Counted from the first letter of the stretch, positions 1-62,589 are shown. The stretch is DNA of 62,589 nucleotides from a virus (IMGVR_UViG_3300046167_000817:1-62589), one strand, 5' to 3'. The notes: a model not told the origin generated them from the letters alone. Translations and numbers: made by a program.

Positions 1-152
1 AGTATAATATAAATAATAACACCCTACTGTCACGCCTTTTACTTATTATATCAGTATAGAATCGTGCTCGGTCCGGGAAAGTAAGCGAGCGTAGCGAGCA
101 GAACAGTGGCCACTTTACTCGTTTTTTGCTATACATGCTATACGCACCTGCC
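1..152. repeat. Left copy of imperfect terminal direct repeat
   Basis: These bases recur at 62439-62589. The two copies differ only around positions 34-42, where this copy reads ccttttactt and the right copy has a plain T run one base shorter. This is either the overlap left by assembling a circular or permuted genome, or a true short terminal repeat. The repeat contains one copy of the leftward promoter element. Confidence 0.95.
49..76 (-). promoter_or_regulatory. Leftward promoter element (copy in left terminal repeat)
   Basis: Read on the minus strand it has GCACGA, an 8-nt gap, then TGATATAAT (an extended -10). The upstream half-repeat is degenerate. Reading left, it crosses the junction towards 62282. 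Confidence 0.6.
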
Positions 153-252
153 CTTCACTGGCCTAGCTACTTGGGTTATCAGGTGGATAGATGAGTGAGC
201 TTAGCTGAAGGCCTGCCTATTAACAGACCCCCGAACTAAACTAACAACTATA
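77..252. other. Non-coding region near genome junction; GCGAGC repeats
   Basis: No credible gene lies between the junction and 253. Two copies of GCGAGC stand 3 nt apart at 85-99, and an inverted GCTCG lies at 67-71, so a small hairpin is possible. GGCCT and AGGCC further right could form a second stem. Origin or packaging-site function is only inferred from position between the two arms. Confidence 0.4.
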
Positions 253-519
253 TTAGATGTATGATTTCATGTCTCTAACAAACCTTGGTAGGTTGAAGCT
301 TTGAGTATATATCTTATACTTCTTGAAACATGCCATGCTATCGAATCTCTCTTGATTCTCATGGTACACTTTATCGTGATCGTAGTCACACACTTTGCCA
401 TCGTAGTTTGTATACTTAATGATTAAGCCTTGACCTACTAACTTCTTTCTTATTACGAATCTTTTAGATACTATGCTTCTCTTAGATTCTTTACTTACTT
501 TACTTTTTACTTTTGTCAT
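253..519 (-). CDS. Hypothetical basic protein, 88 aa
   Basis: A lysine-rich N-terminus leads into a compact C-terminal segment containing KYKIYTQSF. That resembles KYAIYTTSF in the + strand protein at 4222-4572, so the two may share a small fold. It is the leftmost gene of the leftward early arm and has a copy of the early promoter element just upstream (561-588). No function recognised. Confidence 0.6.
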   Translation of the reverse strand: MTKVKSKVSKESKRSIVSKRFVIRKKLVGQGLIIKYTNYDGKVCDYDHDKVYHENQERFDSMACFKKYKIYTQSFNLPRFVRDMKSYI

Positions 520-560
520 TTTAATTTATTTTAGTTATTATTAATTTAATTCATATTTAA

Positions 561-588
561 TATCAATTACTATTCGTGTTTGACTCCT
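561..588 (-). promoter_or_regulatory. Leftward promoter element upstream of the 253-519 gene
   Basis: On the minus strand: AACACGA, 8 nt, then TGATATTA. The TGA is also the stop codon of the membrane peptide encoded at 563-664. The upstream ACGA half is degenerate. Confidence 0.65.
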
Positions 589-664
589 CCGAGTTTGACC
601 CCAGGCTTATCACTACTACCAGCAGGAATAGCACCGCTGGACTTAAAAAGATTATTGCTTCCAT
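563..664 (-). CDS. Putative 33-aa single-pass membrane peptide
   Basis: The frame starts at an ATG at 664 directly downstream of one early promoter element and ends in the TGA of the next. It encodes a strongly hydrophobic helix (LSPAVLFLLVVVISLG) followed by a polar tail ending SNTNSN. The frame stays open further upstream, but a start there would place the promoter inside the gene. Could be a small early membrane effector; function unknown. Confidence 0.4.
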   Translation of the reverse strand: MEAIIFLSPAVLFLLVVVISLGSNSEESNTNSN

Positions 665-672
665 GTACTTAA

Positions 673-700
673 TATCAATAACAGTTCGTGTCAGGCTAGT
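673..700 (-). promoter_or_regulatory. Leftward promoter element before the membrane peptide
   Basis: On the minus strand: GACACGA, 8 nt, TGATATT, nine bases before the ATG at 664. The upstream half-repeat reads ACTA, one mismatch from ACGA. Confidence 0.6.
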
Positions 701-747
701 CCAGAGTAACCAGGTAAAAGCTACCATGCACGCTACAGTACAGGTAT

Positions 748-870
748 GTGGCCCGCCATGGCACCCCTGGGCAGCACGGCAAAAGGCAAACCGTTCTGGC
801 AAAACCAGGTAAAAAGAGGCCCGGTGGGGGTAAAAAAAGGCGTTTCCGTGTTCGACTCACTTGCGTGTAA
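748..870 (+). CDS. Possible 40-aa basic peptide (GTG start)
   Basis: The frame starts at GTG and ends with a highly basic tail containing KPGKKRPGGGKKRRF, very like the small basic proteins encoded at 4.6-6.6 kb. There is no ATG in this frame, so either GTG is used or the true start is lost to a base error. It lies in the GC-rich island, so chance coding bias is possible. Confidence 0.25.
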   Translation: MARHGTPGQHGKRQTVLAKPGKKRPGGGKKRRFRVRLTCV

Positions 871-874
871 TATT
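863..874 (+). promoter_or_regulatory. Candidate rightward element GCGTGTAATATT
   Basis: One of three similar sites (863, 1143, 1466), each near the start of a rightward gene. Shared core: GCG(Y)GTAAT followed by an AT tract. Function inferred from position only. Confidence 0.3.
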
Positions 875-928
875 GCGTAACCCATTACCTCTACTCATCT
901 AATAAGATTTTTTTAGTATATTGGGGGT

Positions 929-1135
929 ATGAAAAGAATTAGGTATGTGAAGTCTAAACAACAATACCTGACAGAGGAAGAGATCTTTACCTGGGTGGGA
1001 GAGAGACAGCAGGAGCTGTTGGATTTATCACCGAAGTATAGGATGTACTTTCAGGATTGTCTCGGTCAGTTTGTTGTGATAGATGAAAAACATTATAAGG
1101 TGACGATAGGTACTAAAGAAATATTTAATAAGTAG
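929..1135 (+). CDS. Hypothetical protein, 68 aa, first gene of rightward arm
   Basis: Charged soluble protein with no recognised domain. The ATG follows a TTGGGGGT stretch, the only G-rich pre-start sequence in this arm. It opens the rightward transcription unit, so it may be early in that unit. Confidence 0.6.
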   Translation: MKRIRYVKSKQQYLTEEEIFTWVGERQQELLDLSPKYRMYFQDCLGQFVVIDEKHYKVTIGTKEIFNK

Positions 1136-1142
1136 CTATTGT

Positions 1143-1154
1143 CGCGTAATATAT
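1143..1154 (+). promoter_or_regulatory. Candidate rightward element CGCGTAATATAT
   Basis: Second of three GCGTAAT-type sites, directly before the small gene at 1160. It overlaps a copy of CTATTGTCGCG (1136-1146), an element also seen at 24, 57735, 58641 and 62462. Confidence 0.3.
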
Positions 1155-1159
1155 AAAGT

Positions 1160-1285
1160 ATGAGTTATAAACAGTATAAACACCTTATGAGCGTAAACTT
1201 CATGGGTATAAGAGATAAAGTAAAAACCTATGGGAAAACAAAAATTAAGTCTACTAGCAGCAAAAAGAAAAGCGGTAAGAGATAA
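1160..1285 (+). CDS. Hypothetical basic protein, 41 aa
   Basis: Short frame with a lysine/serine-rich tail (KSTSSKKKSGKR). It overlaps the next basic gene by 56 nt in another frame. No family recognised. Confidence 0.4.
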   Translation: MSYKQYKHLMSVNFMGIRDKVKTYGKTKIKSTSSKKKSGKR

Positions 1286-1463
1286 AGCCTATGCAATGTC
1301 AACGGATCGTAAGAAGAAAAAAGCGGAAAATCAAAGAAAGAGAAGAGCGGCAAAGAAAAAAGGTATAAATTTGAAAGGATTAGATTATGATCATACAAGA
1401 GGTAGATTTGTATCTGTAAAAGTAAACAGAGGAAACGGTGGGCGTGGTACTAAAAAAGCATAA
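1230..1463 (+). CDS. Small highly basic protein, 77 aa
   Basis: The N-terminal half is a run of lysine and arginine (about residues 1-45). The C-terminus holds a recurring phage-type motif, LDYDHTRGRF, and a Gly/Arg-rich tail. Likely binds nucleic acid; no enzyme motif. Similar small basic proteins recur at 4.6-6.6 kb. Confidence 0.6.
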   Translation: MGKQKLSLLAAKRKAVRDKAYAMSTDRKKKKAENQRKRRAAKKKGINLKGLDYDHTRGRFVSVKVNRGNGGRGTKKA

Positions 1464-1465
1464 AA

Positions 1466-1479
1466 GCGCGTAATTATAA
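1466..1479 (+). promoter_or_regulatory. Candidate rightward element GCGCGTAATTATAA
   Basis: Third GCGTAAT-type site, between the basic gene and the 94-aa gene, 33 nt before the next ATG. AT-rich sequence follows, as expected for a promoter. Confidence 0.3.
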
Positions 1480-1512
1480 CATTATAGGAATTAAACCTAA
1501 ATACCAAAAACA

Positions 1513-1797
1513 ATGACGTTTTATTATAAAACCTATTCCTTCTCACAAGGTGGGCAGGGAATACCCGAAGAAACCAGGAAGCTTTGGGAGCTTATAGCTG
1601 ACAAAAAGAACTGGAGAATAGTCCAATTACCAAATGGATATTACCAAGCAGAATACAACAAAGACCCTGATTGGATAGATGTAACCAGACGCGAAACATT
1701 AAAAGCGTGTGAAACCGCAATAGACAAGAGCATTGAACATTATAAGAAGAAGCTTGAGTTTGCCGACGGACCAAAAGTAATAAAGACATTCAAATAA
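1513..1797 (+). CDS. Conserved marine-phage hypothetical protein, 94 aa
   Basis: Single soluble domain with the segment KKNWRIVQLPNGYY and a C-terminus ending GPKVIKTFK. I recall similar proteins from marine phages but no function. It lies directly upstream of the chaperonin genes on the same strand. Confidence 0.65.
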   Translation: MTFYYKTYSFSQGGQGIPEETRKLWELIADKKNWRIVQLPNGYYQAEYNKDPDWIDVTRRETLKACETAIDKSIEHYKKKLEFADGPKVIKTFK

Positions 1798-1825
1798 TCA
1801 CTTCTTATCAATCAAATTAAATTAA

Positions 1826-3391
1826 ATGGAATATAATAACCCAAGTGAGATAGTAAAGGATTTAACCTTTGGTGAACACGCCAGAGATAGAATCATGCAA
1901 GGTGTAGAAAAACTGTCATCCGCAGTAGCTTCTACGCTTGGTGCTTCAGGAAAATGTGTAATCTACGAAGATTCTATGGGTAACCCAATAATAACTAAAG
2001 ACGGTGTTACAGTTGCAGAATCAGTAGTTTTAATAAACCCGGTGGAAAATATAGGGGCTACACTAATAAAAGAAGCAGCTAAAAAAACAGTGAGAGAAGC
2101 AGGTGACGGTACCACCACCGCAACCGTCCTTGCTCATTCTCTCCTTCAGGAAATGAACGAAGCAGCTGAAGATTACTCAATAAGAGAAATTAAAACAGCA
2201 GTAACGAAAGGCCTGGAAAAAGTATTAGAGTACTTAGATGAAAAAAGTATAAAGATAAAGGATGAAATGCTAGAAGATGTCGCTTCTATATCATGTAACA
2301 ACGACGTTGCGCTCGGATCGATTATAGCTGACGCTTATAAATCTGTCGGGGCTAACGGTGTTGTGTTAATGGAAGAATCTGACACAGAAGAAACATTCAG
2401 CGAAATAGTAGATGGGGTTCAATTCGACTGTGGTATAAAATCTCAGCATCTGGTAACAGATAAAGAAAAGAATAAAGCTATACTTGAAAACCCCTACGTC
2501 CTTATTGTAGCATCTCAAATACCTAGTATTAGAAAAATACAGAGTGTACTTGAGCATGTTATTAAAGAAAAGCGCAGTCTTTTAATTGTAGCAGGTATGG
2601 ATCAACAACCTATGGCTGCACTTTTAATGAACAAGGTAAAAGGTAACATTAAAGTAAACATCATTGATACCCCCGGGTTTGGGGCGACTAAGATGGATAC
2701 TATGCAAGATTTAGCCACAATAACCGGAGCGCAAGTTATCAATGAAGAATTAGGAGATGATTTAGATTTAATCAATCCTAGTGTATTAGGCCAAGCTGAA
2801 AAAGCAGTAACGGATGCAACATCTACAGTTATTACTATAGATCAAATGCCAGATGAAGCAAAAGAAAGAATAGACCTAGTAAATAAAAAAATTAAAACGG
2901 AAAAAAATCCGTTTATAAAGTCTAAGCTTGAACAAAGACTTGCAATGCTTTCAGGAGCTGTAGCAATATTAAAAGTTGGCGCAAACTCAAAAATAGAATT
3001 GAAAGAAAAGAAAGATAGAGTTGAAGACGCTATATATGCTGTTAAAGCAGCCATTAAAGAAGGTATAGTTTCAGGTGGAGGTGTAGCACTGCACAATGCT
3101 TCAGATAAATTAAAGGATAAGCATTCTGCTGAAAAAATCTTATGCAATGCTTTAAAAGCTCCCTACAAAAAAATTCTAGAGAATGCAGGTATATCATATG
3201 GCCCTAGTATGAAAGAGGGTATGGGGATAGATGTTGTTACAGGAAAAGGGGTTAATATGATTAAACACGGAATAATTGATCCGGTACTTGTAACTAAGAA
3301 AGCATTAATAAATGCTGTTAGCGTAGCTACCACAATTATATCAGCTGATTGTATAATTTCAAATATTAGAGATTATGAAAGCAATCAATAA
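1826..3391 (+). CDS. groEL: Phage-encoded GroEL-type chaperonin (521 aa)
   Basis: ATP-driven folding chamber subunit. The nucleotide-binding signature GDGTTTATVLA is at residues 93-103. Near the C-terminal equatorial domain, VEDAIYAVKAA followed by SGGGVAL matches the region carrying the catalytic Asp of bacterial GroEL. The protein is slightly shorter than bacterial GroEL (about 545 aa) and lacks the GGM-repeat tail. It overlaps the GroES gene by 17 nt. By analogy with other phage chaperonins it probably folds phage capsid or tail proteins, or replaces the host ring. Confidence 0.95.
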   Translation: MEYNNPSEIVKDLTFGEHARDRIMQGVEKLSSAVASTLGASGKCVIYEDSMGNPIITKDGVTVAESVVLINPVENIGATLIKEAAKKTVREAGDGTTTATVLAHSLLQEMNEAAEDYSIREIKTAVTKGLEKVLEYLDEKSIKIKDEMLEDVASISCNNDVALGSIIADAYKSVGANGVVLMEESDTEETFSEIVDGVQFDCGIKSQHLVTDKEKNKAILENPYVLIVASQIPSIRKIQSVLEHVIKEKRSLLIVAGMDQQPMAALLMNKVKGNIKVNIIDTPGFGATKMDTMQDLATITGAQVINEELGDDLDLINPSVLGQAEKAVTDATSTVITIDQMPDEAKERIDLVNKKIKTEKNPFIKSKLEQRLAMLSGAVAILKVGANSKIELKEKKDRVEDAIYAVKAAIKEGIVSGGGVALHNASDKLKDKHSAEKILCNALKAPYKKILENAGISYGPSMKEGMGIDVVTGKGVNMIKHGIIDPVLVTKKALINAVSVATTIISADCIISNIRDYESNQ

Positions 3392-3632
3392 CTTTATTAT
3401 AATTGAGCCTATTAAAGAAGAACCTAAAAAAGAAGAGGGGTTGCTTATAATGGATCAGCATGTAGATGACGTTAGGTACTTAAAGGCTAAAATTATATCA
3501 ACTGGCAATATGACAGAAGGAATCAAAGTAAATGACATAATTTATTATGATAGAAGAGCCGGACACGGAATAGAATACGACAATAACTTATACCAAGTTA
3601 TAAGGCAACAAGATGTTGTGTTAGTCGGTTAA
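3375..3632 (+). CDS. groES: GroES-type co-chaperonin (85 aa)
   Basis: Ten-kilodalton lid protein for the GroEL upstream. The N-terminal strand FIIIEPI, the later KVNDIIYYDR and the C-terminal DVVLVG match the GroES beta-barrel. The mobile loop that normally carries an I-V-L motif reads GLLIMDQH, so contact with GroEL may be specific to the phage ring. Overlap with groEL implies co-translation. Confidence 0.85.
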   Translation: MKAINNFIIIEPIKEEPKKEEGLLIMDQHVDDVRYLKAKIISTGNMTEGIKVNDIIYYDRRAGHGIEYDNNLYQVIRQQDVVLVG

Positions 3633-3722
3633 TACCAAAAGCCATATACCAAATACTAAAAACTTAAAACGGTTACTGAAAACTAACCAAAAACTTTTTG
3701 TTTAACTTTTAAATTAAGAATC

Positions 3723-4073
3723 ATGGCTTTAAATAACAACGACCACTTTTTAATTTTTATTGATGCAGCTGATGACGCAGCAGCTTTTTCACTAAATTCT
3801 TTTAATGGAATGACTGTAGCTTCTGACGCAACGTTAATAATGAACTTTACAAACTCTTTAGGCCCAAACGCAACTGAGGACAAAAGAAGCTTTGTAACTA
3901 TTACTACAACAGCGGACAAAGAAAAAGACGTTATGATCGGAATTGCAGATGCAATTAACAATGCAACTAACTATCCGAAAAACACAAAAAACTATACAGT
4001 AATTTGTGACGACGTTAACTCAATCTTTGCTCACGCAAATATCTTAAGCTGTACTATTACATTAGACGCTTAA
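3723..4073 (+). CDS. Hypothetical protein, 116 aa
   Basis: Ala/Asn/Thr-rich soluble protein without lysine-rich tails or membrane segments. It has its own A-rich 90-nt leader (3633-3722) and is followed by a strong terminator, so it ends the first rightward unit and may be expressed at high level. A decoration or other small structural role is possible but not shown. Confidence 0.6.
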   Translation: MALNNNDHFLIFIDAADDAAAFSLNSFNGMTVASDATLIMNFTNSLGPNATEDKRSFVTITTTADKEKDVMIGIADAINNATNYPKNTKNYTVICDDVNSIFAHANILSCTITLDA

Positions 4074-4081
4074 TAATTACT

Positions 4082-4127
4082 AAGACCATAAACGGGCTCA
4101 CGGGTTGAGCCTGTAGGTCTTTTTTTA
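4082..4127 (+). terminator. Rho-independent terminator
   Basis: The outer stem AAGACC (4082-4087) pairs with GGTCTT (4116-4121), and the inner GGCTCA pairs with TGAGCC around a CGGGT loop. A run of about nine T follows. It separates the chaperonin unit from the small-protein operon. Confidence 0.85.
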
Positions 4128-4128
4128 T

Positions 4129-4215
4129 ATGAAGCTAACACCTAACGATTTACGAGAATTAAATATATTAAAATACTATAGGTTAGTTAGAAAATGGGCA
4201 GTGCAAAACATATGA
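4129..4215 (+). CDS. Hypothetical peptide, 28 aa
   Basis: Short frame just after the terminator, ending LVRKWAVQNI. It opens the operon of tiny genes and is spaced 6 nt from the next start. Supported only by position. Confidence 0.35.
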   Translation: MKLTPNDLRELNILKYYRLVRKWAVQNI

Positions 4216-4221
4216 CTTTAA

Positions 4222-4572
4222 ATGACGCCTGATTTAGAATTATTAGTATATTTAGATTGCAAAGTACGATTTACGCGTAATGATTTTATTAATGGCGTTT
4301 ACACAATGTCTTGGGATAAAGACAGGTGGGAACGATTAAGAAGAGACGGGTGGATTGATGTATGGAGACAACGAGCTGGTTCTCAGCAAAAGTACGCTAT
4401 ATATACTACTTCTTTTAAATGTAAACAATTAATTACCAGAATATATAAAGTATTATTAGGTGAAAATGATTTACCAACAGGAAGTAAAAGTATATTCTAC
4501 AAAAATAAATCATATCGGGACAAAGTATATAATAAGTCCATAGATGATATGATAAAAGATAATAACAGATAA
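4222..4572 (+). CDS. Hypothetical protein, 116 aa
   Basis: Contains VRFTRNDFINGVYTMSWDK and a later KYAIYTTSF. The layout suggests a small helical or winged DNA-binding fold, but this is not a motif-level assignment. The KYxIYTxSF segment is shared with the leftward protein at 253-519. Confidence 0.55.
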   Translation: MTPDLELLVYLDCKVRFTRNDFINGVYTMSWDKDRWERLRRDGWIDVWRQRAGSQQKYAIYTTSFKCKQLITRIYKVLLGENDLPTGSKSIFYKNKSYRDKVYNKSIDDMIKDNNR

Positions 4573-4583
4573 ATTTTAAAATT

Positions 4584-4682
4584 ATGCCAGCAGGTAAAGG
4601 AACTTACGGGAAAAAGGTCGGAAGACCAAAAGCTAAAAAACCGCTTAAAAAGAAAAAAAGTAAAAAGAAAAGCATGTACTAA
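4584..4682 (+). CDS. Tiny basic protein, 32 aa (MPAGKGTYG type)
   Basis: It starts MPAGKGTYGKKVGRPK and ends in a lysine-rich tail. I recall this N-terminus from many marine phage proteins of unknown role. The stop codon TAA shares its last base with the ATG of the next gene, so the two are translationally coupled. Confidence 0.6.
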   Translation: MPAGKGTYGKKVGRPKAKKPLKKKKSKKKSMY

Positions 4683-4939
4683 TGGCTTTAAGAAAAACCA
4701 CAAAAGGCAAAGGCAGACACTTTTTAACCGCAAAAGAGGGAGCAGGAATGACTGCTGCGGGAAGAAAAGCTTACAATAAATCCACGGGGGGTAATTTAAA
4801 AGCTCCTCAGCCAGGTGGAGGAAAAAGACGCACCTCTTATTGTGCTAGATCAAAAGGCCAAATGAAAATGCACAGAATAAATTGTAAAAAAACACCTAAA
4901 AAAAGAATCTGTGCTGCAAGGCGTAGATGGAAATGTTAA
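4682..4939 (+). CDS. Small basic Cys-rich protein, 85 aa (DUF6321-like)
   Basis: Contains GMTAAGRKAYNKSTG and GGGKRRTSYCARSKG, the pattern I associate with DUF6321 proteins of phages. Four cysteines and about a third Lys/Arg suggest a zinc- or disulfide-stabilised nucleic-acid-binding peptide. It overlaps the previous gene by one base. Packaged DNA-condensing protein is one possibility. Confidence 0.65.
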   Translation: MALRKTTKGKGRHFLTAKEGAGMTAAGRKAYNKSTGGNLKAPQPGGGKRRTSYCARSKGQMKMHRINCKKTPKKRICAARRRWKC

Positions 4940-4950
4940 TATAAATAATA

Positions 4951-5094
4951 ATGAAAGAAAAAAAAGAAAATAAAGACAGAGACGGATCACAAATATTATC
5001 TCCTAAACAAATGAGAATTGCCGCAATGGCAAAGCCGTTTAATAAAATAACAGGGGCTGACTTTACGAAAATGCAAAACAATCAAAATACTTAA
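4951..5094 (+). CDS. Hypothetical protein, 47 aa
   Basis: Charged N-terminus followed by SPKQMRIAAMAKPFNKITGADF. Similar short proteins occur beside DUF6321-type genes in marine phages, from memory. Function unknown. Confidence 0.55.
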   Translation: MKEKKENKDRDGSQILSPKQMRIAAMAKPFNKITGADFTKMQNNQNT

Positions 5095-5097
5095 TCA

Positions 5098-5391
5098 ATG
5101 CCTGAACTTGACCTAGACAAAATTAAAAAGGAAAAATTCAATATTAGCGTAGAGAATTTAATTACTATTGGTGCTGTAATTGTAACTGTAACCGGAATGT
5201 GGTATAGCTTACAAGGTGAAATACAACTTGCTAAAGAGTTGCCAGAGCCAGAAGTATCAAGAACCGAATATGATTTAAAAGATCAGTTAATTCGAGAAAC
5301 AATAATTTCAACTGAAGAAAAAGTAGATGCTAATTCAGAAAAACTGGATAAGATAGATGAAAAGCTATATGAAATAATAATAAAAAATTAA
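5098..5391 (+). CDS. Single-pass membrane protein with coiled coil, 97 aa
   Basis: One transmembrane helix at about residues 20-42 (LITIGAVIVTVTGMWYSL). A charged C-terminal region of heptad-like helix follows (EEKVDANSEKLDKIDEKL). This layout fits an inner-membrane spanin or lysis accessory protein, and the 3TM holin is 1.6 kb downstream. Inference only. Confidence 0.6.
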   Translation: MPELDLDKIKKEKFNISVENLITIGAVIVTVTGMWYSLQGEIQLAKELPEPEVSRTEYDLKDQLIRETIISTEEKVDANSEKLDKIDEKLYEIIIKN

Positions 5392-5393
5392 CC

Positions 5394-5711
5394 ATGAAAA
5401 ACATTATTTTAATTTTATCCTTATTATTATCATTTACTGCTTTTAGCCAGGACGTAACTGTTGTTCATTTTAATTATGAATGGAATTCAAGAAATAAGTA
5501 TAAAAGTTTAGACAACTTAAAAAATGCTAAAGTGCAATATGCTTATGTAGAAAATCAATCTAAAAAACTACAAACTTCTATAAAATCTGTACCTACTATT
5601 ATTGTATACAAAGGAGAAAAGCCTGTTGCTCGATTTGAAGCAGGGTTAAGTATGAAAATAGAAATAGAGCTTGATAAGCTTCAAGAAATAGTTAATAGAC
5701 ATAAAAATTAA
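5394..5711 (+). CDS. Secreted thioredoxin-fold-like protein, 105 aa
   Basis: A signal peptide (residues 1-18, ending TAFSQ) precedes a small domain with SVPTIIVYKGEKPVARF, matching the cis-Pro segment of thioredoxins. The usual CxxC is missing: the expected place reads NYEWNSRNKYK. It is therefore probably not a redox enzyme but a periplasmic or surface binding domain. It sits in the small-protein operon. Confidence 0.65.
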   Translation: MKNIILILSLLLSFTAFSQDVTVVHFNYEWNSRNKYKSLDNLKNAKVQYAYVENQSKKLQTSIKSVPTIIVYKGEKPVARFEAGLSMKIEIELDKLQEIVNRHKN

Positions 5712-5715
5712 AGAT

Positions 5716-5847
5716 ATGCCAAAAGATGCGTGTTATAAAAAAGTAAAAGCAAAATATAGAGTATTCCCATCCGCTTATGCTAGTGGAGCATTAGCTAAAT
5801 GTAGAAAAGTGGGTGCTGCCAACTGGGGTAATAAATCTAAAAAATAA
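5716..5847 (+). CDS. Tiny basic protein, 43 aa (KDACYKKV type)
   Basis: Contains KDACYKKVKAKYRVFPSAYA and AKCRKVGAANWG, a short conserved pattern I know from phage and large-virus proteins of unknown function. Two cysteines. It overlaps nothing and lies 4 nt after the thioredoxin-like gene. Confidence 0.65.
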   Translation: MPKDACYKKVKAKYRVFPSAYASGALAKCRKVGAANWGNKSKK

Positions 5848-5851
5848 TATT

Positions 5852-6223
5852 ATGGAAGATTTTAAAATGAAAAAAGGCAGCAAAGAAAAAAATACACCGG
5901 GTACATTTAGTGAAAAACAGACAGATACGGTAAACAAAGTAACAAACAACGCAAAATACCAAAAGTACATAGATGCTTCTAAAAAAAGTTTTCCTAGTTT
6001 TGACCAGAAAAAAGATACAGTGGTTTCTACAACAAGTAAAGACTACAATATGGGTCAAAGCATAAATAATATGAAAGCACATGCAGCGCAAGTAGGTGAT
6101 ACAGGGGGCAAAAGAGTGTCTTCAAGTTTAATAGGCACAAAACAAACCGTTACTACAACAGGCACTAATTTATCAAACAGAGAATTTACGTTTAAAAGAA
6201 AAGTTAAAAAACCTAAAAAATAA
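5852..6223 (+). CDS. Hypothetical basic protein, 123 aa
   Basis: Start chosen at the ATG at 5852 because the longer frame from 5813 overlaps the preceding gene. Low-complexity, Lys/Thr/Ser-rich, with no membrane segment, ending in KVKKPKK. Probably intrinsically disordered. It shares its last base with the ATG of the next gene. Confidence 0.55.
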   Translation: MEDFKMKKGSKEKNTPGTFSEKQTDTVNKVTNNAKYQKYIDASKKSFPSFDQKKDTVVSTTSKDYNMGQSINNMKAHAAQVGDTGGKRVSSSLIGTKQTVTTTGTNLSNREFTFKRKVKKPKK

Positions 6224-6348
6224 TGAAAGATAAATTTGAGCCACATATGATGTATTGCAAAAATGGCAAAGGCTATAAAGCAAATACATATAAACAACAT
6301 TTAGCATTAAAGAAAAAAGGTTGCGGTCATTCTAAAGTTAAAAAATAA
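6223..6348 (+). CDS. Tiny basic Cys/His protein, 41 aa
   Basis: Contains MMYCKNGKGYKANTY and KKKGCGHSKVKK. The two cysteines and nearby histidines could bind zinc. Start and stop overlap the neighbouring genes by one base each, showing tight coupling. Confidence 0.6.
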   Translation: MKDKFEPHMMYCKNGKGYKANTYKQHLALKKKGCGHSKVKK

Positions 6349-6623
6349 TGGCTGTTCGTAAAACAAAAAAAGGATTAGCTCTTAAACGTTGGTTTAAAGA
6401 AAAATGGATTGATGTTCGTACTGGTAAACCTTGTGGAAGAAGTAAAGGTGAAAAAAGAGGTACACCTTATTGTAGACCGAGCAAAAGAGTTTCAAGTAAA
6501 ACAGTTAAAACTGCTTCAGAGATGAGTTCTTCAGAAAAAGCAAAAAAAATAGCTGAGAAAAAAAGATTAGGTCAACCAGCAGGTAAACCAAGAAGAGTTT
6601 CGAATACAAAACGTAAAAAATGA
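6348..6623 (+). CDS. Small basic protein, 91 aa (DUF5872-like)
   Basis: Contains WFKEKWIDVRTGKPCGRSKG and RGTPYCRPSK, the hallmark of DUF5872-type proteins of phages and giant viruses. The C-terminal half is Lys/Ser-rich. Likely nucleic-acid-associated; molecular role unknown. Confidence 0.7.
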   Translation: MAVRKTKKGLALKRWFKEKWIDVRTGKPCGRSKGEKRGTPYCRPSKRVSSKTVKTASEMSSSEKAKKIAEKKRLGQPAGKPRRVSNTKRKK

Positions 6624-6778
6624 AAAAGTCAAGAGGATTAGGTGATTCAATCGAAAAGATCACAAAAAAAACAGGTGTTAAAACAATGGTAGATGTAATC
6701 TCAAAAGGATTAAATGTACCTTGCGGTTGCGAGGGAAGACGTGACGCCTTAAATACAATATTCCCTTATAAAAAATAA
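6620..6778 (+). CDS. Small conserved protein, 52 aa (GLGDSIEKIT type)
   Basis: Contains GLGDSIEKITKKTGVK and later VPCGCEGRRDALN, a compact pattern with a CxC that recurs in marine phages. The start overlaps the previous stop (ATGA). Confidence 0.65.
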   Translation: MKKSRGLGDSIEKITKKTGVKTMVDVISKGLNVPCGCEGRRDALNTIFPYKK

Positions 6779-6782
6779 ATTT

Positions 6783-6977
6783 ATGAATTTTACATTAATA
6801 ATAATAGCAGCTGTAGTTGTTATAATAGGTCTTATTGTTTTTTCTATTTGGTTAAATAAAAAAGGAATCACTAAAGACGATAACGATAATTACATACCAG
6901 ATGTTCTTGAAGACAAAGTAAAGAATGTTAAAACTAAGGTTAAAGACATTAAAAACATTGTCAAAAAGAAAAAGTAA
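6783..6977 (+). CDS. Small membrane protein, 64 aa
   Basis: One N-terminal membrane helix (residues 3-24, LIIIAAVVVIIGLIVFSIWL) and a basic, helical C-terminal half. It overlaps the holin gene by one base, so it is probably part of the lysis module as an antiholin or accessory protein. Confidence 0.6.
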   Translation: MNFTLIIIAAVVVIIGLIVFSIWLNKKGITKDDNDNYIPDVLEDKVKNVKTKVKDIKNIVKKKK

Positions 6978-7435
6978 TGTCTAAAGACAAAAAGAAATTA
7001 AAAGATACCGCTGTTGGCCGATTTTTAGCCGGAGCGGGATCAAATATTATAGGTAGTTTAGGTGAAGTATTACCAGATAAGGGCGTATTAGGTTTAGTAA
7101 AAAATTTAATTAAAAAAGACCCAGCACTACCAGCTGAAGACAAAGAAAAAGCATTAGCCTTGTTACATCAAGATACTGTAGAGATGCAAGAAGTATCAAA
7201 ACGATGGCAGGCAGACATGAAGTCAGATTCCTGGCTTTCGAAAAATACAAGGCCATTGACATTAGTTTTCTTAACTGTTGCAATGGTTTTATTAATATTT
7301 ATAGACTCTACCGGATTAGACTTTGAAGTTGATGGTGGTTGGGTAGACCTTTTAAAATCACTTCTTATTACAGTATATGTAGCATATTTTGGTTCACGTG
7401 GTGCTGAGAAGTTCAAAACAATACAAAAAAATTAA
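6977..7435 (+). CDS. 3TM-type phage holin, 152 aa
   Basis: Pore former that ends the infection cycle by opening the inner membrane. The pattern SWLSKNTRPLTL, a hydrophobic helix, a second helix near WVDLLKSLLITVYVAYFG and the ending GSRGAEKF match the 3TM holin family known from gene-transfer agents and phages. The endolysin is far away at 48.5 kb, so the lysis genes are split. Confidence 0.75.
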   Translation: MSKDKKKLKDTAVGRFLAGAGSNIIGSLGEVLPDKGVLGLVKNLIKKDPALPAEDKEKALALLHQDTVEMQEVSKRWQADMKSDSWLSKNTRPLTLVFLTVAMVLLIFIDSTGLDFEVDGGWVDLLKSLLITVYVAYFGSRGAEKFKTIQKN

Positions 7436-7438
7436 CAA

Positions 7439-10400
7439 ATGGCAAAAATAGATTCGTATTCATTAGATTCTAGTATAACAGACAACGATAGCGTACTTGG
7501 AATAGATTCAGCTAGCGGAGCAACCAAAAGGTTCACAATGTCTAGTATTAAGGCTGCGTTACTTGAAGGTGCAGATATTACAGCTGTTATTGCAGGAACA
7601 GGATTATCAGGTGGTGCGACATCAGGTGAAGCAACTCTAAATATTGATAGCACGGTTGTAACGTTAACAGGTACACAAACACTTACCAATAAAACGCTTA
7701 CAACGCCGGTAATTTCATCTATATCAAATTCAGGTACAATTACTTTACCAACATCTACAGATACTTTAGTTGGTAGAGCAACAACTGATACTTTAACAAA
7801 CAAAACATTAACAACTCCAATACTTACAACCCCTATTGCAAATGCAGGAGTGCAATTAAAAAATGGTTCAACAAGTGCTGGATTTTTAGAATTTTTTGAA
7901 GATAGCGACAACGGGACTAATAAATTAACATTAATAGGGCCTGCATCAACAGCGGACGTTACGTTAACTTTGCCATCTGCAACCGATACACTTATTGGTA
8001 AGGCTACTACAGATACACTTACAAATAAAACATTAACATCACCATCTTTAGCCTCTCCAACATTTTCTGTTACTGAAACAGGTATTGCTGATGGAGATTT
8101 AATTCTTTTCTTAGACGCAACTGATTCTTCGGTTACTAAAAAAGAAGGGTTAGATGATTTAGCAGCATTTTTTGCAGGAGCTGGTTTAACAGCAGCGAAC
8201 TCAGTATTAGCAGTAGGAGCAGGAACAGGTATTACAGTAAACGCTAATGATGTAGCAGTAGCAGGTGCGCAAACTTCAATTACATCTGTTTTAAACACAA
8301 GCTTAGTTTTAGGTAGAGATGCTGACAATGATATTGATTTTACATCTGATAACATTATTACACTAAGGGCAGGCAGGAGCTGATCAAATTAAATTAACAG
8401 ATGGTGCTTTATCACCTGTAACAGACTCCGACGTTGATTTAGGGAACATCTAGTTTGTACTTTAAGGATGCTTATATAGATTCTATCACAACAACAGGTA
8501 ATGTGAGCATAGGTGGAACCTTAAGCGTTTCTGGTAATAACTTTTCAAACGTAGCAGATATAGGATTAGATAGTATATCAGCAGCAACCAACGATATAAA
8601 TATTGCTTTAACTGATAATAGAGCTACAGCACTTACTATTAAACAAGGTAGTGATGCTTATATGATTTTTGATACTGCTAATTCAAGTGAATCAGTATCT
8701 ATTGGGAACAGGAATAAGCGGAACAGCAATAACAATTGGGCATGGAACATCCGAAACTACAATAGGTGATAACTTAGTAGTAACAGGTAATTTAACAGTA
8801 CAAGGTGATACTACAACGGTTAACACTGCAACACTTAGTGTAGAAGACCCATTAGTAGTTGTAGGTAGCGGTAACAATTCATCAGATAGTGTTGATTTAG
8901 GATTATATGGATTATACGACACATCTGGTTCACAAGATTTATATTCAGGATTATTTAGAGACGCAAGTGATAGTGGGAAATGGAAGCTATTTAAAGATTT
9001 ACAGCCTGAACCTACAACAACAGTAAATACCAGCGGAACAGGATATGCGGTAGGAACACTGGTTGCAAACTTAGAAGGAACAGTTACAGGTAATGCAAGT
9101 GGATTATCAGCTACGTTAGCAGTAGCATCAGGTGGTACTAATGCAACATCATTTGCTGATAAAGCAGTTATTATATCACAAGATAGTGGTACAGATACAT
9201 TAGCGGGCGTGGCAATGAGTACAAATGGTCAATTATTAATTGGTGGTACAAGTGGACCAGCAGCCGCAACTTTAACAGCGGGTACTAACGTTACTATTAC
9301 AAATGCAGACAATGCAATTACTTTTGATGTTAGCGCGGCAGGTGATGCTTTCAAAACAATATCTGTATCAGGCCAATCAGATGTTGTAGCAGATGGAACA
9401 GCAGATACATTAACATTTGCCGCAGGTACTGGAACAACAATAACAACAAATGCTGGCACTGATACTATAACTATAAGTGCTGGAACAAATACAATAGAAG
9501 TAGATGAGTTTACAGGGAATGGTAGCACAGCAGCTTATACGTTAAGTACAGCGGCTGTTACTGAAAACAATTTACTTGTATACATGGATGGTGTTTATCA
9601 ACATCATAATACATATGCAGTATCAGGAACTACATTAACTTTTGATACAAACGTACCAAACGGATCAAAAGTAGAAGCGTTCCACATGAGAACAATTAGT
9701 AATACTAATTTAGTACAATCAGCAGTAGCTGGAACATTAATGGATGTTAGTGGAGCAACAGGTGATGTAACATTTAATGTAGATTTATCTGAAGCAGCAG
9801 AAGCAGCAATTGCAGATGGCGATTATATGTTATTTTTAGATGGTGGTGCAACGGGGACAGCTAAGAAAGAAGCATTAGGAGATATAGCCACACTTTTTGC
9901 AGGTACAGGACTTACAGCATCTAGCTCAGTTATAAATATGGATGCTGCTCAAACAGGTATTACATCAGTGCTTAATACGTCTTTAGTATTAGGTAGAGAT
10001 GCGGATAATCAAATTAAATTTGGAACAGACAACCAAATAATATTTGAGGTTAGCGGGGGAGACAATGTAATATTTAAAGCATCAGGTGAAATTGAAGCTA
10101 CTACAGTAAATACAACTGGGGCTGCAACATTAGGTGGTAATGGATCATCTGGTGGTGTAACAATAAACGACGGATCAATACAAATTAGAACAGGTACAGG
10201 TAATGTAGCTGAAATGAGATTTTATTGTGAAACTAGTAATGCACATTATCAAACATTAAAAGCAGCGCCTCATAGTGCAGGTAGTTCGGCGGCATTAGTT
10301 TTACCTACAGCATCAGGTAATTTAGTAGGTACAGGTGATTCAGGAACAGTTGCAAGTGGAATGATAGCAGCAGACGCAATAACTGGTGCTAAGATTGCAG

Positions 10401-10903
10401 ACAACGCATTAGACTCAGAACATTATACAGATGGTTCTATAGACACGGCTCATTTAGCGGCTGATGCTGTTACAGGAGCAAAAATAGCAGACGACGCATT
10501 AGACTCAGAACATTATACTGATGGTAGTATTGATACAGCACATATTGCAGATAATCAGGTAACGCATGACAAATTAGAAAACAGATATACTGTTTTAAGT
10601 GCGCTAGGAACTGGTACAGATCAAACATTAGATTTTTCTGCGGCAACTACTTTTACGGCTACAATGAATGGTAATGCAACTTTTACTATAACTAATCCAA
10701 AACAAGGACAAGTAGTAGATTTAATATTAGCAGGTAATCATACACCAACTCTAGCAATGAGCGGCGCTACATTTAACAAGGTAGGGGGTGTAGATTACGA
10801 CGGATCTGCTACAAATTTAATACAAATACTTGTTGCGGATGATTCAGCAAGTGAAATATTTTATTATTCAGTAGCTACAATAGCATCTGATACAACACCA
10901 TAA
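7439..10903 (+). CDS. Tail fibre 1 (frame broken three times)
   Basis: One fibre of about 1150 residues read in pieces: 7439-8383, then about 8375-8450, then 8455-8710, then 8700-10903. Each junction needs removal of one extra base (near 8372, 8443 and 8705), after which fibre sequence runs on smoothly. The N-terminus is an anchor-like segment. The middle has TNKTLTTP and TDTLVGRATTDTL repeats, and there is an inserted beta-domain at about 9499-9693. The C-terminus is nearly identical in protein to that of fibre 2 (12231-13506). It is followed by its chaperone-like partner. Sequence error is more likely than true loss. Confidence 0.75.
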
Positions 10904-10907
10904 TAAT

Positions 10908-11369
10908 ATGAAAGCAATAGAAATAAACGGAGAAATAAAAATACATGCTCAGCTTCCCAGTTCATGGAAGGGGGTAATGGGGAATTTTAGTAAATTATCA
11001 GATGAGGAAATAAAATCATATGGTTTTTATGATGTAGTAACCCCTGATTATAATAACATGGTTGAACAGCTATCCGCTATATATTTTGATTCTGATAATG
11101 AAATATATACTTATGATGTTTCTAATAAAACTTGGTCAGAAACTTTAGCTGAATTAAAAGAAAATAAACTAATGCAGTTAAAAGAACATACTAATAGTTT
11201 ATTAGGTGTAACAGATTGGTATTATATTAGAAAATTACAAAGAGATATAAATGTGCCCCAAGAAATAAAAGACGAAAGAGAAACAATATTGTCTAATCAT
11301 AATGATCACGAAACAGCAATAAATGCGTTAACTGAAAAAGCAGATGTAATTAAATATGAGTTTAGGTAA
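10908..11369 (+). CDS. Tail fibre assembly chaperone-like protein 1, 153 aa
   Basis: Starts MKAIEINGEIKIHA, has KTWSETLAELKENKLMQLK and a C-terminal helical region ending EINALTEK-like. Length, position right after a fibre, and a paralogue after the second fibre (13517-13996) suggest a fibre-folding chaperone. It overlaps the next gene by 14 nt. Confidence 0.6.
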   Translation: MKAIEINGEIKIHAQLPSSWKGVMGNFSKLSDEEIKSYGFYDVVTPDYNNMVEQLSAIYFDSDNEIYTYDVSNKTWSETLAELKENKLMQLKEHTNSLLGVTDWYYIRKLQRDINVPQEIKDERETILSNHNDHETAINALTEKADVIKYEFR

Positions 11370-12207
11370 AAGATTAATATCAGGGGCAAAAATATATGAC
11401 GGGGATTTATCCGGAGCAAGTTCATATGCTTCAAAAACGTTAGCTTTTGGAGATAGAGGCTATCCGCGTGGGGCGTGTATAAGTGCCTCAGGAACTAGAT
11501 TAATAACTACGCATAAGTCAGGGAGTGATCATTGGTTTAATCAATATAATTTTAGCACAGCTTTTGATGTTACATCAATAGGAACAGTGCAGAAGGAGTA
11601 TCAAACATCAGCGACAATTCAAAACTATATGACTGGTGTTGTAATAAATCATGATAACGATTGGATTTCTTATGATCCATATTATACAAATAATTATTAT
11701 TCACAAGAATTAAGCACAGCAGGGGATATATCAACCGCAGGAACAATTCAAACAGATAGTTGTACAAGATCAGGGGGTGAAAGAACATCAAGTTCGCAAT
11801 TTTTATCTCGTAATGAAGATACTTTGTATTTACAATATGATGCTATAAAAGCTATTTCTCTTAGCACAGCAGGGGATTTATCATCAGGATCGGGTTGTGG
11901 TACTACAACTAGCATAAGTTTTGTAGATAGTGATTTAGGTACAAATACAAAGTCTTGTCAATTTAATCATGATGGAACAAAATTTTACGGAGGGGGAGAG
12001 GATGGTAAAATAGTGCAATATGATTTGTCTACCGCTTATGATCTTAGTTCTGTAGGGAGCGGTACGGTATTTGATCTTTCATCAATAGTAGGGGGTAGTA
12101 GTTCTGAAATATGGTATATGCAATTTAATGACGAACAAACCCATATTTTACTTTATACTCAGATATTCTCCTCAAATACCCATGTAGTATACAGTTTATC
12201 ATTATAA
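11356..12207 (+). CDS. Beta-propeller-like distal adhesin, 283 aa
   Basis: The N-terminus MSLGKRLISG is shared with the giant adhesin at 14001. The body has repeats of the type NHDGTKFYGGGEDGKIVQYD followed by LSTAYDLSS, which are the blades of WD-like propellers found in phage receptor-binding proteins. It is probably the host-contact tip of cassette A. Specific ligand unknown. Confidence 0.65.
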   Translation: MSLGKRLISGAKIYDGDLSGASSYASKTLAFGDRGYPRGACISASGTRLITTHKSGSDHWFNQYNFSTAFDVTSIGTVQKEYQTSATIQNYMTGVVINHDNDWISYDPYYTNNYYSQELSTAGDISTAGTIQTDSCTRSGGERTSSSQFLSRNEDTLYLQYDAIKAISLSTAGDLSSGSGCGTTTSISFVDSDLGTNTKSCQFNHDGTKFYGGGEDGKIVQYDLSTAYDLSSVGSGTVFDLSSIVGGSSSEIWYMQFNDEQTHILLYTQIFSSNTHVVYSLSL

Positions 12208-12230
12208 AAAAATAAATAAACAATTAATAA

Positions 12231-13506
12231 ATGGCAACAACAAAAGTAACAGCTAACGTATTAGCAGATAATTCAATAACACAAGCAAAGCTTGCAGACG
12301 ACGCAGATTGGGGCAGCAGAATTAGCAGCCAACGCAGTAGTTAACGCATCGATAGCATCTGGAGCAGCTATAGATATGGATAAGCTTGATGGCGATTCAC
12401 TTGCAAGCGCTATAACTGACTTTGCACAAGATGATCTTGTAATACTATCAGATACATCAGATTCAGGTAATCTTAAATCAATGACAACTTCAAATTTTGA
12501 AGATGCAATATTTGGTAATATAAGTGGTGACGTTACTTTAGCAGCAGGAGGAGCAGCAACAGCAGCAGCAGCACAAACAAATATAACTTCAGTATTAAAT
12601 ACATCACTTATACTTGGAAGAGATGGTGATAACCAAATAAAGTTTGGAACTGATAATCAAATTATCTTTGAAGTAAGCGGTGGTGATAATGTTATCTTTA
12701 AAGCCTCTGGAGAGATTGAGGCTACTAGCTTAGATATTTCAGGTGATGTAGATGTAGATGGCACACTTGAAGCAGACGCTATAACAGTTAATGGAGCTAC
12801 ACTTGCTGAAACAATTTCAGATACGGTAGGAGCTATGGTTGGCAGTAATACAGAAACTGGAATAGCAGTAAGCTATGATGATTCTGATAATACTTTGGAT
12901 TTTGTTATAGGAGCAGGAGTTATAGTAAACTCAATGCTGGCTGATGATGCAGTAGGAGCAGACGAACTTGCGGCTAATGCAGTGGTTACAGCTTCTATCG
13001 CCGATGATCAAGTAACTCAAGCTAAAATGGCAAATGATGCAGTAGGTGCCGATGAGTTAGCAGCGAATGCAGTAGTAGAAGCATCTATGGTTGATGATGC
13101 AGTAACAGCGGCAAAACTTGCTTCAAACGCAGTAGTAACCGCTTCTATAGTTGATGATAATATTACACATGCTAAATTAGAACCAAGATATACAACACTG
13201 GTTGCTAAAGGTACAGGAACAGATCAAACATTAGATTTTGCAACTGCTACAACTTTTACAGCGACTATGAATGGAAATGCTACCTTTACAATAACAAACC
13301 CTAAACAAGGACAGGTGGTTGATCTTATAGTTGCAGGTAACCATACATTAACACTTGCAATGTCAGGTGCTACGTTTAATAAAATAGGAACAGTTAATTA
13401 CGACGGATCTACAACTAATTTAATACAGATTGTTGTTGCTGATGATGCATCAAGTGAGATATTCTACTATTCAGTTGCACCTATAGCATCAGACACAACT
13501 CCATAA
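12231..13506 (+). CDS. Tail fibre 2 (frame broken once near its start)
   Basis: Translation from the ATG at 12231 gives MATTKVTANVLADNS and shifts frame at about 12306, where one extra base (near GCAGATTGG) separates it from the long frame ending at 13506. The body repeats LADDAVGADELAANAVV units. The last 100 residues match fibre 1 closely in protein, but codons differ widely, so this is an old or imported homologue rather than a recent copy. Confidence 0.75.
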
Positions 13507-13516
13507 TAAATAATAT

Positions 13517-13996
13517 ATGAAAGCAGTAAATAATAACGGAAAAATAAAAGTATACGCTTCAGTGCCAGATTCTTTTCAATCTTCTACAGGTGTACATATG
13601 AATGCACCTAAAATGACAGAAGAGGAGCTAAAGAATGCAGGAATGTTTGATGTTGTAATAGGTGATAACTATGATGAAAAAATTCATACATTGGGTGAAA
13701 TATATTTTGATTCACCAAACACTGTATTTAGAAAAGATTTAGTTGTTAAAGAGTGGACTGAAACTTTAGAAGAATTAAAAACAAAAAGAATAAACCACTT
13801 TAAATCACATGTTAATTCCGAATTAGCTAAAACAGATTGGTATGTTATTAGAAAAACAGATAACAACGATGCAATCCCAAGTGATGTACAAACAGCAAGA
13901 ACAAATTTAAGAACACAATCAGCAACTGTTGAAACAGAAATAAATGCTTTAACAGAAAAAAAAGAAGTAGTATTATACAATTTTCCTAATATTTAA
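13517..13996 (+). CDS. Tail fibre assembly chaperone-like protein 2, 159 aa
   Basis: Paralogue of the gene at 10908. It shares the start MKAVNNNGKIKVYA, the WTETLEELKTKRINHFK segment, TDWYVIRK and the ending INALTEKKEVVLYNF. It follows fibre 2 at the same spacing, so cassette B repeats the order of cassette A. Confidence 0.6.
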   Translation: MKAVNNNGKIKVYASVPDSFQSSTGVHMNAPKMTEEELKNAGMFDVVIGDNYDEKIHTLGEIYFDSPNTVFRKDLVVKEWTETLEELKTKRINHFKSHVNSELAKTDWYVIRKTDNNDAIPSDVQTARTNLRTQSATVETEINALTEKKEVVLYNFPNI

Positions 13997-14000
13997 TTAA

Positions 14001-17000
14001 ATGAGTTTAAATAAAAGATTAATGTCTTCTCAACCCGCTCCATTTGTAGCGAGTGAAAACTTTAAAGTAGTTACTTATACAGGTAATGATGGTACACAAA
14101 ATATAGATGTAGGATTCAAACCTGATTTGGTTTGGATAAAAAATAGAAACAATAGTTCAGATTCAACATTTGACCACTCATTATTTGATTCTCAAAGAGG
14201 TACATTTAGGGTAAGAAGTAATTCAGATGGAGCTGCAAATGATTATGCTTCACACTATGGGGGTATTACTGATAATGGTTTTCAAGTAAAAGATGGTTTA
14301 GCTTTAAATGATGCTGATGGAACTTATGTAGCTTGGTGTTGGAAAGCAAACGGAGGAACGACAAGCACAAATACAGATGGTTCTAATATAGATTCAACTG
14401 TGCAGGTCAACGCAAACGCAGGTTTTTCCATAGTTAAATTTACTGGAACAGGTAATGCAGCTCATACTGTAGGGCATGGATTAAGTGCTTCTCCTAACGT
14501 TATTATTACTAAAAATTTAGAAGAAAGTAGAGATTGGAGGGTTTTTCATACTAGCCTATCTACTAATCAGTTTTTAGCATTAAATACAAATGGTGCTGTT
14601 GGTACTTCACCTGCAAATACTTGTTGTGGTGCTGTTGCTTCAGTAGATGCTACAACTTTTGGGTTTGTTGCAGGTAATGGAGGGGCTACAGAGCTTGATA
14701 ATGTAAACAAATCAGGAATAGATTATATATCTTACTGTTTTCATTCAGTTGATGGCTTCTCAAAGTTTGGAAAATATACAGGTAATGGAAATGCAATAGG
14801 CACAATAGTAGAAACAGGTTTTGAACCTGCTTTTGTATTAGGAATAAAAGCAAGTGGAGATAATTGGTGGATGCTTGATAATAAAAGAAATACAACAAAT
14901 CCAAGAAATACAGGGCTTTTTCCAAATTTGACTCAAGAAGACTTAACAGGAGGATATAGTATGGATTTTTTATCAAATGGATTCCAACTAAAAACAAATG
15001 ATGGTGCTATGAATGCAAATGGTAGTGATTATATCTATATAGCATTTGCTGCAGATCCAGACGAAGTAGCACCAACACTTGCAAGTAGTTTTAACGCTTT
15101 CCCTTATGTTGGCTCAGGTGATGACCCTTTACCAATTAACAAAGTTGGATTTAAACCAGGTCTTGTTTGGATTAAATCAAGAGATGTTGCAAGAGAACAT
15201 ATTTTGTCTGATATAGTTAGAGGTGTAGATAAAGAACTTTCAGCTAGTGATAGTACCGCTGAAGAATCGAGAGGTGTATCATCTTTTGATGCAGACGGGT
15301 TTACTTTAGATGATTCAACCTCCAACTATAATGACGATGGAGAAAAATACATGCTTTGGACTTGGAAAGCGGATGATAACGAACCAACAATAAACGAAGA
15401 AGGTAGTATAGATTCTATTGTTAGCGCAAATGCAAATGCAGGATTTTCTATAAGTACATTTACGGGTACGGGAGCAAATGCAACTGTTGGACATGGGTTA
15501 TCGGCTACCCCAGAATTTGTTATAATTAAAAACGCAAGTGCCTCAGGGTCGTGGTTAACCTGGCACAAAGATTATGGGGGAGGTGATAAATATATTTATT
15601 TAGATAGTAGTAACCAAGTGCTGACTCAATCACAATTTTTTAACAGTACTGTGCCAACTTCATCTGTATTTTCAGTAGGGTCACATGGAGATATAAACGG
15701 AAGTGGTAATACTGTTGTAGCTTATTGTTTCCATTCAGTATCAGGATATAGCAAGGTCGGAAGTTATACCGGTTCAACTTCAGGAGTAACCGTCACAACG
15801 GGCTTTAAACCTGATTTTCTTTTAATAAAATCAACAAGCAATGTAGAACATTGGGCAATACTTGACACAATAAGAGGTTCAGGAAAAGTTGTAAATCCAA
15901 ATAGAACTAATGCAGAAAGTGATAGTACATTAAATACTTTTACTGTATCAAACACAGGTTTTTCATTCCCACACCAAAACACTGCTGATGCAATGTTAAA
16001 TGAAAATGGTTATGAATATGTTTATTTAGCAATAGCTAAAAATGTGCCTCAAACAAATGTTCTTGCTAATAGCTTTAAAACAGTAACATATACCGGTAAT
16101 GGAAGCATACAAAGTGTTACGGGTTTTGGATTTAGCCCTGATTTTGTTTGGATAAAGAGAAGGAGTGATACAGAGAACCATAGTTTAAATGATTCTGTAA
16201 GAGGAGTGCAACAAGAAATAACCGCTGATAAAGATTCGTCAAATGCACAATCAACTAAAGTTAATGGTTTAAGTTCATTTGATTCAGATGGGTTTACAGT
16301 CGCAGAAAACAATGCTAACAACACTAACAATGAAACGTATGTAGCATGGGGATGGAAAGCAGGGGGTGCTTGGGTATCAAATCTTGATGGATCTTCGGCA
16401 AGTATAGTAAATACAAATACTGCAAATGGATTCAGTATTGTGAAATATGTTGGTAATCAAACTGCAGGACATACGATAGGGCATGGGCTTAATTCAGCCC
16501 CTGAAATGATATTGCTTAAATGTTTAGATTCAGTAAACCCTTTTTATGTATATCACAAAGGAGTTGATGCAAATAATCCTGCACATTATAATTTAAGATT
16601 AAATGGAAATGACGTAAGACAAGATTCAACAACAGAATTTAACGATACTGAACCAACAAGTTCTGTGTTTACTTTAGGTACAACAACAGGTACAAATAAA
16701 ACTGATAATGAATATATTGCATACTGTTTTCATTCAGTAAGCGGATATAGTAAGATTTCAAATTATACTGGGAATGGGAGCACGCAAAGTATTACAGGTC
16801 TTGGATTTCAACCTGACTTTGTTTTCATAAAAGAATCTTCAAATGCAGAATCTTGGAGAATTTTTGACAGTGTAAGAGGCGCAACAAAAAGATTATTTCC
16901 TGATAATAATGGAGCAGAATCTAATGCAAGTGATTCTTTAACATCTTTTGATGTTGATGGATTTAGTTTAGGGTCAAGCTCAGGCGTAAACCAAAATAAT

Positions 17001-17861
17001 GAAAATTATATATATTATGCAGTAAGACATGTTTTACAACCCCAAGCAGGGTTTATGTCTTTCCTTGTTGTTGGAGGAGGTGCTTCTGGTGGTAGAGGTG
17101 ATAGTCGTTCAGGAGCTGGGGGTGGAGCCGGTGGATTAAGAACATCTTTTGGAAATAATTCAGGTGGTGGCGCTGCAGCAGAAAGCGATATAACTTTAGC
17201 AGCAGGAACATATACAATAACAATAGGAGCCGGAGGTGCAGCTAAAAGCGGTTCAGACGGAACTGGAAATGACGGTGGTGATTCATCTATAGCAGCAACA
17301 GGATTAACAACAATTACATCCGCTGGAGGAGGAAAAGGTGGTTATCCTGGAAACGGTGGAGATGGTGGTTCCGGAGGTGGTGGTGCTCATGGAGGAGGAT
17401 CCGGTGGTGCTGGAACAGCTAATCAAGGATTTGCAGGAGGAAATGGAGTTGGAGAATCATCTTATAACGGAGGTGGAGGTGGAGGTGCTTCCGCGGCTGG
17501 TTCAAATAGTAGTACAAGTAACGGTGGTGCTGGTGGAGCTGGTTTAACACTTAATATTACAGGAAGCTCTGTAGCATTCGCCGGTGGTGGTGGAGGTGGA
17601 GGTGGAGGAACTGCTGGAAGTGGAGGAACTGGTGGTGGTGGTGCCGGTGGAACTACAACTGGTACAGCAGGAACTGCTAACACTGGTGGAGGTGGTGGTG
17701 GTGCCCGTGGTACAAGTGGTGCTGGTGGTACAGGAGTAGTAATATTAAGATTACTTACATCTGAATATTCAGGAACTACAACTGGTTCACCAACAGTTAC
17801 AACTGATGGAGATTATAAAGTATTAAAATATACAAGCAGTGGTACTTATGTACACAGTTAA
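14001..17861 (+). CDS. Giant modular adhesin with Gly-rich C-terminus, 1286 aa
   Basis: The N-terminus MSLNKRLMSS matches the cassette A adhesin. Four to five modules then repeat the theme GFKPDLVWIKNR, a stretch with SVRG, and YVAWCWKANGG or YIAYCFHSVSG. From about residue 1015 the protein becomes glycine-rich (GGGGGGAR-like) and ends GVVILRL plus a short cap. This resembles phage fibres with polyglycine-type tips known to set host range. Likely surface receptor binding. Confidence 0.75.
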   Translation: MSLNKRLMSSQPAPFVASENFKVVTYTGNDGTQNIDVGFKPDLVWIKNRNNSSDSTFDHSLFDSQRGTFRVRSNSDGAANDYASHYGGITDNGFQVKDGLALNDADGTYVAWCWKANGGTTSTNTDGSNIDSTVQVNANAGFSIVKFTGTGNAAHTVGHGLSASPNVIITKNLEESRDWRVFHTSLSTNQFLALNTNGAVGTSPANTCCGAVASVDATTFGFVAGNGGATELDNVNKSGIDYISYCFHSVDGFSKFGKYTGNGNAIGTIVETGFEPAFVLGIKASGDNWWMLDNKRNTTNPRNTGLFPNLTQEDLTGGYSMDFLSNGFQLKTNDGAMNANGSDYIYIAFAADPDEVAPTLASSFNAFPYVGSGDDPLPINKVGFKPGLVWIKSRDVAREHILSDIVRGVDKELSASDSTAEESRGVSSFDADGFTLDDSTSNYNDDGEKYMLWTWKADDNEPTINEEGSIDSIVSANANAGFSISTFTGTGANATVGHGLSATPEFVIIKNASASGSWLTWHKDYGGGDKYIYLDSSNQVLTQSQFFNSTVPTSSVFSVGSHGDINGSGNTVVAYCFHSVSGYSKVGSYTGSTSGVTVTTGFKPDFLLIKSTSNVEHWAILDTIRGSGKVVNPNRTNAESDSTLNTFTVSNTGFSFPHQNTADAMLNENGYEYVYLAIAKNVPQTNVLANSFKTVTYTGNGSIQSVTGFGFSPDFVWIKRRSDTENHSLNDSVRGVQQEITADKDSSNAQSTKVNGLSSFDSDGFTVAENNANNTNNETYVAWGWKAGGAWVSNLDGSSASIVNTNTANGFSIVKYVGNQTAGHTIGHGLNSAPEMILLKCLDSVNPFYVYHKGVDANNPAHYNLRLNGNDVRQDSTTEFNDTEPTSSVFTLGTTTGTNKTDNEYIAYCFHSVSGYSKISNYTGNGSTQSITGLGFQPDFVFIKESSNAESWRIFDSVRGATKRLFPDNNGAESNASDSLTSFDVDGFSLGSSSGVNQNNENYIYYAVRHVLQPQAGFMSFLVVGGGASGGRGDSRSGAGGGAGGLRTSFGNNSGGGAAAESDITLAAGTYTITIGAGGAAKSGSDGTGNDGGDSSIAATGLTTITSAGGGKGGYPGNGGDGGSGGGGAHGGGSGGAGTANQGFAGGNGVGESSYNGGGGGGASAAGSNSSTSNGGAGGAGLTLNITGSSVAFAGGGGGGGGGTAGSGGTGGGGAGGTTTGTAGTANTGGGGGGARGTSGAGGTGVVILRLLTSEYSGTTTGSPTVTTDGDYKVLKYTSSGTYVHS

Positions 17862-17865
17862 AATT

Positions 17866-18081
17866 ATGATAGCATATATACTACTTGGAATATTTACGTT
17901 GTTATTAATAATAGGTCAAATTAAAAGTGCGGACATAATTATAGCACCTATAGCAGGATTTATGGTAGGTGCATTATATAATAAAGAAGATTTTGAAGAT
18001 GGAACATGTGATACAACTTTGCAATGTGCTGTAGGCTTTATAACTTTGAGTGTAGTATGGACTCGTAACATAAAAGAATAA
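17866..18081 (+). CDS. Two-helix membrane protein, 71 aa
   Basis: Start chosen at the ATG at 17866, after the adhesin stop. Two hydrophobic stretches lie at residues 2-20 and 28-40, with a possible third near the C-terminus. It could be a second small holin-like protein or a membrane effector. Confidence 0.5.
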   Translation: MIAYILLGIFTLLLIIGQIKSADIIIAPIAGFMVGALYNKEDFEDGTCDTTLQCAVGFITLSVVWTRNIKE

Positions 18082-18085
18082 ATAC

Positions 18086-18093
18086 TATATTTG
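18086..18093 (+). promoter_or_regulatory. Possible host-type -7 box TATATTTG
   Basis: The sequence matches TAnnTTTG, the -7 consensus of Bacteroidota, in the gap before the packaging genes. No good -33 TTG is visible, so support is weak. Confidence 0.25.
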
Positions 18094-18124
18094 TATATAG
18101 TGTAATTAAATTAAATTAAATAAA

Positions 18125-18385
18125 ATGTCAAAAAAGAAAATAACAAAGGAGGAGCTTGAAAATTTACAAGCTAAAATATCAGTTTTAAATAATCTACAAT
18201 ATAAGCTAGGAGCATTAGCAGTAGACAAGAACAAAGTTTTAAAAGCATATGATACGGTCCGTGAAGACTTAAAAGCTATTCAGGTTGAGCTAGAAAAAAC
18301 TTATGGACGTGTTAGTATAAATGTTGAAGACGGTACCCTCACTGAAACAGAAGAAACAGATGAGCAAACTGATAAGAAAGATTAG
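18125..18385 (+). CDS. Coiled-coil protein with acidic tail, 86 aa
   Basis: Mostly helical with LQYKLGALAVDKNKVL and a central DLKAIQVELEKTYG, then a Glu/Thr/Asp-rich tail. Similar proteins precede the terminase genes in marine phages, from memory. Function unknown. It overlaps the next gene by 26 nt. Confidence 0.6.
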   Translation: MSKKKITKEELENLQAKISVLNNLQYKLGALAVDKNKVLKAYDTVREDLKAIQVELEKTYGRVSINVEDGTLTETEETDEQTDKKD

Positions 18386-18581
18386 TATTGGGAAAGACTA
18401 TAAAACAGACGCAATGCACTACGCTGTTGGCCAAGAAGTTTATGGAGGCCATACTATATGTGATATAATAGATGAAAAAGATAATTACTCTATTTACATA
18501 AAGAAAGGTGCAGATGTATTGCCATGGAAAAGTTTTAATAAAAACATGGCTATATCCGTTGAGTATAATTTACAATATTAA
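18360..18581 (+). CDS. Hypothetical protein, 73 aa
   Basis: Start at the ATG at 18360. Contains KISIGKDYKTDAMHYAVGQE, a pattern recalled from marine phage packaging loci. The last base is shared with the next ATG. Confidence 0.6.
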   Translation: MSKLIRKISIGKDYKTDAMHYAVGQEVYGGHTICDIIDEKDNYSIYIKKGADVLPWKSFNKNMAISVEYNLQY

Positions 18582-19168
18582 TGAAACCAATTTATTCCTT
18601 TTTAATAAAACCTAAAAAAGAAAGATACGACAATACAAAAAAGATTGGAGATAAAGAGTTAATATTAAACACAGATATATCTGATCATAAGTTTGTAAGT
18701 CGAGAAGCAGTGGTTTATGAAACACCTATAGCGCGTGATACACATATTAACAGAGGTGATGAGCTTTATGTTCATCATAACATATTTCGTCGTTGGCATG
18801 ATGTTAGAGGTATTGAACGCAATAGTAAAAGTTATTTTAAAGATAATTTATACTTCTGCGAACTTGAGCAAATATTTTTATACAAGCGTGATGGCATATG
18901 GAAAGCAAATCAAGGATTTAGTTTTGTAAAGCCTTTACTGAACGATGATAAGTTTTCAATAAATAAAGAAATGTCATTAACCGGTATTGTTAAATACGTA
19001 GATAACACGAATAATTTTAAGGTTAATGAAAAAATAGGATTTACTCCAGATAGTGAATATGAGTTTGTAATTGAAGGCGAAAGACTATATAGAGTAATAA
19101 ATAATGAAATATCTATACGTTATGGATTTAAAAAAACAGAAAGAGAGTATAATCCAAGCTGGCTATAA
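18581..19168 (+). CDS. Conserved hypothetical protein, 195 aa
   Basis: The segment INRGDELYVHHNIFRRWHD, followed by FCELEQIFLYK, reads like two beta-barrel units related in style to GroES-like folds. I cannot assign a function. It lies between the coiled-coil gene and the terminase genes and overlaps the next gene. Confidence 0.55.
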   Translation: MKPIYSFLIKPKKERYDNTKKIGDKELILNTDISDHKFVSREAVVYETPIARDTHINRGDELYVHHNIFRRWHDVRGIERNSKSYFKDNLYFCELEQIFLYKRDGIWKANQGFSFVKPLLNDDKFSINKEMSLTGIVKYVDNTNNFKVNEKIGFTPDSEYEFVIEGERLYRVINNEISIRYGFKKTEREYNPSWL

Positions 19169-19394
19169 AGCGGTTGACGAATTAGTTAAAGTAGCAAAAG
19201 AAGCTATAGTTGAAACTGATGACGACGTTTCTGCTGATAGACTAAAGAATGCAGCAGCTACAAAGAAGCTTGCAATATTCGATGCGTTCGAAATATTAAA
19301 TAGAATAGAAGTTGAAAAAAACTTACTTGAAAACAAACCAACGCAAATAAAAGAAAATACATTTTCGGGGTTTGCAGAAAAAAAATCTAAATAA
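19122..19394 (+). CDS. Candidate small terminase subunit, 90 aa
   Basis: Start chosen at the ATG at 19122; a longer frame begins at 19104. Helical protein with SADRLKNAAATKKLAIFDAF, ending just at the terminase large-subunit ATG. Position and size suggest TerS. No DNA-binding motif is obvious, so the call rests on context. Confidence 0.5.
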   Translation: MDLKKQKESIIQAGYKAVDELVKVAKEAIVETDDDVSADRLKNAAATKKLAIFDAFEILNRIEVEKNLLENKPTQIKENTFSGFAEKKSK

Positions 19395-21610
19395 TGTCAT
19401 ATCAACAAACATTATATAAGATTATTGAGCCAATTAAAAAAACTACTATTAGTAGATTAAACAAAGGCAAGAAATGGCAGTACGGATATAATGAAGAACA
19501 CGATGTTGTTGTTATTAGCAAGACAGGTAAAATAGGTGAAGTATATGAAATACAAAACTTACGAATAGCTTTACCTGCTGAAAAAGATGTGTATAGCAAA
19601 GATGATAAATGGATTCCTCATGAATATCCGCAAGAACTTAAAAGATTAAAAACAATATTTGATTGGAGAGATTATCCAGAAGAGTTAAAAGAAAAGTGGT
19701 ATGTATACATTGATAAAGAGTTTACTCGTAGAGAAGAGGGTTATTGGTTCCTTAACAAGAGCAGTAGCACTTATATCACTGGCACTCATTATATGTACTT
19801 GCAGTGGTCCAAGATTGATGTTGGGAAGCCAGACTTTCGAGAAGCAAACAGATTATTCTTCATATTCTGGGAAGCTTGCAAGGCAGACACAAGATGTTAT
19901 GGGATTTGCTACCTTAAGAATAGACGGTCTGGATTTAGCTTCATGTCAAGCAGCGAGACAGTTAATCAAGCTACAATCTCATCAGATTCTAGATTCGGAA
20001 TCTTATCGAAGACTGGTGCAGATGCAAAGAAGATGTTTACCGACAAGGTCGTACCAATTTCATCGCACTATCCATTCTTCTTCAAACCAATACAAGACGG
20101 AATGGACCGCCCCAAGACAGAGTTGGCCTACCGTGTCCCAGCATCCAAACTCACAAGAAAGTCCATCACCAGTGCAACCAAATCCAAGCCCCAAGAACTC
20201 GAAGGGCTCGATACAACAATAGACTGGAAGAACACAGGGGATAACTCATATGATGGTGAGAAGTTAAAATTATTAGTTCACGATGAATCTGGTAAATGGG
20301 AAAGACCAGATAATATATTAAATAATTGGAGAGTAACAAAAACAACCCTTAGACTAGGTAGTAGGATAATAGGAAAGTGTATGATGGGATCAACATCAAA
20401 CGCATTAGATAAGGGTGGTGATAACTTTAAAAAATTATATCATGCTTCAGACGTTACAAAACGAAACAGGAATGGACAAACAAGCTCTGGATTATATAGC
20501 TTATTCATACCTATGGAATGGAACTACGAAGGATTTATTGACGATTGCGGAATGCCTGTCTTTGAATCTGGAGATACTAGCCGTTGCGACAATTATGGAG
20601 AAACAATTGGAACAGGAGTTATTGAGCACTGGCAAAACGAAGCGGACGGTCTTAAAAGCGATCAAGACGCGCTAAATGAATTTTATCGTCAATTCCCGCG
20701 TACAGAAGAGCATGCGTTTAGAGACGAAACAAAAAATAGTATATTTAATTTACAAAAGATATACGAACAGATAGATTACAACGGAGATTTAAAAAACTCT
20801 GGGTTTGTATCAAAAGGAAACTTTCAATGGGAAAATGGTGTAAAAGATAGTAAAGTTATATTTATGCCGGATTTAAAAGGAAGATTTAATGTATCGTGGA
20901 TTCCACCGGTGCGTATGCAAAACGTTGTAATAAATAATAGAGGTAGAAAAACCCCAGGAAACGAACATTTAGGGGCTTTTGGATGTGATAGTTACGATAT
21001 ATCCGGAACGACAGATGGTCAAGGATCAAAAGGAGCATTGCATGGATTGACTAAGTTTAGCTTAGATGAAGCCCCTTCTAATAGTTTTTTTCTTGAATAT
21101 GTATCAAGACCTCCAACGGCAGAAATGTTTTTTGAAGATGTATTAATGGCATTAGTGTTTTACGGTATGCCTTTGCTTGCAGAAAATAATAAGCCTAGAC
21201 TTTTATATTATTTAAAAAGAAGAGGATATAGAGGATATTCTATGAACAGGCCAGATAAAAGTTATAATAAATTATCTGTAACAGAAAAAGAAGTAGGTGG
21301 AATTCCAAACTCTTCTGAAGATATTAGACAAGCACACGCAGCAGCTATTGAATCATATATAGATAGACATGTAGGATTAAAAGAAGATAACAACTATGGG
21401 GATCTTTATTTTGATCGTACATTAAATGATTGGGCTTTGTTTGATATAAATAAAAGAACAAAATTTGATGCAGCAATAAGTTCAGGGCTTGCAATAATGG
21501 CATGTAATAAAAATATGTATGCTCCTGCTGTAGTTAAAACAACAAAAAAATTAGAATTTGAATTTAAAAAATACAATAATCAAGGAAATTTTTCAAAAAT
21601 ATTAAAATAA
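19394..21610 (+). CDS. terL: Terminase large subunit, 738 aa
   Basis: DNA-packaging motor and nuclease. The degenerate Walker A is at about residues 173-180 (YLKNRRSG). Walker B is LLVHDE, with D297 and E298. The nuclease domain has FGCDSYD with D532. The R-R-S-G style P-loop resembles crAss-like and related phage terminases. About 19.78-20.24 kb within the ATPase region is much richer in G+C than the rest of the gene (for example 32 of 60 at 20101-20160), suggesting intragenic recombination. Start overlaps TerS by one base. Confidence 0.9.
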   Translation: MSYQQTLYKIIEPIKKTTISRLNKGKKWQYGYNEEHDVVVISKTGKIGEVYEIQNLRIALPAEKDVYSKDDKWIPHEYPQELKRLKTIFDWRDYPEELKEKWYVYIDKEFTRREEGYWFLNKSSSTYITGTHYMYLQWSKIDVGKPDFREANRLFFIFWEACKADTRCYGICYLKNRRSGFSFMSSSETVNQATISSDSRFGILSKTGADAKKMFTDKVVPISSHYPFFFKPIQDGMDRPKTELAYRVPASKLTRKSITSATKSKPQELEGLDTTIDWKNTGDNSYDGEKLKLLVHDESGKWERPDNILNNWRVTKTTLRLGSRIIGKCMMGSTSNALDKGGDNFKKLYHASDVTKRNRNGQTSSGLYSLFIPMEWNYEGFIDDCGMPVFESGDTSRCDNYGETIGTGVIEHWQNEADGLKSDQDALNEFYRQFPRTEEHAFRDETKNSIFNLQKIYEQIDYNGDLKNSGFVSKGNFQWENGVKDSKVIFMPDLKGRFNVSWIPPVRMQNVVINNRGRKTPGNEHLGAFGCDSYDISGTTDGQGSKGALHGLTKFSLDEAPSNSFFLEYVSRPPTAEMFFEDVLMALVFYGMPLLAENNKPRLLYYLKRRGYRGYSMNRPDKSYNKLSVTEKEVGGIPNSSEDIRQAHAAAIESYIDRHVGLKEDNNYGDLYFDRTLNDWALFDINKRTKFDAAISSGLAIMACNKNMYAPAVVKTTKKLEFEFKKYNNQGNFSKILK

Positions 21611-24034
21611 ATGGCAAAGTCACACCCAACAGGATTATTCCCGAGTCAATCAGTATCTAATGCAGAGAAGTCAAGTTTAGAATATGGACAAAAGATAGGA
21701 AGAGCTATTGAATCAGAATGGTTTAAAAGAGATTCTGGTACTTCAAGGTATCAGTCTAATCGTGAAAATTTTCATAGATTAAGATTATATGCAAGAGGAG
21801 AGCAATCAATACAAAAGTATAAAGACGAGTTGTCAATAAACGGAGACTTATCTTATTTAAATTTAGATTGGAAGCCAGTGCCAATTATTCCTAAGTTTGT
21901 AGATATTGTTGTTAATGGTATTGCAGAAAGAATGTATGATATAAAAGCTTATTCGTGTAGCCCCGCGGCAGTTCAAAAAAGAAGCCAGTACATGGAGAAT
22001 GTTACAAGAGATATGAAAATTAAAGAATACGCTGAAAAAGTGCAGAAAGAGTTGGGGATGAATATTTATAAAACAGATAAAGAAAAATTACCTTATGACA
22101 AGTCTGAACTTGAAATTCATATGCAAATGGATTATAAGCAAGGCATTGAAATAGCACAAGAAGAAGCTTTAAGGAATGTAATGGATAAAAACAAATATGA
22201 GCTAACTAAAAAAAGGTTAGATTATGACATAGCTGTTATTGGTATGGCTTGTGTAAAAAATTCATTTAATACTGCTGATGGAATTAATATAAAGTATGTT
22301 GACCCTTCTGACATTGTGTTTTCTTTTACTGAATCACCTTATTTTGATGATTTATATTATGTAGGTGAAATTAAAAAAATAAGCATAGTTGAATTAAAAA
22401 AAGAATTTCCACAACTAACTGATGAAGAAATACAAGTTATAGAAGACAACGGATATGGCTCTGGTCATTTACTTTATAATAAATCATACGGAGCGGTAGA
22501 CGGAGATGACGATGGTTTTGTGTATGTATTATATTTTGAATATAAAACTTATCAAAATCAAACTTATAAAATTAAAGAGACAACCTCTGGTGGTAAAAAA
22601 GCTATTAGAAAAGAAGATACTTTTGACCCTCCTGCAGATCAAAGAGCTAGGTTTGAAAAAGTAAACAGAACTATAGAAGTGTTATATTCTGGCGCTAAAA
22701 TAATTGGAAGTGAAAATGTTTTGGAATGGAAACTAGCTGAGAACATGACAAGACCTAAGTCAGATACTACTAAAGTTGAAATGTCATATAATATTGTTGC
22801 ACCAAGAATGTATAAGGGAAAACTAGAATCACTAGTTAGCCGAATGACTACGTTTGCCGATATGATTCAGTTAACTCATTTAAAGCTACAACAAGTGTTG
22901 TCAAGAATGGTTCCAGATGGAGTGTTTTTAGACGCTGATGGGATTGCAGAAGTTGATTTAGGAAATGGCACAAACTATAACCCACAAGAAGCTTTAAATA
23001 TGTTTTTTCAAACAGGATCAGTTATAGGAAGATCAATGACTCAAGATGGAGAGTTTAATAATGGAAGAGTACCTATTCAAGAATTACAAAGTAGTAGTGG
23101 AGGTGCAAAAATACAAAGTCTTATTACTGCGTATAATTATTATTTGCAAAACATGAGAGATGTTACCGGCCTTAATGAAGCAAGGGATGGTTCGGTTCCT
23201 GATAAAAATGCTTTAGTAGGTTTACAAAAATTAGCAGCAGCAAACTCAAATACTGCTACAAGACATGTGTTACAGTCCGGTTTATATCTTACTTTAAAAA
23301 CCGCAGAAGCAGTAAGCTTAAGAATAGCGGATGTATTAGAATTTGCAAATACTAAAAATTCTTTTATAAATTCTTTAGGCAAGTTTAATTTAGCAAATCT
23401 GCAAGAAGTGGCGGAGTTACATTTACATGATTTTGGTATATTCTTAGAACTTACTCCTGATGAAGAAGAGCGCCAAAGATTAGAAAATAACATTCAAATG
23501 GCTTTGCAAAAAGATCAAGTTGCTTTAGAAGATGTAATTGATATAAGAGAAGTTAAAAATTTAAAATTAGCTAATCAATTATTAAAAGTTAGAAAAAGAA
23601 AAAAAATGGAAACTGATCAAGCTTTAAAAACTAGGAATATACAATTACAAACAGAAGCTAATGCAAAAGCTGCAGAAGCGGCAGCAGCAACGGACATTCA
23701 AAAAAATCAAGTATTTTCAGAAAGCAAGATGAAAATTAATCAAGCTCAAACAGAATTTGATATAAAGAAACTTGAAAGAGAGGCGGCTATTAAAAAAGAA
23801 CTTATGCTTCATGAGTTTCAATTAAACGTAAAGCTTAAAGAAATGGATTTACAAGTGATTAATGATAAAGACAAGTATCGTGAAGATAGAAAAGATGATA
23901 GAACAAAAATACAAGCTTCACAACAGTCTGAATTAATAGACCAAAGAAAAAATAATAAACCACCAAAAAAGTTTGAATCTGCAGGATTTGATAATTTAGG
24001 AGGCTTTGGATTAGAACAATTTGATCCTAAATAA
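21611..24034 (+). CDS. Portal protein, 807 aa
   Basis: Dodecameric DNA gate at the capsid vertex. The N-terminal region includes LNLDWKPVPIIPKFVDIVV, the strongest match I recall to portals of Bacteroidota podoviruses. There is a long helical region near residues 430-640 and a charged coiled-coil C-terminus. It starts one base after the terminase stop, the standard order. Confidence 0.85.
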   Translation: MAKSHPTGLFPSQSVSNAEKSSLEYGQKIGRAIESEWFKRDSGTSRYQSNRENFHRLRLYARGEQSIQKYKDELSINGDLSYLNLDWKPVPIIPKFVDIVVNGIAERMYDIKAYSCSPAAVQKRSQYMENVTRDMKIKEYAEKVQKELGMNIYKTDKEKLPYDKSELEIHMQMDYKQGIEIAQEEALRNVMDKNKYELTKKRLDYDIAVIGMACVKNSFNTADGINIKYVDPSDIVFSFTESPYFDDLYYVGEIKKISIVELKKEFPQLTDEEIQVIEDNGYGSGHLLYNKSYGAVDGDDDGFVYVLYFEYKTYQNQTYKIKETTSGGKKAIRKEDTFDPPADQRARFEKVNRTIEVLYSGAKIIGSENVLEWKLAENMTRPKSDTTKVEMSYNIVAPRMYKGKLESLVSRMTTFADMIQLTHLKLQQVLSRMVPDGVFLDADGIAEVDLGNGTNYNPQEALNMFFQTGSVIGRSMTQDGEFNNGRVPIQELQSSSGGAKIQSLITAYNYYLQNMRDVTGLNEARDGSVPDKNALVGLQKLAAANSNTATRHVLQSGLYLTLKTAEAVSLRIADVLEFANTKNSFINSLGKFNLANLQEVAELHLHDFGIFLELTPDEEERQRLENNIQMALQKDQVALEDVIDIREVKNLKLANQLLKVRKRKKMETDQALKTRNIQLQTEANAKAAEAAAATDIQKNQVFSESKMKINQAQTEFDIKKLEREAAIKKELMLHEFQLNVKLKEMDLQVINDKDKYREDRKDDRTKIQASQQSELIDQRKNNKPPKKFESAGFDNLGGFGLEQFDPK

Positions 24035-24052
24035 TAATTAAATAATAAAAAA

Positions 24053-24370
24053 ATGGGTAAAGTAGTAAAAAACGATTGGACCGGTAGTATAAACGGTTCA
24101 GCATATTCAACAGCGAGTTCAGCTGCAATAACACCAACATCAGGCCATGTATGGGTTGCAATAACAATGCTATCCGACAGTGTTTTTGATAGTAGTAGTG
24201 GTTTAGTTGCAGAAAGCGCAACAACATATGTTAATACGGAAGGCATTGGAGCAGGAGCTGCAGGCTTAGTAGTTGACAGTGTAACATTCCCAAAAGGAGT
24301 AACAATTTATGGTCGTTGGACTGAAATTGATGTAGCTTCAGGAACTATTGTTGCATATCAAGGCTTATAA
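24053..24370 (+). CDS. Probable head decoration or small structural protein, 105 aa
   Basis: Beta-rich, Ser/Thr/Ala-rich small protein ending GVTIYGRWTEIDVASG. It lies between portal and scaffold, where phages often carry capsid accessory proteins. No firm family. Confidence 0.55.
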   Translation: MGKVVKNDWTGSINGSAYSTASSAAITPTSGHVWVAITMLSDSVFDSSSGLVAESATTYVNTEGIGAGAAGLVVDSVTFPKGVTIYGRWTEIDVASGTIVAYQGL

Positions 24371-24421
24371 GGTTAATTATTCTTACCTTTATTAAAAGAA
24401 TAAATACAATTATATTATATT

Positions 24422-25630
24422 ATGTCAGAAGAAATTAAAGCAAAAGTTGTAGAAGGTGATAACCCGTCTATAGCTGAAAAAGAAACGAAAGTCCTTAAAA
24501 AAATGGGGCTTGATACTGGGACTGAAACAGTCACTAAAGTAGATTTAAGACAACCTAAAGAAGAAAACAATGCCACTGAAGAGCAAAGCACAGATGAGAT
24601 TTCTGTTCGCGACGGATCCGAAGCTAGCGAAGAAATACGTAAAAAAAACGAAACGCAACCTAAAGAGTCTACCGGAGAAAGTAAAGAAAAAGAAGAAAAA
24701 GAAGAAGCGATAATTGAGGAAGTTGTAAATGAAGAGCCTAAAGCAAATCAAATAAAAACTGAAGAGCCTAAAGCAATTACGGAAAAAGAACCTGAAATAA
24801 ACATACCAGAGGGTATTGGTGATCTTGTAAACTTTATGAATGAAACGGGGGGATCTATGCAAGACTATGTGCGATTAAATAAAGATTATGATAAACTTGA
24901 TAATGATAATTTATTAAAAGAATATTATAACACAACAAAACCTCACCTTAATTCTGAAGAAATTAACTTTTTAGTAGAAGATAATTTTTCGTATGATGAT
25001 GAAATAGATGATGCTAAAGATATTAAAAGAAAGCAATTAGCTTTTAAAGAGGAGCTTGCAAAAGCAAAAGCGCATTTGCATGGGCAAAAAGAAAAATACT
25101 ATAAAGAAGTAAAGCCTTCTGCTAATCTAAATTTAGAACAGCAAAAAGCAATTGACTTTTTTAATAGATACAGTAATGAGCAGCAAGCAGTTGCTCAGGT
25201 TAAAGAGAAAGCGACAGATACGTTTAATCAAAAAACAAATGAAGTTTTCAATCAAGAATTCAAAGGTTTTGATTTCGATATTGATAACAGGAAATTTAAA
25301 TTTAAACTAAAAGATGTTGATAAAGTTAAAAATACTCAAATGGACATTATGAATGTTGTAGGAAGTTACCTAGACAAAGATAATGTAACACTTCAAGATG
25401 GGTATGGTTATCATAAAGCATTATTTGCCGCAAAAAACGCTGATAGCATAGCTAATCATTTTTATCAGCTTGGTAAAACAGAAGCCGTAAAAGAAATCTC
25501 AGCAGAGTCCAAAAATATAAACATGGACCCGAGACAATCTAGTGGTGGTTTTGTTGAATCAGGAGGAATAAAAGTAAGAGCAATATCAGGAGACGATAGT
25601 TCAAAGCTACGTATTAAGTTAAAAAAATAA
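24422..25630 (+). CDS. Scaffold-like head assembly protein, 402 aa
   Basis: A very acidic, Lys/Glu-rich disordered N-terminal third (about residues 1-125) leads to helical segments, then a short C-terminal region rich in Asp/Ser/Lys. It is immediately upstream of the major capsid gene. Composition and place fit a scaffolding protein. Confidence 0.7.
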   Translation: MSEEIKAKVVEGDNPSIAEKETKVLKKMGLDTGTETVTKVDLRQPKEENNATEEQSTDEISVRDGSEASEEIRKKNETQPKESTGESKEKEEKEEAIIEEVVNEEPKANQIKTEEPKAITEKEPEINIPEGIGDLVNFMNETGGSMQDYVRLNKDYDKLDNDNLLKEYYNTTKPHLNSEEINFLVEDNFSYDDEIDDAKDIKRKQLAFKEELAKAKAHLHGQKEKYYKEVKPSANLNLEQQKAIDFFNRYSNEQQAVAQVKEKATDTFNQKTNEVFNQEFKGFDFDIDNRKFKFKLKDVDKVKNTQMDIMNVVGSYLDKDNVTLQDGYGYHKALFAAKNADSIANHFYQLGKTEAVKEISAESKNINMDPRQSSGGFVESGGIKVRAISGDDSSKLRIKLKK

Positions 25631-25653
25631 ATAATAATTAAAATTAAAATAAA

Positions 25654-27102
25654 ATGGCAGCAATAACTCCATCAGCTGGAGGCTCGTTGAACTCAACGCC
25701 AGCACCAGCTAAACAGACATTATCGTCTAACTACCTATCATTTACAGGTGGTTCAAACGATTGGTCTCAGCAGTATTTACCGGACTTATATGAGCAGGAA
25801 GCAGAAGTATTTGGAAACAGATCAATAGCTTCTTTCTTAAGAATGGTAAGCGCTGAAATGCCTATGACTTCTGACCAAGTAGTTTGGTCTGAGCAAGGTA
25901 GATTACATTTACACTATAAAGGTGCAGCAGTAGCTAACACTGGTGTAATTACAATAGCTTCTTCAGGAACTCACGCAGTAAGAGTAGGTCAAACTATCGT
26001 ATTAAGCGATAACACGACTTCTCCTACAGTAATTAAAGCGTATATTTCTGCAGTAGCAGCGGACAACACAACTTTAACAGCAATACCTTATACAGGTGGT
26101 GCAACAGTGGGAGCTGTGTCAGGTTTCGTAACAACAGATGACGATGGTACAGCAACTTGTGACTTATTCGTGTATGGTTCTGAATTTAAAAAAGGAACAG
26201 CAGGAATGACAAACGCAGTACAACCATCTTTTGCGTCTTTAACTAACAAACCAATTATCATTAAAGATAAGTATGAAGTTTCAGGATCTGACTCTTCTCA
26301 AATTGGATGGGTTGAAGTAACAGGAGAACAAGGACAGTCAGGTTACCTATGGTATTTAAAAGCTGAAGGTGACACAAGACAAAGATTTGAAGATAACCTA
26401 GAAATGGCAATGATTGAAGGGGAACTAGCAGCAGCAGCTGGTGGTGTAGACTCTCAATTAGGTACAGCTGGAGCGGAAGCAACTGCAGGTACTGAAGGTC
26501 TTTTTGCGGCAGTAACTTCAAGAGGTCATGTTACTACTGGTATCGCAGGTACTTCTCCAACAGACGATTTAGGTTCTTTCGATAACATTCTTAAGAAATT
26601 TGATTCTCAAGGAGCAATTGAAGAAAACATGTTATTTATTAATAGAGAAGTATCTCTAGCAATTGATGATATGTTAGCTACTCAAAATTCTTACGGAGCA
26701 GGTGGTACATCTTACGGTGTATTCTCTAACAGTGAGGATATGGCGCTTAACTTAGGCTTTTCAGGATTTAGAAGAGGTTCTTATGACTTTTACAAAACTG
26801 ACTGGAAATACTTAAACGACGGGTCAACAAGAGGTATAATTGAAAACGACGTAAGAGGTATAATTGTGCCAGCTGGTACATCTACTGTTTATGACCAAAT
26901 TCTTGGTAAAAACATTAAAAGACCTTTCCTACACGTTAGATATAGATCTTCTCAATCAGATGATAGAAAAATGAAATCTTGGACAACTGGATCAGTAGGT
27001 GGAAACTTCACTTCAGATTTAGATGCAATGGAGGTTCACTACCTATCAGAAAGATGTTTAATTACTCAAGGTGCTAATAACTTTATGTTATTAACTTCTT
27101 AA
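25654..27102 (+). CDS. Major capsid protein, 482 aa
   Basis: HK97-fold type inferred from length, position after the scaffold, and codon use that is unusually regular and C-ending in places, as in highly expressed genes. The N-terminus contains NDWSQQYLPDLYEQEAEVFG. The later segments GWVEVTGEQGQSGYLWYLK and LHVRYRSSQSD fit a beta-rich shell protein. A terminator follows. Confidence 0.85.
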   Translation: MAAITPSAGGSLNSTPAPAKQTLSSNYLSFTGGSNDWSQQYLPDLYEQEAEVFGNRSIASFLRMVSAEMPMTSDQVVWSEQGRLHLHYKGAAVANTGVITIASSGTHAVRVGQTIVLSDNTTSPTVIKAYISAVAADNTTLTAIPYTGGATVGAVSGFVTTDDDGTATCDLFVYGSEFKKGTAGMTNAVQPSFASLTNKPIIIKDKYEVSGSDSSQIGWVEVTGEQGQSGYLWYLKAEGDTRQRFEDNLEMAMIEGELAAAAGGVDSQLGTAGAEATAGTEGLFAAVTSRGHVTTGIAGTSPTDDLGSFDNILKKFDSQGAIEENMLFINREVSLAIDDMLATQNSYGAGGTSYGVFSNSEDMALNLGFSGFRRGSYDFYKTDWKYLNDGSTRGIIENDVRGIIVPAGTSTVYDQILGKNIKRPFLHVRYRSSQSDDRKMKSWTTGSVGGNFTSDLDAMEVHYLSERCLITQGANNFMLLTS

Positions 27103-27116
27103 ATTTTTCTCTGTAG

Positions 27117-27155
27117 AGCAGGGCGTTGTAATAGCGCCCTAGCTTTACTTTTTAC
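27117..27155 (+). terminator. Stem-loop terminator after capsid gene
   Basis: AGGGCG (27120-27125) pairs with CGCCCT (27135-27140), extended by AGC/GCT around one bulged A. A T-rich tract (tttactttttact) follows. It would keep capsid mRNA at high level relative to downstream genes. Confidence 0.75.
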
Positions 27156-27176
27156 TAACTTATATTATATTATATC

Positions 27177-27995
27177 ATGAATAAAAAAACAAAAGCTCTA
27201 AAGAGCACAGATACAGTCGTTGCAGAAGCACCTGTTAAAGAAATAATCAGACAAGAGCCAGTAGCTAAAAAGCCTACTTGGCCAATCAAAGACAGAATGT
27301 ATGTCTTAAAAGAAGGGTTGTCTCCTCTTACTTATACAATTAAAAGCTCCAACATATACTATTTTGATGAAGAAAAAGGGTATGAAAGAGAATTAAAATA
27401 TACCACAAATCAAAAAACATCTTTTGTAGATGAATTTAATGGAGACTCTAAGTTAGCACATATAACTTTTGAAGACGGAATGTTAAACGTACCGAAATCA
27501 AAACAAACACTGCAAAAACTTTTATCTCTATATCATCCACAAAGAAACAGTTTGTTTTTTGAATTTGATCCAGCAGCACAAGCAGAAGATGAATTAGATA
27601 TGATTGAAGTAGAAGTTGATGCGTTAAACGTAGCAATGAACATGGATATTGACCAAGTTGAAGCTGTAGTGCGTACAGAAATTGGAAATAAAGCATCTCA
27701 GATGACTTCTAAGGAACTTAAACGTGATTTAATTAATCTAGCTAAGAAAGATCCTAGATTGTTCTTAGAACTCGCGTCTGATGAAAACATTCAAATTAGA
27801 AATATGGGTATTAGAGCGGTTGAAGCAGGAATTATTAAGCTATCAGCTGATCAAAGAACCTTTATGTGGGGCTCAAATAATAAAAAGCTACTTACAGTAC
27901 CATATGAAGAAAATCCATATTCAGCTTTAACAGCATTCTTTAAAACAGATGAAGGAGTTGAAATTTACACTGCTGTTGAAAAAAGATTAAAGTAG
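27177..27995 (+). CDS. Head-tail region protein, 272 aa
   Basis: First gene after the capsid. Basic N-terminus, a central acidic segment (AEDELDMIEVEVDALN) and a C-terminal helical domain. In Bacteroidota podoviruses this slot holds a ring or internal protein. Assignment by position only. Confidence 0.6.
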   Translation: MNKKTKALKSTDTVVAEAPVKEIIRQEPVAKKPTWPIKDRMYVLKEGLSPLTYTIKSSNIYYFDEEKGYERELKYTTNQKTSFVDEFNGDSKLAHITFEDGMLNVPKSKQTLQKLLSLYHPQRNSLFFEFDPAAQAEDELDMIEVEVDALNVAMNMDIDQVEAVVRTEIGNKASQMTSKELKRDLINLAKKDPRLFLELASDENIQIRNMGIRAVEAGIIKLSADQRTFMWGSNNKKLLTVPYEENPYSALTAFFKTDEGVEIYTAVEKRLK

Positions 27996-28009
27996 TCACT
28001 AATAGTCAC

Positions 28010-28025
28010 GGCCCTTAAGTGGGCC
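28010..28025 (+). other. Stem-loop between head-tail genes
   Basis: GGCCC, loop TTAAGT, GGGCC. No T tract follows, so it may stabilise or process mRNA rather than terminate. CCTTA/TAAGG provides an alternative pairing. Confidence 0.5.
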
Positions 28026-28047
28026 TAAGGCTATAATAAATAATAAT

Positions 28048-28749
28048 ATGGCCATAAATGTAAATACAGTATATAGAACCGTGCTATCTCTTCTTAACAG
28101 AGAACAACGAGGATTCATGACACCTGATCAATACAACAGGTTTGCCCGAATGGCACAACTTGATTTATTTGAAAAATCTTTTTCTGATTACAACAGATAC
28201 TTAACAAGAAAAGAAACAGGTACAATAAATGATGAATACGCAAATCTTGCTAAAAGCACAAAAGAAAAAATTGATATGTTTTCTACATCATCAACATTAA
28301 CTTTTTCAAGTGGTATTTCTTCAACACCTGAAAATTATTATAAATGTATTATGATTAGCACAAGCTCAAGGGCTACTGAGGTGCAAGAAATATCAAAATC
28401 AGATTTGCCACATATTACATCTTCAAAACTAACAGCACCAAGCACTTCATTCCCAATATATTATAAACAGGGATCAAATATTTATATATTTCCAACAACA
28501 ATATCTTCAGCTACGCTAGATTATCTTTATAAGCCTACTGACCCAAATTGGGCATTTACAACAGGATCAACCTATGGAGATATGGCTTACGCGAGTGGTT
28601 CATCAATAAATTTTCAACTGCATGATTCTGAAGAAGTGCCTTTAATTATTAAAATACTTTCATTAGCAGGGGTTACTATTAAGGATCCAAATATTGTTCA
28701 AATTGCTAAACAAGAAGAAGTGCAAAAAATTAATCAAGAAAATACATAA
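28048..28749 (+). CDS. Ring/adaptor-like tail protein, 233 aa
   Basis: Starts with a helical domain (YRTVLSLLNREQRGFMTPDQ, then FARMAQLDLFEKSF) and continues as a small beta domain. The N-terminal helix pattern recalls podovirus ring or adaptor proteins that sit below the portal. It is spaced 3 nt from the next gene. Confidence 0.6.
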   Translation: MAINVNTVYRTVLSLLNREQRGFMTPDQYNRFARMAQLDLFEKSFSDYNRYLTRKETGTINDEYANLAKSTKEKIDMFSTSSTLTFSSGISSTPENYYKCIMISTSSRATEVQEISKSDLPHITSSKLTAPSTSFPIYYKQGSNIYIFPTTISSATLDYLYKPTDPNWAFTTGSTYGDMAYASGSSINFQLHDSEEVPLIIKILSLAGVTIKDPNIVQIAKQEEVQKINQENT

Positions 28750-28752
28750 TAA

Positions 28753-29856
28753 ATGGGACTAATTACACAATCAGCAAGAGAATACTATGAGGGATCACAG
28801 TTATTTACAGGAGACGGAAGTACTACAACGTTTACATTAACATTTACACCTTTACCAACAGCTGAATCTGTTTTTAGAATTTTTATAGCAGGGTTAGAAG
28901 TTGATGATGATTTACATAGTTATAATAATAGTACGGGTGTAATTACTTTTACAACTGCACCTGCAAATGGTGCTGCAATAAAAGTTTTACTTGAAAATCA
29001 AAATACGGGTAATTATAGATATATTTCTTTAGCAGACATAGTAAACAACTTTTTAGTTGCATATGTAGGAGACGGAAAAATAATAGATCATGCTTCAAAA
29101 CAAGATATATTGTTTCATTCAAAAAGAGCAATACAGGAATTTAGTTATGATGTTTCAAGAGTTGAAAAAATATTTGAAGTGTCAATTCCTACAACATTAA
29201 TTGTACCTATGCCTCAAGATTATGTTAATTATGTTAAACTTTCTTGGGTAGATGATAACGGCTTAGAAAGACGCATATATCCTACAAACAACACTTCAAG
29301 GCCTTCTCAAGCTGTATTACAAGATACAGACAGTGAATACTTATATGACAATGACAACTCTTTATTGTTAACAGAAGATGAAATAACTAAAAAATTTAAC
29401 GGTATTGAAACTAATGCCGCGCTAGGTAGCAGTAGTTCAAATGATTATTTTACAGCTAATTCAGATTATAGCGATAGTGTAATAGGTTATGGTAGAAGAT
29501 ATGGAAGTCATCCAGAACATTTACAAGTTAATGGCGTGTTTGTAAACGATGAAGCAAATGGGCAATTTGGATTTAGTAGTAATTTATCAGAAAAAATATT
29601 AACTATTCATTATATTTCAGACGGTTTAGGAACTGATGCTGAAATGCAAATACACAAAATGGCAGAGGAAGCATTATATAAACATGTAGCTTACGCTATT
29701 TTATCCTCAAAACAAAATGTTCCTGAATTTATAATAAATAGATTTAGACGAGAGCGTAGAGCGGCTATGAGAAATGCTAAGCTAAGACTTTCAAACATTA
29801 AGCTTGCTGAAATTACAGCTATAATGAGGAACAAATCTAAACAGATTAAACACTAG
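28753..29856 (+). CDS. Ring or tubular tail protein with inserted beta-domain, 367 aa
   Basis: The N-terminal 15-85 region is a beta-domain (FTGDGSTTTFTLTF, then GVITFTTAPANGAAI) that recurs in at least three other virion genes. The rest has ADIVNNFLVAYVGDGK and a basic helical C-terminus (RFRRERRAAMRNAKLRLS), which would sit at the portal-tail junction. Confidence 0.65.
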   Translation: MGLITQSAREYYEGSQLFTGDGSTTTFTLTFTPLPTAESVFRIFIAGLEVDDDLHSYNNSTGVITFTTAPANGAAIKVLLENQNTGNYRYISLADIVNNFLVAYVGDGKIIDHASKQDILFHSKRAIQEFSYDVSRVEKIFEVSIPTTLIVPMPQDYVNYVKLSWVDDNGLERRIYPTNNTSRPSQAVLQDTDSEYLYDNDNSLLLTEDEITKKFNGIETNAALGSSSSNDYFTANSDYSDSVIGYGRRYGSHPEHLQVNGVFVNDEANGQFGFSSNLSEKILTIHYISDGLGTDAEMQIHKMAEEALYKHVAYAILSSKQNVPEFIINRFRRERRAAMRNAKLRLSNIKLAEITAIMRNKSKQIKH

Positions 29857-29860
29857 ATAA

Positions 29861-32800
29861 ATGCCAGAAATCAAAAATACTTTCCTTGGCGGGAAAATGA
29901 ATAAAGACCTGGACGATAGACTTCTGCCAGAGGGCGAATACAGAGATGCACAAAATATTGAAGTATTAAAACCTGATGGTTCAAATGTTGGTGTTATACA
30001 AAATGCTGCTGGTAATACAATAGCACATACAACACTTGGATTATCTTCAGATATAGAAGTAATAGGAACGTATTTTGATGAAAAAAATAAACGTATTTAC
30101 TGGTTTGTAACAGATAATAATGATTTATATGTAAATGATTGGTATATAAATGAAGCTGTTACGCAACCTAGATTTCATGCCATTTATTATTATGACGCCG
30201 ATCCCGCTAGCGCAACATTTAAAACAGCAAAAGCAATTGTAATAGGAAGATTTTTAAAATTTAGTAAAAAATATAAAATTACAGGAGTTGCAATGATTGA
30301 TGATTTATTATTTTGGACAGATAATAAAAATCAACCAAGAAGAATAAATGTTGTAAAAGCAATAGGTGACACTAGCTTTTATAATAACGAGTTAAAAATA
30401 AGTTTAGCTAAGTATGCTCCATACACTCCAGTTGTTTTTATGACAGAAAACGATATTGCTGGAACTTCTACAATGAGCAATGATGCTACTTTAAACAATG
30501 ATTATATAGAAGAAGAGTTTGTAAGATTTTCTTATAGATATAAGTTTAATGATAACGAGTATTCAGTATTAGCCCCTTTTCACTCAAATAGCATTTCAAC
30601 ATTCATATAAAACAGGATCAAGCTACGGAACATTTAATGAAGCAGCAGAAGCTAGAGCTTATCAATCTACGGAATTGGATGGTATGATAAACCATATTAA
30701 TACTGCTGTGTTAGGTATTGAATTGCCAAGTATAAATCCTAATGCTGATTTTGAAATAAAAGAAGTTGAAATTATAATTAAAGAGTCAGACAGTACAGTT
30801 GCAAGAATAGTTGAAACAAAAACACTTACAGATGCAAGTATTACTTCAACTTTTTATACTTGTACTTATAAATCTGATAGCCCACAAGAAGCTTTACCTG
30901 AAGATCAAATTACAAGAGTTTTTGATAACGTTCCTACAAAAGCAAAAGCCTTAGATATTGTAGGTAATAGATTGGTATTTGCCAACTACTCCCAAAACAT
31001 AACTCCTCCCGTTTTAGATTATACAGTTTCATTCGGAGCGAAAGCAACGCAAACATTTACAGGAGATGGTAGCGATAAAACTTTTACATTAACTTTAAAA
31101 TCCCCTACAAGAGGTTCAACTAGCATACCGCCAGCAAACACAAATCAGTTTATAGTATATGTAAATGATGTACTATTAGCTTCAACGAATTATGCGTATG
31201 ATGGTACAACAGGAATTATTACATTTAATACAGCACCTGCTAATGGGGCAGCTATAACAGTAACTCTTGCAAATCATGAATATCCTGATAGTTCTTTAAA
31301 ACAAAGAAGAACATATCAAATAGGGGTTGTACTTGCAGATATATTTGGAAGACAATCTCCTGTTATATTACCTTCAACAGCTTCAAATTCTATAATTGCG
31401 GTGCCAGGCAAGAACATCGGCAGCTGAGTTTAATAGTTGGGTTGGAGATAATTTAAAAATAACTTTTAATGCACAAAGTGGTAAATTAATACCAGACGCA
31501 GATGTATATTCTAATGAATTAGACAGTGGTGTGTATAGCACATATAATCCGTATGGCTGGTATTCTTACAGAGTAGTTGTAAAACAATTAGAACAAGAGT
31601 ATTATAATGTATATACGCCGGGGGCAACAGTTGTAGACAATAACTCTTATATAACATTGTTTGGGGATAATATAAATAAGATTCCAAGATTAATGGAAAC
31701 TATATCTGCGGATAATTCTATAGCAAGATCTGATACTATTTTATTTCCAAAAGTAATTAATACAGCTTTTTATACAACAACCACTACTACTACTGGAACA
31801 AGAAGTGCTTCAACAGGGGGTATTGTTGCAGACACGGGAATGAGATTTTCATGTAATCAATATATGTTGTTTAATAGAGATACCGCTGCTGCTCGAACTT
31901 TTAAATATACTCCTTGTACAAGCAATATTACTAGTAGCACTGTTTTAACAAGCGCATTAACATCTGTTGCTTTAGCAGCAGGTAAAAAACAATATATATG
32001 GTCATTAACATTTCCTGAATTAAATGCAAATGCAGATGTAGGATTTTTAGAAGTAACACAATTAACTTTTAATAAAGTAGGAGACTCTAATACATTAACA
32101 AAATTTGGAGATTCAGAAATTACAGATTCATCTTCAGGGCAAATAGCAAAAACAATAGCGTTTGATTCTGAAAAACGTATTCAAACCCTATCTAATGATG
32201 ACGAGCTTCCAATAACAGGTATAGGTAAACTTTCAGACTTTAGTTCGATTACAATAAACACGGTACAAGAATACGCAAGATCTTCTTCGGTTACAGAAGA
32301 CTCGGGGGGACCCTTTTATCAAAGAGAAAATAACCATTTAATTGCTCAGTTACCTCCTTTTGGAGAAACGTCAAGTAAAGCAGATTTACATGGAGTAAGA
32401 ATGCTTTTTACAGACGATACCGCTTCTGATAATACTGCTAAACCAGCATTAAGCGTTACATCTTATATAAGAAGAGGTAAGTACATTGATTTATCTGTAT
32501 TTGAAACTAAACCTATTGAAAGTGAAATAGACATATACTATGAAACTTCTACAACAGGATTAATAAATGAACTTAACGCTTTAGAAACAGGCGCGTTTAG
32601 CTCATCTGATGTAACTGTATCAAATTTTGCTGTAGCAGCTAACGGAACTATTACGGCTCCTACAATTAATGTAGGTTCATTACAAACAGTTGATTATGTA
32701 AACTCTACTACTGACGCGGGGCAAACAGTAGGGTTTGATTATTTTCCAGTTAGTACAGATACAACAAGAACAGCGCGATTAACTATAACAGCACCAAATG

Positions 32801-35235
32801 GATTTACTAATGCAGGACAAAATATTATAATATCTACAACAGCAGTTCAAGAAGATACAGCTGGATTAGGTACAACAGTTCCATTATTTTCAGACTTATC
32901 ATTAACATCAACATCGTCAACATCAAGTTCAGCAGCTACTTTTACAGTATCAGCAACTATAAGTGCTAATGGAGGAGCCTCAGTATCAGCAGCAGGATTT
33001 AAAATAGGAACTACTGCAGTTTTTGCTAACGCTACTAATGTAGACGTATCAGTAGGTAGTGGAGCGTCAACATATACAACAACTAAAAATGATGCAGCAA
33101 TAAACACTTTGTTTTACGTGTGGGCTTTTGCAACAAATTCACAAGGAACAAATATACAAGGACCAATACAAGTTACAACGCCTGCACTTGGGTTATTCCA
33201 AGTTTCAGATTGGACTGGTAGTATAAGCGTAGCGCATGGAGGAGGACTTACAATAGTAAACGGAAACTCCCCTGCTGTGGCAGTTGCACCAACAAGTGTT
33301 TCAGCTAATAGCAGTAATACAGAAACAGTGTCAGTAACATTAGGGCAAACAACAGGTACGGCAACCACTTACGCAAATAATAATAATACAATAAGAATAC
33401 AAATTCCAACAACAGGATTTAGTAATTCCGCTTCAACAGCTTATTTATATACTGCGGTAAGAACAATTACTCAGCCTGCTGCCCCTACTACAACAGCTTA
33501 TACCGTAGCTTTACATGCAGCACCCTCCGGATTTTCAATAGCATCAAATGCTGTTTTTACTCAAGGAACAATTGCGCAAGGAACATTAAACAATGTAAAA
33601 CTTAGCAGTAATGCTTTAACAGATGGAGCGGCCACAAACTTAGCAACAGTTACAAATGCTACGTTAAGAGCATTAACATTAAATATAACACCTGGAGGTA
33701 GTTTTACAAATGCAAGTGCAGGAGACTTTACATATAATATAGTTCAGCCAAGTGTTCTTCCTACATTAACAACAGGTAGTATACCTACGCAATCAACTGT
33801 AATTACAGGATCTACAGATATTGATTTAAGAAATTACTTTACAAACGGTAAGTTTTTTGAAATTACAAGTAATTCAGCAACAGCTTCAAAAATAAGTGCT
33901 ACAATTGTAAGTGGATATAAATTAAGATTAACAGGGCAAGGATCATGTAATGATATAAGCGGTACAACTTCTGCTGGAAGTATAGTAGTAGCGGCGTTTA
34001 ATGAAAAAGCAACAGTAGATGGGAGTGTATCAGGAAGTACAGCTTCAACTTCTGTAGTAGAAAAAGGAAATGCTTTTGTATCAGCAACTGTACCTTTACA
34101 GGTAACTGCGTGTGCACAAAACGCAACTCTTACAATGGTTAATACTGGAAATGTTTTAGCTTCGGGAGTTTCAGTAGATGTAAGTTCAAGAACTTTAACA
34201 TATGCTACTTCAGATATTGGTAATTCTTTTAATGGTCAAATGGTATTTACTTTTACACATGGCTCAGTTAATTTAAGCGCTACCACAAATATATCTGTAA
34301 TAAGCAATACAAGTCCTTTTAGCCTTGTTACAGCAGAAGGTTCTGGTAATGCAATAACAGTTAGTTTTAGTGGTACTTATCCAAATCAAGCAGTAGGAGG
34401 AAATATAAACTATTCGTTTGCCGTAAATGTAAACACAACTTATGTTTCCGCAAATGACGCTTATTTTGTAGCCCAAAATTCAGGATACACAATAAGTCCT
34501 ACATATATAAATACAGGGTTTGGTTCCACAGGAGCAACGTTTGGAAGTGGTAATACAAGTGCATTTGGAATTGGAGGTAATACAATAACAATAACATCAG
34601 TATCAGGGTATAAATTTAGCGGTGTACCAACTATAAACCGTGGAAACGGTAGTTCTGTAGGTAACATATATATTACAGGAGGGCATTCACAGGCTACATT
34701 TGATATTCCAACGCCTGCTTTATCTTCAGGAGATACAGTTTTAACTTTACTGCCAACATCAACAATACAAGCAAACGCTCCAGATGGACTTAGATCATAT
34801 GTTAATATGTACTTAAGCACTGAAGCAAACACAGGAGGAACTCCACGAGTAACAGCCATTTCAGTAAACGGAGTTACAATATCATCTGATCAGTCTTATG
34901 TATCTACAGGATTATCAATAAATGGAACGAGTGGGGCAGAAACAACAGTTAGTATTACAATTCAAAAAGACAATACAACAAGTACAGAGGTATCTGTAGC
35001 TTTAAACAGCAGCAATGTAAGAAACAACGACGTAGTCGCTGTAACAAGCTCTCCTCTTACGGGAACAAGTAATGAAACGTTTCAAATAAAGTTTACAGGT
35101 AAAGGAACACGTACTGTAGGTGGTAATTCATATTCAACAACTATAGGTACTACAGAAATTAATTTAACAGCCAACCCTAATTCTCAAGGAAACGTTGTAT
35201 TTGGCATTATTAGTTTTACAAACGCATCAAGTTAA
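29861..35235 (+). CDS. Tail stabilization/muzzle-type protein, frame broken twice
   Basis: Read as 29861-30610, about 30600-31427 and 31396-35235. The +1 shifts near 30590 and 31406 each vanish if one base is removed; the second then reads through as ARTSAAEFNSW. The first part begins KNTFLGGKMNKDLDDRLLP, the start I associate with stabilization proteins of marine podoviruses. An inserted beta-domain is at 31050-31278. The last 900 residues are Ser/Thr-rich beta repeats resembling immunoglobulin-like adhesins. One gene of about 1790 residues in the original is likely. Confidence 0.7.
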
Positions 35236-35265
35236 TATTTTGATAATTAATGTAATAATAAAAGT

Positions 35266-36990
35266 ATGAGTGTAACACTAGAAATTAAATACTACAACAC
35301 CTTTGTTATAAAGAGTTCTGAGGTTACTCATCAAATAGTAGGCACAGGAGATGGTAGTGATACAACATTTACTATTGCAGAGAGCAGCGGAAGTACTATA
35401 TATGCGGTTCCAAATTCTGAATCTGATTTTCAAGTATATCTTGATGATGTGCTTCAAGCAGCTTCTACATATATTTACGCAAATAAAACAAGAGTGATTA
35501 CTTTTACATCTGCACCCGGTAATGGCAAATCAATATTAGTTGTAGTAAAAAGCTGGCATGTTGAAGAGTCTAGAATACGAGGATCATTTAACGGCAAAAC
35601 AGTTGACTTTGGAGTAAGAGCCGCAATTACAGATAGCGAGTATACACCTGAAACAAGAGAAGCTTCTTTAATATATTCAGGTATATATAATGGCAGAACA
35701 AGAACAAACGAAATTAATCAGTTCAACCCTTCAATACCTAATACAAAATCAATTGATTCCTCATTTGGATCAATACAAAAATTATTTGCAGAAGACAATA
35801 ACTTAAATGTTTTTCAAGAAAACAAAGTACACAATATACTTATAGATAAAGACATTATATTTACGGCAGAAGGAGACCCTCAGGTAACAGCCTCTAATCA
35901 AGTATTAGGACAAGTAGTTGCGTATACAGGTAATTATGGTATAAGTAAAAACCCTGAAAGTTTTGCTTTCCATGCAGGAAGAAAATATTTTACAGATAAA
36001 AATAACGGGGTTGTTTTAAGATTATCAAGAGATGGTATTACAGAAATATCAAACTTTGGTATGAGAGATTATTTTAAAACAAGTTTAAAATCTATAGACA
36101 CAGTTATTGGCACATGGGATAACAACAGAAAAAAATATGTGTTATCATTGCAAGAAGATAATATAACAAATACTTTTGCTTGTAATGGAAGTACGGCCAC
36201 CTTTTCTTTAGCGTTTAGTATTGTAGATAAAGATTTTACAACAATAAATTTACCAGACCCTACAGACGTGTCTCAGATAGAGGTGTTTCAACAAAACTTT
36301 AGTGCAACAACACCTTTAACAGTAGGAACTGAATATACTTATAATGCGAGTACAGGGGTTGTAACATTAGCTCAAGCGCCTGTGGCAGGAGACGTAATAA
36401 CTGTTCACTTAAGAGACTTTACAGGAGGATTTCAAACAGTTACATTTGATGAAGATATTAATGGCTGGTCTTCTTTTTATAATTACAAGCCATCATTTGG
36501 AGGCAGTATAGATGCGGATTTTTATACATACGGTGTAAATGATTTATATAAACATTATGATTTAGACGCAAATAGAGGTTCCTTTTACGGTGCAGCTACA
36601 TCTGCTTCAACTGTTGACTTAATATTTAATAAACCGCCATCAACTGTAAAATACTTTAGAACATTAAATTATGAGGGAGATACAGGTTGGTCAGTAACCT
36701 CTATAGCAACTGATAGCGATACAGGTTCTCCAATTACAGGGTATGTATCAACTAATGCGTCTGTAGAAAACACTTGGCAAGACTTAATGGTTTCAGGATT
36801 TAAAAGAAAAGATAACAAATATTACTCGTATATTGTAAATGAAACCTTACCTAAAAGAAATGAAATATTGTTTGGTGGTGATATATCAGGTGTGAAAGGA
36901 TTTTTTAACAAAGTACAACTTAGTGTTTCAGACACTTCAGCAAAAGAATTATTCGCGGTATCAAGTGAATACGAACTATTAACTAATTAA
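35266..36990 (+). CDS. Tail protein with two copies of the inserted beta-domain, 574 aa
   Basis: The beta-domain occurs at about residues 25-96 and again at about 303-385. Between them the sequence ESFAFHAGRKYFTDKNNGV suggests a propeller-like core. Near the C-terminus, GFKRKDNKYYSYIVNETL fits a tail-tip or muzzle-partner protein. Usually it follows the stabilization gene. Confidence 0.6.
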   Translation: MSVTLEIKYYNTFVIKSSEVTHQIVGTGDGSDTTFTIAESSGSTIYAVPNSESDFQVYLDDVLQAASTYIYANKTRVITFTSAPGNGKSILVVVKSWHVEESRIRGSFNGKTVDFGVRAAITDSEYTPETREASLIYSGIYNGRTRTNEINQFNPSIPNTKSIDSSFGSIQKLFAEDNNLNVFQENKVHNILIDKDIIFTAEGDPQVTASNQVLGQVVAYTGNYGISKNPESFAFHAGRKYFTDKNNGVVLRLSRDGITEISNFGMRDYFKTSLKSIDTVIGTWDNNRKKYVLSLQEDNITNTFACNGSTATFSLAFSIVDKDFTTINLPDPTDVSQIEVFQQNFSATTPLTVGTEYTYNASTGVVTLAQAPVAGDVITVHLRDFTGGFQTVTFDEDINGWSSFYNYKPSFGGSIDADFYTYGVNDLYKHYDLDANRGSFYGAATSASTVDLIFNKPPSTVKYFRTLNYEGDTGWSVTSIATDSDTGSPITGYVSTNASVENTWQDLMVSGFKRKDNKYYSYIVNETLPKRNEILFGGDISGVKGFFNKVQLSVSDTSAKELFAVSSEYELLTN

Positions 36991-36991
36991 C

Positions 36992-38890
36992 ATGGAAGAA
37001 ACAACAACAGTATTACAGATCGCAGATAATTTGCAGTATGGTATTATACCTTTTATATTAGCCGCCGGTGCTGTATTAAAAGGAGGAGCCGCTATATATA
37101 AAGGTGTAAAATCTAATCAAACAAAGAAAAGAGCAGAAGGGGCTGCGAATGATGCAAATGATGCAGCAAGATTAGCTTCAGCTGAATTAGCAGCAAGAGA
37201 AAGAAGAAGTTTTGTTCCAGGGTTTACAGATAATCAAAATATACCGGGATATGATAATGATTTTGCTAGCAGAGCAAATAGATTAAATAGAGGTATACCA
37301 GAAGGCTCAGCAAGTTTAAGAAACCAAACTGCTATGGATTTAAGTTTAGGAAGACCTATACCAATAGGATTAGGCTCTCAAAATATTGCAGGCCCAAGAT
37401 TTGAAAATGACCCTGATTTTGTTGATGACAGGGGGCCAGAGTTTAAAGGCACACCTATTTCATTTGACAATGCAGGAAATATGATTTTTAATCCTGACGC
37501 TTATTATGGATCTAGAAAACCTAAAACTAAATCTGGATTACCTAAGCCTGTTAATTTTCAGAACGCTTTGCCAATGCAAGAGTTTAATTTCTTTACCCAA
37601 AGTTTACCTAAAGACGGGGAAGGGCGTGTTATAGCCCCTGACCCTAATACCGATGAAGGTAATAAATTTTATAGAAGTCTTCCAAAAGGTGTAGCTGAAA
37701 TGGTAGCAGACCCAAGATATGCACAAATGTATCAAGGTAGCAACATAGTAAACCCATACGCTAATGTTGTAGATTTAAGTAGAATACTTGAAAACACTAG
37801 CGGCTTAGCTACAGATAGATCAGGAATGCTAACTGATAGAACAGATCTTTTAACAGATAGAACAGATATGTTTCAAGGCACTGCAGAGCTTGCTACTGAT
37901 TTAAGTTTAGGCCAAAGAAATTTAGCTACAGGGTTAGAAGACTTATCTGGAAGAATAACAGATTTAAGAGCAGGAGGCCAAGACTTTTCAGGATTAGCTT
38001 CTGATACAAGTAATTTAACTTCAAATACTTTTGCTAATCTTCAAGTAGCTACTCAAGCAGCAGACTTACAAGCGCAACAAAGCGATCAAGCTTTAGCAAA
38101 CACATTATCAACAATAAGAGCAACAGGAGCTGGAGCTGGGGGAGCAACCGCAATTGCACAAGCGGCTCTTCAAAGTAAGTTAGGAATTTCTGCTACAATC
38201 GAACAGCAAGAATCAAGAAACACTCAATTAAGAGCACAAGGTCAACAACAGGTTGAACAAATAAGAATGTCTGAAAGTAAAAGATTACAAGACATTGCTT
38301 TTTCTGAAAGATTAAGACTAGAAGGCTTAAGAGAAAGAGAAGGTTTAAGAATTGACACCACAAGACTTGATGAAGGTAGAGAGCTTAGAAATTTAGAGCT
38401 AGAAGAAGGAAGAACGTTAAGAGATATAAGCTTAGCAGAAAAACAAAGAATGCAAGGGCTTTCAATAGATGATCGTTTAAGAGAGCAAGAGCTTGGCCTT
38501 AATGAAAGTTTAAGATTGCAAGAAAGTAGATTTGGTGAAGCGGGAAGGTTACAGCAAGCAGGGTTTGATGAAGCTGGAAGACTACAACAAATACAAATTG
38601 CAGAAGCGCTTAGATTACAGCAGTCTAGATTAGGTGAACAACAAAGACTACAAGAAGCAGATGCAATGGCTAGAGAATACCAGTTTAGAGTAGCTGAAAC
38701 AAGAGAACAAAACAGATTAAATAGATTAGCTAATTTAGAAACACAAAAAGTTCAAACTGCTGCAGACTTAGAAGCAGCTGCTATATCAGCAGAAGGGGCA
38801 AGAGACGGGGCGGTTGCAGGAGCTATAGCGGGGGTAGGCGACGCAGCATTATCTTATGTGGCCGCTAGCGAAAAAAGCGGAAACGTTTAA
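36992..38890 (+). CDS. Internal virion protein with hendecad coiled coil, 632 aa
   Basis: A short hydrophobic segment at about residues 16-32 (YGIIPFILAAGAVLKGG) could insert in a membrane. Residues 428-559 form twelve exact 11-residue repeats of the type ESLRLQESRFG, each with an acidic first position and a leucine near position 5. Eleven-residue periodicity predicts a long right-handed or straight coiled coil. Position among ejection genes suggests a core or channel protein. Confidence 0.7.
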   Translation: MEETTTVLQIADNLQYGIIPFILAAGAVLKGGAAIYKGVKSNQTKKRAEGAANDANDAARLASAELAARERRSFVPGFTDNQNIPGYDNDFASRANRLNRGIPEGSASLRNQTAMDLSLGRPIPIGLGSQNIAGPRFENDPDFVDDRGPEFKGTPISFDNAGNMIFNPDAYYGSRKPKTKSGLPKPVNFQNALPMQEFNFFTQSLPKDGEGRVIAPDPNTDEGNKFYRSLPKGVAEMVADPRYAQMYQGSNIVNPYANVVDLSRILENTSGLATDRSGMLTDRTDLLTDRTDMFQGTAELATDLSLGQRNLATGLEDLSGRITDLRAGGQDFSGLASDTSNLTSNTFANLQVATQAADLQAQQSDQALANTLSTIRATGAGAGGATAIAQAALQSKLGISATIEQQESRNTQLRAQGQQQVEQIRMSESKRLQDIAFSERLRLEGLREREGLRIDTTRLDEGRELRNLELEEGRTLRDISLAEKQRMQGLSIDDRLREQELGLNESLRLQESRFGEAGRLQQAGFDEAGRLQQIQIAEALRLQQSRLGEQQRLQEADAMAREYQFRVAETREQNRLNRLANLETQKVQTAADLEAAAISAEGARDGAVAGAIAGVGDAALSYVAASEKSGNV

Positions 38891-38907
38891 TAATATAAAT
38901 ATAAAAC

Positions 38908-40705
38908 ATGGCATTACCAAAGTTTACAACAACTCCAACTCCTTTATATCAGCAGCAGCCGATAGTTAAAAGACCTAATTATTCAGAGGTTTATTTAAGA
39001 AGCTTTGCAGCATCCGAAGCGGCTACTTATAATAGTTTTGCTAGAATATCTAAAAGAATAGATCAAATAGCTGATAATAGAGAAAAGAAACGAGAAGAAA
39101 AAGAAAAAGAGCAAAGAGAAGAAGCTGCGAAAAAAAAGGACAAATTTTCTCGTGACACTGCTATAGATAAAAGGCTAAGACAACAAGCAGCATATTTAAG
39201 CTCTAGTGGACAAGGAAATGCTTTAGAAATATTTGCACAAGAAGGCGATAAATTAAAAGCGGCATATGACGCGGCAGAAAATGACTCAACAGGTGAATTA
39301 TGGAAAGATGTTGCAGAGCTTGAAAATGATATATTTGGTACAGTTGAAACTTTCACTAAAGCAATGAGAAATATAGAACGTATGCGAGACTCTGCAGGTG
39401 AAAAAGATTTTGATGCTATATATTCAAACTTTCAGCCTGATGGAATGTATGCTACGTTAAGGAATGAAATAGTACAAGAAAATGGATATGATGTAAAGCT
39501 TGAATATGATGATAATGGAAAAATTATTTTAGCATGGACAAATCATTTGAGAGAAGAAGATGCGGAAGATTATAAACAAAGTTTAACTTTAGAGCAGTTG
39601 GCTGAAATAAACTTAGAAGATTTTGGAAACAAAAAACTTAACTTTACAAACTCAGATAGCTTGGGAGGTCAAATTATAGATAAAGTAGCAGAAGAAGCTT
39701 TTGCTTCAAAAAACCAAGATTTATTAAATGCTTATAAAATTCCAGGAGAACAAACTATTACAAATCAAAGATCAATAGGAAAAGGCAGTATTGAAATTGC
39801 TACTCAAAAAAGTACAGCGAAGAGGAGAAAATGAAAGAAACCTTATTATAGGTCATGCTGCAAATGCTTTAAATACTCGTTTACAGCCTATGCACAAAGC
39901 TATGATATGGAATGATGAAATAGCTATTGGAGATATTGAAACACATACAAATAGAGCTGTGCAAGAAGTAATTGAATTATCTAATGGGGTGTTTTCAAAA
40001 GAAGATACAGATAAATTAAAAGCAGCAGTGTTAAGATATGGAAATGCTACAAATGAAGAAAGAGCTAATGACCCTATGTTAAACGCGGTACATTCACATT
40101 TAGATATGAAAACCACTTCCTGGGCTGCTAATAAATATTATGATTTAAAATTAAGTGGAGATGAAAAACGATTAGGAGATGCTAATATTACTATTAAAAC
40201 TGATTTTGATGACGCAACTATAGCTGAAGCAAATAAAATAACATTTTTAAATAATTTAAATGATACACTAGAGATAGCTAGTGATATAAACACTTTTAAA
40301 TTAGAAAGCGGAGAAACTAGTTTAGTGCAACAAAAATTAAACGCATTAGCAGATCAAGGGTATGATGCTTTTAAAAACACAAAGAACAATGCGGAACTAG
40401 TTAATGGCACTCCCACTATTATAGCTGAAGGTTTTACTTATACAGACGAAACACAAGATTATGAAATTTTTAGTACTATATTAAAATCTAAAGGATTTTC
40501 TATTTCAGATGAAGAAGCTAAAAAATTATACCGTGGTTATGTTTTTGATATAAAATATCAAGGGCAAGCACCAGACTTTTTATATGAACAAAACGGCCTT
40601 GAAAAAGGATATTATGCAAACTGGCTTAATACAGAAAAAGCAAAGCTAGAAAAAAGTATTAACGCAAAAATAAGTAAATACGATTCATACGAAGTAAACG
40701 ATTAA
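38908..40705 (+). CDS. Internal virion protein, frame broken once
   Basis: Read as 38908-39834 then about 39800-40705. The +1 shift sits at a run of six A near 39806; five A would join the frames. The N-terminus has YLRSFAASEAATYNSFARIS followed by a Lys/Glu-rich coil. The rest is helical. A partner of the giant protein downstream, probably ejected with DNA. No catalytic motif. Confidence 0.65.
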
Positions 40706-40718
40706 TAAATAGTGTTAT

Positions 40719-43700
40719 ATGAAACAATTTAAATACACAGTAAACGGTAGAACTTTTTTACTTCCAGAAAGTGAAGTACAGGGGTTTTTGCAAGAATTTC
40801 CAAATGCTCAGCTTATAGAAGAAATAGACGAAGCTGGGGGAAAGCAAACGGGTGTTCCAAGTCAGGCTGCAAGTGCAACACCAGAAAATGTAGCAGCCGT
40901 TACGGGTTTAGAATCGGGGACTTCTTTATCGGAATCACAAAGACTAGCAGCTCCAATTGCTCAACCTGTTCAAGAAAAAAGTAATATAAACCAATTATTA
41001 CAACAAAAAATTTCTGATGACAATTTAAATATTGAACAGCAAGCTAGTTTACTTTTTAAAATTAAATCACAAGATGAAAATATAGGTTTTGACAAAAGAA
41101 CTCCTGAACAAAAAGCATTAGATTTACAATCAGGCAAAGACCCTTTTGCTGAAAAATTAATGTTAGGTTTATATAAAGAAAATAATTATGATGCTGCTTA
41201 TGAAAATTATGTATCAAATTATGATAAAACTAAAAACATATCAACTAAATATTTAAACAGTACAGGAATAGATCCATTTGCACCTCAAATTGACTCAGCA
41301 GCTGCAACCGCGTTTGCTCAAACAGCGGTTAACAATTCAAAAAATAACTTAGGCTCAAATATTGATTTTGAAGACAATGAAACTTTACAAGGATTAAGGG
41401 AAGAATCTATACAAAGTTTACATGATAATGATAAATATTTACAACAATATTTAATACCTAGTATTATGCAAACAAGCGTAATACCTCAATTAGAAAAACA
41501 AAAAAAGAGTTTAGCTGAAAAATATGGATTAAATGATTTAACAACGTTTACCCCTGAAGCATATGAAGCAGCACAAGTTGAGTTAAACGAAATAGCAACC
41601 GATTTATTTTACGATTCTTTAAATACAAATCCTGAATATACAAAACGTAGACAAGCAATAAATCAAGCTGTAGACAATGAGCTACAAAAAGATTTAACCG
41701 TCCAAAAAAGAAAAGAGCTAGGGTTAGATGAAAAAAACCAATTTGGAGAATCTTTTTTAAAATCTAAGAAAAGCATAGCTAATACTTTTAATGCTTCTAC
41801 AAGGGCGTTAAATGATATGGAATATCAAAAAGATAAAGCAGAGCTAGCGAGGTTAGAAGCGGGGATTGCAGATGGCTCTATAAAACTTACGGATAAAATA
41901 AGATTTGGCGCACCTATGGCAACAAGAACGCAATTAGATAGCGCTAGACTGCCTATAATACAAGAACAAATAACGGTTAAAGAAGCTATTGAAAGATATA
42001 AAGGCCGAAGAAAAGATATTCTAAATGAAAACGCAAAGCTATTTGAGCAATACAAAGCAAGAGAGTATGATTTAAGTTTTTTTAATGATTACATGGATGA
42101 TATAAATGAGGCTGACGGTATGTTACAGGTTGTGGGTGCGTTTCTAAAAAACACTCCAGCTATAATTGCTGAGCAAGCACCTCAGTTAGCTTTAGCATTG
42201 ACAGGTATTGGTGTTTTTGCGCAGGAATTAGGTCCTACATATTTTGAAGGTATAAAAGCTAAAATGGAAACAGATGGTGTAGAAGATACTGAAGAAAACT
42301 TTTTAAAGTATATAGAAGACGGGGCAGGAGACGGAGAGTTAGCAGCGGCTTTTGCAGCATTGAGTCAAGGGCTAGAATCTGTTGGGGCTAGTACGATAGC
42401 AGGGTATTTATTTAAAGATATAGGTAAACAGGGTATTGTATCTTTATTTAAGCTAGGAGCAAAAGAATGGGTTAAAACGGGAGGAGCAAAATCTTTAACT
42501 GGGGGAATGGCAAAAAGCGGGTTTACTGAATTTTTAACAGAAACATTTCAAACCGCAGGTTCACAAATAGCGAAAGGTATTGCCGGAGGTGATGCTACAA
42601 AATATATTGATGCAAAAGAACTTTTTCAAAGTGGTCAAATTGGAGGATATGTAGGGCTTGTTTTACCGTTTGCTGGTAATATTACAAGACAAACAGCAAC
42701 AGATATAAGAGGAGCGGCTGCAAGAATTAATGCTTTAACTGATAAGGATGCTAGTATAAATATATTAGACAAACTTAGAAAAGATATTCAGTTAGATATC
42801 GATAACAATATAATATCGCAAGAGGAAGGCCAGACTAAACTTGCTGCTGTTACAGACGTAATTAATGCTGATCAAAAAATAAGAAAAGAAATAACAGGGG
42901 AGGACAAGGTAAAAGCTGTTGAGCTTCAAGTTGAAAAGCAGCAAATAGAAAACGAAATAAAAAATCTTGATGAAGACGTAGATAAAACTGACTTAGAGTC
43001 GCGTAAAACAGAAATTATAAATGAATTAAACTCCTTGGCTTTAAAAAATATTGGTAAAGTTACAACTGAAGGCGCGAAAAAAATTGCAAAAAGTGAAGGT
43101 ATAGGTTTTCAGGAATTTGAAACAACCACAGATACGCAAAGTTTTATTGAAAAAGAAAAAGCTAAAGGCACACAAATAGAGGTAAGCCAATCTGAAAACT
43201 ACGGGTTTATAATACAAGATAAAAAAACAGGTGAACAAACAATAGTACTAAATAAAGAAACAGCTAAAGAAGATAATGTTGTTACAACGGCTGCACATGA
43301 ATTATTACATGGAGTACTAAAAAACACGTTTACTAGCTCTGAAATACAAACTACTTTAGGCCGTGAATTAGCAATTGAGTTAGGCAACATGGATATTTCT
43401 AATATTGTAGATTCAGAATATGCCAACCGTTTAAATGATTACTTAGCATTAGCTAAAGAAAAAGGAGGAACCGCTCAGCAAATGGGTAATGCGTGGGAAG
43501 AAGGTATAACATTATTAAGTGAGGGCTTATTAACAAATCAAATAAAATACAATGAAACTGTATTTACTAAAATAGGAGATTTTTTACGTCAAGCCCTTTC
43601 TCAATTAGGCGTTAAAGCAAACTTTAATACAGGTAGAGATGTGTTTAATTTTGTAAAAGATTATAACAAAAGCTTAGTAGCAGGTAAGCTTACAGCTGGT

Positions 43701-46700
43701 CAACAAAGAGTTGTAAGGGAAGGAGCCGGCGGGTCTTTAATTCAGTTTGCTCAATCACAAGAAGGTAAACAACAATTAAAAGTAATTCCCGAGCAGGAAA
43801 TTAAAGGGTCTATAAAAGCAAAAGATATTGATCAAGCTTATACAGACGGCAAAAGTCCTTTTGAAATATCAGAATTATATAGAGATTTAGTTGAAGTATT
43901 AGCAACAAAATATGAAAATGTGCCCGGTTATAATACTTTTAAAGAAGACCTAATACAAAATACTTTAACAGAAAAAGGGGGAGCCATAGACCTTATAAAC
44001 GATTTTGATGGTAGAGGTAAGCTATCTGGATGGGTAGGTAGGTTTTTACCTGAAAGAATGAAAAAAGTAGCTAAAGATCTTTTTCCTGATAAATTTGCAG
44101 AAAATGTAGACGCAAGAGTGGATGTTGCAAGCCAAGAAACTTTACAAGAAGAAGTTGAAAGAAAAGAATTAGAAAAAACAGAAATACAAGAAGCTAAAGC
44201 GCAAGAAACAAGAAACGTATTAGACAGGCTAGGTCTTTCTAAAAATTTAAAAGGAGTTGCTCTTGAAGCCGCTACTAAAACATTAAGCACTATACTGCCT
44301 CAAATACAAGAAAAAAAAGGTAAAAACTTTAGAGAAAAATATAAAGTTGACGTAAGAAATTTAATTTATGATGATGTTGAAATGGAATTTAACTCATATA
44401 ACGAAAAACAATACTTTAATAAAATAAATGAAGGACCTACTCAACCAGGAGATAAATCTTATGCAGAAAAAATATATGATATAATACCATTACAAGATTT
44501 AGTAAAGAGTCAGTTTGCAAAACCTTTGTTTACAGATCAAGTATTTGAAGCAGACGGTAAACCAAAAAGAGTAGATGAAAGTTTTACAGGTAAAAAAACA
44601 GGTGCTGGTAATTTTGTATATAATAAAAGACCTTGGTCTGAAGTTAAAAGTATATTTTTAAATGAATTTGGGGAAAAAAATAAAAACTCAACTCAAAGAA
44701 AAAAATTTATTATAAATACTATTGCAAAAGAATTAGCGTTTGACGAGTCAATGCAAGCTTTAAAAAGTGAAAGCGTTCAAGAAAAATTACCATTAACTCA
44801 AGAGGCTGAAATTAAATTGTTTAATGAAGAGTTTGAAAGAAATATTGAAAGAGGTAGGTTTACTAAATATAGCGTACGTGCCGGAAAACATTTACAAAAA
44901 TTTCCTGAAAATCAAAATATATTATTTAATACAATAGGAAAAGCTTTAACAAAGGTAACGCCTTCAAATACTTTTTCAAGTTTATTTATTCCTTTAGCTA
45001 AAGATGCAAACATACCTAACTTATCTATTGAAGATATAATTACAATTGCATCGGAACTAGAAGTTTCAATGGGTTCTAATAAACTTTACAATGAGGACGG
45101 CTTAGGGCAAACATATGAAAACATTTTCGGCCTTGATACAGAAAGAGGACAAAGAATAGGCGCAAACCCACAAGTTAAAGACAACACTTTTACGGAAAGT
45201 GAAAAAGATATTAATTTAGGTTTATTACAAAAACATTATAAAAACTCAGGGCTGGCTTCTACACTAGCTCATGTATCTTTTTCAGATAATAATGGATTGG
45301 GTAGAATGTTAAATATTAAAACTGATAGTTTTCCTGAAATAAAAGAATATTTAAAAGAAAACAACATATTAGACGCAATAAATTCAGCGCCAATAAATTC
45401 TGATATAAATTCAACTTCTGGCGATAAAAAAGCAAAAAGAGTAAGAGAGTATATAAAAAGCGGTATAGTTGAAAAAACAAAAGATTCTGATAGATATGTA
45501 GATCAACTTAATGAAAGAAAAAAAGATATTGAAAAACAAATGTTTAAAGTTGATTTAAACTACAGAAATGAATTAAATAAATTAGAAGAAGGCTCTCCTG
45601 AAAAAAGAGCTTTGTTAGAGGAGTTTCAATCTCATAGAGATTTAATGGCGTTTGTTACAAACTCTTTATATACGGGAGGAGTAGGACAAAATAATTCAAG
45701 GACACATTCAAGAGGAGCAACATATACAGCGGGAGTAGCTTTATACGAAGCAAACGGGGAATACTATTTTGAACATATTCCATCTAATTCTACTAAACAT
45801 AAAAAACAGCCAGAGATATATAAGAAACTTTTAAGTGCTACTACTGAAAGTGAAATAGATAATATTGTTGAAGAAAGTAATAACTCTTTTCAAAAAGAAT
45901 CGACTGGTTTATTTTTAGAAAATAGATGGAAAAGAATTTTTACCGCAAAAGGAAACACTGAAATTCAAGGATCAATATACGGTAATATAAATATAACAAC
46001 TGTTGAAAAAGCTATAACAGCTGCTAAAAAACAAAAAGATCAAAAGTTTTTAAATTGGGTTACAGATGAAAAAGGTAATACTAGAGAAGTAAGTGATCTA
46101 AGAAAAGAGTTAGCTGCAAAAATTAATGCGACAGAAGGGCAGCAACAACGTATAGAAGATTTAAAAGCTAAAGGTGTTGATGTTTCAACAATAGATTATC
46201 AAGCTTACCTTAACGAAAAAGTTGAAGCTGATAAAGCAACTAATGAATCAATTACTGTAAAAAGTTCACTTCGTTCTAAACAAATATCAGACATGATAGA
46301 TGGATTAGACACTCGAGGTAGGGGGAAAAGATCTCAGCAAATTAAATCTGGTAAAAACACAGAAGTAACTGCTAAAAGATTATCTGAAAAAGCCGGGCTA
46401 AACTTTAGAAATAAATGGAATTTATGGCTGCCGTACGAAGCTGAAGATTTTTATGGGTTAATACAAAAAATTGCAAGAAGCGGTAAAGTTGGAGAGCAGG
46501 ATATAGAGTTATTAAAAGAAGAGCTTATAGACCCTTATGTACAGGGTGTTTTAAATATAGATTCTCAAAGAAAAGGCATTACAGACACTTTTGATTTAGC
46601 CTTAAAGCAATTAAAAAATATAAATTCAAACATAAAGCTAAATAAAACGATTAAGCAAGAAAATTTAAACTTGTATACTAATGAAGATGCTGTAAGAATA

Positions 46701-48488
46701 TATTTATGGGACAAGGGGGGATATAAAATATCAGAACTTCAAGATAATGATTTAAGAAATATAAAATCATATATGAATGCAAACCCTGAATTAAAAGAAT
46801 TTGCAGAAAAAATAAATATTTCTTTTGGGAAAGAAGGCTATCCTGCTCCTGAAGCTAATTGGGACTCAGGAAATATAGCAATAGATTCGCGCAACATGTT
46901 AAATAAAACCGCACGCCCTAAATTTTTAAAACCTTGGCTTGCTAATGTAGAAAAACTTTTATCTCCTAAAAATAAAAATAAATTACTAGCAGCATTTGGA
47001 TCAGATTACGTTAAAGAATTAGAAGACACAGTTAAAAGAGCAAAATCTGGAAAAAACAGAATAGAGCAAACAGGTATTGGAGCTAAATATGTTAATGCGG
47101 GAATGGATTATATAAATGATTCTGTTGGAACTATTATGTTCTTTAACTCTCGTTCTGGTATATTACAGATGATTTCATTCACAAACTATATAAACTATAG
47201 TGATAATAATATTGTAGAATATGGTAAAGCTGTAGCAGATACAAAACAATTTGCTGCGGATGTAAAAGAATTGTGGAATTCAGATTTTTTAATAAACAGA
47301 AGAGGAGGTAGTACTTGGAATATACAGGAAGCGGAAATTGTAGAAGCTTTAAATACTGGAGACAATAAAACTAGAAATTTATTTACTTTAATGAGAAGAT
47401 TCCAAAGAAAAACATTACAAGCAGGATTTATACCAACTAAGTTTGCTGATAGTGCGGCTATTGTTTTAGGAGGAGCCCCAATGTATCGTAACCGTATTAA
47501 TTCATATTTAAAACAAGGTATGAGTGAAAAAGAAGCAAAAGAAAAAGCAATGTTAGACTGGAAAAAACTAAGTAATACTTCTCAGCAAGCTTCAGACCCA
47601 TTACGTGTTTCTAATATACAGTCAGGTCCTTTAGGTAGATTTATTTTTGCTTTTAACAATGTGTTATTTCAATATAATAGATTAGCTAAAAGAGAACTTA
47701 CTGATTTAAAGAAAGGTAGAAGAGTTAAAAAAGAAGATGGCACATATATGAATAAAGGTAAAAGTGCTCTTGTAAGAATGAGTAAAGTAAGTTATTATTT
47801 AGTAGCACAAAATGCTGTTTTCCAAGGTTTACAAAGTGGTTTGTTCGCGTTAGCTTTTGCTGGTGAAGACGATGAAGCAAATGAAAAACAAAAAGAAAAA
47901 AGAGAAACCCTTGTTGCTAGACAGCAAATACAAGCCGCAAATGGTATGGTAGATGCTTTACTAAGAGGGTCAGGTCCTATAGGGGCACTACTTTCAATGG
48001 CAAAAAACTACGGGGTAGCAGTGCGAGAGCAAAGAGGTTTAACTAGCGCTTGGCAGAAAAAAGGAGGAACAGAAGAAACTGTATTAGAAGTAACTACTTT
48101 GTCTCCGCCTGTAGATCATAAAATAAGAAAGCTTTCAAACTTTACTTCGTTTGCAACAAAAAACAATACATACGAAACATTTTTATCTCCTTCAGTAGAA
48201 GCTACAGCTGAAGTATTAGCGCTAGGTAATATACCTGCGGATAGACTTTTAAGAAAAGCAGAAAACTTATATAATGCCGCAACAATTGAAACTACTGCTT
48301 TTAATAAAATATTATTAGCGGGTGGTTGGAACGCGTGGAACTTAGGTCTAGAAGGAACTAAGTTTTATGATAAAGAAGGAAACTTTAAAGGCTTTGGCCC
48401 TCATGCAAAAGAAGGCGACGACGAAGGAAGAGTATTAAAAGAAAGAGTATTAAAAGAAAGAGTATTAAAAGAAAGAAAAGTTAAATAG
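40719..48488 (+). CDS. Giant internal ejected protein with HELLH metallopeptidase site, 2589 aa
   Basis: The N-terminus MKQFKYTVNGRTFLLPE is a common start of giant marine-phage proteins. Residues 470-660 hold long hydrophobic stretches able to insert in membranes. HELLH at residues 860-864, within TAAHELLHGVL, matches the zinc-binding HExxH of metallopeptidases. A C-terminal region (about 2130-2500, including FNSRSGILQM and GFIPTKFADS) is conserved in Bacteroidota podoviruses, from memory. The last residues include three tandem RVLKE repeats. I see no RNA polymerase DxDGD signature, so it is not called a virion polymerase. Confidence 0.75.
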   Translation: MKQFKYTVNGRTFLLPESEVQGFLQEFPNAQLIEEIDEAGGKQTGVPSQAASATPENVAAVTGLESGTSLSESQRLAAPIAQPVQEKSNINQLLQQKISDDNLNIEQQASLLFKIKSQDENIGFDKRTPEQKALDLQSGKDPFAEKLMLGLYKENNYDAAYENYVSNYDKTKNISTKYLNSTGIDPFAPQIDSAAATAFAQTAVNNSKNNLGSNIDFEDNETLQGLREESIQSLHDNDKYLQQYLIPSIMQTSVIPQLEKQKKSLAEKYGLNDLTTFTPEAYEAAQVELNEIATDLFYDSLNTNPEYTKRRQAINQAVDNELQKDLTVQKRKELGLDEKNQFGESFLKSKKSIANTFNASTRALNDMEYQKDKAELARLEAGIADGSIKLTDKIRFGAPMATRTQLDSARLPIIQEQITVKEAIERYKGRRKDILNENAKLFEQYKAREYDLSFFNDYMDDINEADGMLQVVGAFLKNTPAIIAEQAPQLALALTGIGVFAQELGPTYFEGIKAKMETDGVEDTEENFLKYIEDGAGDGELAAAFAALSQGLESVGASTIAGYLFKDIGKQGIVSLFKLGAKEWVKTGGAKSLTGGMAKSGFTEFLTETFQTAGSQIAKGIAGGDATKYIDAKELFQSGQIGGYVGLVLPFAGNITRQTATDIRGAAARINALTDKDASINILDKLRKDIQLDIDNNIISQEEGQTKLAAVTDVINADQKIRKEITGEDKVKAVELQVEKQQIENEIKNLDEDVDKTDLESRKTEIINELNSLALKNIGKVTTEGAKKIAKSEGIGFQEFETTTDTQSFIEKEKAKGTQIEVSQSENYGFIIQDKKTGEQTIVLNKETAKEDNVVTTAAHELLHGVLKNTFTSSEIQTTLGRELAIELGNMDISNIVDSEYANRLNDYLALAKEKGGTAQQMGNAWEEGITLLSEGLLTNQIKYNETVFTKIGDFLRQALSQLGVKANFNTGRDVFNFVKDYNKSLVAGKLTAGQQRVVREGAGGSLIQFAQSQEGKQQLKVIPEQEIKGSIKAKDIDQAYTDGKSPFEISELYRDLVEVLATKYENVPGYNTFKEDLIQNTLTEKGGAIDLINDFDGRGKLSGWVGRFLPERMKKVAKDLFPDKFAENVDARVDVASQETLQEEVERKELEKTEIQEAKAQETRNVLDRLGLSKNLKGVALEAATKTLSTILPQIQEKKGKNFREKYKVDVRNLIYDDVEMEFNSYNEKQYFNKINEGPTQPGDKSYAEKIYDIIPLQDLVKSQFAKPLFTDQVFEADGKPKRVDESFTGKKTGAGNFVYNKRPWSEVKSIFLNEFGEKNKNSTQRKKFIINTIAKELAFDESMQALKSESVQEKLPLTQEAEIKLFNEEFERNIERGRFTKYSVRAGKHLQKFPENQNILFNTIGKALTKVTPSNTFSSLFIPLAKDANIPNLSIEDIITIASELEVSMGSNKLYNEDGLGQTYENIFGLDTERGQRIGANPQVKDNTFTESEKDINLGLLQKHYKNSGLASTLAHVSFSDNNGLGRMLNIKTDSFPEIKEYLKENNILDAINSAPINSDINSTSGDKKAKRVREYIKSGIVEKTKDSDRYVDQLNERKKDIEKQMFKVDLNYRNELNKLEEGSPEKRALLEEFQSHRDLMAFVTNSLYTGGVGQNNSRTHSRGATYTAGVALYEANGEYYFEHIPSNSTKHKKQPEIYKKLLSATTESEIDNIVEESNNSFQKESTGLFLENRWKRIFTAKGNTEIQGSIYGNINITTVEKAITAAKKQKDQKFLNWVTDEKGNTREVSDLRKELAAKINATEGQQQRIEDLKAKGVDVSTIDYQAYLNEKVEADKATNESITVKSSLRSKQISDMIDGLDTRGRGKRSQQIKSGKNTEVTAKRLSEKAGLNFRNKWNLWLPYEAEDFYGLIQKIARSGKVGEQDIELLKEELIDPYVQGVLNIDSQRKGITDTFDLALKQLKNINSNIKLNKTIKQENLNLYTNEDAVRIYLWDKGGYKISELQDNDLRNIKSYMNANPELKEFAEKINISFGKEGYPAPEANWDSGNIAIDSRNMLNKTARPKFLKPWLANVEKLLSPKNKNKLLAAFGSDYVKELEDTVKRAKSGKNRIEQTGIGAKYVNAGMDYINDSVGTIMFFNSRSGILQMISFTNYINYSDNNIVEYGKAVADTKQFAADVKELWNSDFLINRRGGSTWNIQEAEIVEALNTGDNKTRNLFTLMRRFQRKTLQAGFIPTKFADSAAIVLGGAPMYRNRINSYLKQGMSEKEAKEKAMLDWKKLSNTSQQASDPLRVSNIQSGPLGRFIFAFNNVLFQYNRLAKRELTDLKKGRRVKKEDGTYMNKGKSALVRMSKVSYYLVAQNAVFQGLQSGLFALAFAGEDDEANEKQKEKRETLVARQQIQAANGMVDALLRGSGPIGALLSMAKNYGVAVREQRGLTSAWQKKGGTEETVLEVTTLSPPVDHKIRKLSNFTSFATKNNTYETFLSPSVEATAEVLALGNIPADRLLRKAENLYNAATIETTAFNKILLAGGWNAWNLGLEGTKFYDKEGNFKGFGPHAKEGDDEGRVLKERVLKERVLKERKVK
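48429..48473 (+). repeat. Three tandem copies of a 15-nt unit
   Basis: The unit agagtattaaaagaa is repeated exactly three times at the 3' end of the giant gene, encoding RVLKE three times. Likely made by slippage; the repeat number may vary between isolates. Confidence 0.95.
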
Positions 48489-48494
48489 TATACT

Positions 48495-48956
48495 ATGAAC
48501 GACATAAGTAAACATATATCATATAGAGAAGGCGTTTTATCAAATACCGCTACTCGATTAAATATTGACAACATACCAGATAATTACCAGCTAGCAAACA
48601 TGGAGGCTATAGCTTTAAACATATTTGAACCATTAAGAGATTGGGTTCGTGGTCCTGTAAAAATAAATTCATTTTTTAGATCAGTAGATTTAAATACAGC
48701 AATAGGGGGAAGTAGCAGATCACAACACTGCGAAGGAAGAGCAATTGATATTGATGATACATTTGGATATAAAACAAATGCAGAAATGTATAATTATATA
48801 AAAGACAACTTAAATTTTGATCAACTTATATGGGAGTTTGGCAATGATACAAACCCTGATTGGGTGCATATAAGTTATGTTTCAGAGGATCAAAATAGAA
48901 AGCGTTGTTTAAAAGCAGAAAGAAAAGATGGGAAGGCAGTGTATAGCATTATATAA
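48495..48956 (+). CDS. Peptidase M15-family endolysin, 153 aa
   Basis: Cleaves peptide cross-links in the cell wall to release progeny. H78 and D85 (in SQHCEGRAIDID) and H126 (in PDWVHISY) match the zinc ligands of the D-Ala-D-Ala carboxypeptidase family. No signal peptide, so it needs the holin. It follows the giant ejection gene and overlaps the lipoprotein gene. Confidence 0.85.
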   Translation: MNDISKHISYREGVLSNTATRLNIDNIPDNYQLANMEAIALNIFEPLRDWVRGPVKINSFFRSVDLNTAIGGSSRSQHCEGRAIDIDDTFGYKTNAEMYNYIKDNLNFDQLIWEFGNDTNPDWVHISYVSEDQNRKRCLKAERKDGKAVYSII

Positions 48957-49125
48957 AAAGCTTTTACTTGCTTGTGTGTTACTTACGTTTGTTTCTTGTT
49001 ATACTATTAAAAGTAGTGTTATAGGTTATCTTTCAGAAAAATACCCTTCTAAATATTGGCACGAGCAACAACGTATTAAAGATAGTATAAATAAAAAGGA
49101 GCACAAATCTGTGCCCCTTCTCTGA
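48928..49125 (+). CDS. Small lipoprotein, possible outer-membrane spanin, 65 aa
   Basis: The signal segment KLLLACVLLTFVSC ends in a lipobox cysteine, with a charged tail. It overlaps the endolysin by 29 nt in another frame, an arrangement seen for Rz1-type spanins. The inner-membrane partner may be the protein at 5098-5391. Confidence 0.55.
   Translation: MGRQCIALYKKLLLACVLLTFVSCYTIKSSVIGYLSEKYPSKYWHEQQRIKDSINKKEHKSVPLL
49096..49119. terminator. Stem-loop between convergent arms
   Basis: AAGG-A-GCACA pairs with TGTGC-C-CCTT around loop AATC, with one A/C mismatch. It sits in the end of the lipoprotein gene, where the two arms meet. No clear T tract on either side, so termination is inferred from place. 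Confidence 0.45.
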
Positions 49126-49148
49126 CTAATTAATATGAAAAAAACTAA

Positions 49149-49349
49149 TTAAGATTCTTTTTTACTTTCTTTTTCATTCTCTTCCTTAAGCGTTTTAACC
49201 GCTTTTTCATACCCTTCCATTCTTTTTATAACTTCTAATGTTCCTATAGTCATGTTTTGAGTTCTAATTACTTCTCTAATGAGTTGATCTACTGTTTCCT
49301 CTAAACGTTGTAGATTACGCGCCATTAAAATTAATTTATTTTCCTTCAT
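49149..49349 (-). CDS. Small coiled-coil protein, 66 aa
   Basis: Helical with leucine heptads (RNLQRLEETVDQLI) and a Glu/Lys-rich tail. Last gene of the leftward arm. It overlaps the next upstream gene by 14 nt. Confidence 0.55.
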   Translation of the reverse strand: MKENKLILMARNLQRLEETVDQLIREVIRTQNMTIGTLEVIKRMEGYEKAVKTLKEENEKESKKES

Positions 49350-49536
49350 AACTTATACAGGTTGTAATTTCTTGTACTGTTTGCGTGCATATACCAAATT
49401 CGCATTCATTCATTAATTCTTCATCATGGTAATAATATTCATAACAATGATCTTCTTCGGAGGTGCATGATGCAACTATAATAAATAAAAGTATTACCAA
49501 TAAACATACAATGTAATCAACCACTTTCATTTTCAT
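49336..49536 (-). CDS. Small Cys-rich lipoprotein, 66 aa
   Basis: The hydrophobic segment IVCLLVILLFIIVASC ends in a lipobox-like cysteine. The exported part carries four more cysteines and many Tyr/Glu. A surface protein made with early genes could act in superinfection exclusion; this is speculative. Confidence 0.55.
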   Translation of the reverse strand: MKMKVVDYIVCLLVILLFIIVASCTSEEDHCYEYYYHDEELMNECEFGICTQTVQEITTCISYEGK

Positions 49537-49778
49537 CTTGATTCATTCCTTAATAACAACTTGCCACTATATTCATCTATAGTTTTTATAAGTCTATATA
49601 TTTTTCTTGATTGTATTTTTATATTTTCAATTTCACTTTTACTAGACTCTTTACCTAAATTACAATACAAATCTGCATCAATGGCCAACAGCGTGTCAAC
49701 TTTACGCCTTTTTGACCAACTTGTGTAAGCTACAATTTTTTCTATATCGTCTATTGTGTATGGCATTTTATGCTTCAA
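49533..49778 (-). CDS. Hypothetical protein, 81 aa
   Basis: Starts MPYTIDDIEKIVAY (second Met) and has KSEIENIKIQSRKIYRLIKTI. Familiar from marine phages, function unknown. It overlaps both neighbours. Confidence 0.6.
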   Translation of the reverse strand: MKHKMPYTIDDIEKIVAYTSWSKRRKVDTLLAIDADLYCNLGKESSKSEIENIKIQSRKIYRLIKTIDEYSGKLLLRNESR

Positions 49779-50190
49779 TTAACTCTAAGTTACGCATTTT
49801 ATCTAACTCTTGCTTAGTTTTATAGTATTTTTCTTTAAGTATTATGTGATTCATAAAGAGCTCTTTGTATCTTTGTTCAACAGTCATGTTAAGATGAGGA
49901 TTAGCAAAATCGTATCGCTGCTTTAGTTTAAGCCTAGCCTCGTTATATATTGAAAGATATATATCTTCTCCCCAATCTTTAAAATTTTTAAATAATTTTA
50001 AACCATGCAATACGGAAGCATGATCTTTATCTATTACCGCCCCAATATCTGTTAATGCATATGGCGTAAGGTCTCGACATAATCTAAAAAATACCGCTCT
50101 TTGATACACATTATGTCTTTGTCTATTTTTTTTACTAAAGTCATTTTGAAATAGGTCTATTAGTATACTTTTAATTTGATTTAATTCCAT
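49768..50190 (-). CDS. DnaA domain IV-like DNA-binding protein, 140 aa
   Basis: DIGAVIDKDHASVLHGL (about residues 48-64) matches the DnaA signature that grips the DnaA box (IG..., DHxTV). There is no AAA+ ATPase part, so it is a stand-alone DNA-binding domain. It may mark the phage origin or block host DnaA. The C-terminal half is a long helix. Confidence 0.75.
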   Translation of the reverse strand: MELNQIKSILIDLFQNDFSKKNRQRHNVYQRAVFFRLCRDLTPYALTDIGAVIDKDHASVLHGLKLFKNFKDWGEDIYLSIYNEARLKLKQRYDFANPHLNMTVEQRYKELFMNHIILKEKYYKTKQELDKMRNLELIEA

Positions 50191-50191
50191 A

Positions 50192-50347
50192 TTATTTTTT
50201 ATAAATTGTTAAACAAAAATCTACAAGAGGCAAATATAACACATGATCATCATATCCCCCCATCCTATAACTACGTAATCCTATTAATATTCCAGGGTAA
50301 AACCCAATATGTATTTCCCAATTAGTGTTGTTTTTATTTTTAGTCAT
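50192..50347 (-). CDS. Hypothetical protein, 51 aa
   Basis: Contains NWEIHIGFYPGILIGLRSY and HVLYLPLVDFCL, a pattern recalled from marine phages. It overlaps the upstream 57-aa gene by 8 nt. Function unknown. Confidence 0.55.
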   Translation of the reverse strand: MTKNKNNTNWEIHIGFYPGILIGLRSYRMGGYDDHVLYLPLVDFCLTIYKK

Positions 50348-50513
50348 AAATTTTTACTTCGTGTTTATCTTGAATTGCTACTAACTCGTGCCATTTTAAA
50401 TAGCCTCTGCTTTCCATAGCCCAGTTAGTGTATTTATCTATTTGTCTTTCTTTATATTTTTGCCTCGCTATTGCTTTTGAGACTCTAATATTAGCTTCAC
50501 TGTTTTGTCGCAT
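50340..50513 (-). CDS. Hypothetical protein, 57 aa
   Basis: Basic helical protein with QIDKYTNWAMESRGYLKWHE. It overlaps the resolvase gene by 46 nt in another frame. Function unknown. Confidence 0.5.
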   Translation of the reverse strand: MRQNSEANIRVSKAIARQKYKERQIDKYTNWAMESRGYLKWHELVAIQDKHEVKIYD

Positions 50514-50920
50514 TCTTTTTGGTTTTGGGGTTTGTAAAGTACAATACCCGGAAGTTGTTGTGTGATATATTTTTTAAACAATTTCCACCGCATAGAAAAC
50601 GTTTCGTTTGCACGACCTTTACATTCAATTATAAATCCCTCACCTTCAAAGTCAGGAGTATATTTTATTGATTGTATTTTTTTAACACCTCTGTTTTTAA
50701 ATTCACCTTTAGCGTTTGCTGTTCTTTCATAACTTTCATTATTAAAGTAAAATTCAGGAATTAAAACAAAAGTTCTTTTTTCATACTTAGCCTTAATACT
50801 ATTTTGCTTTAATGCAATATACATATATTTTTCTAAACCCGAAGCAAATTTAATCCCATCATATGTAACTTTTTTAGATACAACAGGGCCTCGTTTTTTA
50901 CTCCGTCTTATTCTTTTCAT
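50468..50920 (-). CDS. Endonuclease of T7 endo I/DUF1064 type, 150 aa
   Basis: Resolves branched phage DNA. GIKFASGLEKYMY carries the first catalytic Glu, and YTPDFEGEGFIIECKGRANE carries the D...ExK pair of the PD-(D/E)XK fold. The RWKLFKKY ending is typical of this family. It sits among replication genes. Confidence 0.8.
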   Translation of the reverse strand: MKRIRRSKKRGPVVSKKVTYDGIKFASGLEKYMYIALKQNSIKAKYEKRTFVLIPEFYFNNESYERTANAKGEFKNRGVKKIQSIKYTPDFEGEGFIIECKGRANETFSMRWKLFKKYITQQLPGIVLYKPQNQKECDKTVKLILESQKQ

Positions 50921-51158
50921 TGTAATGTTTTAACAGTGCTTCTTGTAAATCATCTGTTAATATAGACTTAAGCTTTTCTATATAGTTAACAGCATCCATA
51001 AGCTCTTCTTGTATGTTTTCAAGCCATTCGTTAATTGACTTACTATCTTCATCAAGTGTAACTTTATATTTATCAAAACCCACATTAGATCTTGATATAA
51101 ACTTTTCTACTACTTTTTGTATGATAGGGTCTCTAAAATCGTATCCTCTTTTACTCAT
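50898..51158 (-). CDS. Small MazG-like/DUF5664-type protein, 86 aa
   Basis: NIQEELMDAVNYIEKLK carries an EExxD-like motif of all-alpha NTP pyrophosphatases and follows a KYKVTLD segment. It might bind or hydrolyse nucleotides, or only share the fold. It lies next to a second MazG-like gene. Confidence 0.6.
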   Translation of the reverse strand: MSKRGYDFRDPIIQKVVEKFISRSNVGFDKYKVTLDEDSKSINEWLENIQEELMDAVNYIEKLKSILTDDLQEALLKHYNEKNKTE

Positions 51159-51903
51159 CTTTTACAAATGTTCCGTTAACCATTTTACCTTTTCTATTTT
51201 TAATTTCTTGATAAGCTTGTTCAATACACTCTTCTATGTTAACACCTAAGTGTTCAGATAAATTAGTTAACACAACAACACAATCCCCAATAGCATCTAT
51301 TGTTTCTTGCTTATCTTCTTTTAATACAGCTTCAGAAAGCTCTCCTGTTTCTTCATACAGCTTCAACAGCTGCGTTTTAATATCCCCATGAGTATATATG
51401 TTTCTTTCTTTAGCCCAGGCTCTTATACGATCAAATATATTTCTTCCATTTGTTTGGAATAAAAATTCTTCATAGTAAGCTTTATTATATATAAAACATT
51501 TTTCATTATTAAACATAGACTTTTTAGCATTTGCTAATATCCATATTCTTGTTTCTTCTGTGTTTTTAAATTCACCCAATGTAGTTTCCCATGTCATGCC
51601 GTCGTTTTCTATTAAGGCATCCTCTAAATGAACACGCGGGCAGGGAAAGGTAGTCGTTTGTTCAGTAATATTAATTTTCATTTCTTTTTTAGTCTTTAAT
51701 AATTTATTATATGGAGTTATATCCACTTTGTACCCAAACTTTTTTTGAAGTTCTCTTTCTTGATCTGATATAAAATCTATATCGTCAGAGCTGAGTAAAA
51801 TTTCATACTCACCTGATTTGTAACCTTGTGTTTTAGTTACGCGTTTTAATAGGTTTGTTGTTACTCCTATTTTTTTTCCAGGAATGTGATATAAGTAATA
51901 CAT
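51151..51903 (-). CDS. GIY-YIG-like plus MazG-like fusion protein, 250 aa
   Basis: The N-terminal 70 residues (YYLYHIPGKKIGVTTNLLKR) resemble a GIY-YIG nuclease core. The C-terminal 95 residues contain KLYEETGELSEAV and ETIDAIGDCVVVLTNL, the EExxE and ExxD motifs of MazG-type pyrophosphatases, which cut NTPs to NMP. It shares its first base with the stop of the TS-family gene, so both are co-translated. It may supply dCMP by removing dCTP. Confidence 0.65.
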   Translation of the reverse strand: MYYLYHIPGKKIGVTTNLLKRVTKTQGYKSGEYEILLSSDDIDFISDQERELQKKFGYKVDITPYNKLLKTKKEMKINITEQTTTFPCPRVHLEDALIENDGMTWETTLGEFKNTEETRIWILANAKKSMFNNEKCFIYNKAYYEEFLFQTNGRNIFDRIRAWAKERNIYTHGDIKTQLLKLYEETGELSEAVLKEDKQETIDAIGDCVVVLTNLSEHLGVNIEECIEQAYQEIKNRKGKMVNGTFVKDE

Positions 51904-52706
51904 TATATTGCTACTTCTGCTTTAATTATGGGGCCAGGCTCATAGTCATGTAATACTAAGTTACCACTTTCATATGTAAAAGAACAATCATCTTTATAAT
52001 TTGTTTGCTCTATATATTTTCCTACTGCGTCAAAATGATTTGTATATATGTGTGCATCAATTATAGACACATCTAATTTATTAGGTAAAGTATTTGTTTC
52101 AGAAGCAACATATAACATAATTTTTGTAAATAAACAAATATCATAAGGTATGCCTAAAAACATGTCACCCGACCTTTGAACTACAAACATATTAAGTTTA
52201 CCTTGGTATACATAAAATTGAAAATACAAGTAACAAGGTGGTAAAGCCATTTGCTCCGTCATTGCAGGATTCCATAAACTTATTACATGACGTCTACTGT
52301 GCCTGTCCGCGTTTATATTATCTATAAGATCTTTTAATTGATCTATATCTTCTCCATTAAAGTTTCTTAATTGATAACCATAAACAGGGCCTAAATCACC
52401 TTCAGGCGTAGCCCAGTTATCCCATATATGAACATCATTATCTTTAAATCTTTGAATATTTGTTTCGCCGCGCATAAACCATTCAAACTCTGTGTCAAAT
52501 ATTTTTTGGCTCATGTGCTTGCCTTTTAATATTGGGAAGTTTTTACCTGTAATTTTAGTTAACCCTAATTTACTTTCAGTAAGAAGTTGTATGCTTAATT
52601 GTTTATGGAACAAAGCTTTTGTACCAACACCAGTTCTATCTTTACGTAGATCTCCGTTTTTTATTATATCAATTAGTAGTTTCCTGTATTGCTCTTCGTA
52701 TATCAT
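51903..52706 (-). CDS. Thymidylate synthase-family enzyme, probable dCMP hydroxymethylase, 267 aa
   Basis: Catalytic Cys158 lies in LPPCYLYF, with the phosphate-binding RRHVISLWNP and the HIYTNH segment intact. The residue that reads Asn in thymidylate synthases (GLPFN in E. coli, N177) is Asp here: GIPYD, D189, the same 31-residue distance from Cys as in T4 gp42 (C148, D179). Asp at this place selects dCMP. Start chosen at the ATG at 52706 because a TTG start at 52721 would lie inside the promoter at 52716-52743. Confidence 0.8.
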   Translation of the reverse strand: MIYEEQYRKLLIDIIKNGDLRKDRTGVGTKALFHKQLSIQLLTESKLGLTKITGKNFPILKGKHMSQKIFDTEFEWFMRGETNIQRFKDNDVHIWDNWATPEGDLGPVYGYQLRNFNGEDIDQLKDLIDNINADRHSRRHVISLWNPAMTEQMALPPCYLYFQFYVYQGKLNMFVVQRSGDMFLGIPYDICLFTKIMLYVASETNTLPNKLDVSIIDAHIYTNHFDAVGKYIEQTNYKDDCSFTYESGNLVLHDYEPGPIIKAEVAI

Positions 52707-52715
52707 TGTTTTTAT

Positions 52716-52743
52716 TATCAATTGGTTTTCGTGTTCAATTCGT
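52716..52743 (-). promoter_or_regulatory. Leftward promoter element before dCMP hydroxymethylase gene
   Basis: ACGA, 7 nt, ACGA, 8 nt, TGATAATAA. Both half-repeats are intact. The TGA is the stop codon of the gene at 52718-52972, whose last codons encode ELNTKTN. Confidence 0.8.
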
Positions 52744-52972
52744 ATTTATTGTAATAATAAACACTTGCTTTATATATTTGTTTTTGTATTTCGCCGGGGC
52801 CATATATATCAGGTGATAAATTTGGTTTTTCTCCTTTTTTATAAGGACCTAAGTTTATACCAACTTTCCACGATTTTCCGTTCTCTACACATACAGGAAA
52901 TATTCTTATATTGTTTTTTACACAATAGTTCCATGCTTTATTTTCAAGACGCGTTGAGCTATAAGTACCCAT
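52718..52972 (-). CDS. Hypothetical protein, 84 aa
   Basis: Start chosen at the ATG giving MGTYSSTRLENKAWNYC; the open frame extends upstream to 53044 but would overlap the primase gene. It appears familiar from marine phages and resembles a small nuclease-like domain only weakly. The C-terminus is encoded by the promoter element. Confidence 0.55.
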   Translation of the reverse strand: MGTYSSTRLENKAWNYCVKNNIRIFPVCVENGKSWKVGINLGPYKKGEKPNLSPDIYGPGEIQKQIYKASVYYYNKYELNTKTN

Positions 52973-53028
52973 GTTGAATTTTGTTTTGCGGTAAAGTATG
53001 AAGACAGGCACATACAAATATAGTAAAT

Positions 53029-54753
53029 CTATACATTTTCCCAAGGTAAAGGGTTATTCAATTCTGCATCTTCTTCTATATGTGGTATATATGAACCGCT
53101 TTTTGGTTCCCAAGTAAAGAAACATTCAGCACCATTTTCACCTAAATTTTGAAACTTTACTTTTAATACTTTTACTTTTGTTGTTTTATTTTCATAATCT
53201 CTATGTACTAATAACCCATGGTAACTCGCGTCATACCATTCACCTCCACCTTTAATATTGTACATAGTAGGCTCTTCAATTTTACCTGAACTATCTTTAT
53301 ACATTTTTGTTGGGTGTGCAACTATAATTACTAAAACATCATATCGTTTTGCAAACTGTTCAATTTTAGTTAAATATTCTAATGTATAAGTATTAACGTC
53401 CATACTATTAGCATCTACGTCTCTAATTTTATTAAAAGGGTCAATAACTAAACACTTAATACCTTTGCGCTTTACAAGCTCTGCACCTTTTCTTAACACA
53501 GCTTCAAGTGATGGCACTTCAAGATCAATAAAATAATAATTTTCATTTATATGATTTGAGACCTCTTTCCACTTATCGCCATCAATATCTTCATGTGAAG
53601 GCATACCTCCCCATATTTTACGCATAATTTTGTGTGCGTGTAAATATGTGGGCGCGTTTTCAGGTGAAGCAAAACCTATTTTCCAATCATGACCTATGTT
53701 ATATCCAATAACCATTTGGTCAACGAAATCACTTTTACCACTACTCGGTATACCAGTAACAGTAATAAACTGACCAGTGTAAGTGCTGAAGATATTATCA
53801 AAGTTATTAATCCCAATCTGAAATCCCGGCTTAAAACCGTTTTTAACAAAGTCTTGTAAGTCATCTTCTAAGTCTTTAAAGGTTGTAACATTCTCTAAGG
53901 GTACAGGAGAAGCTTTTTCAATTATATTAATTAAAGATGTAGGGTCTTCTAATAATACCTCATTAGCATCTTTGTGTTTATCAAAATCAACTGTATAACA
54001 AACCTCTGAGCCTAATCGTCTTATTAATTCTTGTTTTAAAGCTATACCAGCTGCATCATTGTCAACTGCTATAATAATTTTTTCTTTATCAGCAAAGTAA
54101 TCAATACAATTATCTAAGTAGTCTAAATTATTTGTATTAAGGGTAGCACCGTTTGGAACTGATATTACATTAGGAATACCAGCTTCGTGTATAGCACAAA
54201 CATCCATTTCGCCTTCTACTATAACACACCAATTATAACCTATTATACTATTTATATTATAAAATACTTTTTCTGCTCCTTTATATAATTTAAAGTTTTT
54301 TCTTGCGTCTCTATATTTAATATTAATGAGTTGATCACCTATCATGTAGTTGAACTTGATGGTGTTTTCTTTTTTGCCGGTTTGCGGCATGTACTCTAGT
54401 CCTTCTGAAATACTAAGGTCTTGAACAGTTTTTTTCGATATACCTCTTGATTTAAACCACTGTAAAGCTTTGGTTTCTACTGCTTTATGTGTTTCTGTAT
54501 CATAAGAAGGTCTTGCATATTCTCTATCTGTTCCTCCTTTTCGTTGGTAAGTGTGTAGTTGAAATGTCTTGTTGCAGTTATGGCAAGTGCCTAAACCTCT
54601 TTCCCAATCAAGACTTGCACATTTTTTTTTCTTGTTTTCAGGTTTACGCTGGTGAGAGCAAAGAGGACAAACACTCTCTGCTTTACCAACGGGTAGATTA
54701 TATTGATTGAAATTTTCGACAAAAAAACCATTAACCTCTACCGTATTTAACAT
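53029..54753 (-). CDS. Primase-helicase (T7 gp4-type), 574 aa
   Basis: Zinc finger C29, C32, C57, C60. A Toprim-like region contains CVIVEGEMDV and IIAVDNDAAG. Helicase Walker A is GIPSSGKSD near residues 335-342, and Walker B is CLVIDPFN. It makes primers and unwinds DNA at the phage fork. It has its own promoter element at 54802-54829. No DNA polymerase accompanies it in this genome. Confidence 0.9.
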   Translation of the reverse strand: MLNTVEVNGFFVENFNQYNLPVGKAESVCPLCSHQRKPENKKKKCASLDWERGLGTCHNCNKTFQLHTYQRKGGTDREYARPSYDTETHKAVETKALQWFKSRGISKKTVQDLSISEGLEYMPQTGKKENTIKFNYMIGDQLINIKYRDARKNFKLYKGAEKVFYNINSIIGYNWCVIVEGEMDVCAIHEAGIPNVISVPNGATLNTNNLDYLDNCIDYFADKEKIIIAVDNDAAGIALKQELIRRLGSEVCYTVDFDKHKDANEVLLEDPTSLINIIEKASPVPLENVTTFKDLEDDLQDFVKNGFKPGFQIGINNFDNIFSTYTGQFITVTGIPSSGKSDFVDQMVIGYNIGHDWKIGFASPENAPTYLHAHKIMRKIWGGMPSHEDIDGDKWKEVSNHINENYYFIDLEVPSLEAVLRKGAELVKRKGIKCLVIDPFNKIRDVDANSMDVNTYTLEYLTKIEQFAKRYDVLVIIVAHPTKMYKDSSGKIEEPTMYNIKGGGEWYDASYHGLLVHRDYENKTTKVKVLKVKFQNLGENGAECFFTWEPKSGSYIPHIEEDAELNNPLPWENV

Positions 54754-54801
54754 AAACTAAATCTAATTATTATGACTAACATAATTGTTTGTCGGTTGTT
54801 A

Positions 54802-54829
54802 TATCATTGCTGCTTCGTGTTGAACCCGT
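54802..54829 (-). promoter_or_regulatory. Leftward promoter element before primase-helicase
   Basis: ACGG, 7 nt, ACGA, 8 nt, TGATATAA. The SSB-like gene's TAA (54831-54833) ends exactly 27 nt before the TGA, in the same reading phase as the other sites. Confidence 0.75.
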
Positions 54830-54830
54830 A

Positions 54831-55151
54831 TTAAAACGGAAGATCATCATCTGTTGGTGCAGCGGCTGCCTGAGATACAGGCGCGGATTGTGACTGGCCT
54901 TGCTGCTGTGCAGCGGGCATAGCCTCTCCGTCCGTCCAAACGACTTTGATATTACCTAAATAAACTTTAGGTTCTTTCGCTTCTCGTTCTTCTTTCGATT
55001 GGTCTACGGTTACAGAACCGTTATTTCCAAACTGATCCATTTCGTTATTGATTGCAACAACGACTGGAATGTATTTACCTTTTTTACCATTATAGATTTT
55101 ATCCTTTGGTATTTTGGTAACATCTAGGTTTCCTTTTAAAATTCCTGCCAT
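54831..55151 (-). CDS. SSB-like protein with DDDLPF tail, 106 aa
   Basis: A short N-terminal beta-rich part with IPVVVAINNEMDQFGNNG, then a Gln/Ala linker, then the acidic ending TDDDLPF, which is the hallmark tail of single-stranded-DNA-binding proteins used to recruit partners. The OB-fold itself is not recognisable by eye. It lies between recombination and replication genes. Confidence 0.7.
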   Translation of the reverse strand: MAGILKGNLDVTKIPKDKIYNGKKGKYIPVVVAINNEMDQFGNNGSVTVDQSKEEREAKEPKVYLGNIKVVWTDGEAMPAAQQQGQSQSAPVSQAAAAPTDDDLPF

Positions 55152-55152
55152 A

Positions 55153-55884
55153 TTATAATGTTTTGGTTATAAAATATTGGTTAGGGTCAAAGTTCTCTGT
55201 TTCGTAAAACAGTTTATAAGTATCAGCTGCTTCCTTTACTTTACGTTGACCCGATTCGTAAAATTCAGTAGAGCATTCAAAGATACCTGTCTTTAATGTA
55301 TTCTTGTCAATTACTAAAAATAAAAATTCATAACCGAACATAGAGGAGTATATATACGCCTGACTGTCATAGTTATATTTTTTACATCTTGGTTTGAATA
55401 AATTAATATCACTTGTCGTTTTTAAATCAACGATAAGCTTGTCGTCGTGGTTTACAATATCAGCTTTGCATTTCCACCATAAATCCTCTATCTGCATAAT
55501 ATTAGGAACTTCATATTCAATATTCATTCCTGAAATTAATTCACCAAAGTATTTATTCTTTTCTATCTTTTCTACCATGTTCTCAATCTTATCAACTTCA
55601 TGTTGTAATAAACATATTTCACCCTCAGATAATTCTCTATATTTTTTTGTATTCCGCGTGCTCGACTCTATAATTTTAAAATTTTTTAATTTATTAGGTT
55701 CAAGTATTGCGGTATGCACATACCTTCCAATCACGAAATTTACATGATTTGGTGTAGGCTCCCTTAATTTAGTAGGGTCGTTTTGTAATATTTGTATATT
55801 TGAATTACTTAAAAACTCACGGCCAATACCATTATAATATTGGTCGTCGTCTTCAAGCATTTTAAGAATTTTGTGTCTTTGCAT
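55153..55884 (-). CDS. PD-(D/E)XK exonuclease, 243 aa
   Basis: WWKCKADIV and LIVDLKTTSD hold the D...DxK catalytic core of the RecB/YqaJ-type nucleases. NYDSQAYIYSSMFG is the usual helix after it. Probably degrades one strand from DNA ends during recombination, paired with the adjacent annealing candidate and SSB. It is followed 1 nt away by the SSB-like gene. Confidence 0.75.
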   Translation of the reverse strand: MQRHKILKMLEDDDQYYNGIGREFLSNSNIQILQNDPTKLREPTPNHVNFVIGRYVHTAILEPNKLKNFKIIESSTRNTKKYRELSEGEICLLQHEVDKIENMVEKIEKNKYFGELISGMNIEYEVPNIMQIEDLWWKCKADIVNHDDKLIVDLKTTSDINLFKPRCKKYNYDSQAYIYSSMFGYEFLFLVIDKNTLKTGIFECSTEFYESGQRKVKEAADTYKLFYETENFDPNQYFITKTL

Positions 55885-56297
55885 TATAGTGTCATTTTAA
55901 CATGATCCGGCGTTGATTGCCTTGGCTTTTTAAAATCATCTGATTCATCTTCACCAAATGCGCCTAGCGCGTAAAATCCTGTTAATTTAAGGGTAATTCT
56001 TGACATAGCCCTCTTTTCAGCCATTGCAAGAACATAACTTTGTCTGCAATTTTTTTCATTAGCTTCACCATAAGTTTCTAGTTTTCTACTATTCCACTCA
56101 GCAGAAGCTTTTACAGCAGCTGAAACACCCGGAGTATATTCTATACAATCAAATGTAATATCAATATCCGCTTGAGCTTGTATCTTATCAATACCTGCTC
56201 TTGTAATTATAGTCCAACCTTGTGGACTCCTAAAAGTATCTTCTTTATCAAGACCATACTTTTTGTATAACTCATTAAGTAATTCACTTTTTGTCAT
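55884..56297 (-). CDS. Conserved phage protein, candidate annealing protein, 137 aa
   Basis: Contains TIITRAGIDKIQAQADI and later AMAEKRAMSRITLKLTG, the latter reminiscent of Rad52/Erf-type annealing proteins. It is immediately upstream of the exonuclease and SSB, the classic recombination trio. It ends one base into the exonuclease start. Function by context. Confidence 0.5.
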   Translation of the reverse strand: MTKSELLNELYKKYGLDKEDTFRSPQGWTIITRAGIDKIQAQADIDITFDCIEYTPGVSAAVKASAEWNSRKLETYGEANEKNCRQSYVLAMAEKRAMSRITLKLTGFYALGAFGEDESDDFKKPRQSTPDHVKMTL

Positions 56298-56305
56298 GCT
56301 TTATA

Positions 56306-56333
56306 TATCAACTTGTACTCGTGTTCGGCTCGT
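56306..56333 (-). promoter_or_regulatory. Leftward promoter element before the recombination operon
   Basis: Best copy: ACGA, 7 nt, ACGA, 8 nt, TGATATATAA. The sigma factor gene stops exactly 27 nt before the TGA in the shared phase. It would drive 56297 leftwards. Confidence 0.85.
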
Positions 56334-56334
56334 A

Positions 56335-57096
56335 TTAACTTAAATAATCAACGACCTGCTCTGGCTCAACGTTTTTTATTAGTTTGTCGATACCGTCTTT
56401 TTTTATTTGTGATACTCTTACGTAAGATGCTGAACCTTTTATACCCAGCTTTTCTGATATTTCTTTTGCGCTTAGTTTTTCGCAATCTAAACCATAACTC
56501 ATTCGCAGTACGTTGTACTCTGTTTCTGTTAAATATAATCTCATTAACCCCATTAAGTATTGATTTAAAATATTTATGTTGTACGTAGTAGAGTTGTCTG
56601 GAATTTGTAATAAAATATTTGCGTCTGTAGAAGTGTTGACGTCTAGACTTACAAAGATACTGTCGAAAAATACTTTTACCATTTCTTTGTTGCTGCTGTT
56701 CTTCCTGATTTCGTTTAACCTGTGCTCCGGTATCCTCATACTTCCCCTGTTTATATCGATCGCTCTTCTTATTGAACCTTTTATTCTTTTCTTCAAAAAA
56801 CCTTTTACCATAAGTGGTTCTTCTCCCGGTTTCGCTGTCCCATAAACCTTGTCCCAGTCTATTCTGTCTACGGCGTTTATCAAACCTATTGTGCCTTCCT
56901 GTATTAGATCTAGTATCGACATCACTCCCGACGCTTGGTACGTTAGTACAAACTTCCATGCTACCGCTTCGACTAGAGGTCTTGCGCATTCTATTAAATC
57001 TTCTCGTGATGTTTCGGAGTTGCAACATTCTTCAAATAACCTTTCTGTTAACTGTTCTTTGTAACGTATGTAGTTTTTTACACTGTAATGTTTCAT
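56335..57096 (-). CDS. Phage sigma factor (sigma70-like), 253 aa
   Basis: Directs RNA polymerase to chosen promoters. Region 2 has LVEAVAWKFV and ILDLIQEGTIGLINAVDRID (residues about 40-80). A short region 3 has GSIRRAIDINRGSMRIPEHR. Region 4 has LTETEYNVLRMSYGLD and LSAKEISEKLG with a recognition helix near SYVRVSQIKKDG. No RNA polymerase is encoded here, so it must redirect the host enzyme. It is itself read from the leftward arm. It overlaps the upstream gene by 65 nt. Confidence 0.85.
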   Translation of the reverse strand: MKHYSVKNYIRYKEQLTERLFEECCNSETSREDLIECARPLVEAVAWKFVLTYQASGVMSILDLIQEGTIGLINAVDRIDWDKVYGTAKPGEEPLMVKGFLKKRIKGSIRRAIDINRGSMRIPEHRLNEIRKNSSNKEMVKVFFDSIFVSLDVNTSTDANILLQIPDNSTTYNINILNQYLMGLMRLYLTETEYNVLRMSYGLDCEKLSAKEISEKLGIKGSASYVRVSQIKKDGIDKLIKNVEPEQVVDYLS

Positions 57097-57706
57097 CGTT
57101 TAATCTTTGCTTCTCTTCTTTTAAAGAGCTACTCATATTCCTAAATATGGTGCGGGTGGTTACTTGAAGTTGAGCAGCTAAGGATTTAACTGTGATTTTT
57201 TTACTTACGTCGTGCATGTATAGCATTGCTTCATACATATCGCTTTCACTTGCTTTCTTTCCTCGTCCTAATACTTTACCAACAAGCTTTAGCTTTTCAA
57301 TACGATCAAGTCTACAACTATCTTTAAATATAATTTTCCTTAATCTATTCTTAGGAGGCTTATCCAATTCCTGCAACCACAAACTTTCAACCATGTTTAC
57401 TAATCTGTTCTCGTCTATTACGAATGTAATAAATCCATTTGACTTGTTTGTAATGTGCTTTCCTAATTTTAAAAACATAGCTTTGGTTATGTGATCATTT
57501 AAATACCACAATACTAATAGATGCCACTTCAAAGATTTAAAAGAAGTTATCTTAGCTTTACTTCTAAACAACTCATAACACTCGTGAGTTCCAGTAGTAT
57601 AGAGCTTATAATCTTTCGTTTCTTCATCTGGCATATCAAATATAGGATCGCGCCTATAAACTATTCTGTGTTTATTTAAATAATCAAGGTTTCTTTCGTG
57701 CGACAT
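57032..57706 (-). CDS. HTH-containing protein, 224 aa
   Basis: The C-terminal segment ITVKSLAAQLQVTTRTIFRN reads as a helix-turn-helix. The N-terminal part is basic with aromatic clusters and no known fold. It overlaps the sigma gene and may work with it in transcription control or act as a replication protein. Confidence 0.6.
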   Translation of the reverse strand: MSHERNLDYLNKHRIVYRRDPIFDMPDEETKDYKLYTTGTHECYELFRSKAKITSFKSLKWHLLVLWYLNDHITKAMFLKLGKHITNKSNGFITFVIDENRLVNMVESLWLQELDKPPKNRLRKIIFKDSCRLDRIEKLKLVGKVLGRGKKASESDMYEAMLYMHDVSKKITVKSLAAQLQVTTRTIFRNMSSSLKEEKQRLNDETLQCKKLHTLQRTVNRKVI

Positions 57707-57734
57707 TTGCGTGCTACTATATTAATTATTGTAC

Positions 57735-57745
57735 CTATTGTCACG
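57735..57745. promoter_or_regulatory. CTATTGTCACG element
   Basis: One of five occurrences (24, 1136, 57735, 58641, 62462) of CTAYTGTCRYG. Here it lies 29 nt upstream of the HTH gene start and could be a control site. Meaning unknown. Confidence 0.3.
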
Positions 57746-57974
57746 TTATTAATATTCTATAATAACGCTGATATTTTCTTAAAAACCACAATTTATTTTT
57801 GATTTCATCAATTATTTCATTCGCGTCAGCATCCGGCATTTTATCCAGATTAAATGTTATACAGCTAATTTCATCATGCAGTTCCCATACGCGAGATCCT
57901 ACATACGCTCTGTGCTTTGCCTTTCGTTTATTGAAAAGCATTGCAACAGGCGAGGGTGTAAAGTTAATCTTCAT
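57741..57974 (-). CDS. Hypothetical protein, 77 aa
   Basis: Starts MKINFTPSPVAMLFNKRKA and is helical afterwards. It overlaps the upstream gene by 11 nt. No family recognised. Confidence 0.5.
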   Translation of the reverse strand: MKINFTPSPVAMLFNKRKAKHRAYVGSRVWELHDEISCITFNLDKMPDADANEIIDEIKNKLWFLRKYQRYYRILIT

Positions 57975-58401
57975 TTACTTTAATATTACTTAAGTTTAAC
58001 TTAGCTTTCTTTTCAGCGTCATGACGAGATTCATCACAAGCGTAATCCCATACTTCTTCGCATATATCTTCGGCTGTACCACCGTTATTAAGCTCATCGG
58101 CAAACCATGTATGAATAGCTACTTTGTAGCCCCCTTTAATATCTGACTCTACTTCGTCCCAAAGATCTTGGGGATCATTAGTCATATTACCAATGTAAGT
58201 GCACTTAGACGTATTGTTTGTAGCATAGTGCAAGAGTGTACCATCCATTGTCTCTTCTGTTATATAAATTGCCCAGCCCGTAAGCTTGCCGCTGTATATA
58301 TCATCTGTTACAATTACCTCAGTACCAAAGTAATCTTCAATTGCTTTCACATAATCGTGAGGCGTAGGTAATTCGTGTATTGGTGTATCTGCGTAACTCA
58401 T
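57964..58401 (-). CDS. Hypothetical acidic protein, 145 aa
   Basis: Acidic soluble protein with IYITEETMDGTLLHYATNN and a helix-rich C-terminus. It overlaps the upstream 61-aa gene by 4 nt. Function unknown. Confidence 0.6.
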   Translation of the reverse strand: MSYADTPIHELPTPHDYVKAIEDYFGTEVIVTDDIYSGKLTGWAIYITEETMDGTLLHYATNNTSKCTYIGNMTNDPQDLWDEVESDIKGGYKVAIHTWFADELNNGGTAEDICEEVWDYACDESRHDAEKKAKLNLSNIKVNED

Positions 58402-58583
58402 AATTCTATTTCAGTTACAGGTTTAAGCGCGTCAGTCTCATTAATGTAATTTAATACATACTTAGCACAATAGTTTTTTTGAAACATATCGAGCTTGTCA
58501 AACTTCTTATCGAAGTGTTTTTCAGCTACTATATTAAGTAGCGCGTCTGTAAGCATACTGCTTGAATTTTTACTTTTTTTCAT
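58398..58583 (-). CDS. Hypothetical protein, 61 aa
   Basis: Basic N-terminus, helical body (AEKHFDKKFDKLDMFQK). First gene after the promoter element at 58606. Confidence 0.55.
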   Translation of the reverse strand: MKKSKNSSSMLTDALLNIVAEKHFDKKFDKLDMFQKNYCAKYVLNYINETDALKPVTEIEL

Positions 58584-58605
58584 ATTTTACTTTATTTGTA
58601 TATAA

Positions 58606-58633
58606 TATCATTCGGTATCCGTGTTGGGTCCGT
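58606..58633 (-). promoter_or_regulatory. Leftward promoter element before the sigma operon
   Basis: ACGG, 7 nt, ACGG, 8 nt, TGATATTATA. Drives the run 58583 to 56335, including the sigma gene. Here the upstream gene is not in the common phase. A CTATTGTCGTG element adjoins it at 58641. Confidence 0.75.
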
Positions 58634-58656
58634 TAGCATACTATTGTCGTGTGACA

Positions 58657-58830
58657 TTAAAACCTTAAACTACCACCGATTTCAGTGTATAGTGCAATGC
58701 GGTGTGGTATAACTATAGCGTTGTTACACCCTCCACAACATTCTCCTTCTTCCTTAACCGGAAAAGGATTATGGCCTCTACCCTGAAATGAGTGATGGCA
58801 GATAACGCATTCTCGCGTATCATTTTCCAT
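58657..58830 (-). CDS. Small zinc-binding protein, 57 aa
   Basis: Contains ECVICHHSF and GECCGGCNNAIVIPHRI: paired cysteines (CxxC and CCxxC) able to hold zinc. A recurring phage and bacterial miniprotein. It overlaps the upstream gene by 11 nt. Confidence 0.65.
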   Translation of the reverse strand: MENDTRECVICHHSFQGRGHNPFPVKEEGECCGGCNNAIVIPHRIALYTEIGGSLRF

Positions 58831-59125
58831 ACTTATTTTTAAGATAGTGTTCGTAAATAGTTTTGCTAATCTGTACTAGTGAAGTGTAGATTACAGCACG
58901 AATATACTTATTTTGGTGGAACTTATCAAGTAAATCTAACTTTTCGTTAATAAGTGTAGTTTCATCGTGATGTAATTTTGTGTGAATTAGATCAACCAAC
59001 TCATAAATTGTCATAGTATAACCAGCTCTTTCTTCTCTAAAGTACTCGTCTTTAAAAAATTCAGCAGCTATATTGTCGATTTCATCTAACTCGTCTTTAG
59101 TAAACCCAAAGTCTTCTGCTTTCAC
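58820..59125 (-). CDS. Hypothetical helical protein, 101 aa
   Basis: Acidic N-terminal helix (FTKDELDEIDNIAAEFFKDE) and a long C-terminal helix. It overlaps both neighbours. Function unknown. Confidence 0.55.
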   Translation of the reverse strand: MKAEDFGFTKDELDEIDNIAAEFFKDEYFREERAGYTMTIYELVDLIHTKLHHDETTLINEKLDLLDKFHQNKYIRAVIYTSLVQISKTIYEHYLKNKYGK

Positions 59126-59427
59126 GTGTCTTGGTTTGAGTTATCTATTCTAGGTAATAACCTGTTGTATGTTATGCCGTCACTATCTCTGCCAATGTTG
59201 TAATCAACAGTATAGTTGTCTTTTAAAAATTTACTATAGTCTTCATAGATTTCATTCCACGCATCATCTCCTAATTCTTTTCTAAACTCTAATATATAAC
59301 GGTTATGTTTAGTTAATCCGTCATACGCATAACAAGATTCCATCATGCTCTTAAAAGCGTCTATATTGTTTTCAAAAGCATTAGTAATAAGTTGATTATC
59401 ACGTAAGGGTAATTTATTTTTTTCCAT
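59122..59427 (-). CDS. Hypothetical protein, 101 aa
   Basis: Acidic, helical, with FRKELGDDAWNEIYEDYSKF. It starts one base before the KTSC gene's end and overlaps the downstream gene by 4 nt. Confidence 0.55.
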   Translation of the reverse strand: MEKNKLPLRDNQLITNAFENNIDAFKSMMESCYAYDGLTKHNRYILEFRKELGDDAWNEIYEDYSKFLKDNYTVDYNIGRDSDGITYNRLLPRIDNSNQDT

Positions 59428-59666
59428 TATATTATTTTTATACTTTGTTTTGTGTGACTGTACGTGTTCTTTATGTTCTTATTATAAAACTTTCCTATAG
59501 AATGACAATTACGCATTCTTTGAAATGTACGTACATGTACTTTCCAATATGAATACATAGTACCGTTTTGAAACAACACTAATAATATTCTTTTTTCTCG
59601 ATCATACGAGACTTGTTTAATTGCTTTACTATCAACTAGTAAAACTTCTTTGCTTACTTTTCTCAT
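59427..59666 (-). CDS. KTSC-domain protein, 79 aa
   Basis: Start set at the ATG giving MRKVSKEVLLVD because the open frame further upstream runs through a tRNA-like sequence. IKQVSYDREKRILLVLFQNG, MYSYWKV and GKFYNKNIKNTY match the KTSC domain (small beta-alpha fold of unknown role found in phages and lysyl-tRNA-related proteins). It lies right after the tRNA genes. Confidence 0.75.
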   Translation of the reverse strand: MRKVSKEVLLVDSKAIKQVSYDREKRILLVLFQNGTMYSYWKVHVRTFQRMRNCHSIGKFYNKNIKNTYSHTKQSIKII

Positions 59667-59668
59667 AG

Positions 59669-59730
59669 AAAGTATGAGAGGATTCGAACCTCTCTGCTCA
59701 CAAGCCGGACTGCGAGCCTCCATTTACTTT
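59669..59730 (-). tRNA. tRNA-like sequence, atypical or incomplete
   Basis: The T arm AGAGG-TTCGAAT-CCTCT is canonical, and AAAGTA pairs with TACTTT as an acceptor stem. Only about 62 nt lie between these ends, and no standard D arm plus anticodon arm can be folded; instead CTCGC pairs with GTGAG around a large loop. It may be a decayed tRNA, a tRNA mimic, or a site of missing bases. Anticodon not assigned. Confidence 0.45.
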
Positions 59731-59752
59731 GTAACCCACGAGCTAATCATCA

Positions 59753-59766
59753 TTAACTCTAGTTAA
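59753..59766. other. Inverted repeat between tRNA genes
   Basis: TTAACT, 2 nt, AGTTAA. Could help processing of the tRNA transcript. Confidence 0.4.
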
Positions 59767-59822
59767 ATGAAATCTGAATTAAAGGAGTTATTAACCGATC
59801 TTCTTTACATATTTCCATTTAG

Positions 59823-59894
59823 TTGCGACGGGCGGACTCGAACCGCCGACCTCTGGGTTATGAGCCCAGCAAGATACCACTTCTCCACGTCGCT
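59823..59894 (-). tRNA. Initiator tRNA-fMet (CAT), 72 nt
   Basis: The cloverleaf folds fully: acceptor AGCGACG/CGTCGCA, D stem GAGA/TCTT, anticodon arm CTGGG-CTCATAA-CCCAG, T arm GGCGG-TTCGAGT-CCGCC. All initiator marks are present: unpaired 1-72 (A/A), purine 11-pyrimidine 24 (A-T), and three G-C pairs at 29-31/39-41. CCA is not encoded. It is the first RNA gene after promoter 59997. Confidence 0.93.
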
Positions 59895-59996
59895 ATATTA
59901 TTAGAGTAAAGGGTGAATCTGGCATTACCTTTTTATATCACCGTTTTGCTTCATGCCGCCAGACATTTACTCATTATGAAATCACTACATATATAA

Positions 59997-60024
59997 TATC
60001 ATTCATCTTTCGTGTCGGGTTCGT
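59997..60024 (-). promoter_or_regulatory. Leftward promoter element before the tRNA genes
   Basis: ACGA, 7 nt, ACGA, 8 nt, TGATATTATATA. Both half-repeats are exact. The TGA is the stop of the 76-aa gene, whose C-terminus NEPDTKDE is encoded by the element. Confidence 0.85.
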
Positions 60025-60229
60025 TTGCGTAGCCACCCAACTTAAACTTATAACTTAAGTCATCAGCAATGGAGTGTATAGCACTTACTACCGCATCCTG
60101 TATTAAGTCATGTATTCTACCGTCTAAATAACCATCAGGTTTCCACGCATCCGTGTTATGATTTTCTAAAGTGTCAATTACTTTTTTCATTGCCTCTTTA
60201 ATATCCATATCTATTAACTCTCTATCCAT
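59999..60229 (-). CDS. Hypothetical protein, 76 aa
   Basis: Acidic helical protein starting MDRELIDMDIKEAMKKV. The C-terminal tail is encoded by the promoter element. It overlaps the upstream gene by 8 nt. Confidence 0.55.
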   Translation of the reverse strand: MDRELIDMDIKEAMKKVIDTLENHNTDAWKPDGYLDGRIHDLIQDAVVSAIHSIADDLSYKFKLGGYANEPDTKDE

Positions 60230-60590
60230 CTTTATTAAGGTTTAATTTACTTTTTATTATTGTTTCAATATCAACGCCATACAAAGCGCCCTCTAAAGCT
60301 AAGTAAGCTGCTTGGCTTACACTATTAGCTCTTTGCCCTGTCATGGGGTCATCAGCAAACACGTCATAACTTAACTCGTCTATAATTTTTTTACAGTCAG
60401 ATGTGTATATTACTTGTGTTTCACAATACTGATGTATGTACTCACTTATATAATGGTCTTCAAATTCGTAGTCATTACTCATTAACTCCCAATTTATATC
60501 AGTAACGATCGTATCAATACAATCTTCTTGGTAGTCTTTAGCGGCTTGTTCTGCTTCAGATAGCCACTCACTTATATTATTGCTTGTCAT
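60222..60590 (-). CDS. Hypothetical acidic protein, 122 aa
   Basis: Contains INWELMSNDYEFEDHYISEY and a C-terminal QAAYLALEGALYG. No family recognised; similar in style to other small early phage proteins that bind host targets. Confidence 0.55.
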   Translation of the reverse strand: MTSNNISEWLSEAEQAAKDYQEDCIDTIVTDINWELMSNDYEFEDHYISEYIHQYCETQVIYTSDCKKIIDELSYDVFADDPMTGQRANSVSQAAYLALEGALYGVDIETIIKSKLNLNKDG

Positions 60591-60591
60591 A

Positions 60592-60721
60592 TTAATCTAA
60601 TTTTGTCCAGTATGTAAATTTATTCATTCTTTTAACTTCACTTTTGAGCTCTTGAATTATTTCAATTAATTCAGTTGAGTCAAGTATTTTTAATTGCTTT
60701 TTTAGTTGGATAATGTTTCAT
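60592..60721 (-). CDS. Small coiled-coil protein, 42 aa, start codon shifted by one base
   Basis: The frame encoding NIIQLKKQLKILDSTELIE and ending TYWTKLD is open but its ATG at 60721 is one base out of phase; removing one A from the ATGAAAC run joins them. The same +1 type of error is seen elsewhere. It lies below the promoter at 60740. Confidence 0.5.
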
Positions 60722-60739
60722 ATTAATCATTTACTTTTA

Positions 60740-60767
60740 TATCAATACTCAATCGTGTCAGCTTCGA
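60740..60767 (-). promoter_or_regulatory. Leftward promoter element at 60.74 kb
   Basis: TCGA (degenerate), 7 nt, ACGA, 8 nt, TGATATAAAA. The TGA is the stop of the zinc-ribbon gene, which ends EADTIEY inside the element. Confidence 0.75.
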
Positions 60768-60888
60768 TCTGCTCTTCACCGCATCTTGGGCATATATCAC
60801 CACATATATCATCACTTACAATTGATGTTAATATTGTGTGACCACAGTTATAACATTCGCCGTCTATTTTATTTTGATACCATTCCAT
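60742..60888 (-). CDS. Zinc-ribbon protein, 48 aa
   Basis: Two CxxC pairs, ECYNCGH and DICPRCGEE, separated by 17 residues. Typical metal-binding ribbon. The stop codon is the -10 TGA of the promoter element. Confidence 0.6.
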   Translation of the reverse strand: MEWYQNKIDGECYNCGHTILTSIVSDDICGDICPRCGEEQIEADTIEY

Positions 60889-61021
60889 CGTCTAAATATT
60901 TACTTATATAATGTTTTAATACTATTTCTTTTTCTTCATCTGTTAATGAATGAAATCCAAACTCTGCAAACATTTCGTCACTGAGTCTATTAAGTTCTGC
61001 TAAATTTCTATACTTGCTCAT
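60869..61021 (-). CDS. Hypothetical protein, 50 aa
   Basis: Helical protein with LAELNRLSDEMFAEFGFHSL. It overlaps the zinc-ribbon gene by 20 nt in another frame. Confidence 0.5.
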   Translation of the reverse strand: MSKYRNLAELNRLSDEMFAEFGFHSLTDEEKEIVLKHYISKYLDDGMVSK

Positions 61022-61124
61022 AATTTTCACTTTCTTGCCATTGGCCACAATCAGCGCAATAACTGTCCATTATTAATTGGTTATATGTTACTTCTTCACT
61101 ATTACAATATTTACACTTGCTCAT
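61008..61124 (-). CDS. Zinc-ribbon protein, 38 aa
   Basis: Two CxxC pairs, CKYCNS and YCADCGQW. It overlaps both neighbours by 14 nt. Confidence 0.55.
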   Translation of the reverse strand: MSKCKYCNSEEVTYNQLIMDSYCADCGQWQESENYEQV

Positions 61125-61326
61125 ATTCTTTTATTACTTTTAAACCATACTCTCCTGCCACATAATTAATGTGTCTTTGCGTAGTCACTGACCACCACCC
61201 GTGTTGAAGTATGTGTCCATCTTCAAATTGAGTATCACGTACTATTGTTGCTACGTGTGTATCATAAGAGTAGATTTTACCGTCTACTTCTCTTAAATTC
61301 TTTTTATGTTTTTCAAATGTTTTCAT
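61111..61326 (-). CDS. Hypothetical protein, 71 aa
   Basis: Small beta-rich protein with SYDTHVATIVRD and a central ILQHGWWSVTTQRHINYV. The last base of the upstream gene is its first. Function unknown. Confidence 0.55.
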   Translation of the reverse strand: MKTFEKHKKNLREVDGKIYSYDTHVATIVRDTQFEDGHILQHGWWSVTTQRHINYVAGEYGLKVIKEYEQV

Positions 61327-61511
61327 TACTCGTGAATTATTGGTATTTCGTCATGCACCATCCACTCACAGTTAGTTAAGTTATGACCCATTTTTGTTAT
61401 TGCGGCTTCAAGCTCCTCGCTATCCATATCCCACGTATTTATAGGGTAGGTTATTACGTCGCCGTCACCAAAGTCTAATACTGTTACGTATTTTTCAAAT
61501 TCGCTTTTCAT
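61326..61511 (-). CDS. Hypothetical acidic protein, 61 aa
   Basis: Acidic protein with FGDGDVITYPINTWDMDSEE. Could mimic DNA or bind a host factor, but no specific match. Confidence 0.5.
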   Translation of the reverse strand: MKSEFEKYVTVLDFGDGDVITYPINTWDMDSEELEAAITKMGHNLTNCEWMVHDEIPIIHE

Positions 61512-61515
61512 ATAT

Positions 61516-61635
61516 TTAATTTTTAGACTCTTCTTGTTTAGCTTTTAAGTAAGCGTTAGTCACCTTATCAATCCACCATTGAGGTCTTGGCTTGTAAGTA
61601 GCGTTATGTAATTCTTGCAATTCTTGTTTTGTCAT
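61516..61635 (-). CDS. Hypothetical peptide, 39 aa
   Basis: Starts MTKQELQELHNATYKPRPQW and has a helical basic tail. First gene after the promoter at 61655. Confidence 0.5.
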   Translation of the reverse strand: MTKQELQELHNATYKPRPQWWIDKVTNAYLKAKQEESKN

Positions 61636-61654
61636 TGTCTTTATTTTATATTTA

Positions 61655-61682
61655 TATCATTACTGTTTCGTATTAGGCTCGT
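61655..61682 (-). promoter_or_regulatory. Leftward promoter element at 61.66 kb
   Basis: ACGA, 7 nt, ACGA, 8 nt, TGATATAAATATA. The upstream 42-aa gene ends NEPNTKQ inside the element and stops at TAA right beside the TGA. Confidence 0.85.
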
Positions 61683-61788
61683 TGTCTATTTTAACAAGTT
61701 TACCATTTACCTTTTTATATCCCATTCTTTTGTATGAACGGTCGAGTACTTCTCTGGTTACATCTTTACCATTTCTATATACTATCAT
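61660..61788 (-). CDS. Hypothetical basic protein, 42 aa
   Basis: Contains VYRNGKDVTREVLDRSYKRM. The tail is encoded by the promoter element. No family recognised. Confidence 0.5.
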   Translation of the reverse strand: MIVYRNGKDVTREVLDRSYKRMGYKKVNGKLVKIDNEPNTKQ

Positions 61789-61791
61789 AAT

Positions 61792-61974
61792 TTAATAATT
61801 TACATTTTCTAACTCTTCTAATCTATCACATAATGCATCTATATTTTCTTGCATTTCCTTTACTTGCTTTCTTAAAGTTATTACTTCTTCAATAGCGGAA
61901 GACGCTACGGATTGCATAGGGTTTTCTTTTTTATACTTTTCGTATAATTTTCCAAATTCAGTATAGTTTTTCAT
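61792..61974 (-). CDS. Small coiled-coil protein, 60 aa
   Basis: Ends in leucine heptads (ITLRKQVKEMQENIDALCDR). It overlaps its neighbour by 4 nt. Confidence 0.5.
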   Translation of the reverse strand: MKNYTEFGKLYEKYKKENPMQSVASSAIEEVITLRKQVKEMQENIDALCDRLEELENVNY

Positions 61975-62153
61975 AATTCTGTATATGTTTTAATTTCACC
62001 TTTGTCATCTGAGTCCATAAACTCATTACCAAACATAATCGTATTGATTAGTTCTTCTATTTGTATTTCTTCTCTTCCAGATTTTACTTTTTTTAACTGA
62101 TAAAGAAATTTTACTAGTGTACCTACCTGTGCTTGTCTAAATTCTATTTTCAT
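61971..62153 (-). CDS. Hypothetical protein, 60 aa
   Basis: Helical, charged, with QAQVGTLVKFLYQLKKVKSG. Function unknown. Confidence 0.5.
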   Translation of the reverse strand: MKIEFRQAQVGTLVKFLYQLKKVKSGREEIQIEELINTIMFGNEFMDSDDKGEIKTYTEL

Positions 62154-62156
62154 ATT

Positions 62157-62282
62157 TTAATTATTTAATTCTTCACTTAATATTTGCTCTACTGCTTGAG
62201 TAAAGTCATCTTTGTCTATTATACCTTCCTTATACACATTAGCATGGAATAGTATTTCTTTACTTATGCTTTCAATTTTCAT
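62157..62282 (-). CDS. Hypothetical protein, 41 aa
   Basis: Starts MKIESISKEILFHANVYKEG, acidic helical C-terminus. First gene of the leftward arm after the promoter at 62311. Confidence 0.5.
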   Translation of the reverse strand: MKIESISKEILFHANVYKEGIIDKDDFTQAVEQILSEELNN

Positions 62283-62310
62283 ATTATTATTATTTTAAAT
62301 TCACTTATAA

Positions 62311-62338
62311 TATCATTGTAAACTCGTATTGGACTCGT
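62311..62338 (-). promoter_or_regulatory. First leftward promoter element of the early arm
   Basis: ACGA, 7 nt, ACGA, 8 nt, TGATATTATAA. Both half-repeats are exact. Drives 62282 leftwards; no gene is found upstream. Confidence 0.8.
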
Positions 62339-62438
62339 AATAGTAAAGTAGTAGTTTTGTTTAAGTGTAGATTAGTAGTGTACAGGTATTAAGCTTCTTC
62401 TCTTACTGTGAGTAAAGAGGAAAAAGGTGACGTTAGGT

Positions 62439-62589
62439 AGTATAATATAAATAATAACACCCTACTGTCACGCTTTTTTTTATTATATCAGTATAGAATC
62501 GTGCTCGGTCCGGGAAAGTAAGCGAGCGTAGCGAGCAGAACAGTGGCCACTTTACTCGTTTTTTGCTATACATGCTATACGCACCTGCC
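62439..62589. repeat. Right copy of imperfect terminal direct repeat
   Basis: Matches 1-152 except for one missing base and a few changes in the T run after CACGC. It implies a unit length near 62,438 bp if the two are assembly overlap. Confidence 0.95.
62486..62513 (-). promoter_or_regulatory. Leftward promoter element (copy in right terminal repeat)
   Basis: Same element as 49-76: GCACGA, 8 nt, TGATATAAT on the minus strand. It is about 200 nt upstream of the early arm's first gene and may add to the promoter at 62311. Confidence 0.6.

What the first reader, a model, noticed from the sequence alone, without database searches (positions are those of the whole stretch)
52716..61682. Promoters that also encode the C-terminus and stop codon of the upstream gene
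At 561, 52716, 59997, 60740 and 61655 the element is translated in one shared phase, giving tails such as NEPDTKDE, NEPNTKQ and ELNTKTN, and the TGA of the -10 box is the stop (or follows a TAA directly). At 54802 and 56306 the upstream gene stops with TAA exactly 27 nt before the TGA, again in that phase. So seven of eight sites with a recognisable upstream gene share one phase; if phases were random this is about a 0.3 percent chance (my arithmetic). It suggests the promoters spread as 3'-end cassettes with small genes, or that a conserved tail is selected.
Basis: seen in the sequence. Interest (0 to 1): 0.85.

Follow-up and report, generated by a model that had tools for sequence, protein, structure and literature searches.

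The report
Phage promoters that end upstream genes
In a group of uncultured marine phages the repeated promoter-like elements are packed so tightly against the genes before them that the promoter's own letters spell those genes' last amino acids and stop codons, but the reading frame used follows which frames contain a stop and differs between relatives, so the shared tail is a by-product and not a conserved protein feature.

Summary
In the window, five upstream genes run into a minus-strand promoter-like element in one frame and stop at (or one codon before) the TGA of its -10 box; two more stop 27 nt earlier in that frame. The interpretation mostly fails. A 41-nt profile found 281 such elements in 80 related viral loci plus the window, with one opposite-strand hit. 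Upstream genes end inside or just before the element in all three frames. After collapsing relatives, 66 overlaps split 29/23/14; choosing evenly among frames that hold an in-element stop predicts 31/20/15 (chi2 0.65). The frame bias therefore comes from where the stops are. Nine of 25 gene families with two or more overlaps use more than one frame. In two contigs 97.8% identical across the slot, the same gene ends ...NNKADTSQ* (frame 2) in one and ...LRVKHEKT* (frame 1) in the other. Tails are not conserved. Gene-plus-promoter movement is partly supported: near relatives show swaps with breakpoints at promoters, including one hybrid promoter. Across all relatives, breakpoints are no more frequent at promoters than at other gene boundaries (65 versus 68±4), and the promoter is not bound to its upstream gene.

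The parts
61644..61684 (-). promoter-like element (41-nt profile); upstream gene ends TAA directly before the TGA of -10
   Evidence: profile score 35.2
61660..61788 (-). small gene, 42 aa, tail IDNEPNTKQ encoded by the element
60729..60769 (-). promoter-like element; TGA of -10 is the stop of the Zn-ribbon gene
60742..60888 (-). zinc-ribbon-like gene, 48 aa, tail EEQIEADTIEY; seen with a promoter behind it and three different downstream genes in relatives
60869..61021 (-). gene MSKYRNLAELNR..., 50 aa; its tail GMVSK* is encoded by the start of the Zn-ribbon gene here, and by promoters (two different frames) in L007 and L109
59986..60026 (-). promoter-like element; TGA of -10 is the stop of the upstream gene
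59999..60229 (-). gene of 76 aa, tail NEPDTKDE; family members elsewhere end at -21 or -28 instead
58595..58635 (-). promoter-like element without an overlapping upstream gene
56295..56335 (-). promoter-like element; sigma gene stops (TAA) at its outer edge, 27 nt before the TGA
56335..57096 (-). phage sigma factor (Sigma70 regions 2 and 4)
54791..54831 (-). promoter-like element; upstream gene 54831-55151 stops at its edge
52705..52745 (-). promoter-like element; TGA of -10 is the stop of the upstream gene
52718..52972 (-). small gene, tail YELNTKTN encoded by the element; thymidylate synthase follows
62300..62340 (-). promoter-like element, no upstream gene
62475..62515 (-). promoter-like element in the right end repeat (same as 38-78)
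38..78 (-). promoter-like element in the left end repeat
662..702 (-). promoter-like element in front of the 33-aa membrane-peptide ORF
550..590 (-). promoter-like element; TGA of -10 is the stop of the 33-aa ORF
563..664 (-). ORF MEAIIFLSPAVLFLLVVVISLGSNSEESNTNSN*, a predicted one-helix membrane peptide

Best explanation
The element is a phage promoter family: a -35-like block ACRRRCY, a conserved A(C/T)ACGA in the spacer, and a -10 of TGATAT or GGATAAT. It is read on one strand only in the replication and small-gene arm. These arms are so compact that each promoter sits against, or inside, the 3' end of the gene before it. The promoter sequence itself contains stop codons: -21 TAA in ACGTAAC lineages, -18 TAA in CTAAATACGA lineages, -1 TGA in TGATAT lineages, +2 TAA in GGATAAT lineages. 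A gene whose own stop is lost, or cut off when neighbours are exchanged, is ended at an in-promoter stop that its frame meets, and so acquires a tail that is just the translated promoter. In the window's lineage the -18 TAA is absent and the only stop always present is the -10 TGA, so nearly all overlapping genes use that frame. The tail has no selected sequence of its own. Gene exchange at or within promoters occurs and re-makes the tails, but promoters are not special hotspots. Shown: element family, strand bias, stop positions, frame statistics, tail turnover, hybrid promoter. Inferred: that the element is an active promoter, that the tails are functionally neutral, and that a sigma-type factor reads it.
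For: 281 profile hits, 1 on the opposite strand, 0 in reversed sequence. Gaps at promoter junctions have a median of 49 nt, about the size of the element, against 0 at other junctions. Upstream stops pile up at -29/-28, -21, -18, -17, -1 and +2. Deduplicated overlaps: stop at or before +2 in 66 of 71 versus 52.6 +- 3.2 expected with random frames; frame split 29/23/14 versus 31/20/15 expected from available stops, chi2 0.65. 9 of 25 families use more than one frame. Orthologues without the promoter end at about the same residue without the tail, e.g. ...LTPEQEKSLTTL* against ...LTPEQEKL[LQA]*...LTESQV[NKLNTI]*...LSKAKV[AS]*. Same gene, same slot, 97.8% identical contigs, two frames: NNKADTSQ* against LRVKHEKT*. 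The MSKYRN gene gets its tail from the promoter in L007 but from the start of the Zn-ribbon gene in the window. Hybrid promoter L125 P303: left flank 73/84 to L007 P3524 (23/84 to P4305), right flank 104/108 to P4305 (34/108 to P3524).
Against: No expression data, so promoter activity is inferred. Within the window's own lineage the TGA frame is used in all five window genes and in L007's MSKYRN gene, although frame 1 often has an earlier stop at -17, so a mild residual preference for the -10 TGA is not excluded; L109's frame-1 case argues against a strict rule. NEPDTKDE, NEPDTEDE and NEPNTEDE keep DE in the spacer across three close relatives, which could be recent ancestry or weak tail selection. 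Deduplication by family and stop position only partly removes relatedness.
Confidence: 0.82

Rival explanations
1. Mobile 3'-end cassettes: the unit that spreads is an upstream small gene with its promoter attached, so frame and tail are inherited with the unit.
For: The Zn-ribbon gene has a promoter directly behind it and three different downstream genes in the window/L006, L007/L109 and L125. Hybrid promoter in L125. The 59999 family always has a promoter behind it, 6 of 6.
Against: Breakpoints at promoters 65 against 68 +- 4 at equal numbers of other junctions within 30 nt. Adjacency no less conserved (0.659 vs 0.664), and promoter not retained with the upstream gene when the downstream gene changes (0.249 vs null 0.256). 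Frames and stops differ within families.
Confidence: 0.15
2. A conserved C-terminal tail (N-E-P-N/D-T...) is selected for a protein function such as a degradation or interaction tag.
For: The tail recurs on several unrelated small proteins in one genome and, in similar form (YKQNTNTVG), in other phages.
Against: Tail equals promoter translation. Orthologues with other frames or no promoter have unrelated tails. The same gene carries three different tails in near relatives.
Confidence: 0.03
3. Ending at the -10 stop is favoured because it stops ribosomes before they cross the start site of the next transcript, or couples translation to the downstream gene.
For: Stops by +2 exceed random-frame expectation (66 vs 52.6 +- 3.2). 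Very few genes read past the -10.
Against: Read-through genes would also be longer and overlap the next gene, so compaction alone can explain it. Stops at -18 and -28 are as common as those in the -10, so no specific position is favoured.
Confidence: 0.2

Closest known systems
PeSLs, promoter-early stem-loop mobile regulatory cassettes of T4-like phages (Arbiol 2010, Comeau 2014; read here only through PMC4503421, which states that they mediate gene shuffling between T4-like phages)
   Same: Repeated promoter sequences between small early genes, with gene exchange at them in close relatives.
   Different: No terminator-like stem-loop at the elements. Not enriched for breakpoints beyond other gene boundaries. 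Here the element encodes the upstream gene's end.
Internal promoters overlapping the 3' end of the preceding gene in compact phage and bacterial genomes (general knowledge)
   Same: Promoter letters are also coding letters and carry the stop.
   Different: Here it is a repeated family in which stop positions and frames can be counted across hundreds of sites.
Insertion-type repeats that supply C-termini and stops to adjacent ORFs (general knowledge)
   Same: A repeated DNA element lends a tail to unrelated proteins.
   Different: No evidence of an inserting element: no ends or target duplication were seen (not searched systematically); the element is a promoter-like site with a downstream gene.

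Membership tests
PeSL mobile regulatory cassette | repeated early-promoter sequence between early genes | tested here: met
   281 sites, one strand; early timing itself not testable
PeSL mobile regulatory cassette | stem-loop (terminator) joined to the promoter | tested here: not met
   no terminator-like site at any element in 52000-62589; 5 found, 4.2 +- 2.2 expected by chance, none at the elements
PeSL mobile regulatory cassette | gene shuffling concentrated at the cassettes | tested here: not met
   individual swaps at promoters seen, but not more than at other junctions
promoter overlapping the upstream 3' end | stop codon of the upstream gene inside the promoter | tested here: met
   112 of 281 sites have the called upstream stop inside or past the element
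sigma-type promoter | two blocks with fixed spacing upstream of gene starts on the same strand | tested here: met
sigma-type promoter | transcription starts downstream of it | not testable with these tools
   no RNA data
promoter of the phage's own sigma factor | -35 block covaries with sigma region 4 | tested here: not met
   partial correlation -0.17 after control for primase; -10 block versus region 2 gives 0.22, P=0.002

The most novel reading that the evidence does not exclude
The promoters act as stop-and-start joints: selection keeps stop codons in several frames inside the promoter so that any upstream gene brought next to it by exchange is closed before the next transcript begins, which makes the arm safe to rearrange. 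Stops in all three frames by +9 occur in 121 of 298 elements against 83 of 298 in one composition-matched shuffle, a modest excess that the AT-rich promoter consensus could also give.
Probability: 0.15. Interest if true: 0.6.

Novelty: new variant of a known kind. Interest (0 to 1): 0.4.

Why it matters
It shows, with countable cases, how the C-termini of small phage proteins can be set by a regulatory element and not by the gene, and be replaced in a single exchange. Annotators should not read such shared tails as domains or tags. It also provides what appears to be an undescribed promoter family in a large group of uncultured, probably flavobacterial, phages, with fixed geometry and fast-changing -35 letters.

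Tried and rejected
Promoter as cassette bound to the upstream gene: not supported in set-wide tests. Sigma region 4 reading the -35 block: no covariation. Close annotated phage relatives: no DNA-level match and no sigma match in the phage collection; Cellulophaga phage phi10:1 (first 28 kb), Flavobacterium phage elemoE (first 30 kb) and MW202828 give no good profile hit. Exact-pattern scans of viral contigs found only a few more contigs carrying the window-type element. Literature search for promoters overlapping upstream stops found nothing specific in the held library. An attempt to read the PeSL paper itself failed because it is not held.

Full report
What is there. The window is a viral record of 62,589 bases whose ends repeat (1-152 and 62433-62589). 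The right 13 kb is a minus-strand replication and small-gene arm with thymidylate synthase, primase-helicase, a sigma factor with regions 2 and 4, and many small genes. The terminase is 46% identical to that of Flavobacterium phages of the genus Elemovirus, and 62% to an uncultured podovirus, so a flavobacterial host is likely but not shown. Twelve copies of a promoter-like element lie on the minus strand; two of them are the same element in the two end repeats.

The observation. re-derives it. Four genes run into an element and stop on the TGA of its -10 box; one stops on a TAA directly before it; two stop 27 nt earlier in the same frame.

Relatives. The primase-helicase brought in 80 viral loci. 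Only the nearest share the exact motif, but many others carry diverged versions with the same spacing, such as TTACAAACTAAATACGA N8 GGATAATAT, CACGGACTT...GATAAT and TACGTAACAAATACGA...GATAAT. A 41-nt profile with a per-locus update finds 281 sites, one on the opposite strand, and none in reversed sequence. No promoter activity has been measured, so 'promoter' is an inference from position, strand and two-block form.

Where upstream genes stop. A codon-pair gene caller trained on these loci gives upstream stops at a few places relative to the G of the -10: -28/-29, just before the element; -21 and -18, TAA inside the -35 to ACGA stretch; -17; -1, the TGA of TGATAT; and +2, the TAA of GGATAAT. 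Gaps at promoter junctions have a median of 49 nt, about the size of the element, while other junctions have a median of 0. The arm is packed as tightly as the element allows.

Why one frame in the window. Among 71 deduplicated overlaps, 66 stop by +2, against 52.6±3.2 if frames were random. Their frames split 29 (frame 2), 23 (frame 0) and 14 (frame 1). If each gene simply takes one of the frames that has a stop in its own promoter, 31, 20 and 15 are expected (chi2 0.65). In the window's lineage the -18 TAA has been lost at most sites (CTAAATACGA has become CCNAACACGA), so frame 0 usually has no stop until +15 or later, and the TGA frame is the only one always closed. Frame 1 often has a -17 stop there and is used less than it could be, so a small residual preference is possible.

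Tails are not conserved. Nine of 25 families with overlaps in two or more loci use more than one frame. The family of the window's 59999 gene ends at -1, -21 or -28. Gene family 8 of the gene clustering, which precedes family 4 in the arm, ends ...LTTL without a promoter and in [AS], [LQA] or [NKLNTI] with one, in three frames. The MSKYRN gene ends in GMVSK* in the window, where the start of the Zn-ribbon gene supplies the letters. It ends in NNKADTSQ* in L007 and in LRVKHEKT* in L109, where the promoter supplies them in two different frames, although L007 and L109 are 97.8% identical over 2.85 kb.

Do gene-plus-promoter units move? In near relatives, yes in individual cases. The Zn-ribbon gene has a promoter directly behind it and three different downstream genes. 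The L125 promoter is a hybrid: its left flank matches L007 P3524 (73/84) and its right flank matches L007 P4305 (104/108), with chance-level identity the other way round. This is what a crossover inside the promoter, removing or adding the four genes between, would give. Window P932 and L006 P825 share the left flank (83/84) and nearly the whole element, then diverge. Set-wide, however, breakpoints of similarity lie at gene boundaries in general: 65 at promoters within 30 nt against 68±4 for as many promoter-less junctions and 23±5 for random places. At 45 and 60 nt promoters are somewhat ahead (87 vs 74±4; 93 vs 77±4), where the shared element itself lengthens alignments. Adjacency is equally conserved with and without a promoter (0.659, 0.664). 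When the downstream gene is kept and the upstream gene differs, the promoter is kept in 42% (null 25±2%); in the reverse case in 25% (null 26±2%). Averaged per family the two are equal (0.31, 0.32), so a few downstream families drive the difference.

What reads it. The -35 block diverges with the primase tree (rho 0.69) but shows no extra covariation with sigma region 4. The -10 block shows a weak one with region 2 (0.22, P=0.002). The reading factor is therefore open.

Verdict. The explanation is stop-codon supply by a tightly packed promoter, with tails as by-products and occasional exchange at promoters. It is a countable variant of a known situation, not a new kind of system.

Noticed in passing
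window 38-78, 62475-62515 and the other ten elements; loci: The promoter family keeps its spacing across the group while the -35 letters change by lineage, without covariation with sigma region 4; what reads it is unknown.
   Followed up: partly
L133 (MW202828.1 25001-60850): About 15 copies of an inverted repeat GTGTCG N4 CGACAC in a genome with an annotated repressor gene; looks like repeated operators.
   Followed up: no
window 563-664: ORF of 33 aa with one hydrophobic helix between two promoter-like elements, ending in the second one.
   Followed up: no
window 40719-48488: 2589-aa late protein without Pfam match; its first 960 aa have no match in the phage collection.
   Followed up: no
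window 35266-36990: Protein with a crAss-type muzzle C-terminal domain match.
   Followed up: no
window 59822-59894: tRNA-Met (CAT) on the minus strand inside the small-gene arm.
   Followed up: no
window 56335-57096 versus 56366-57028: The sigma gene carries a long second open frame (220 aa) on the same strand; in L007 the gene caller chose that frame. Probably chance.
   Followed up: no
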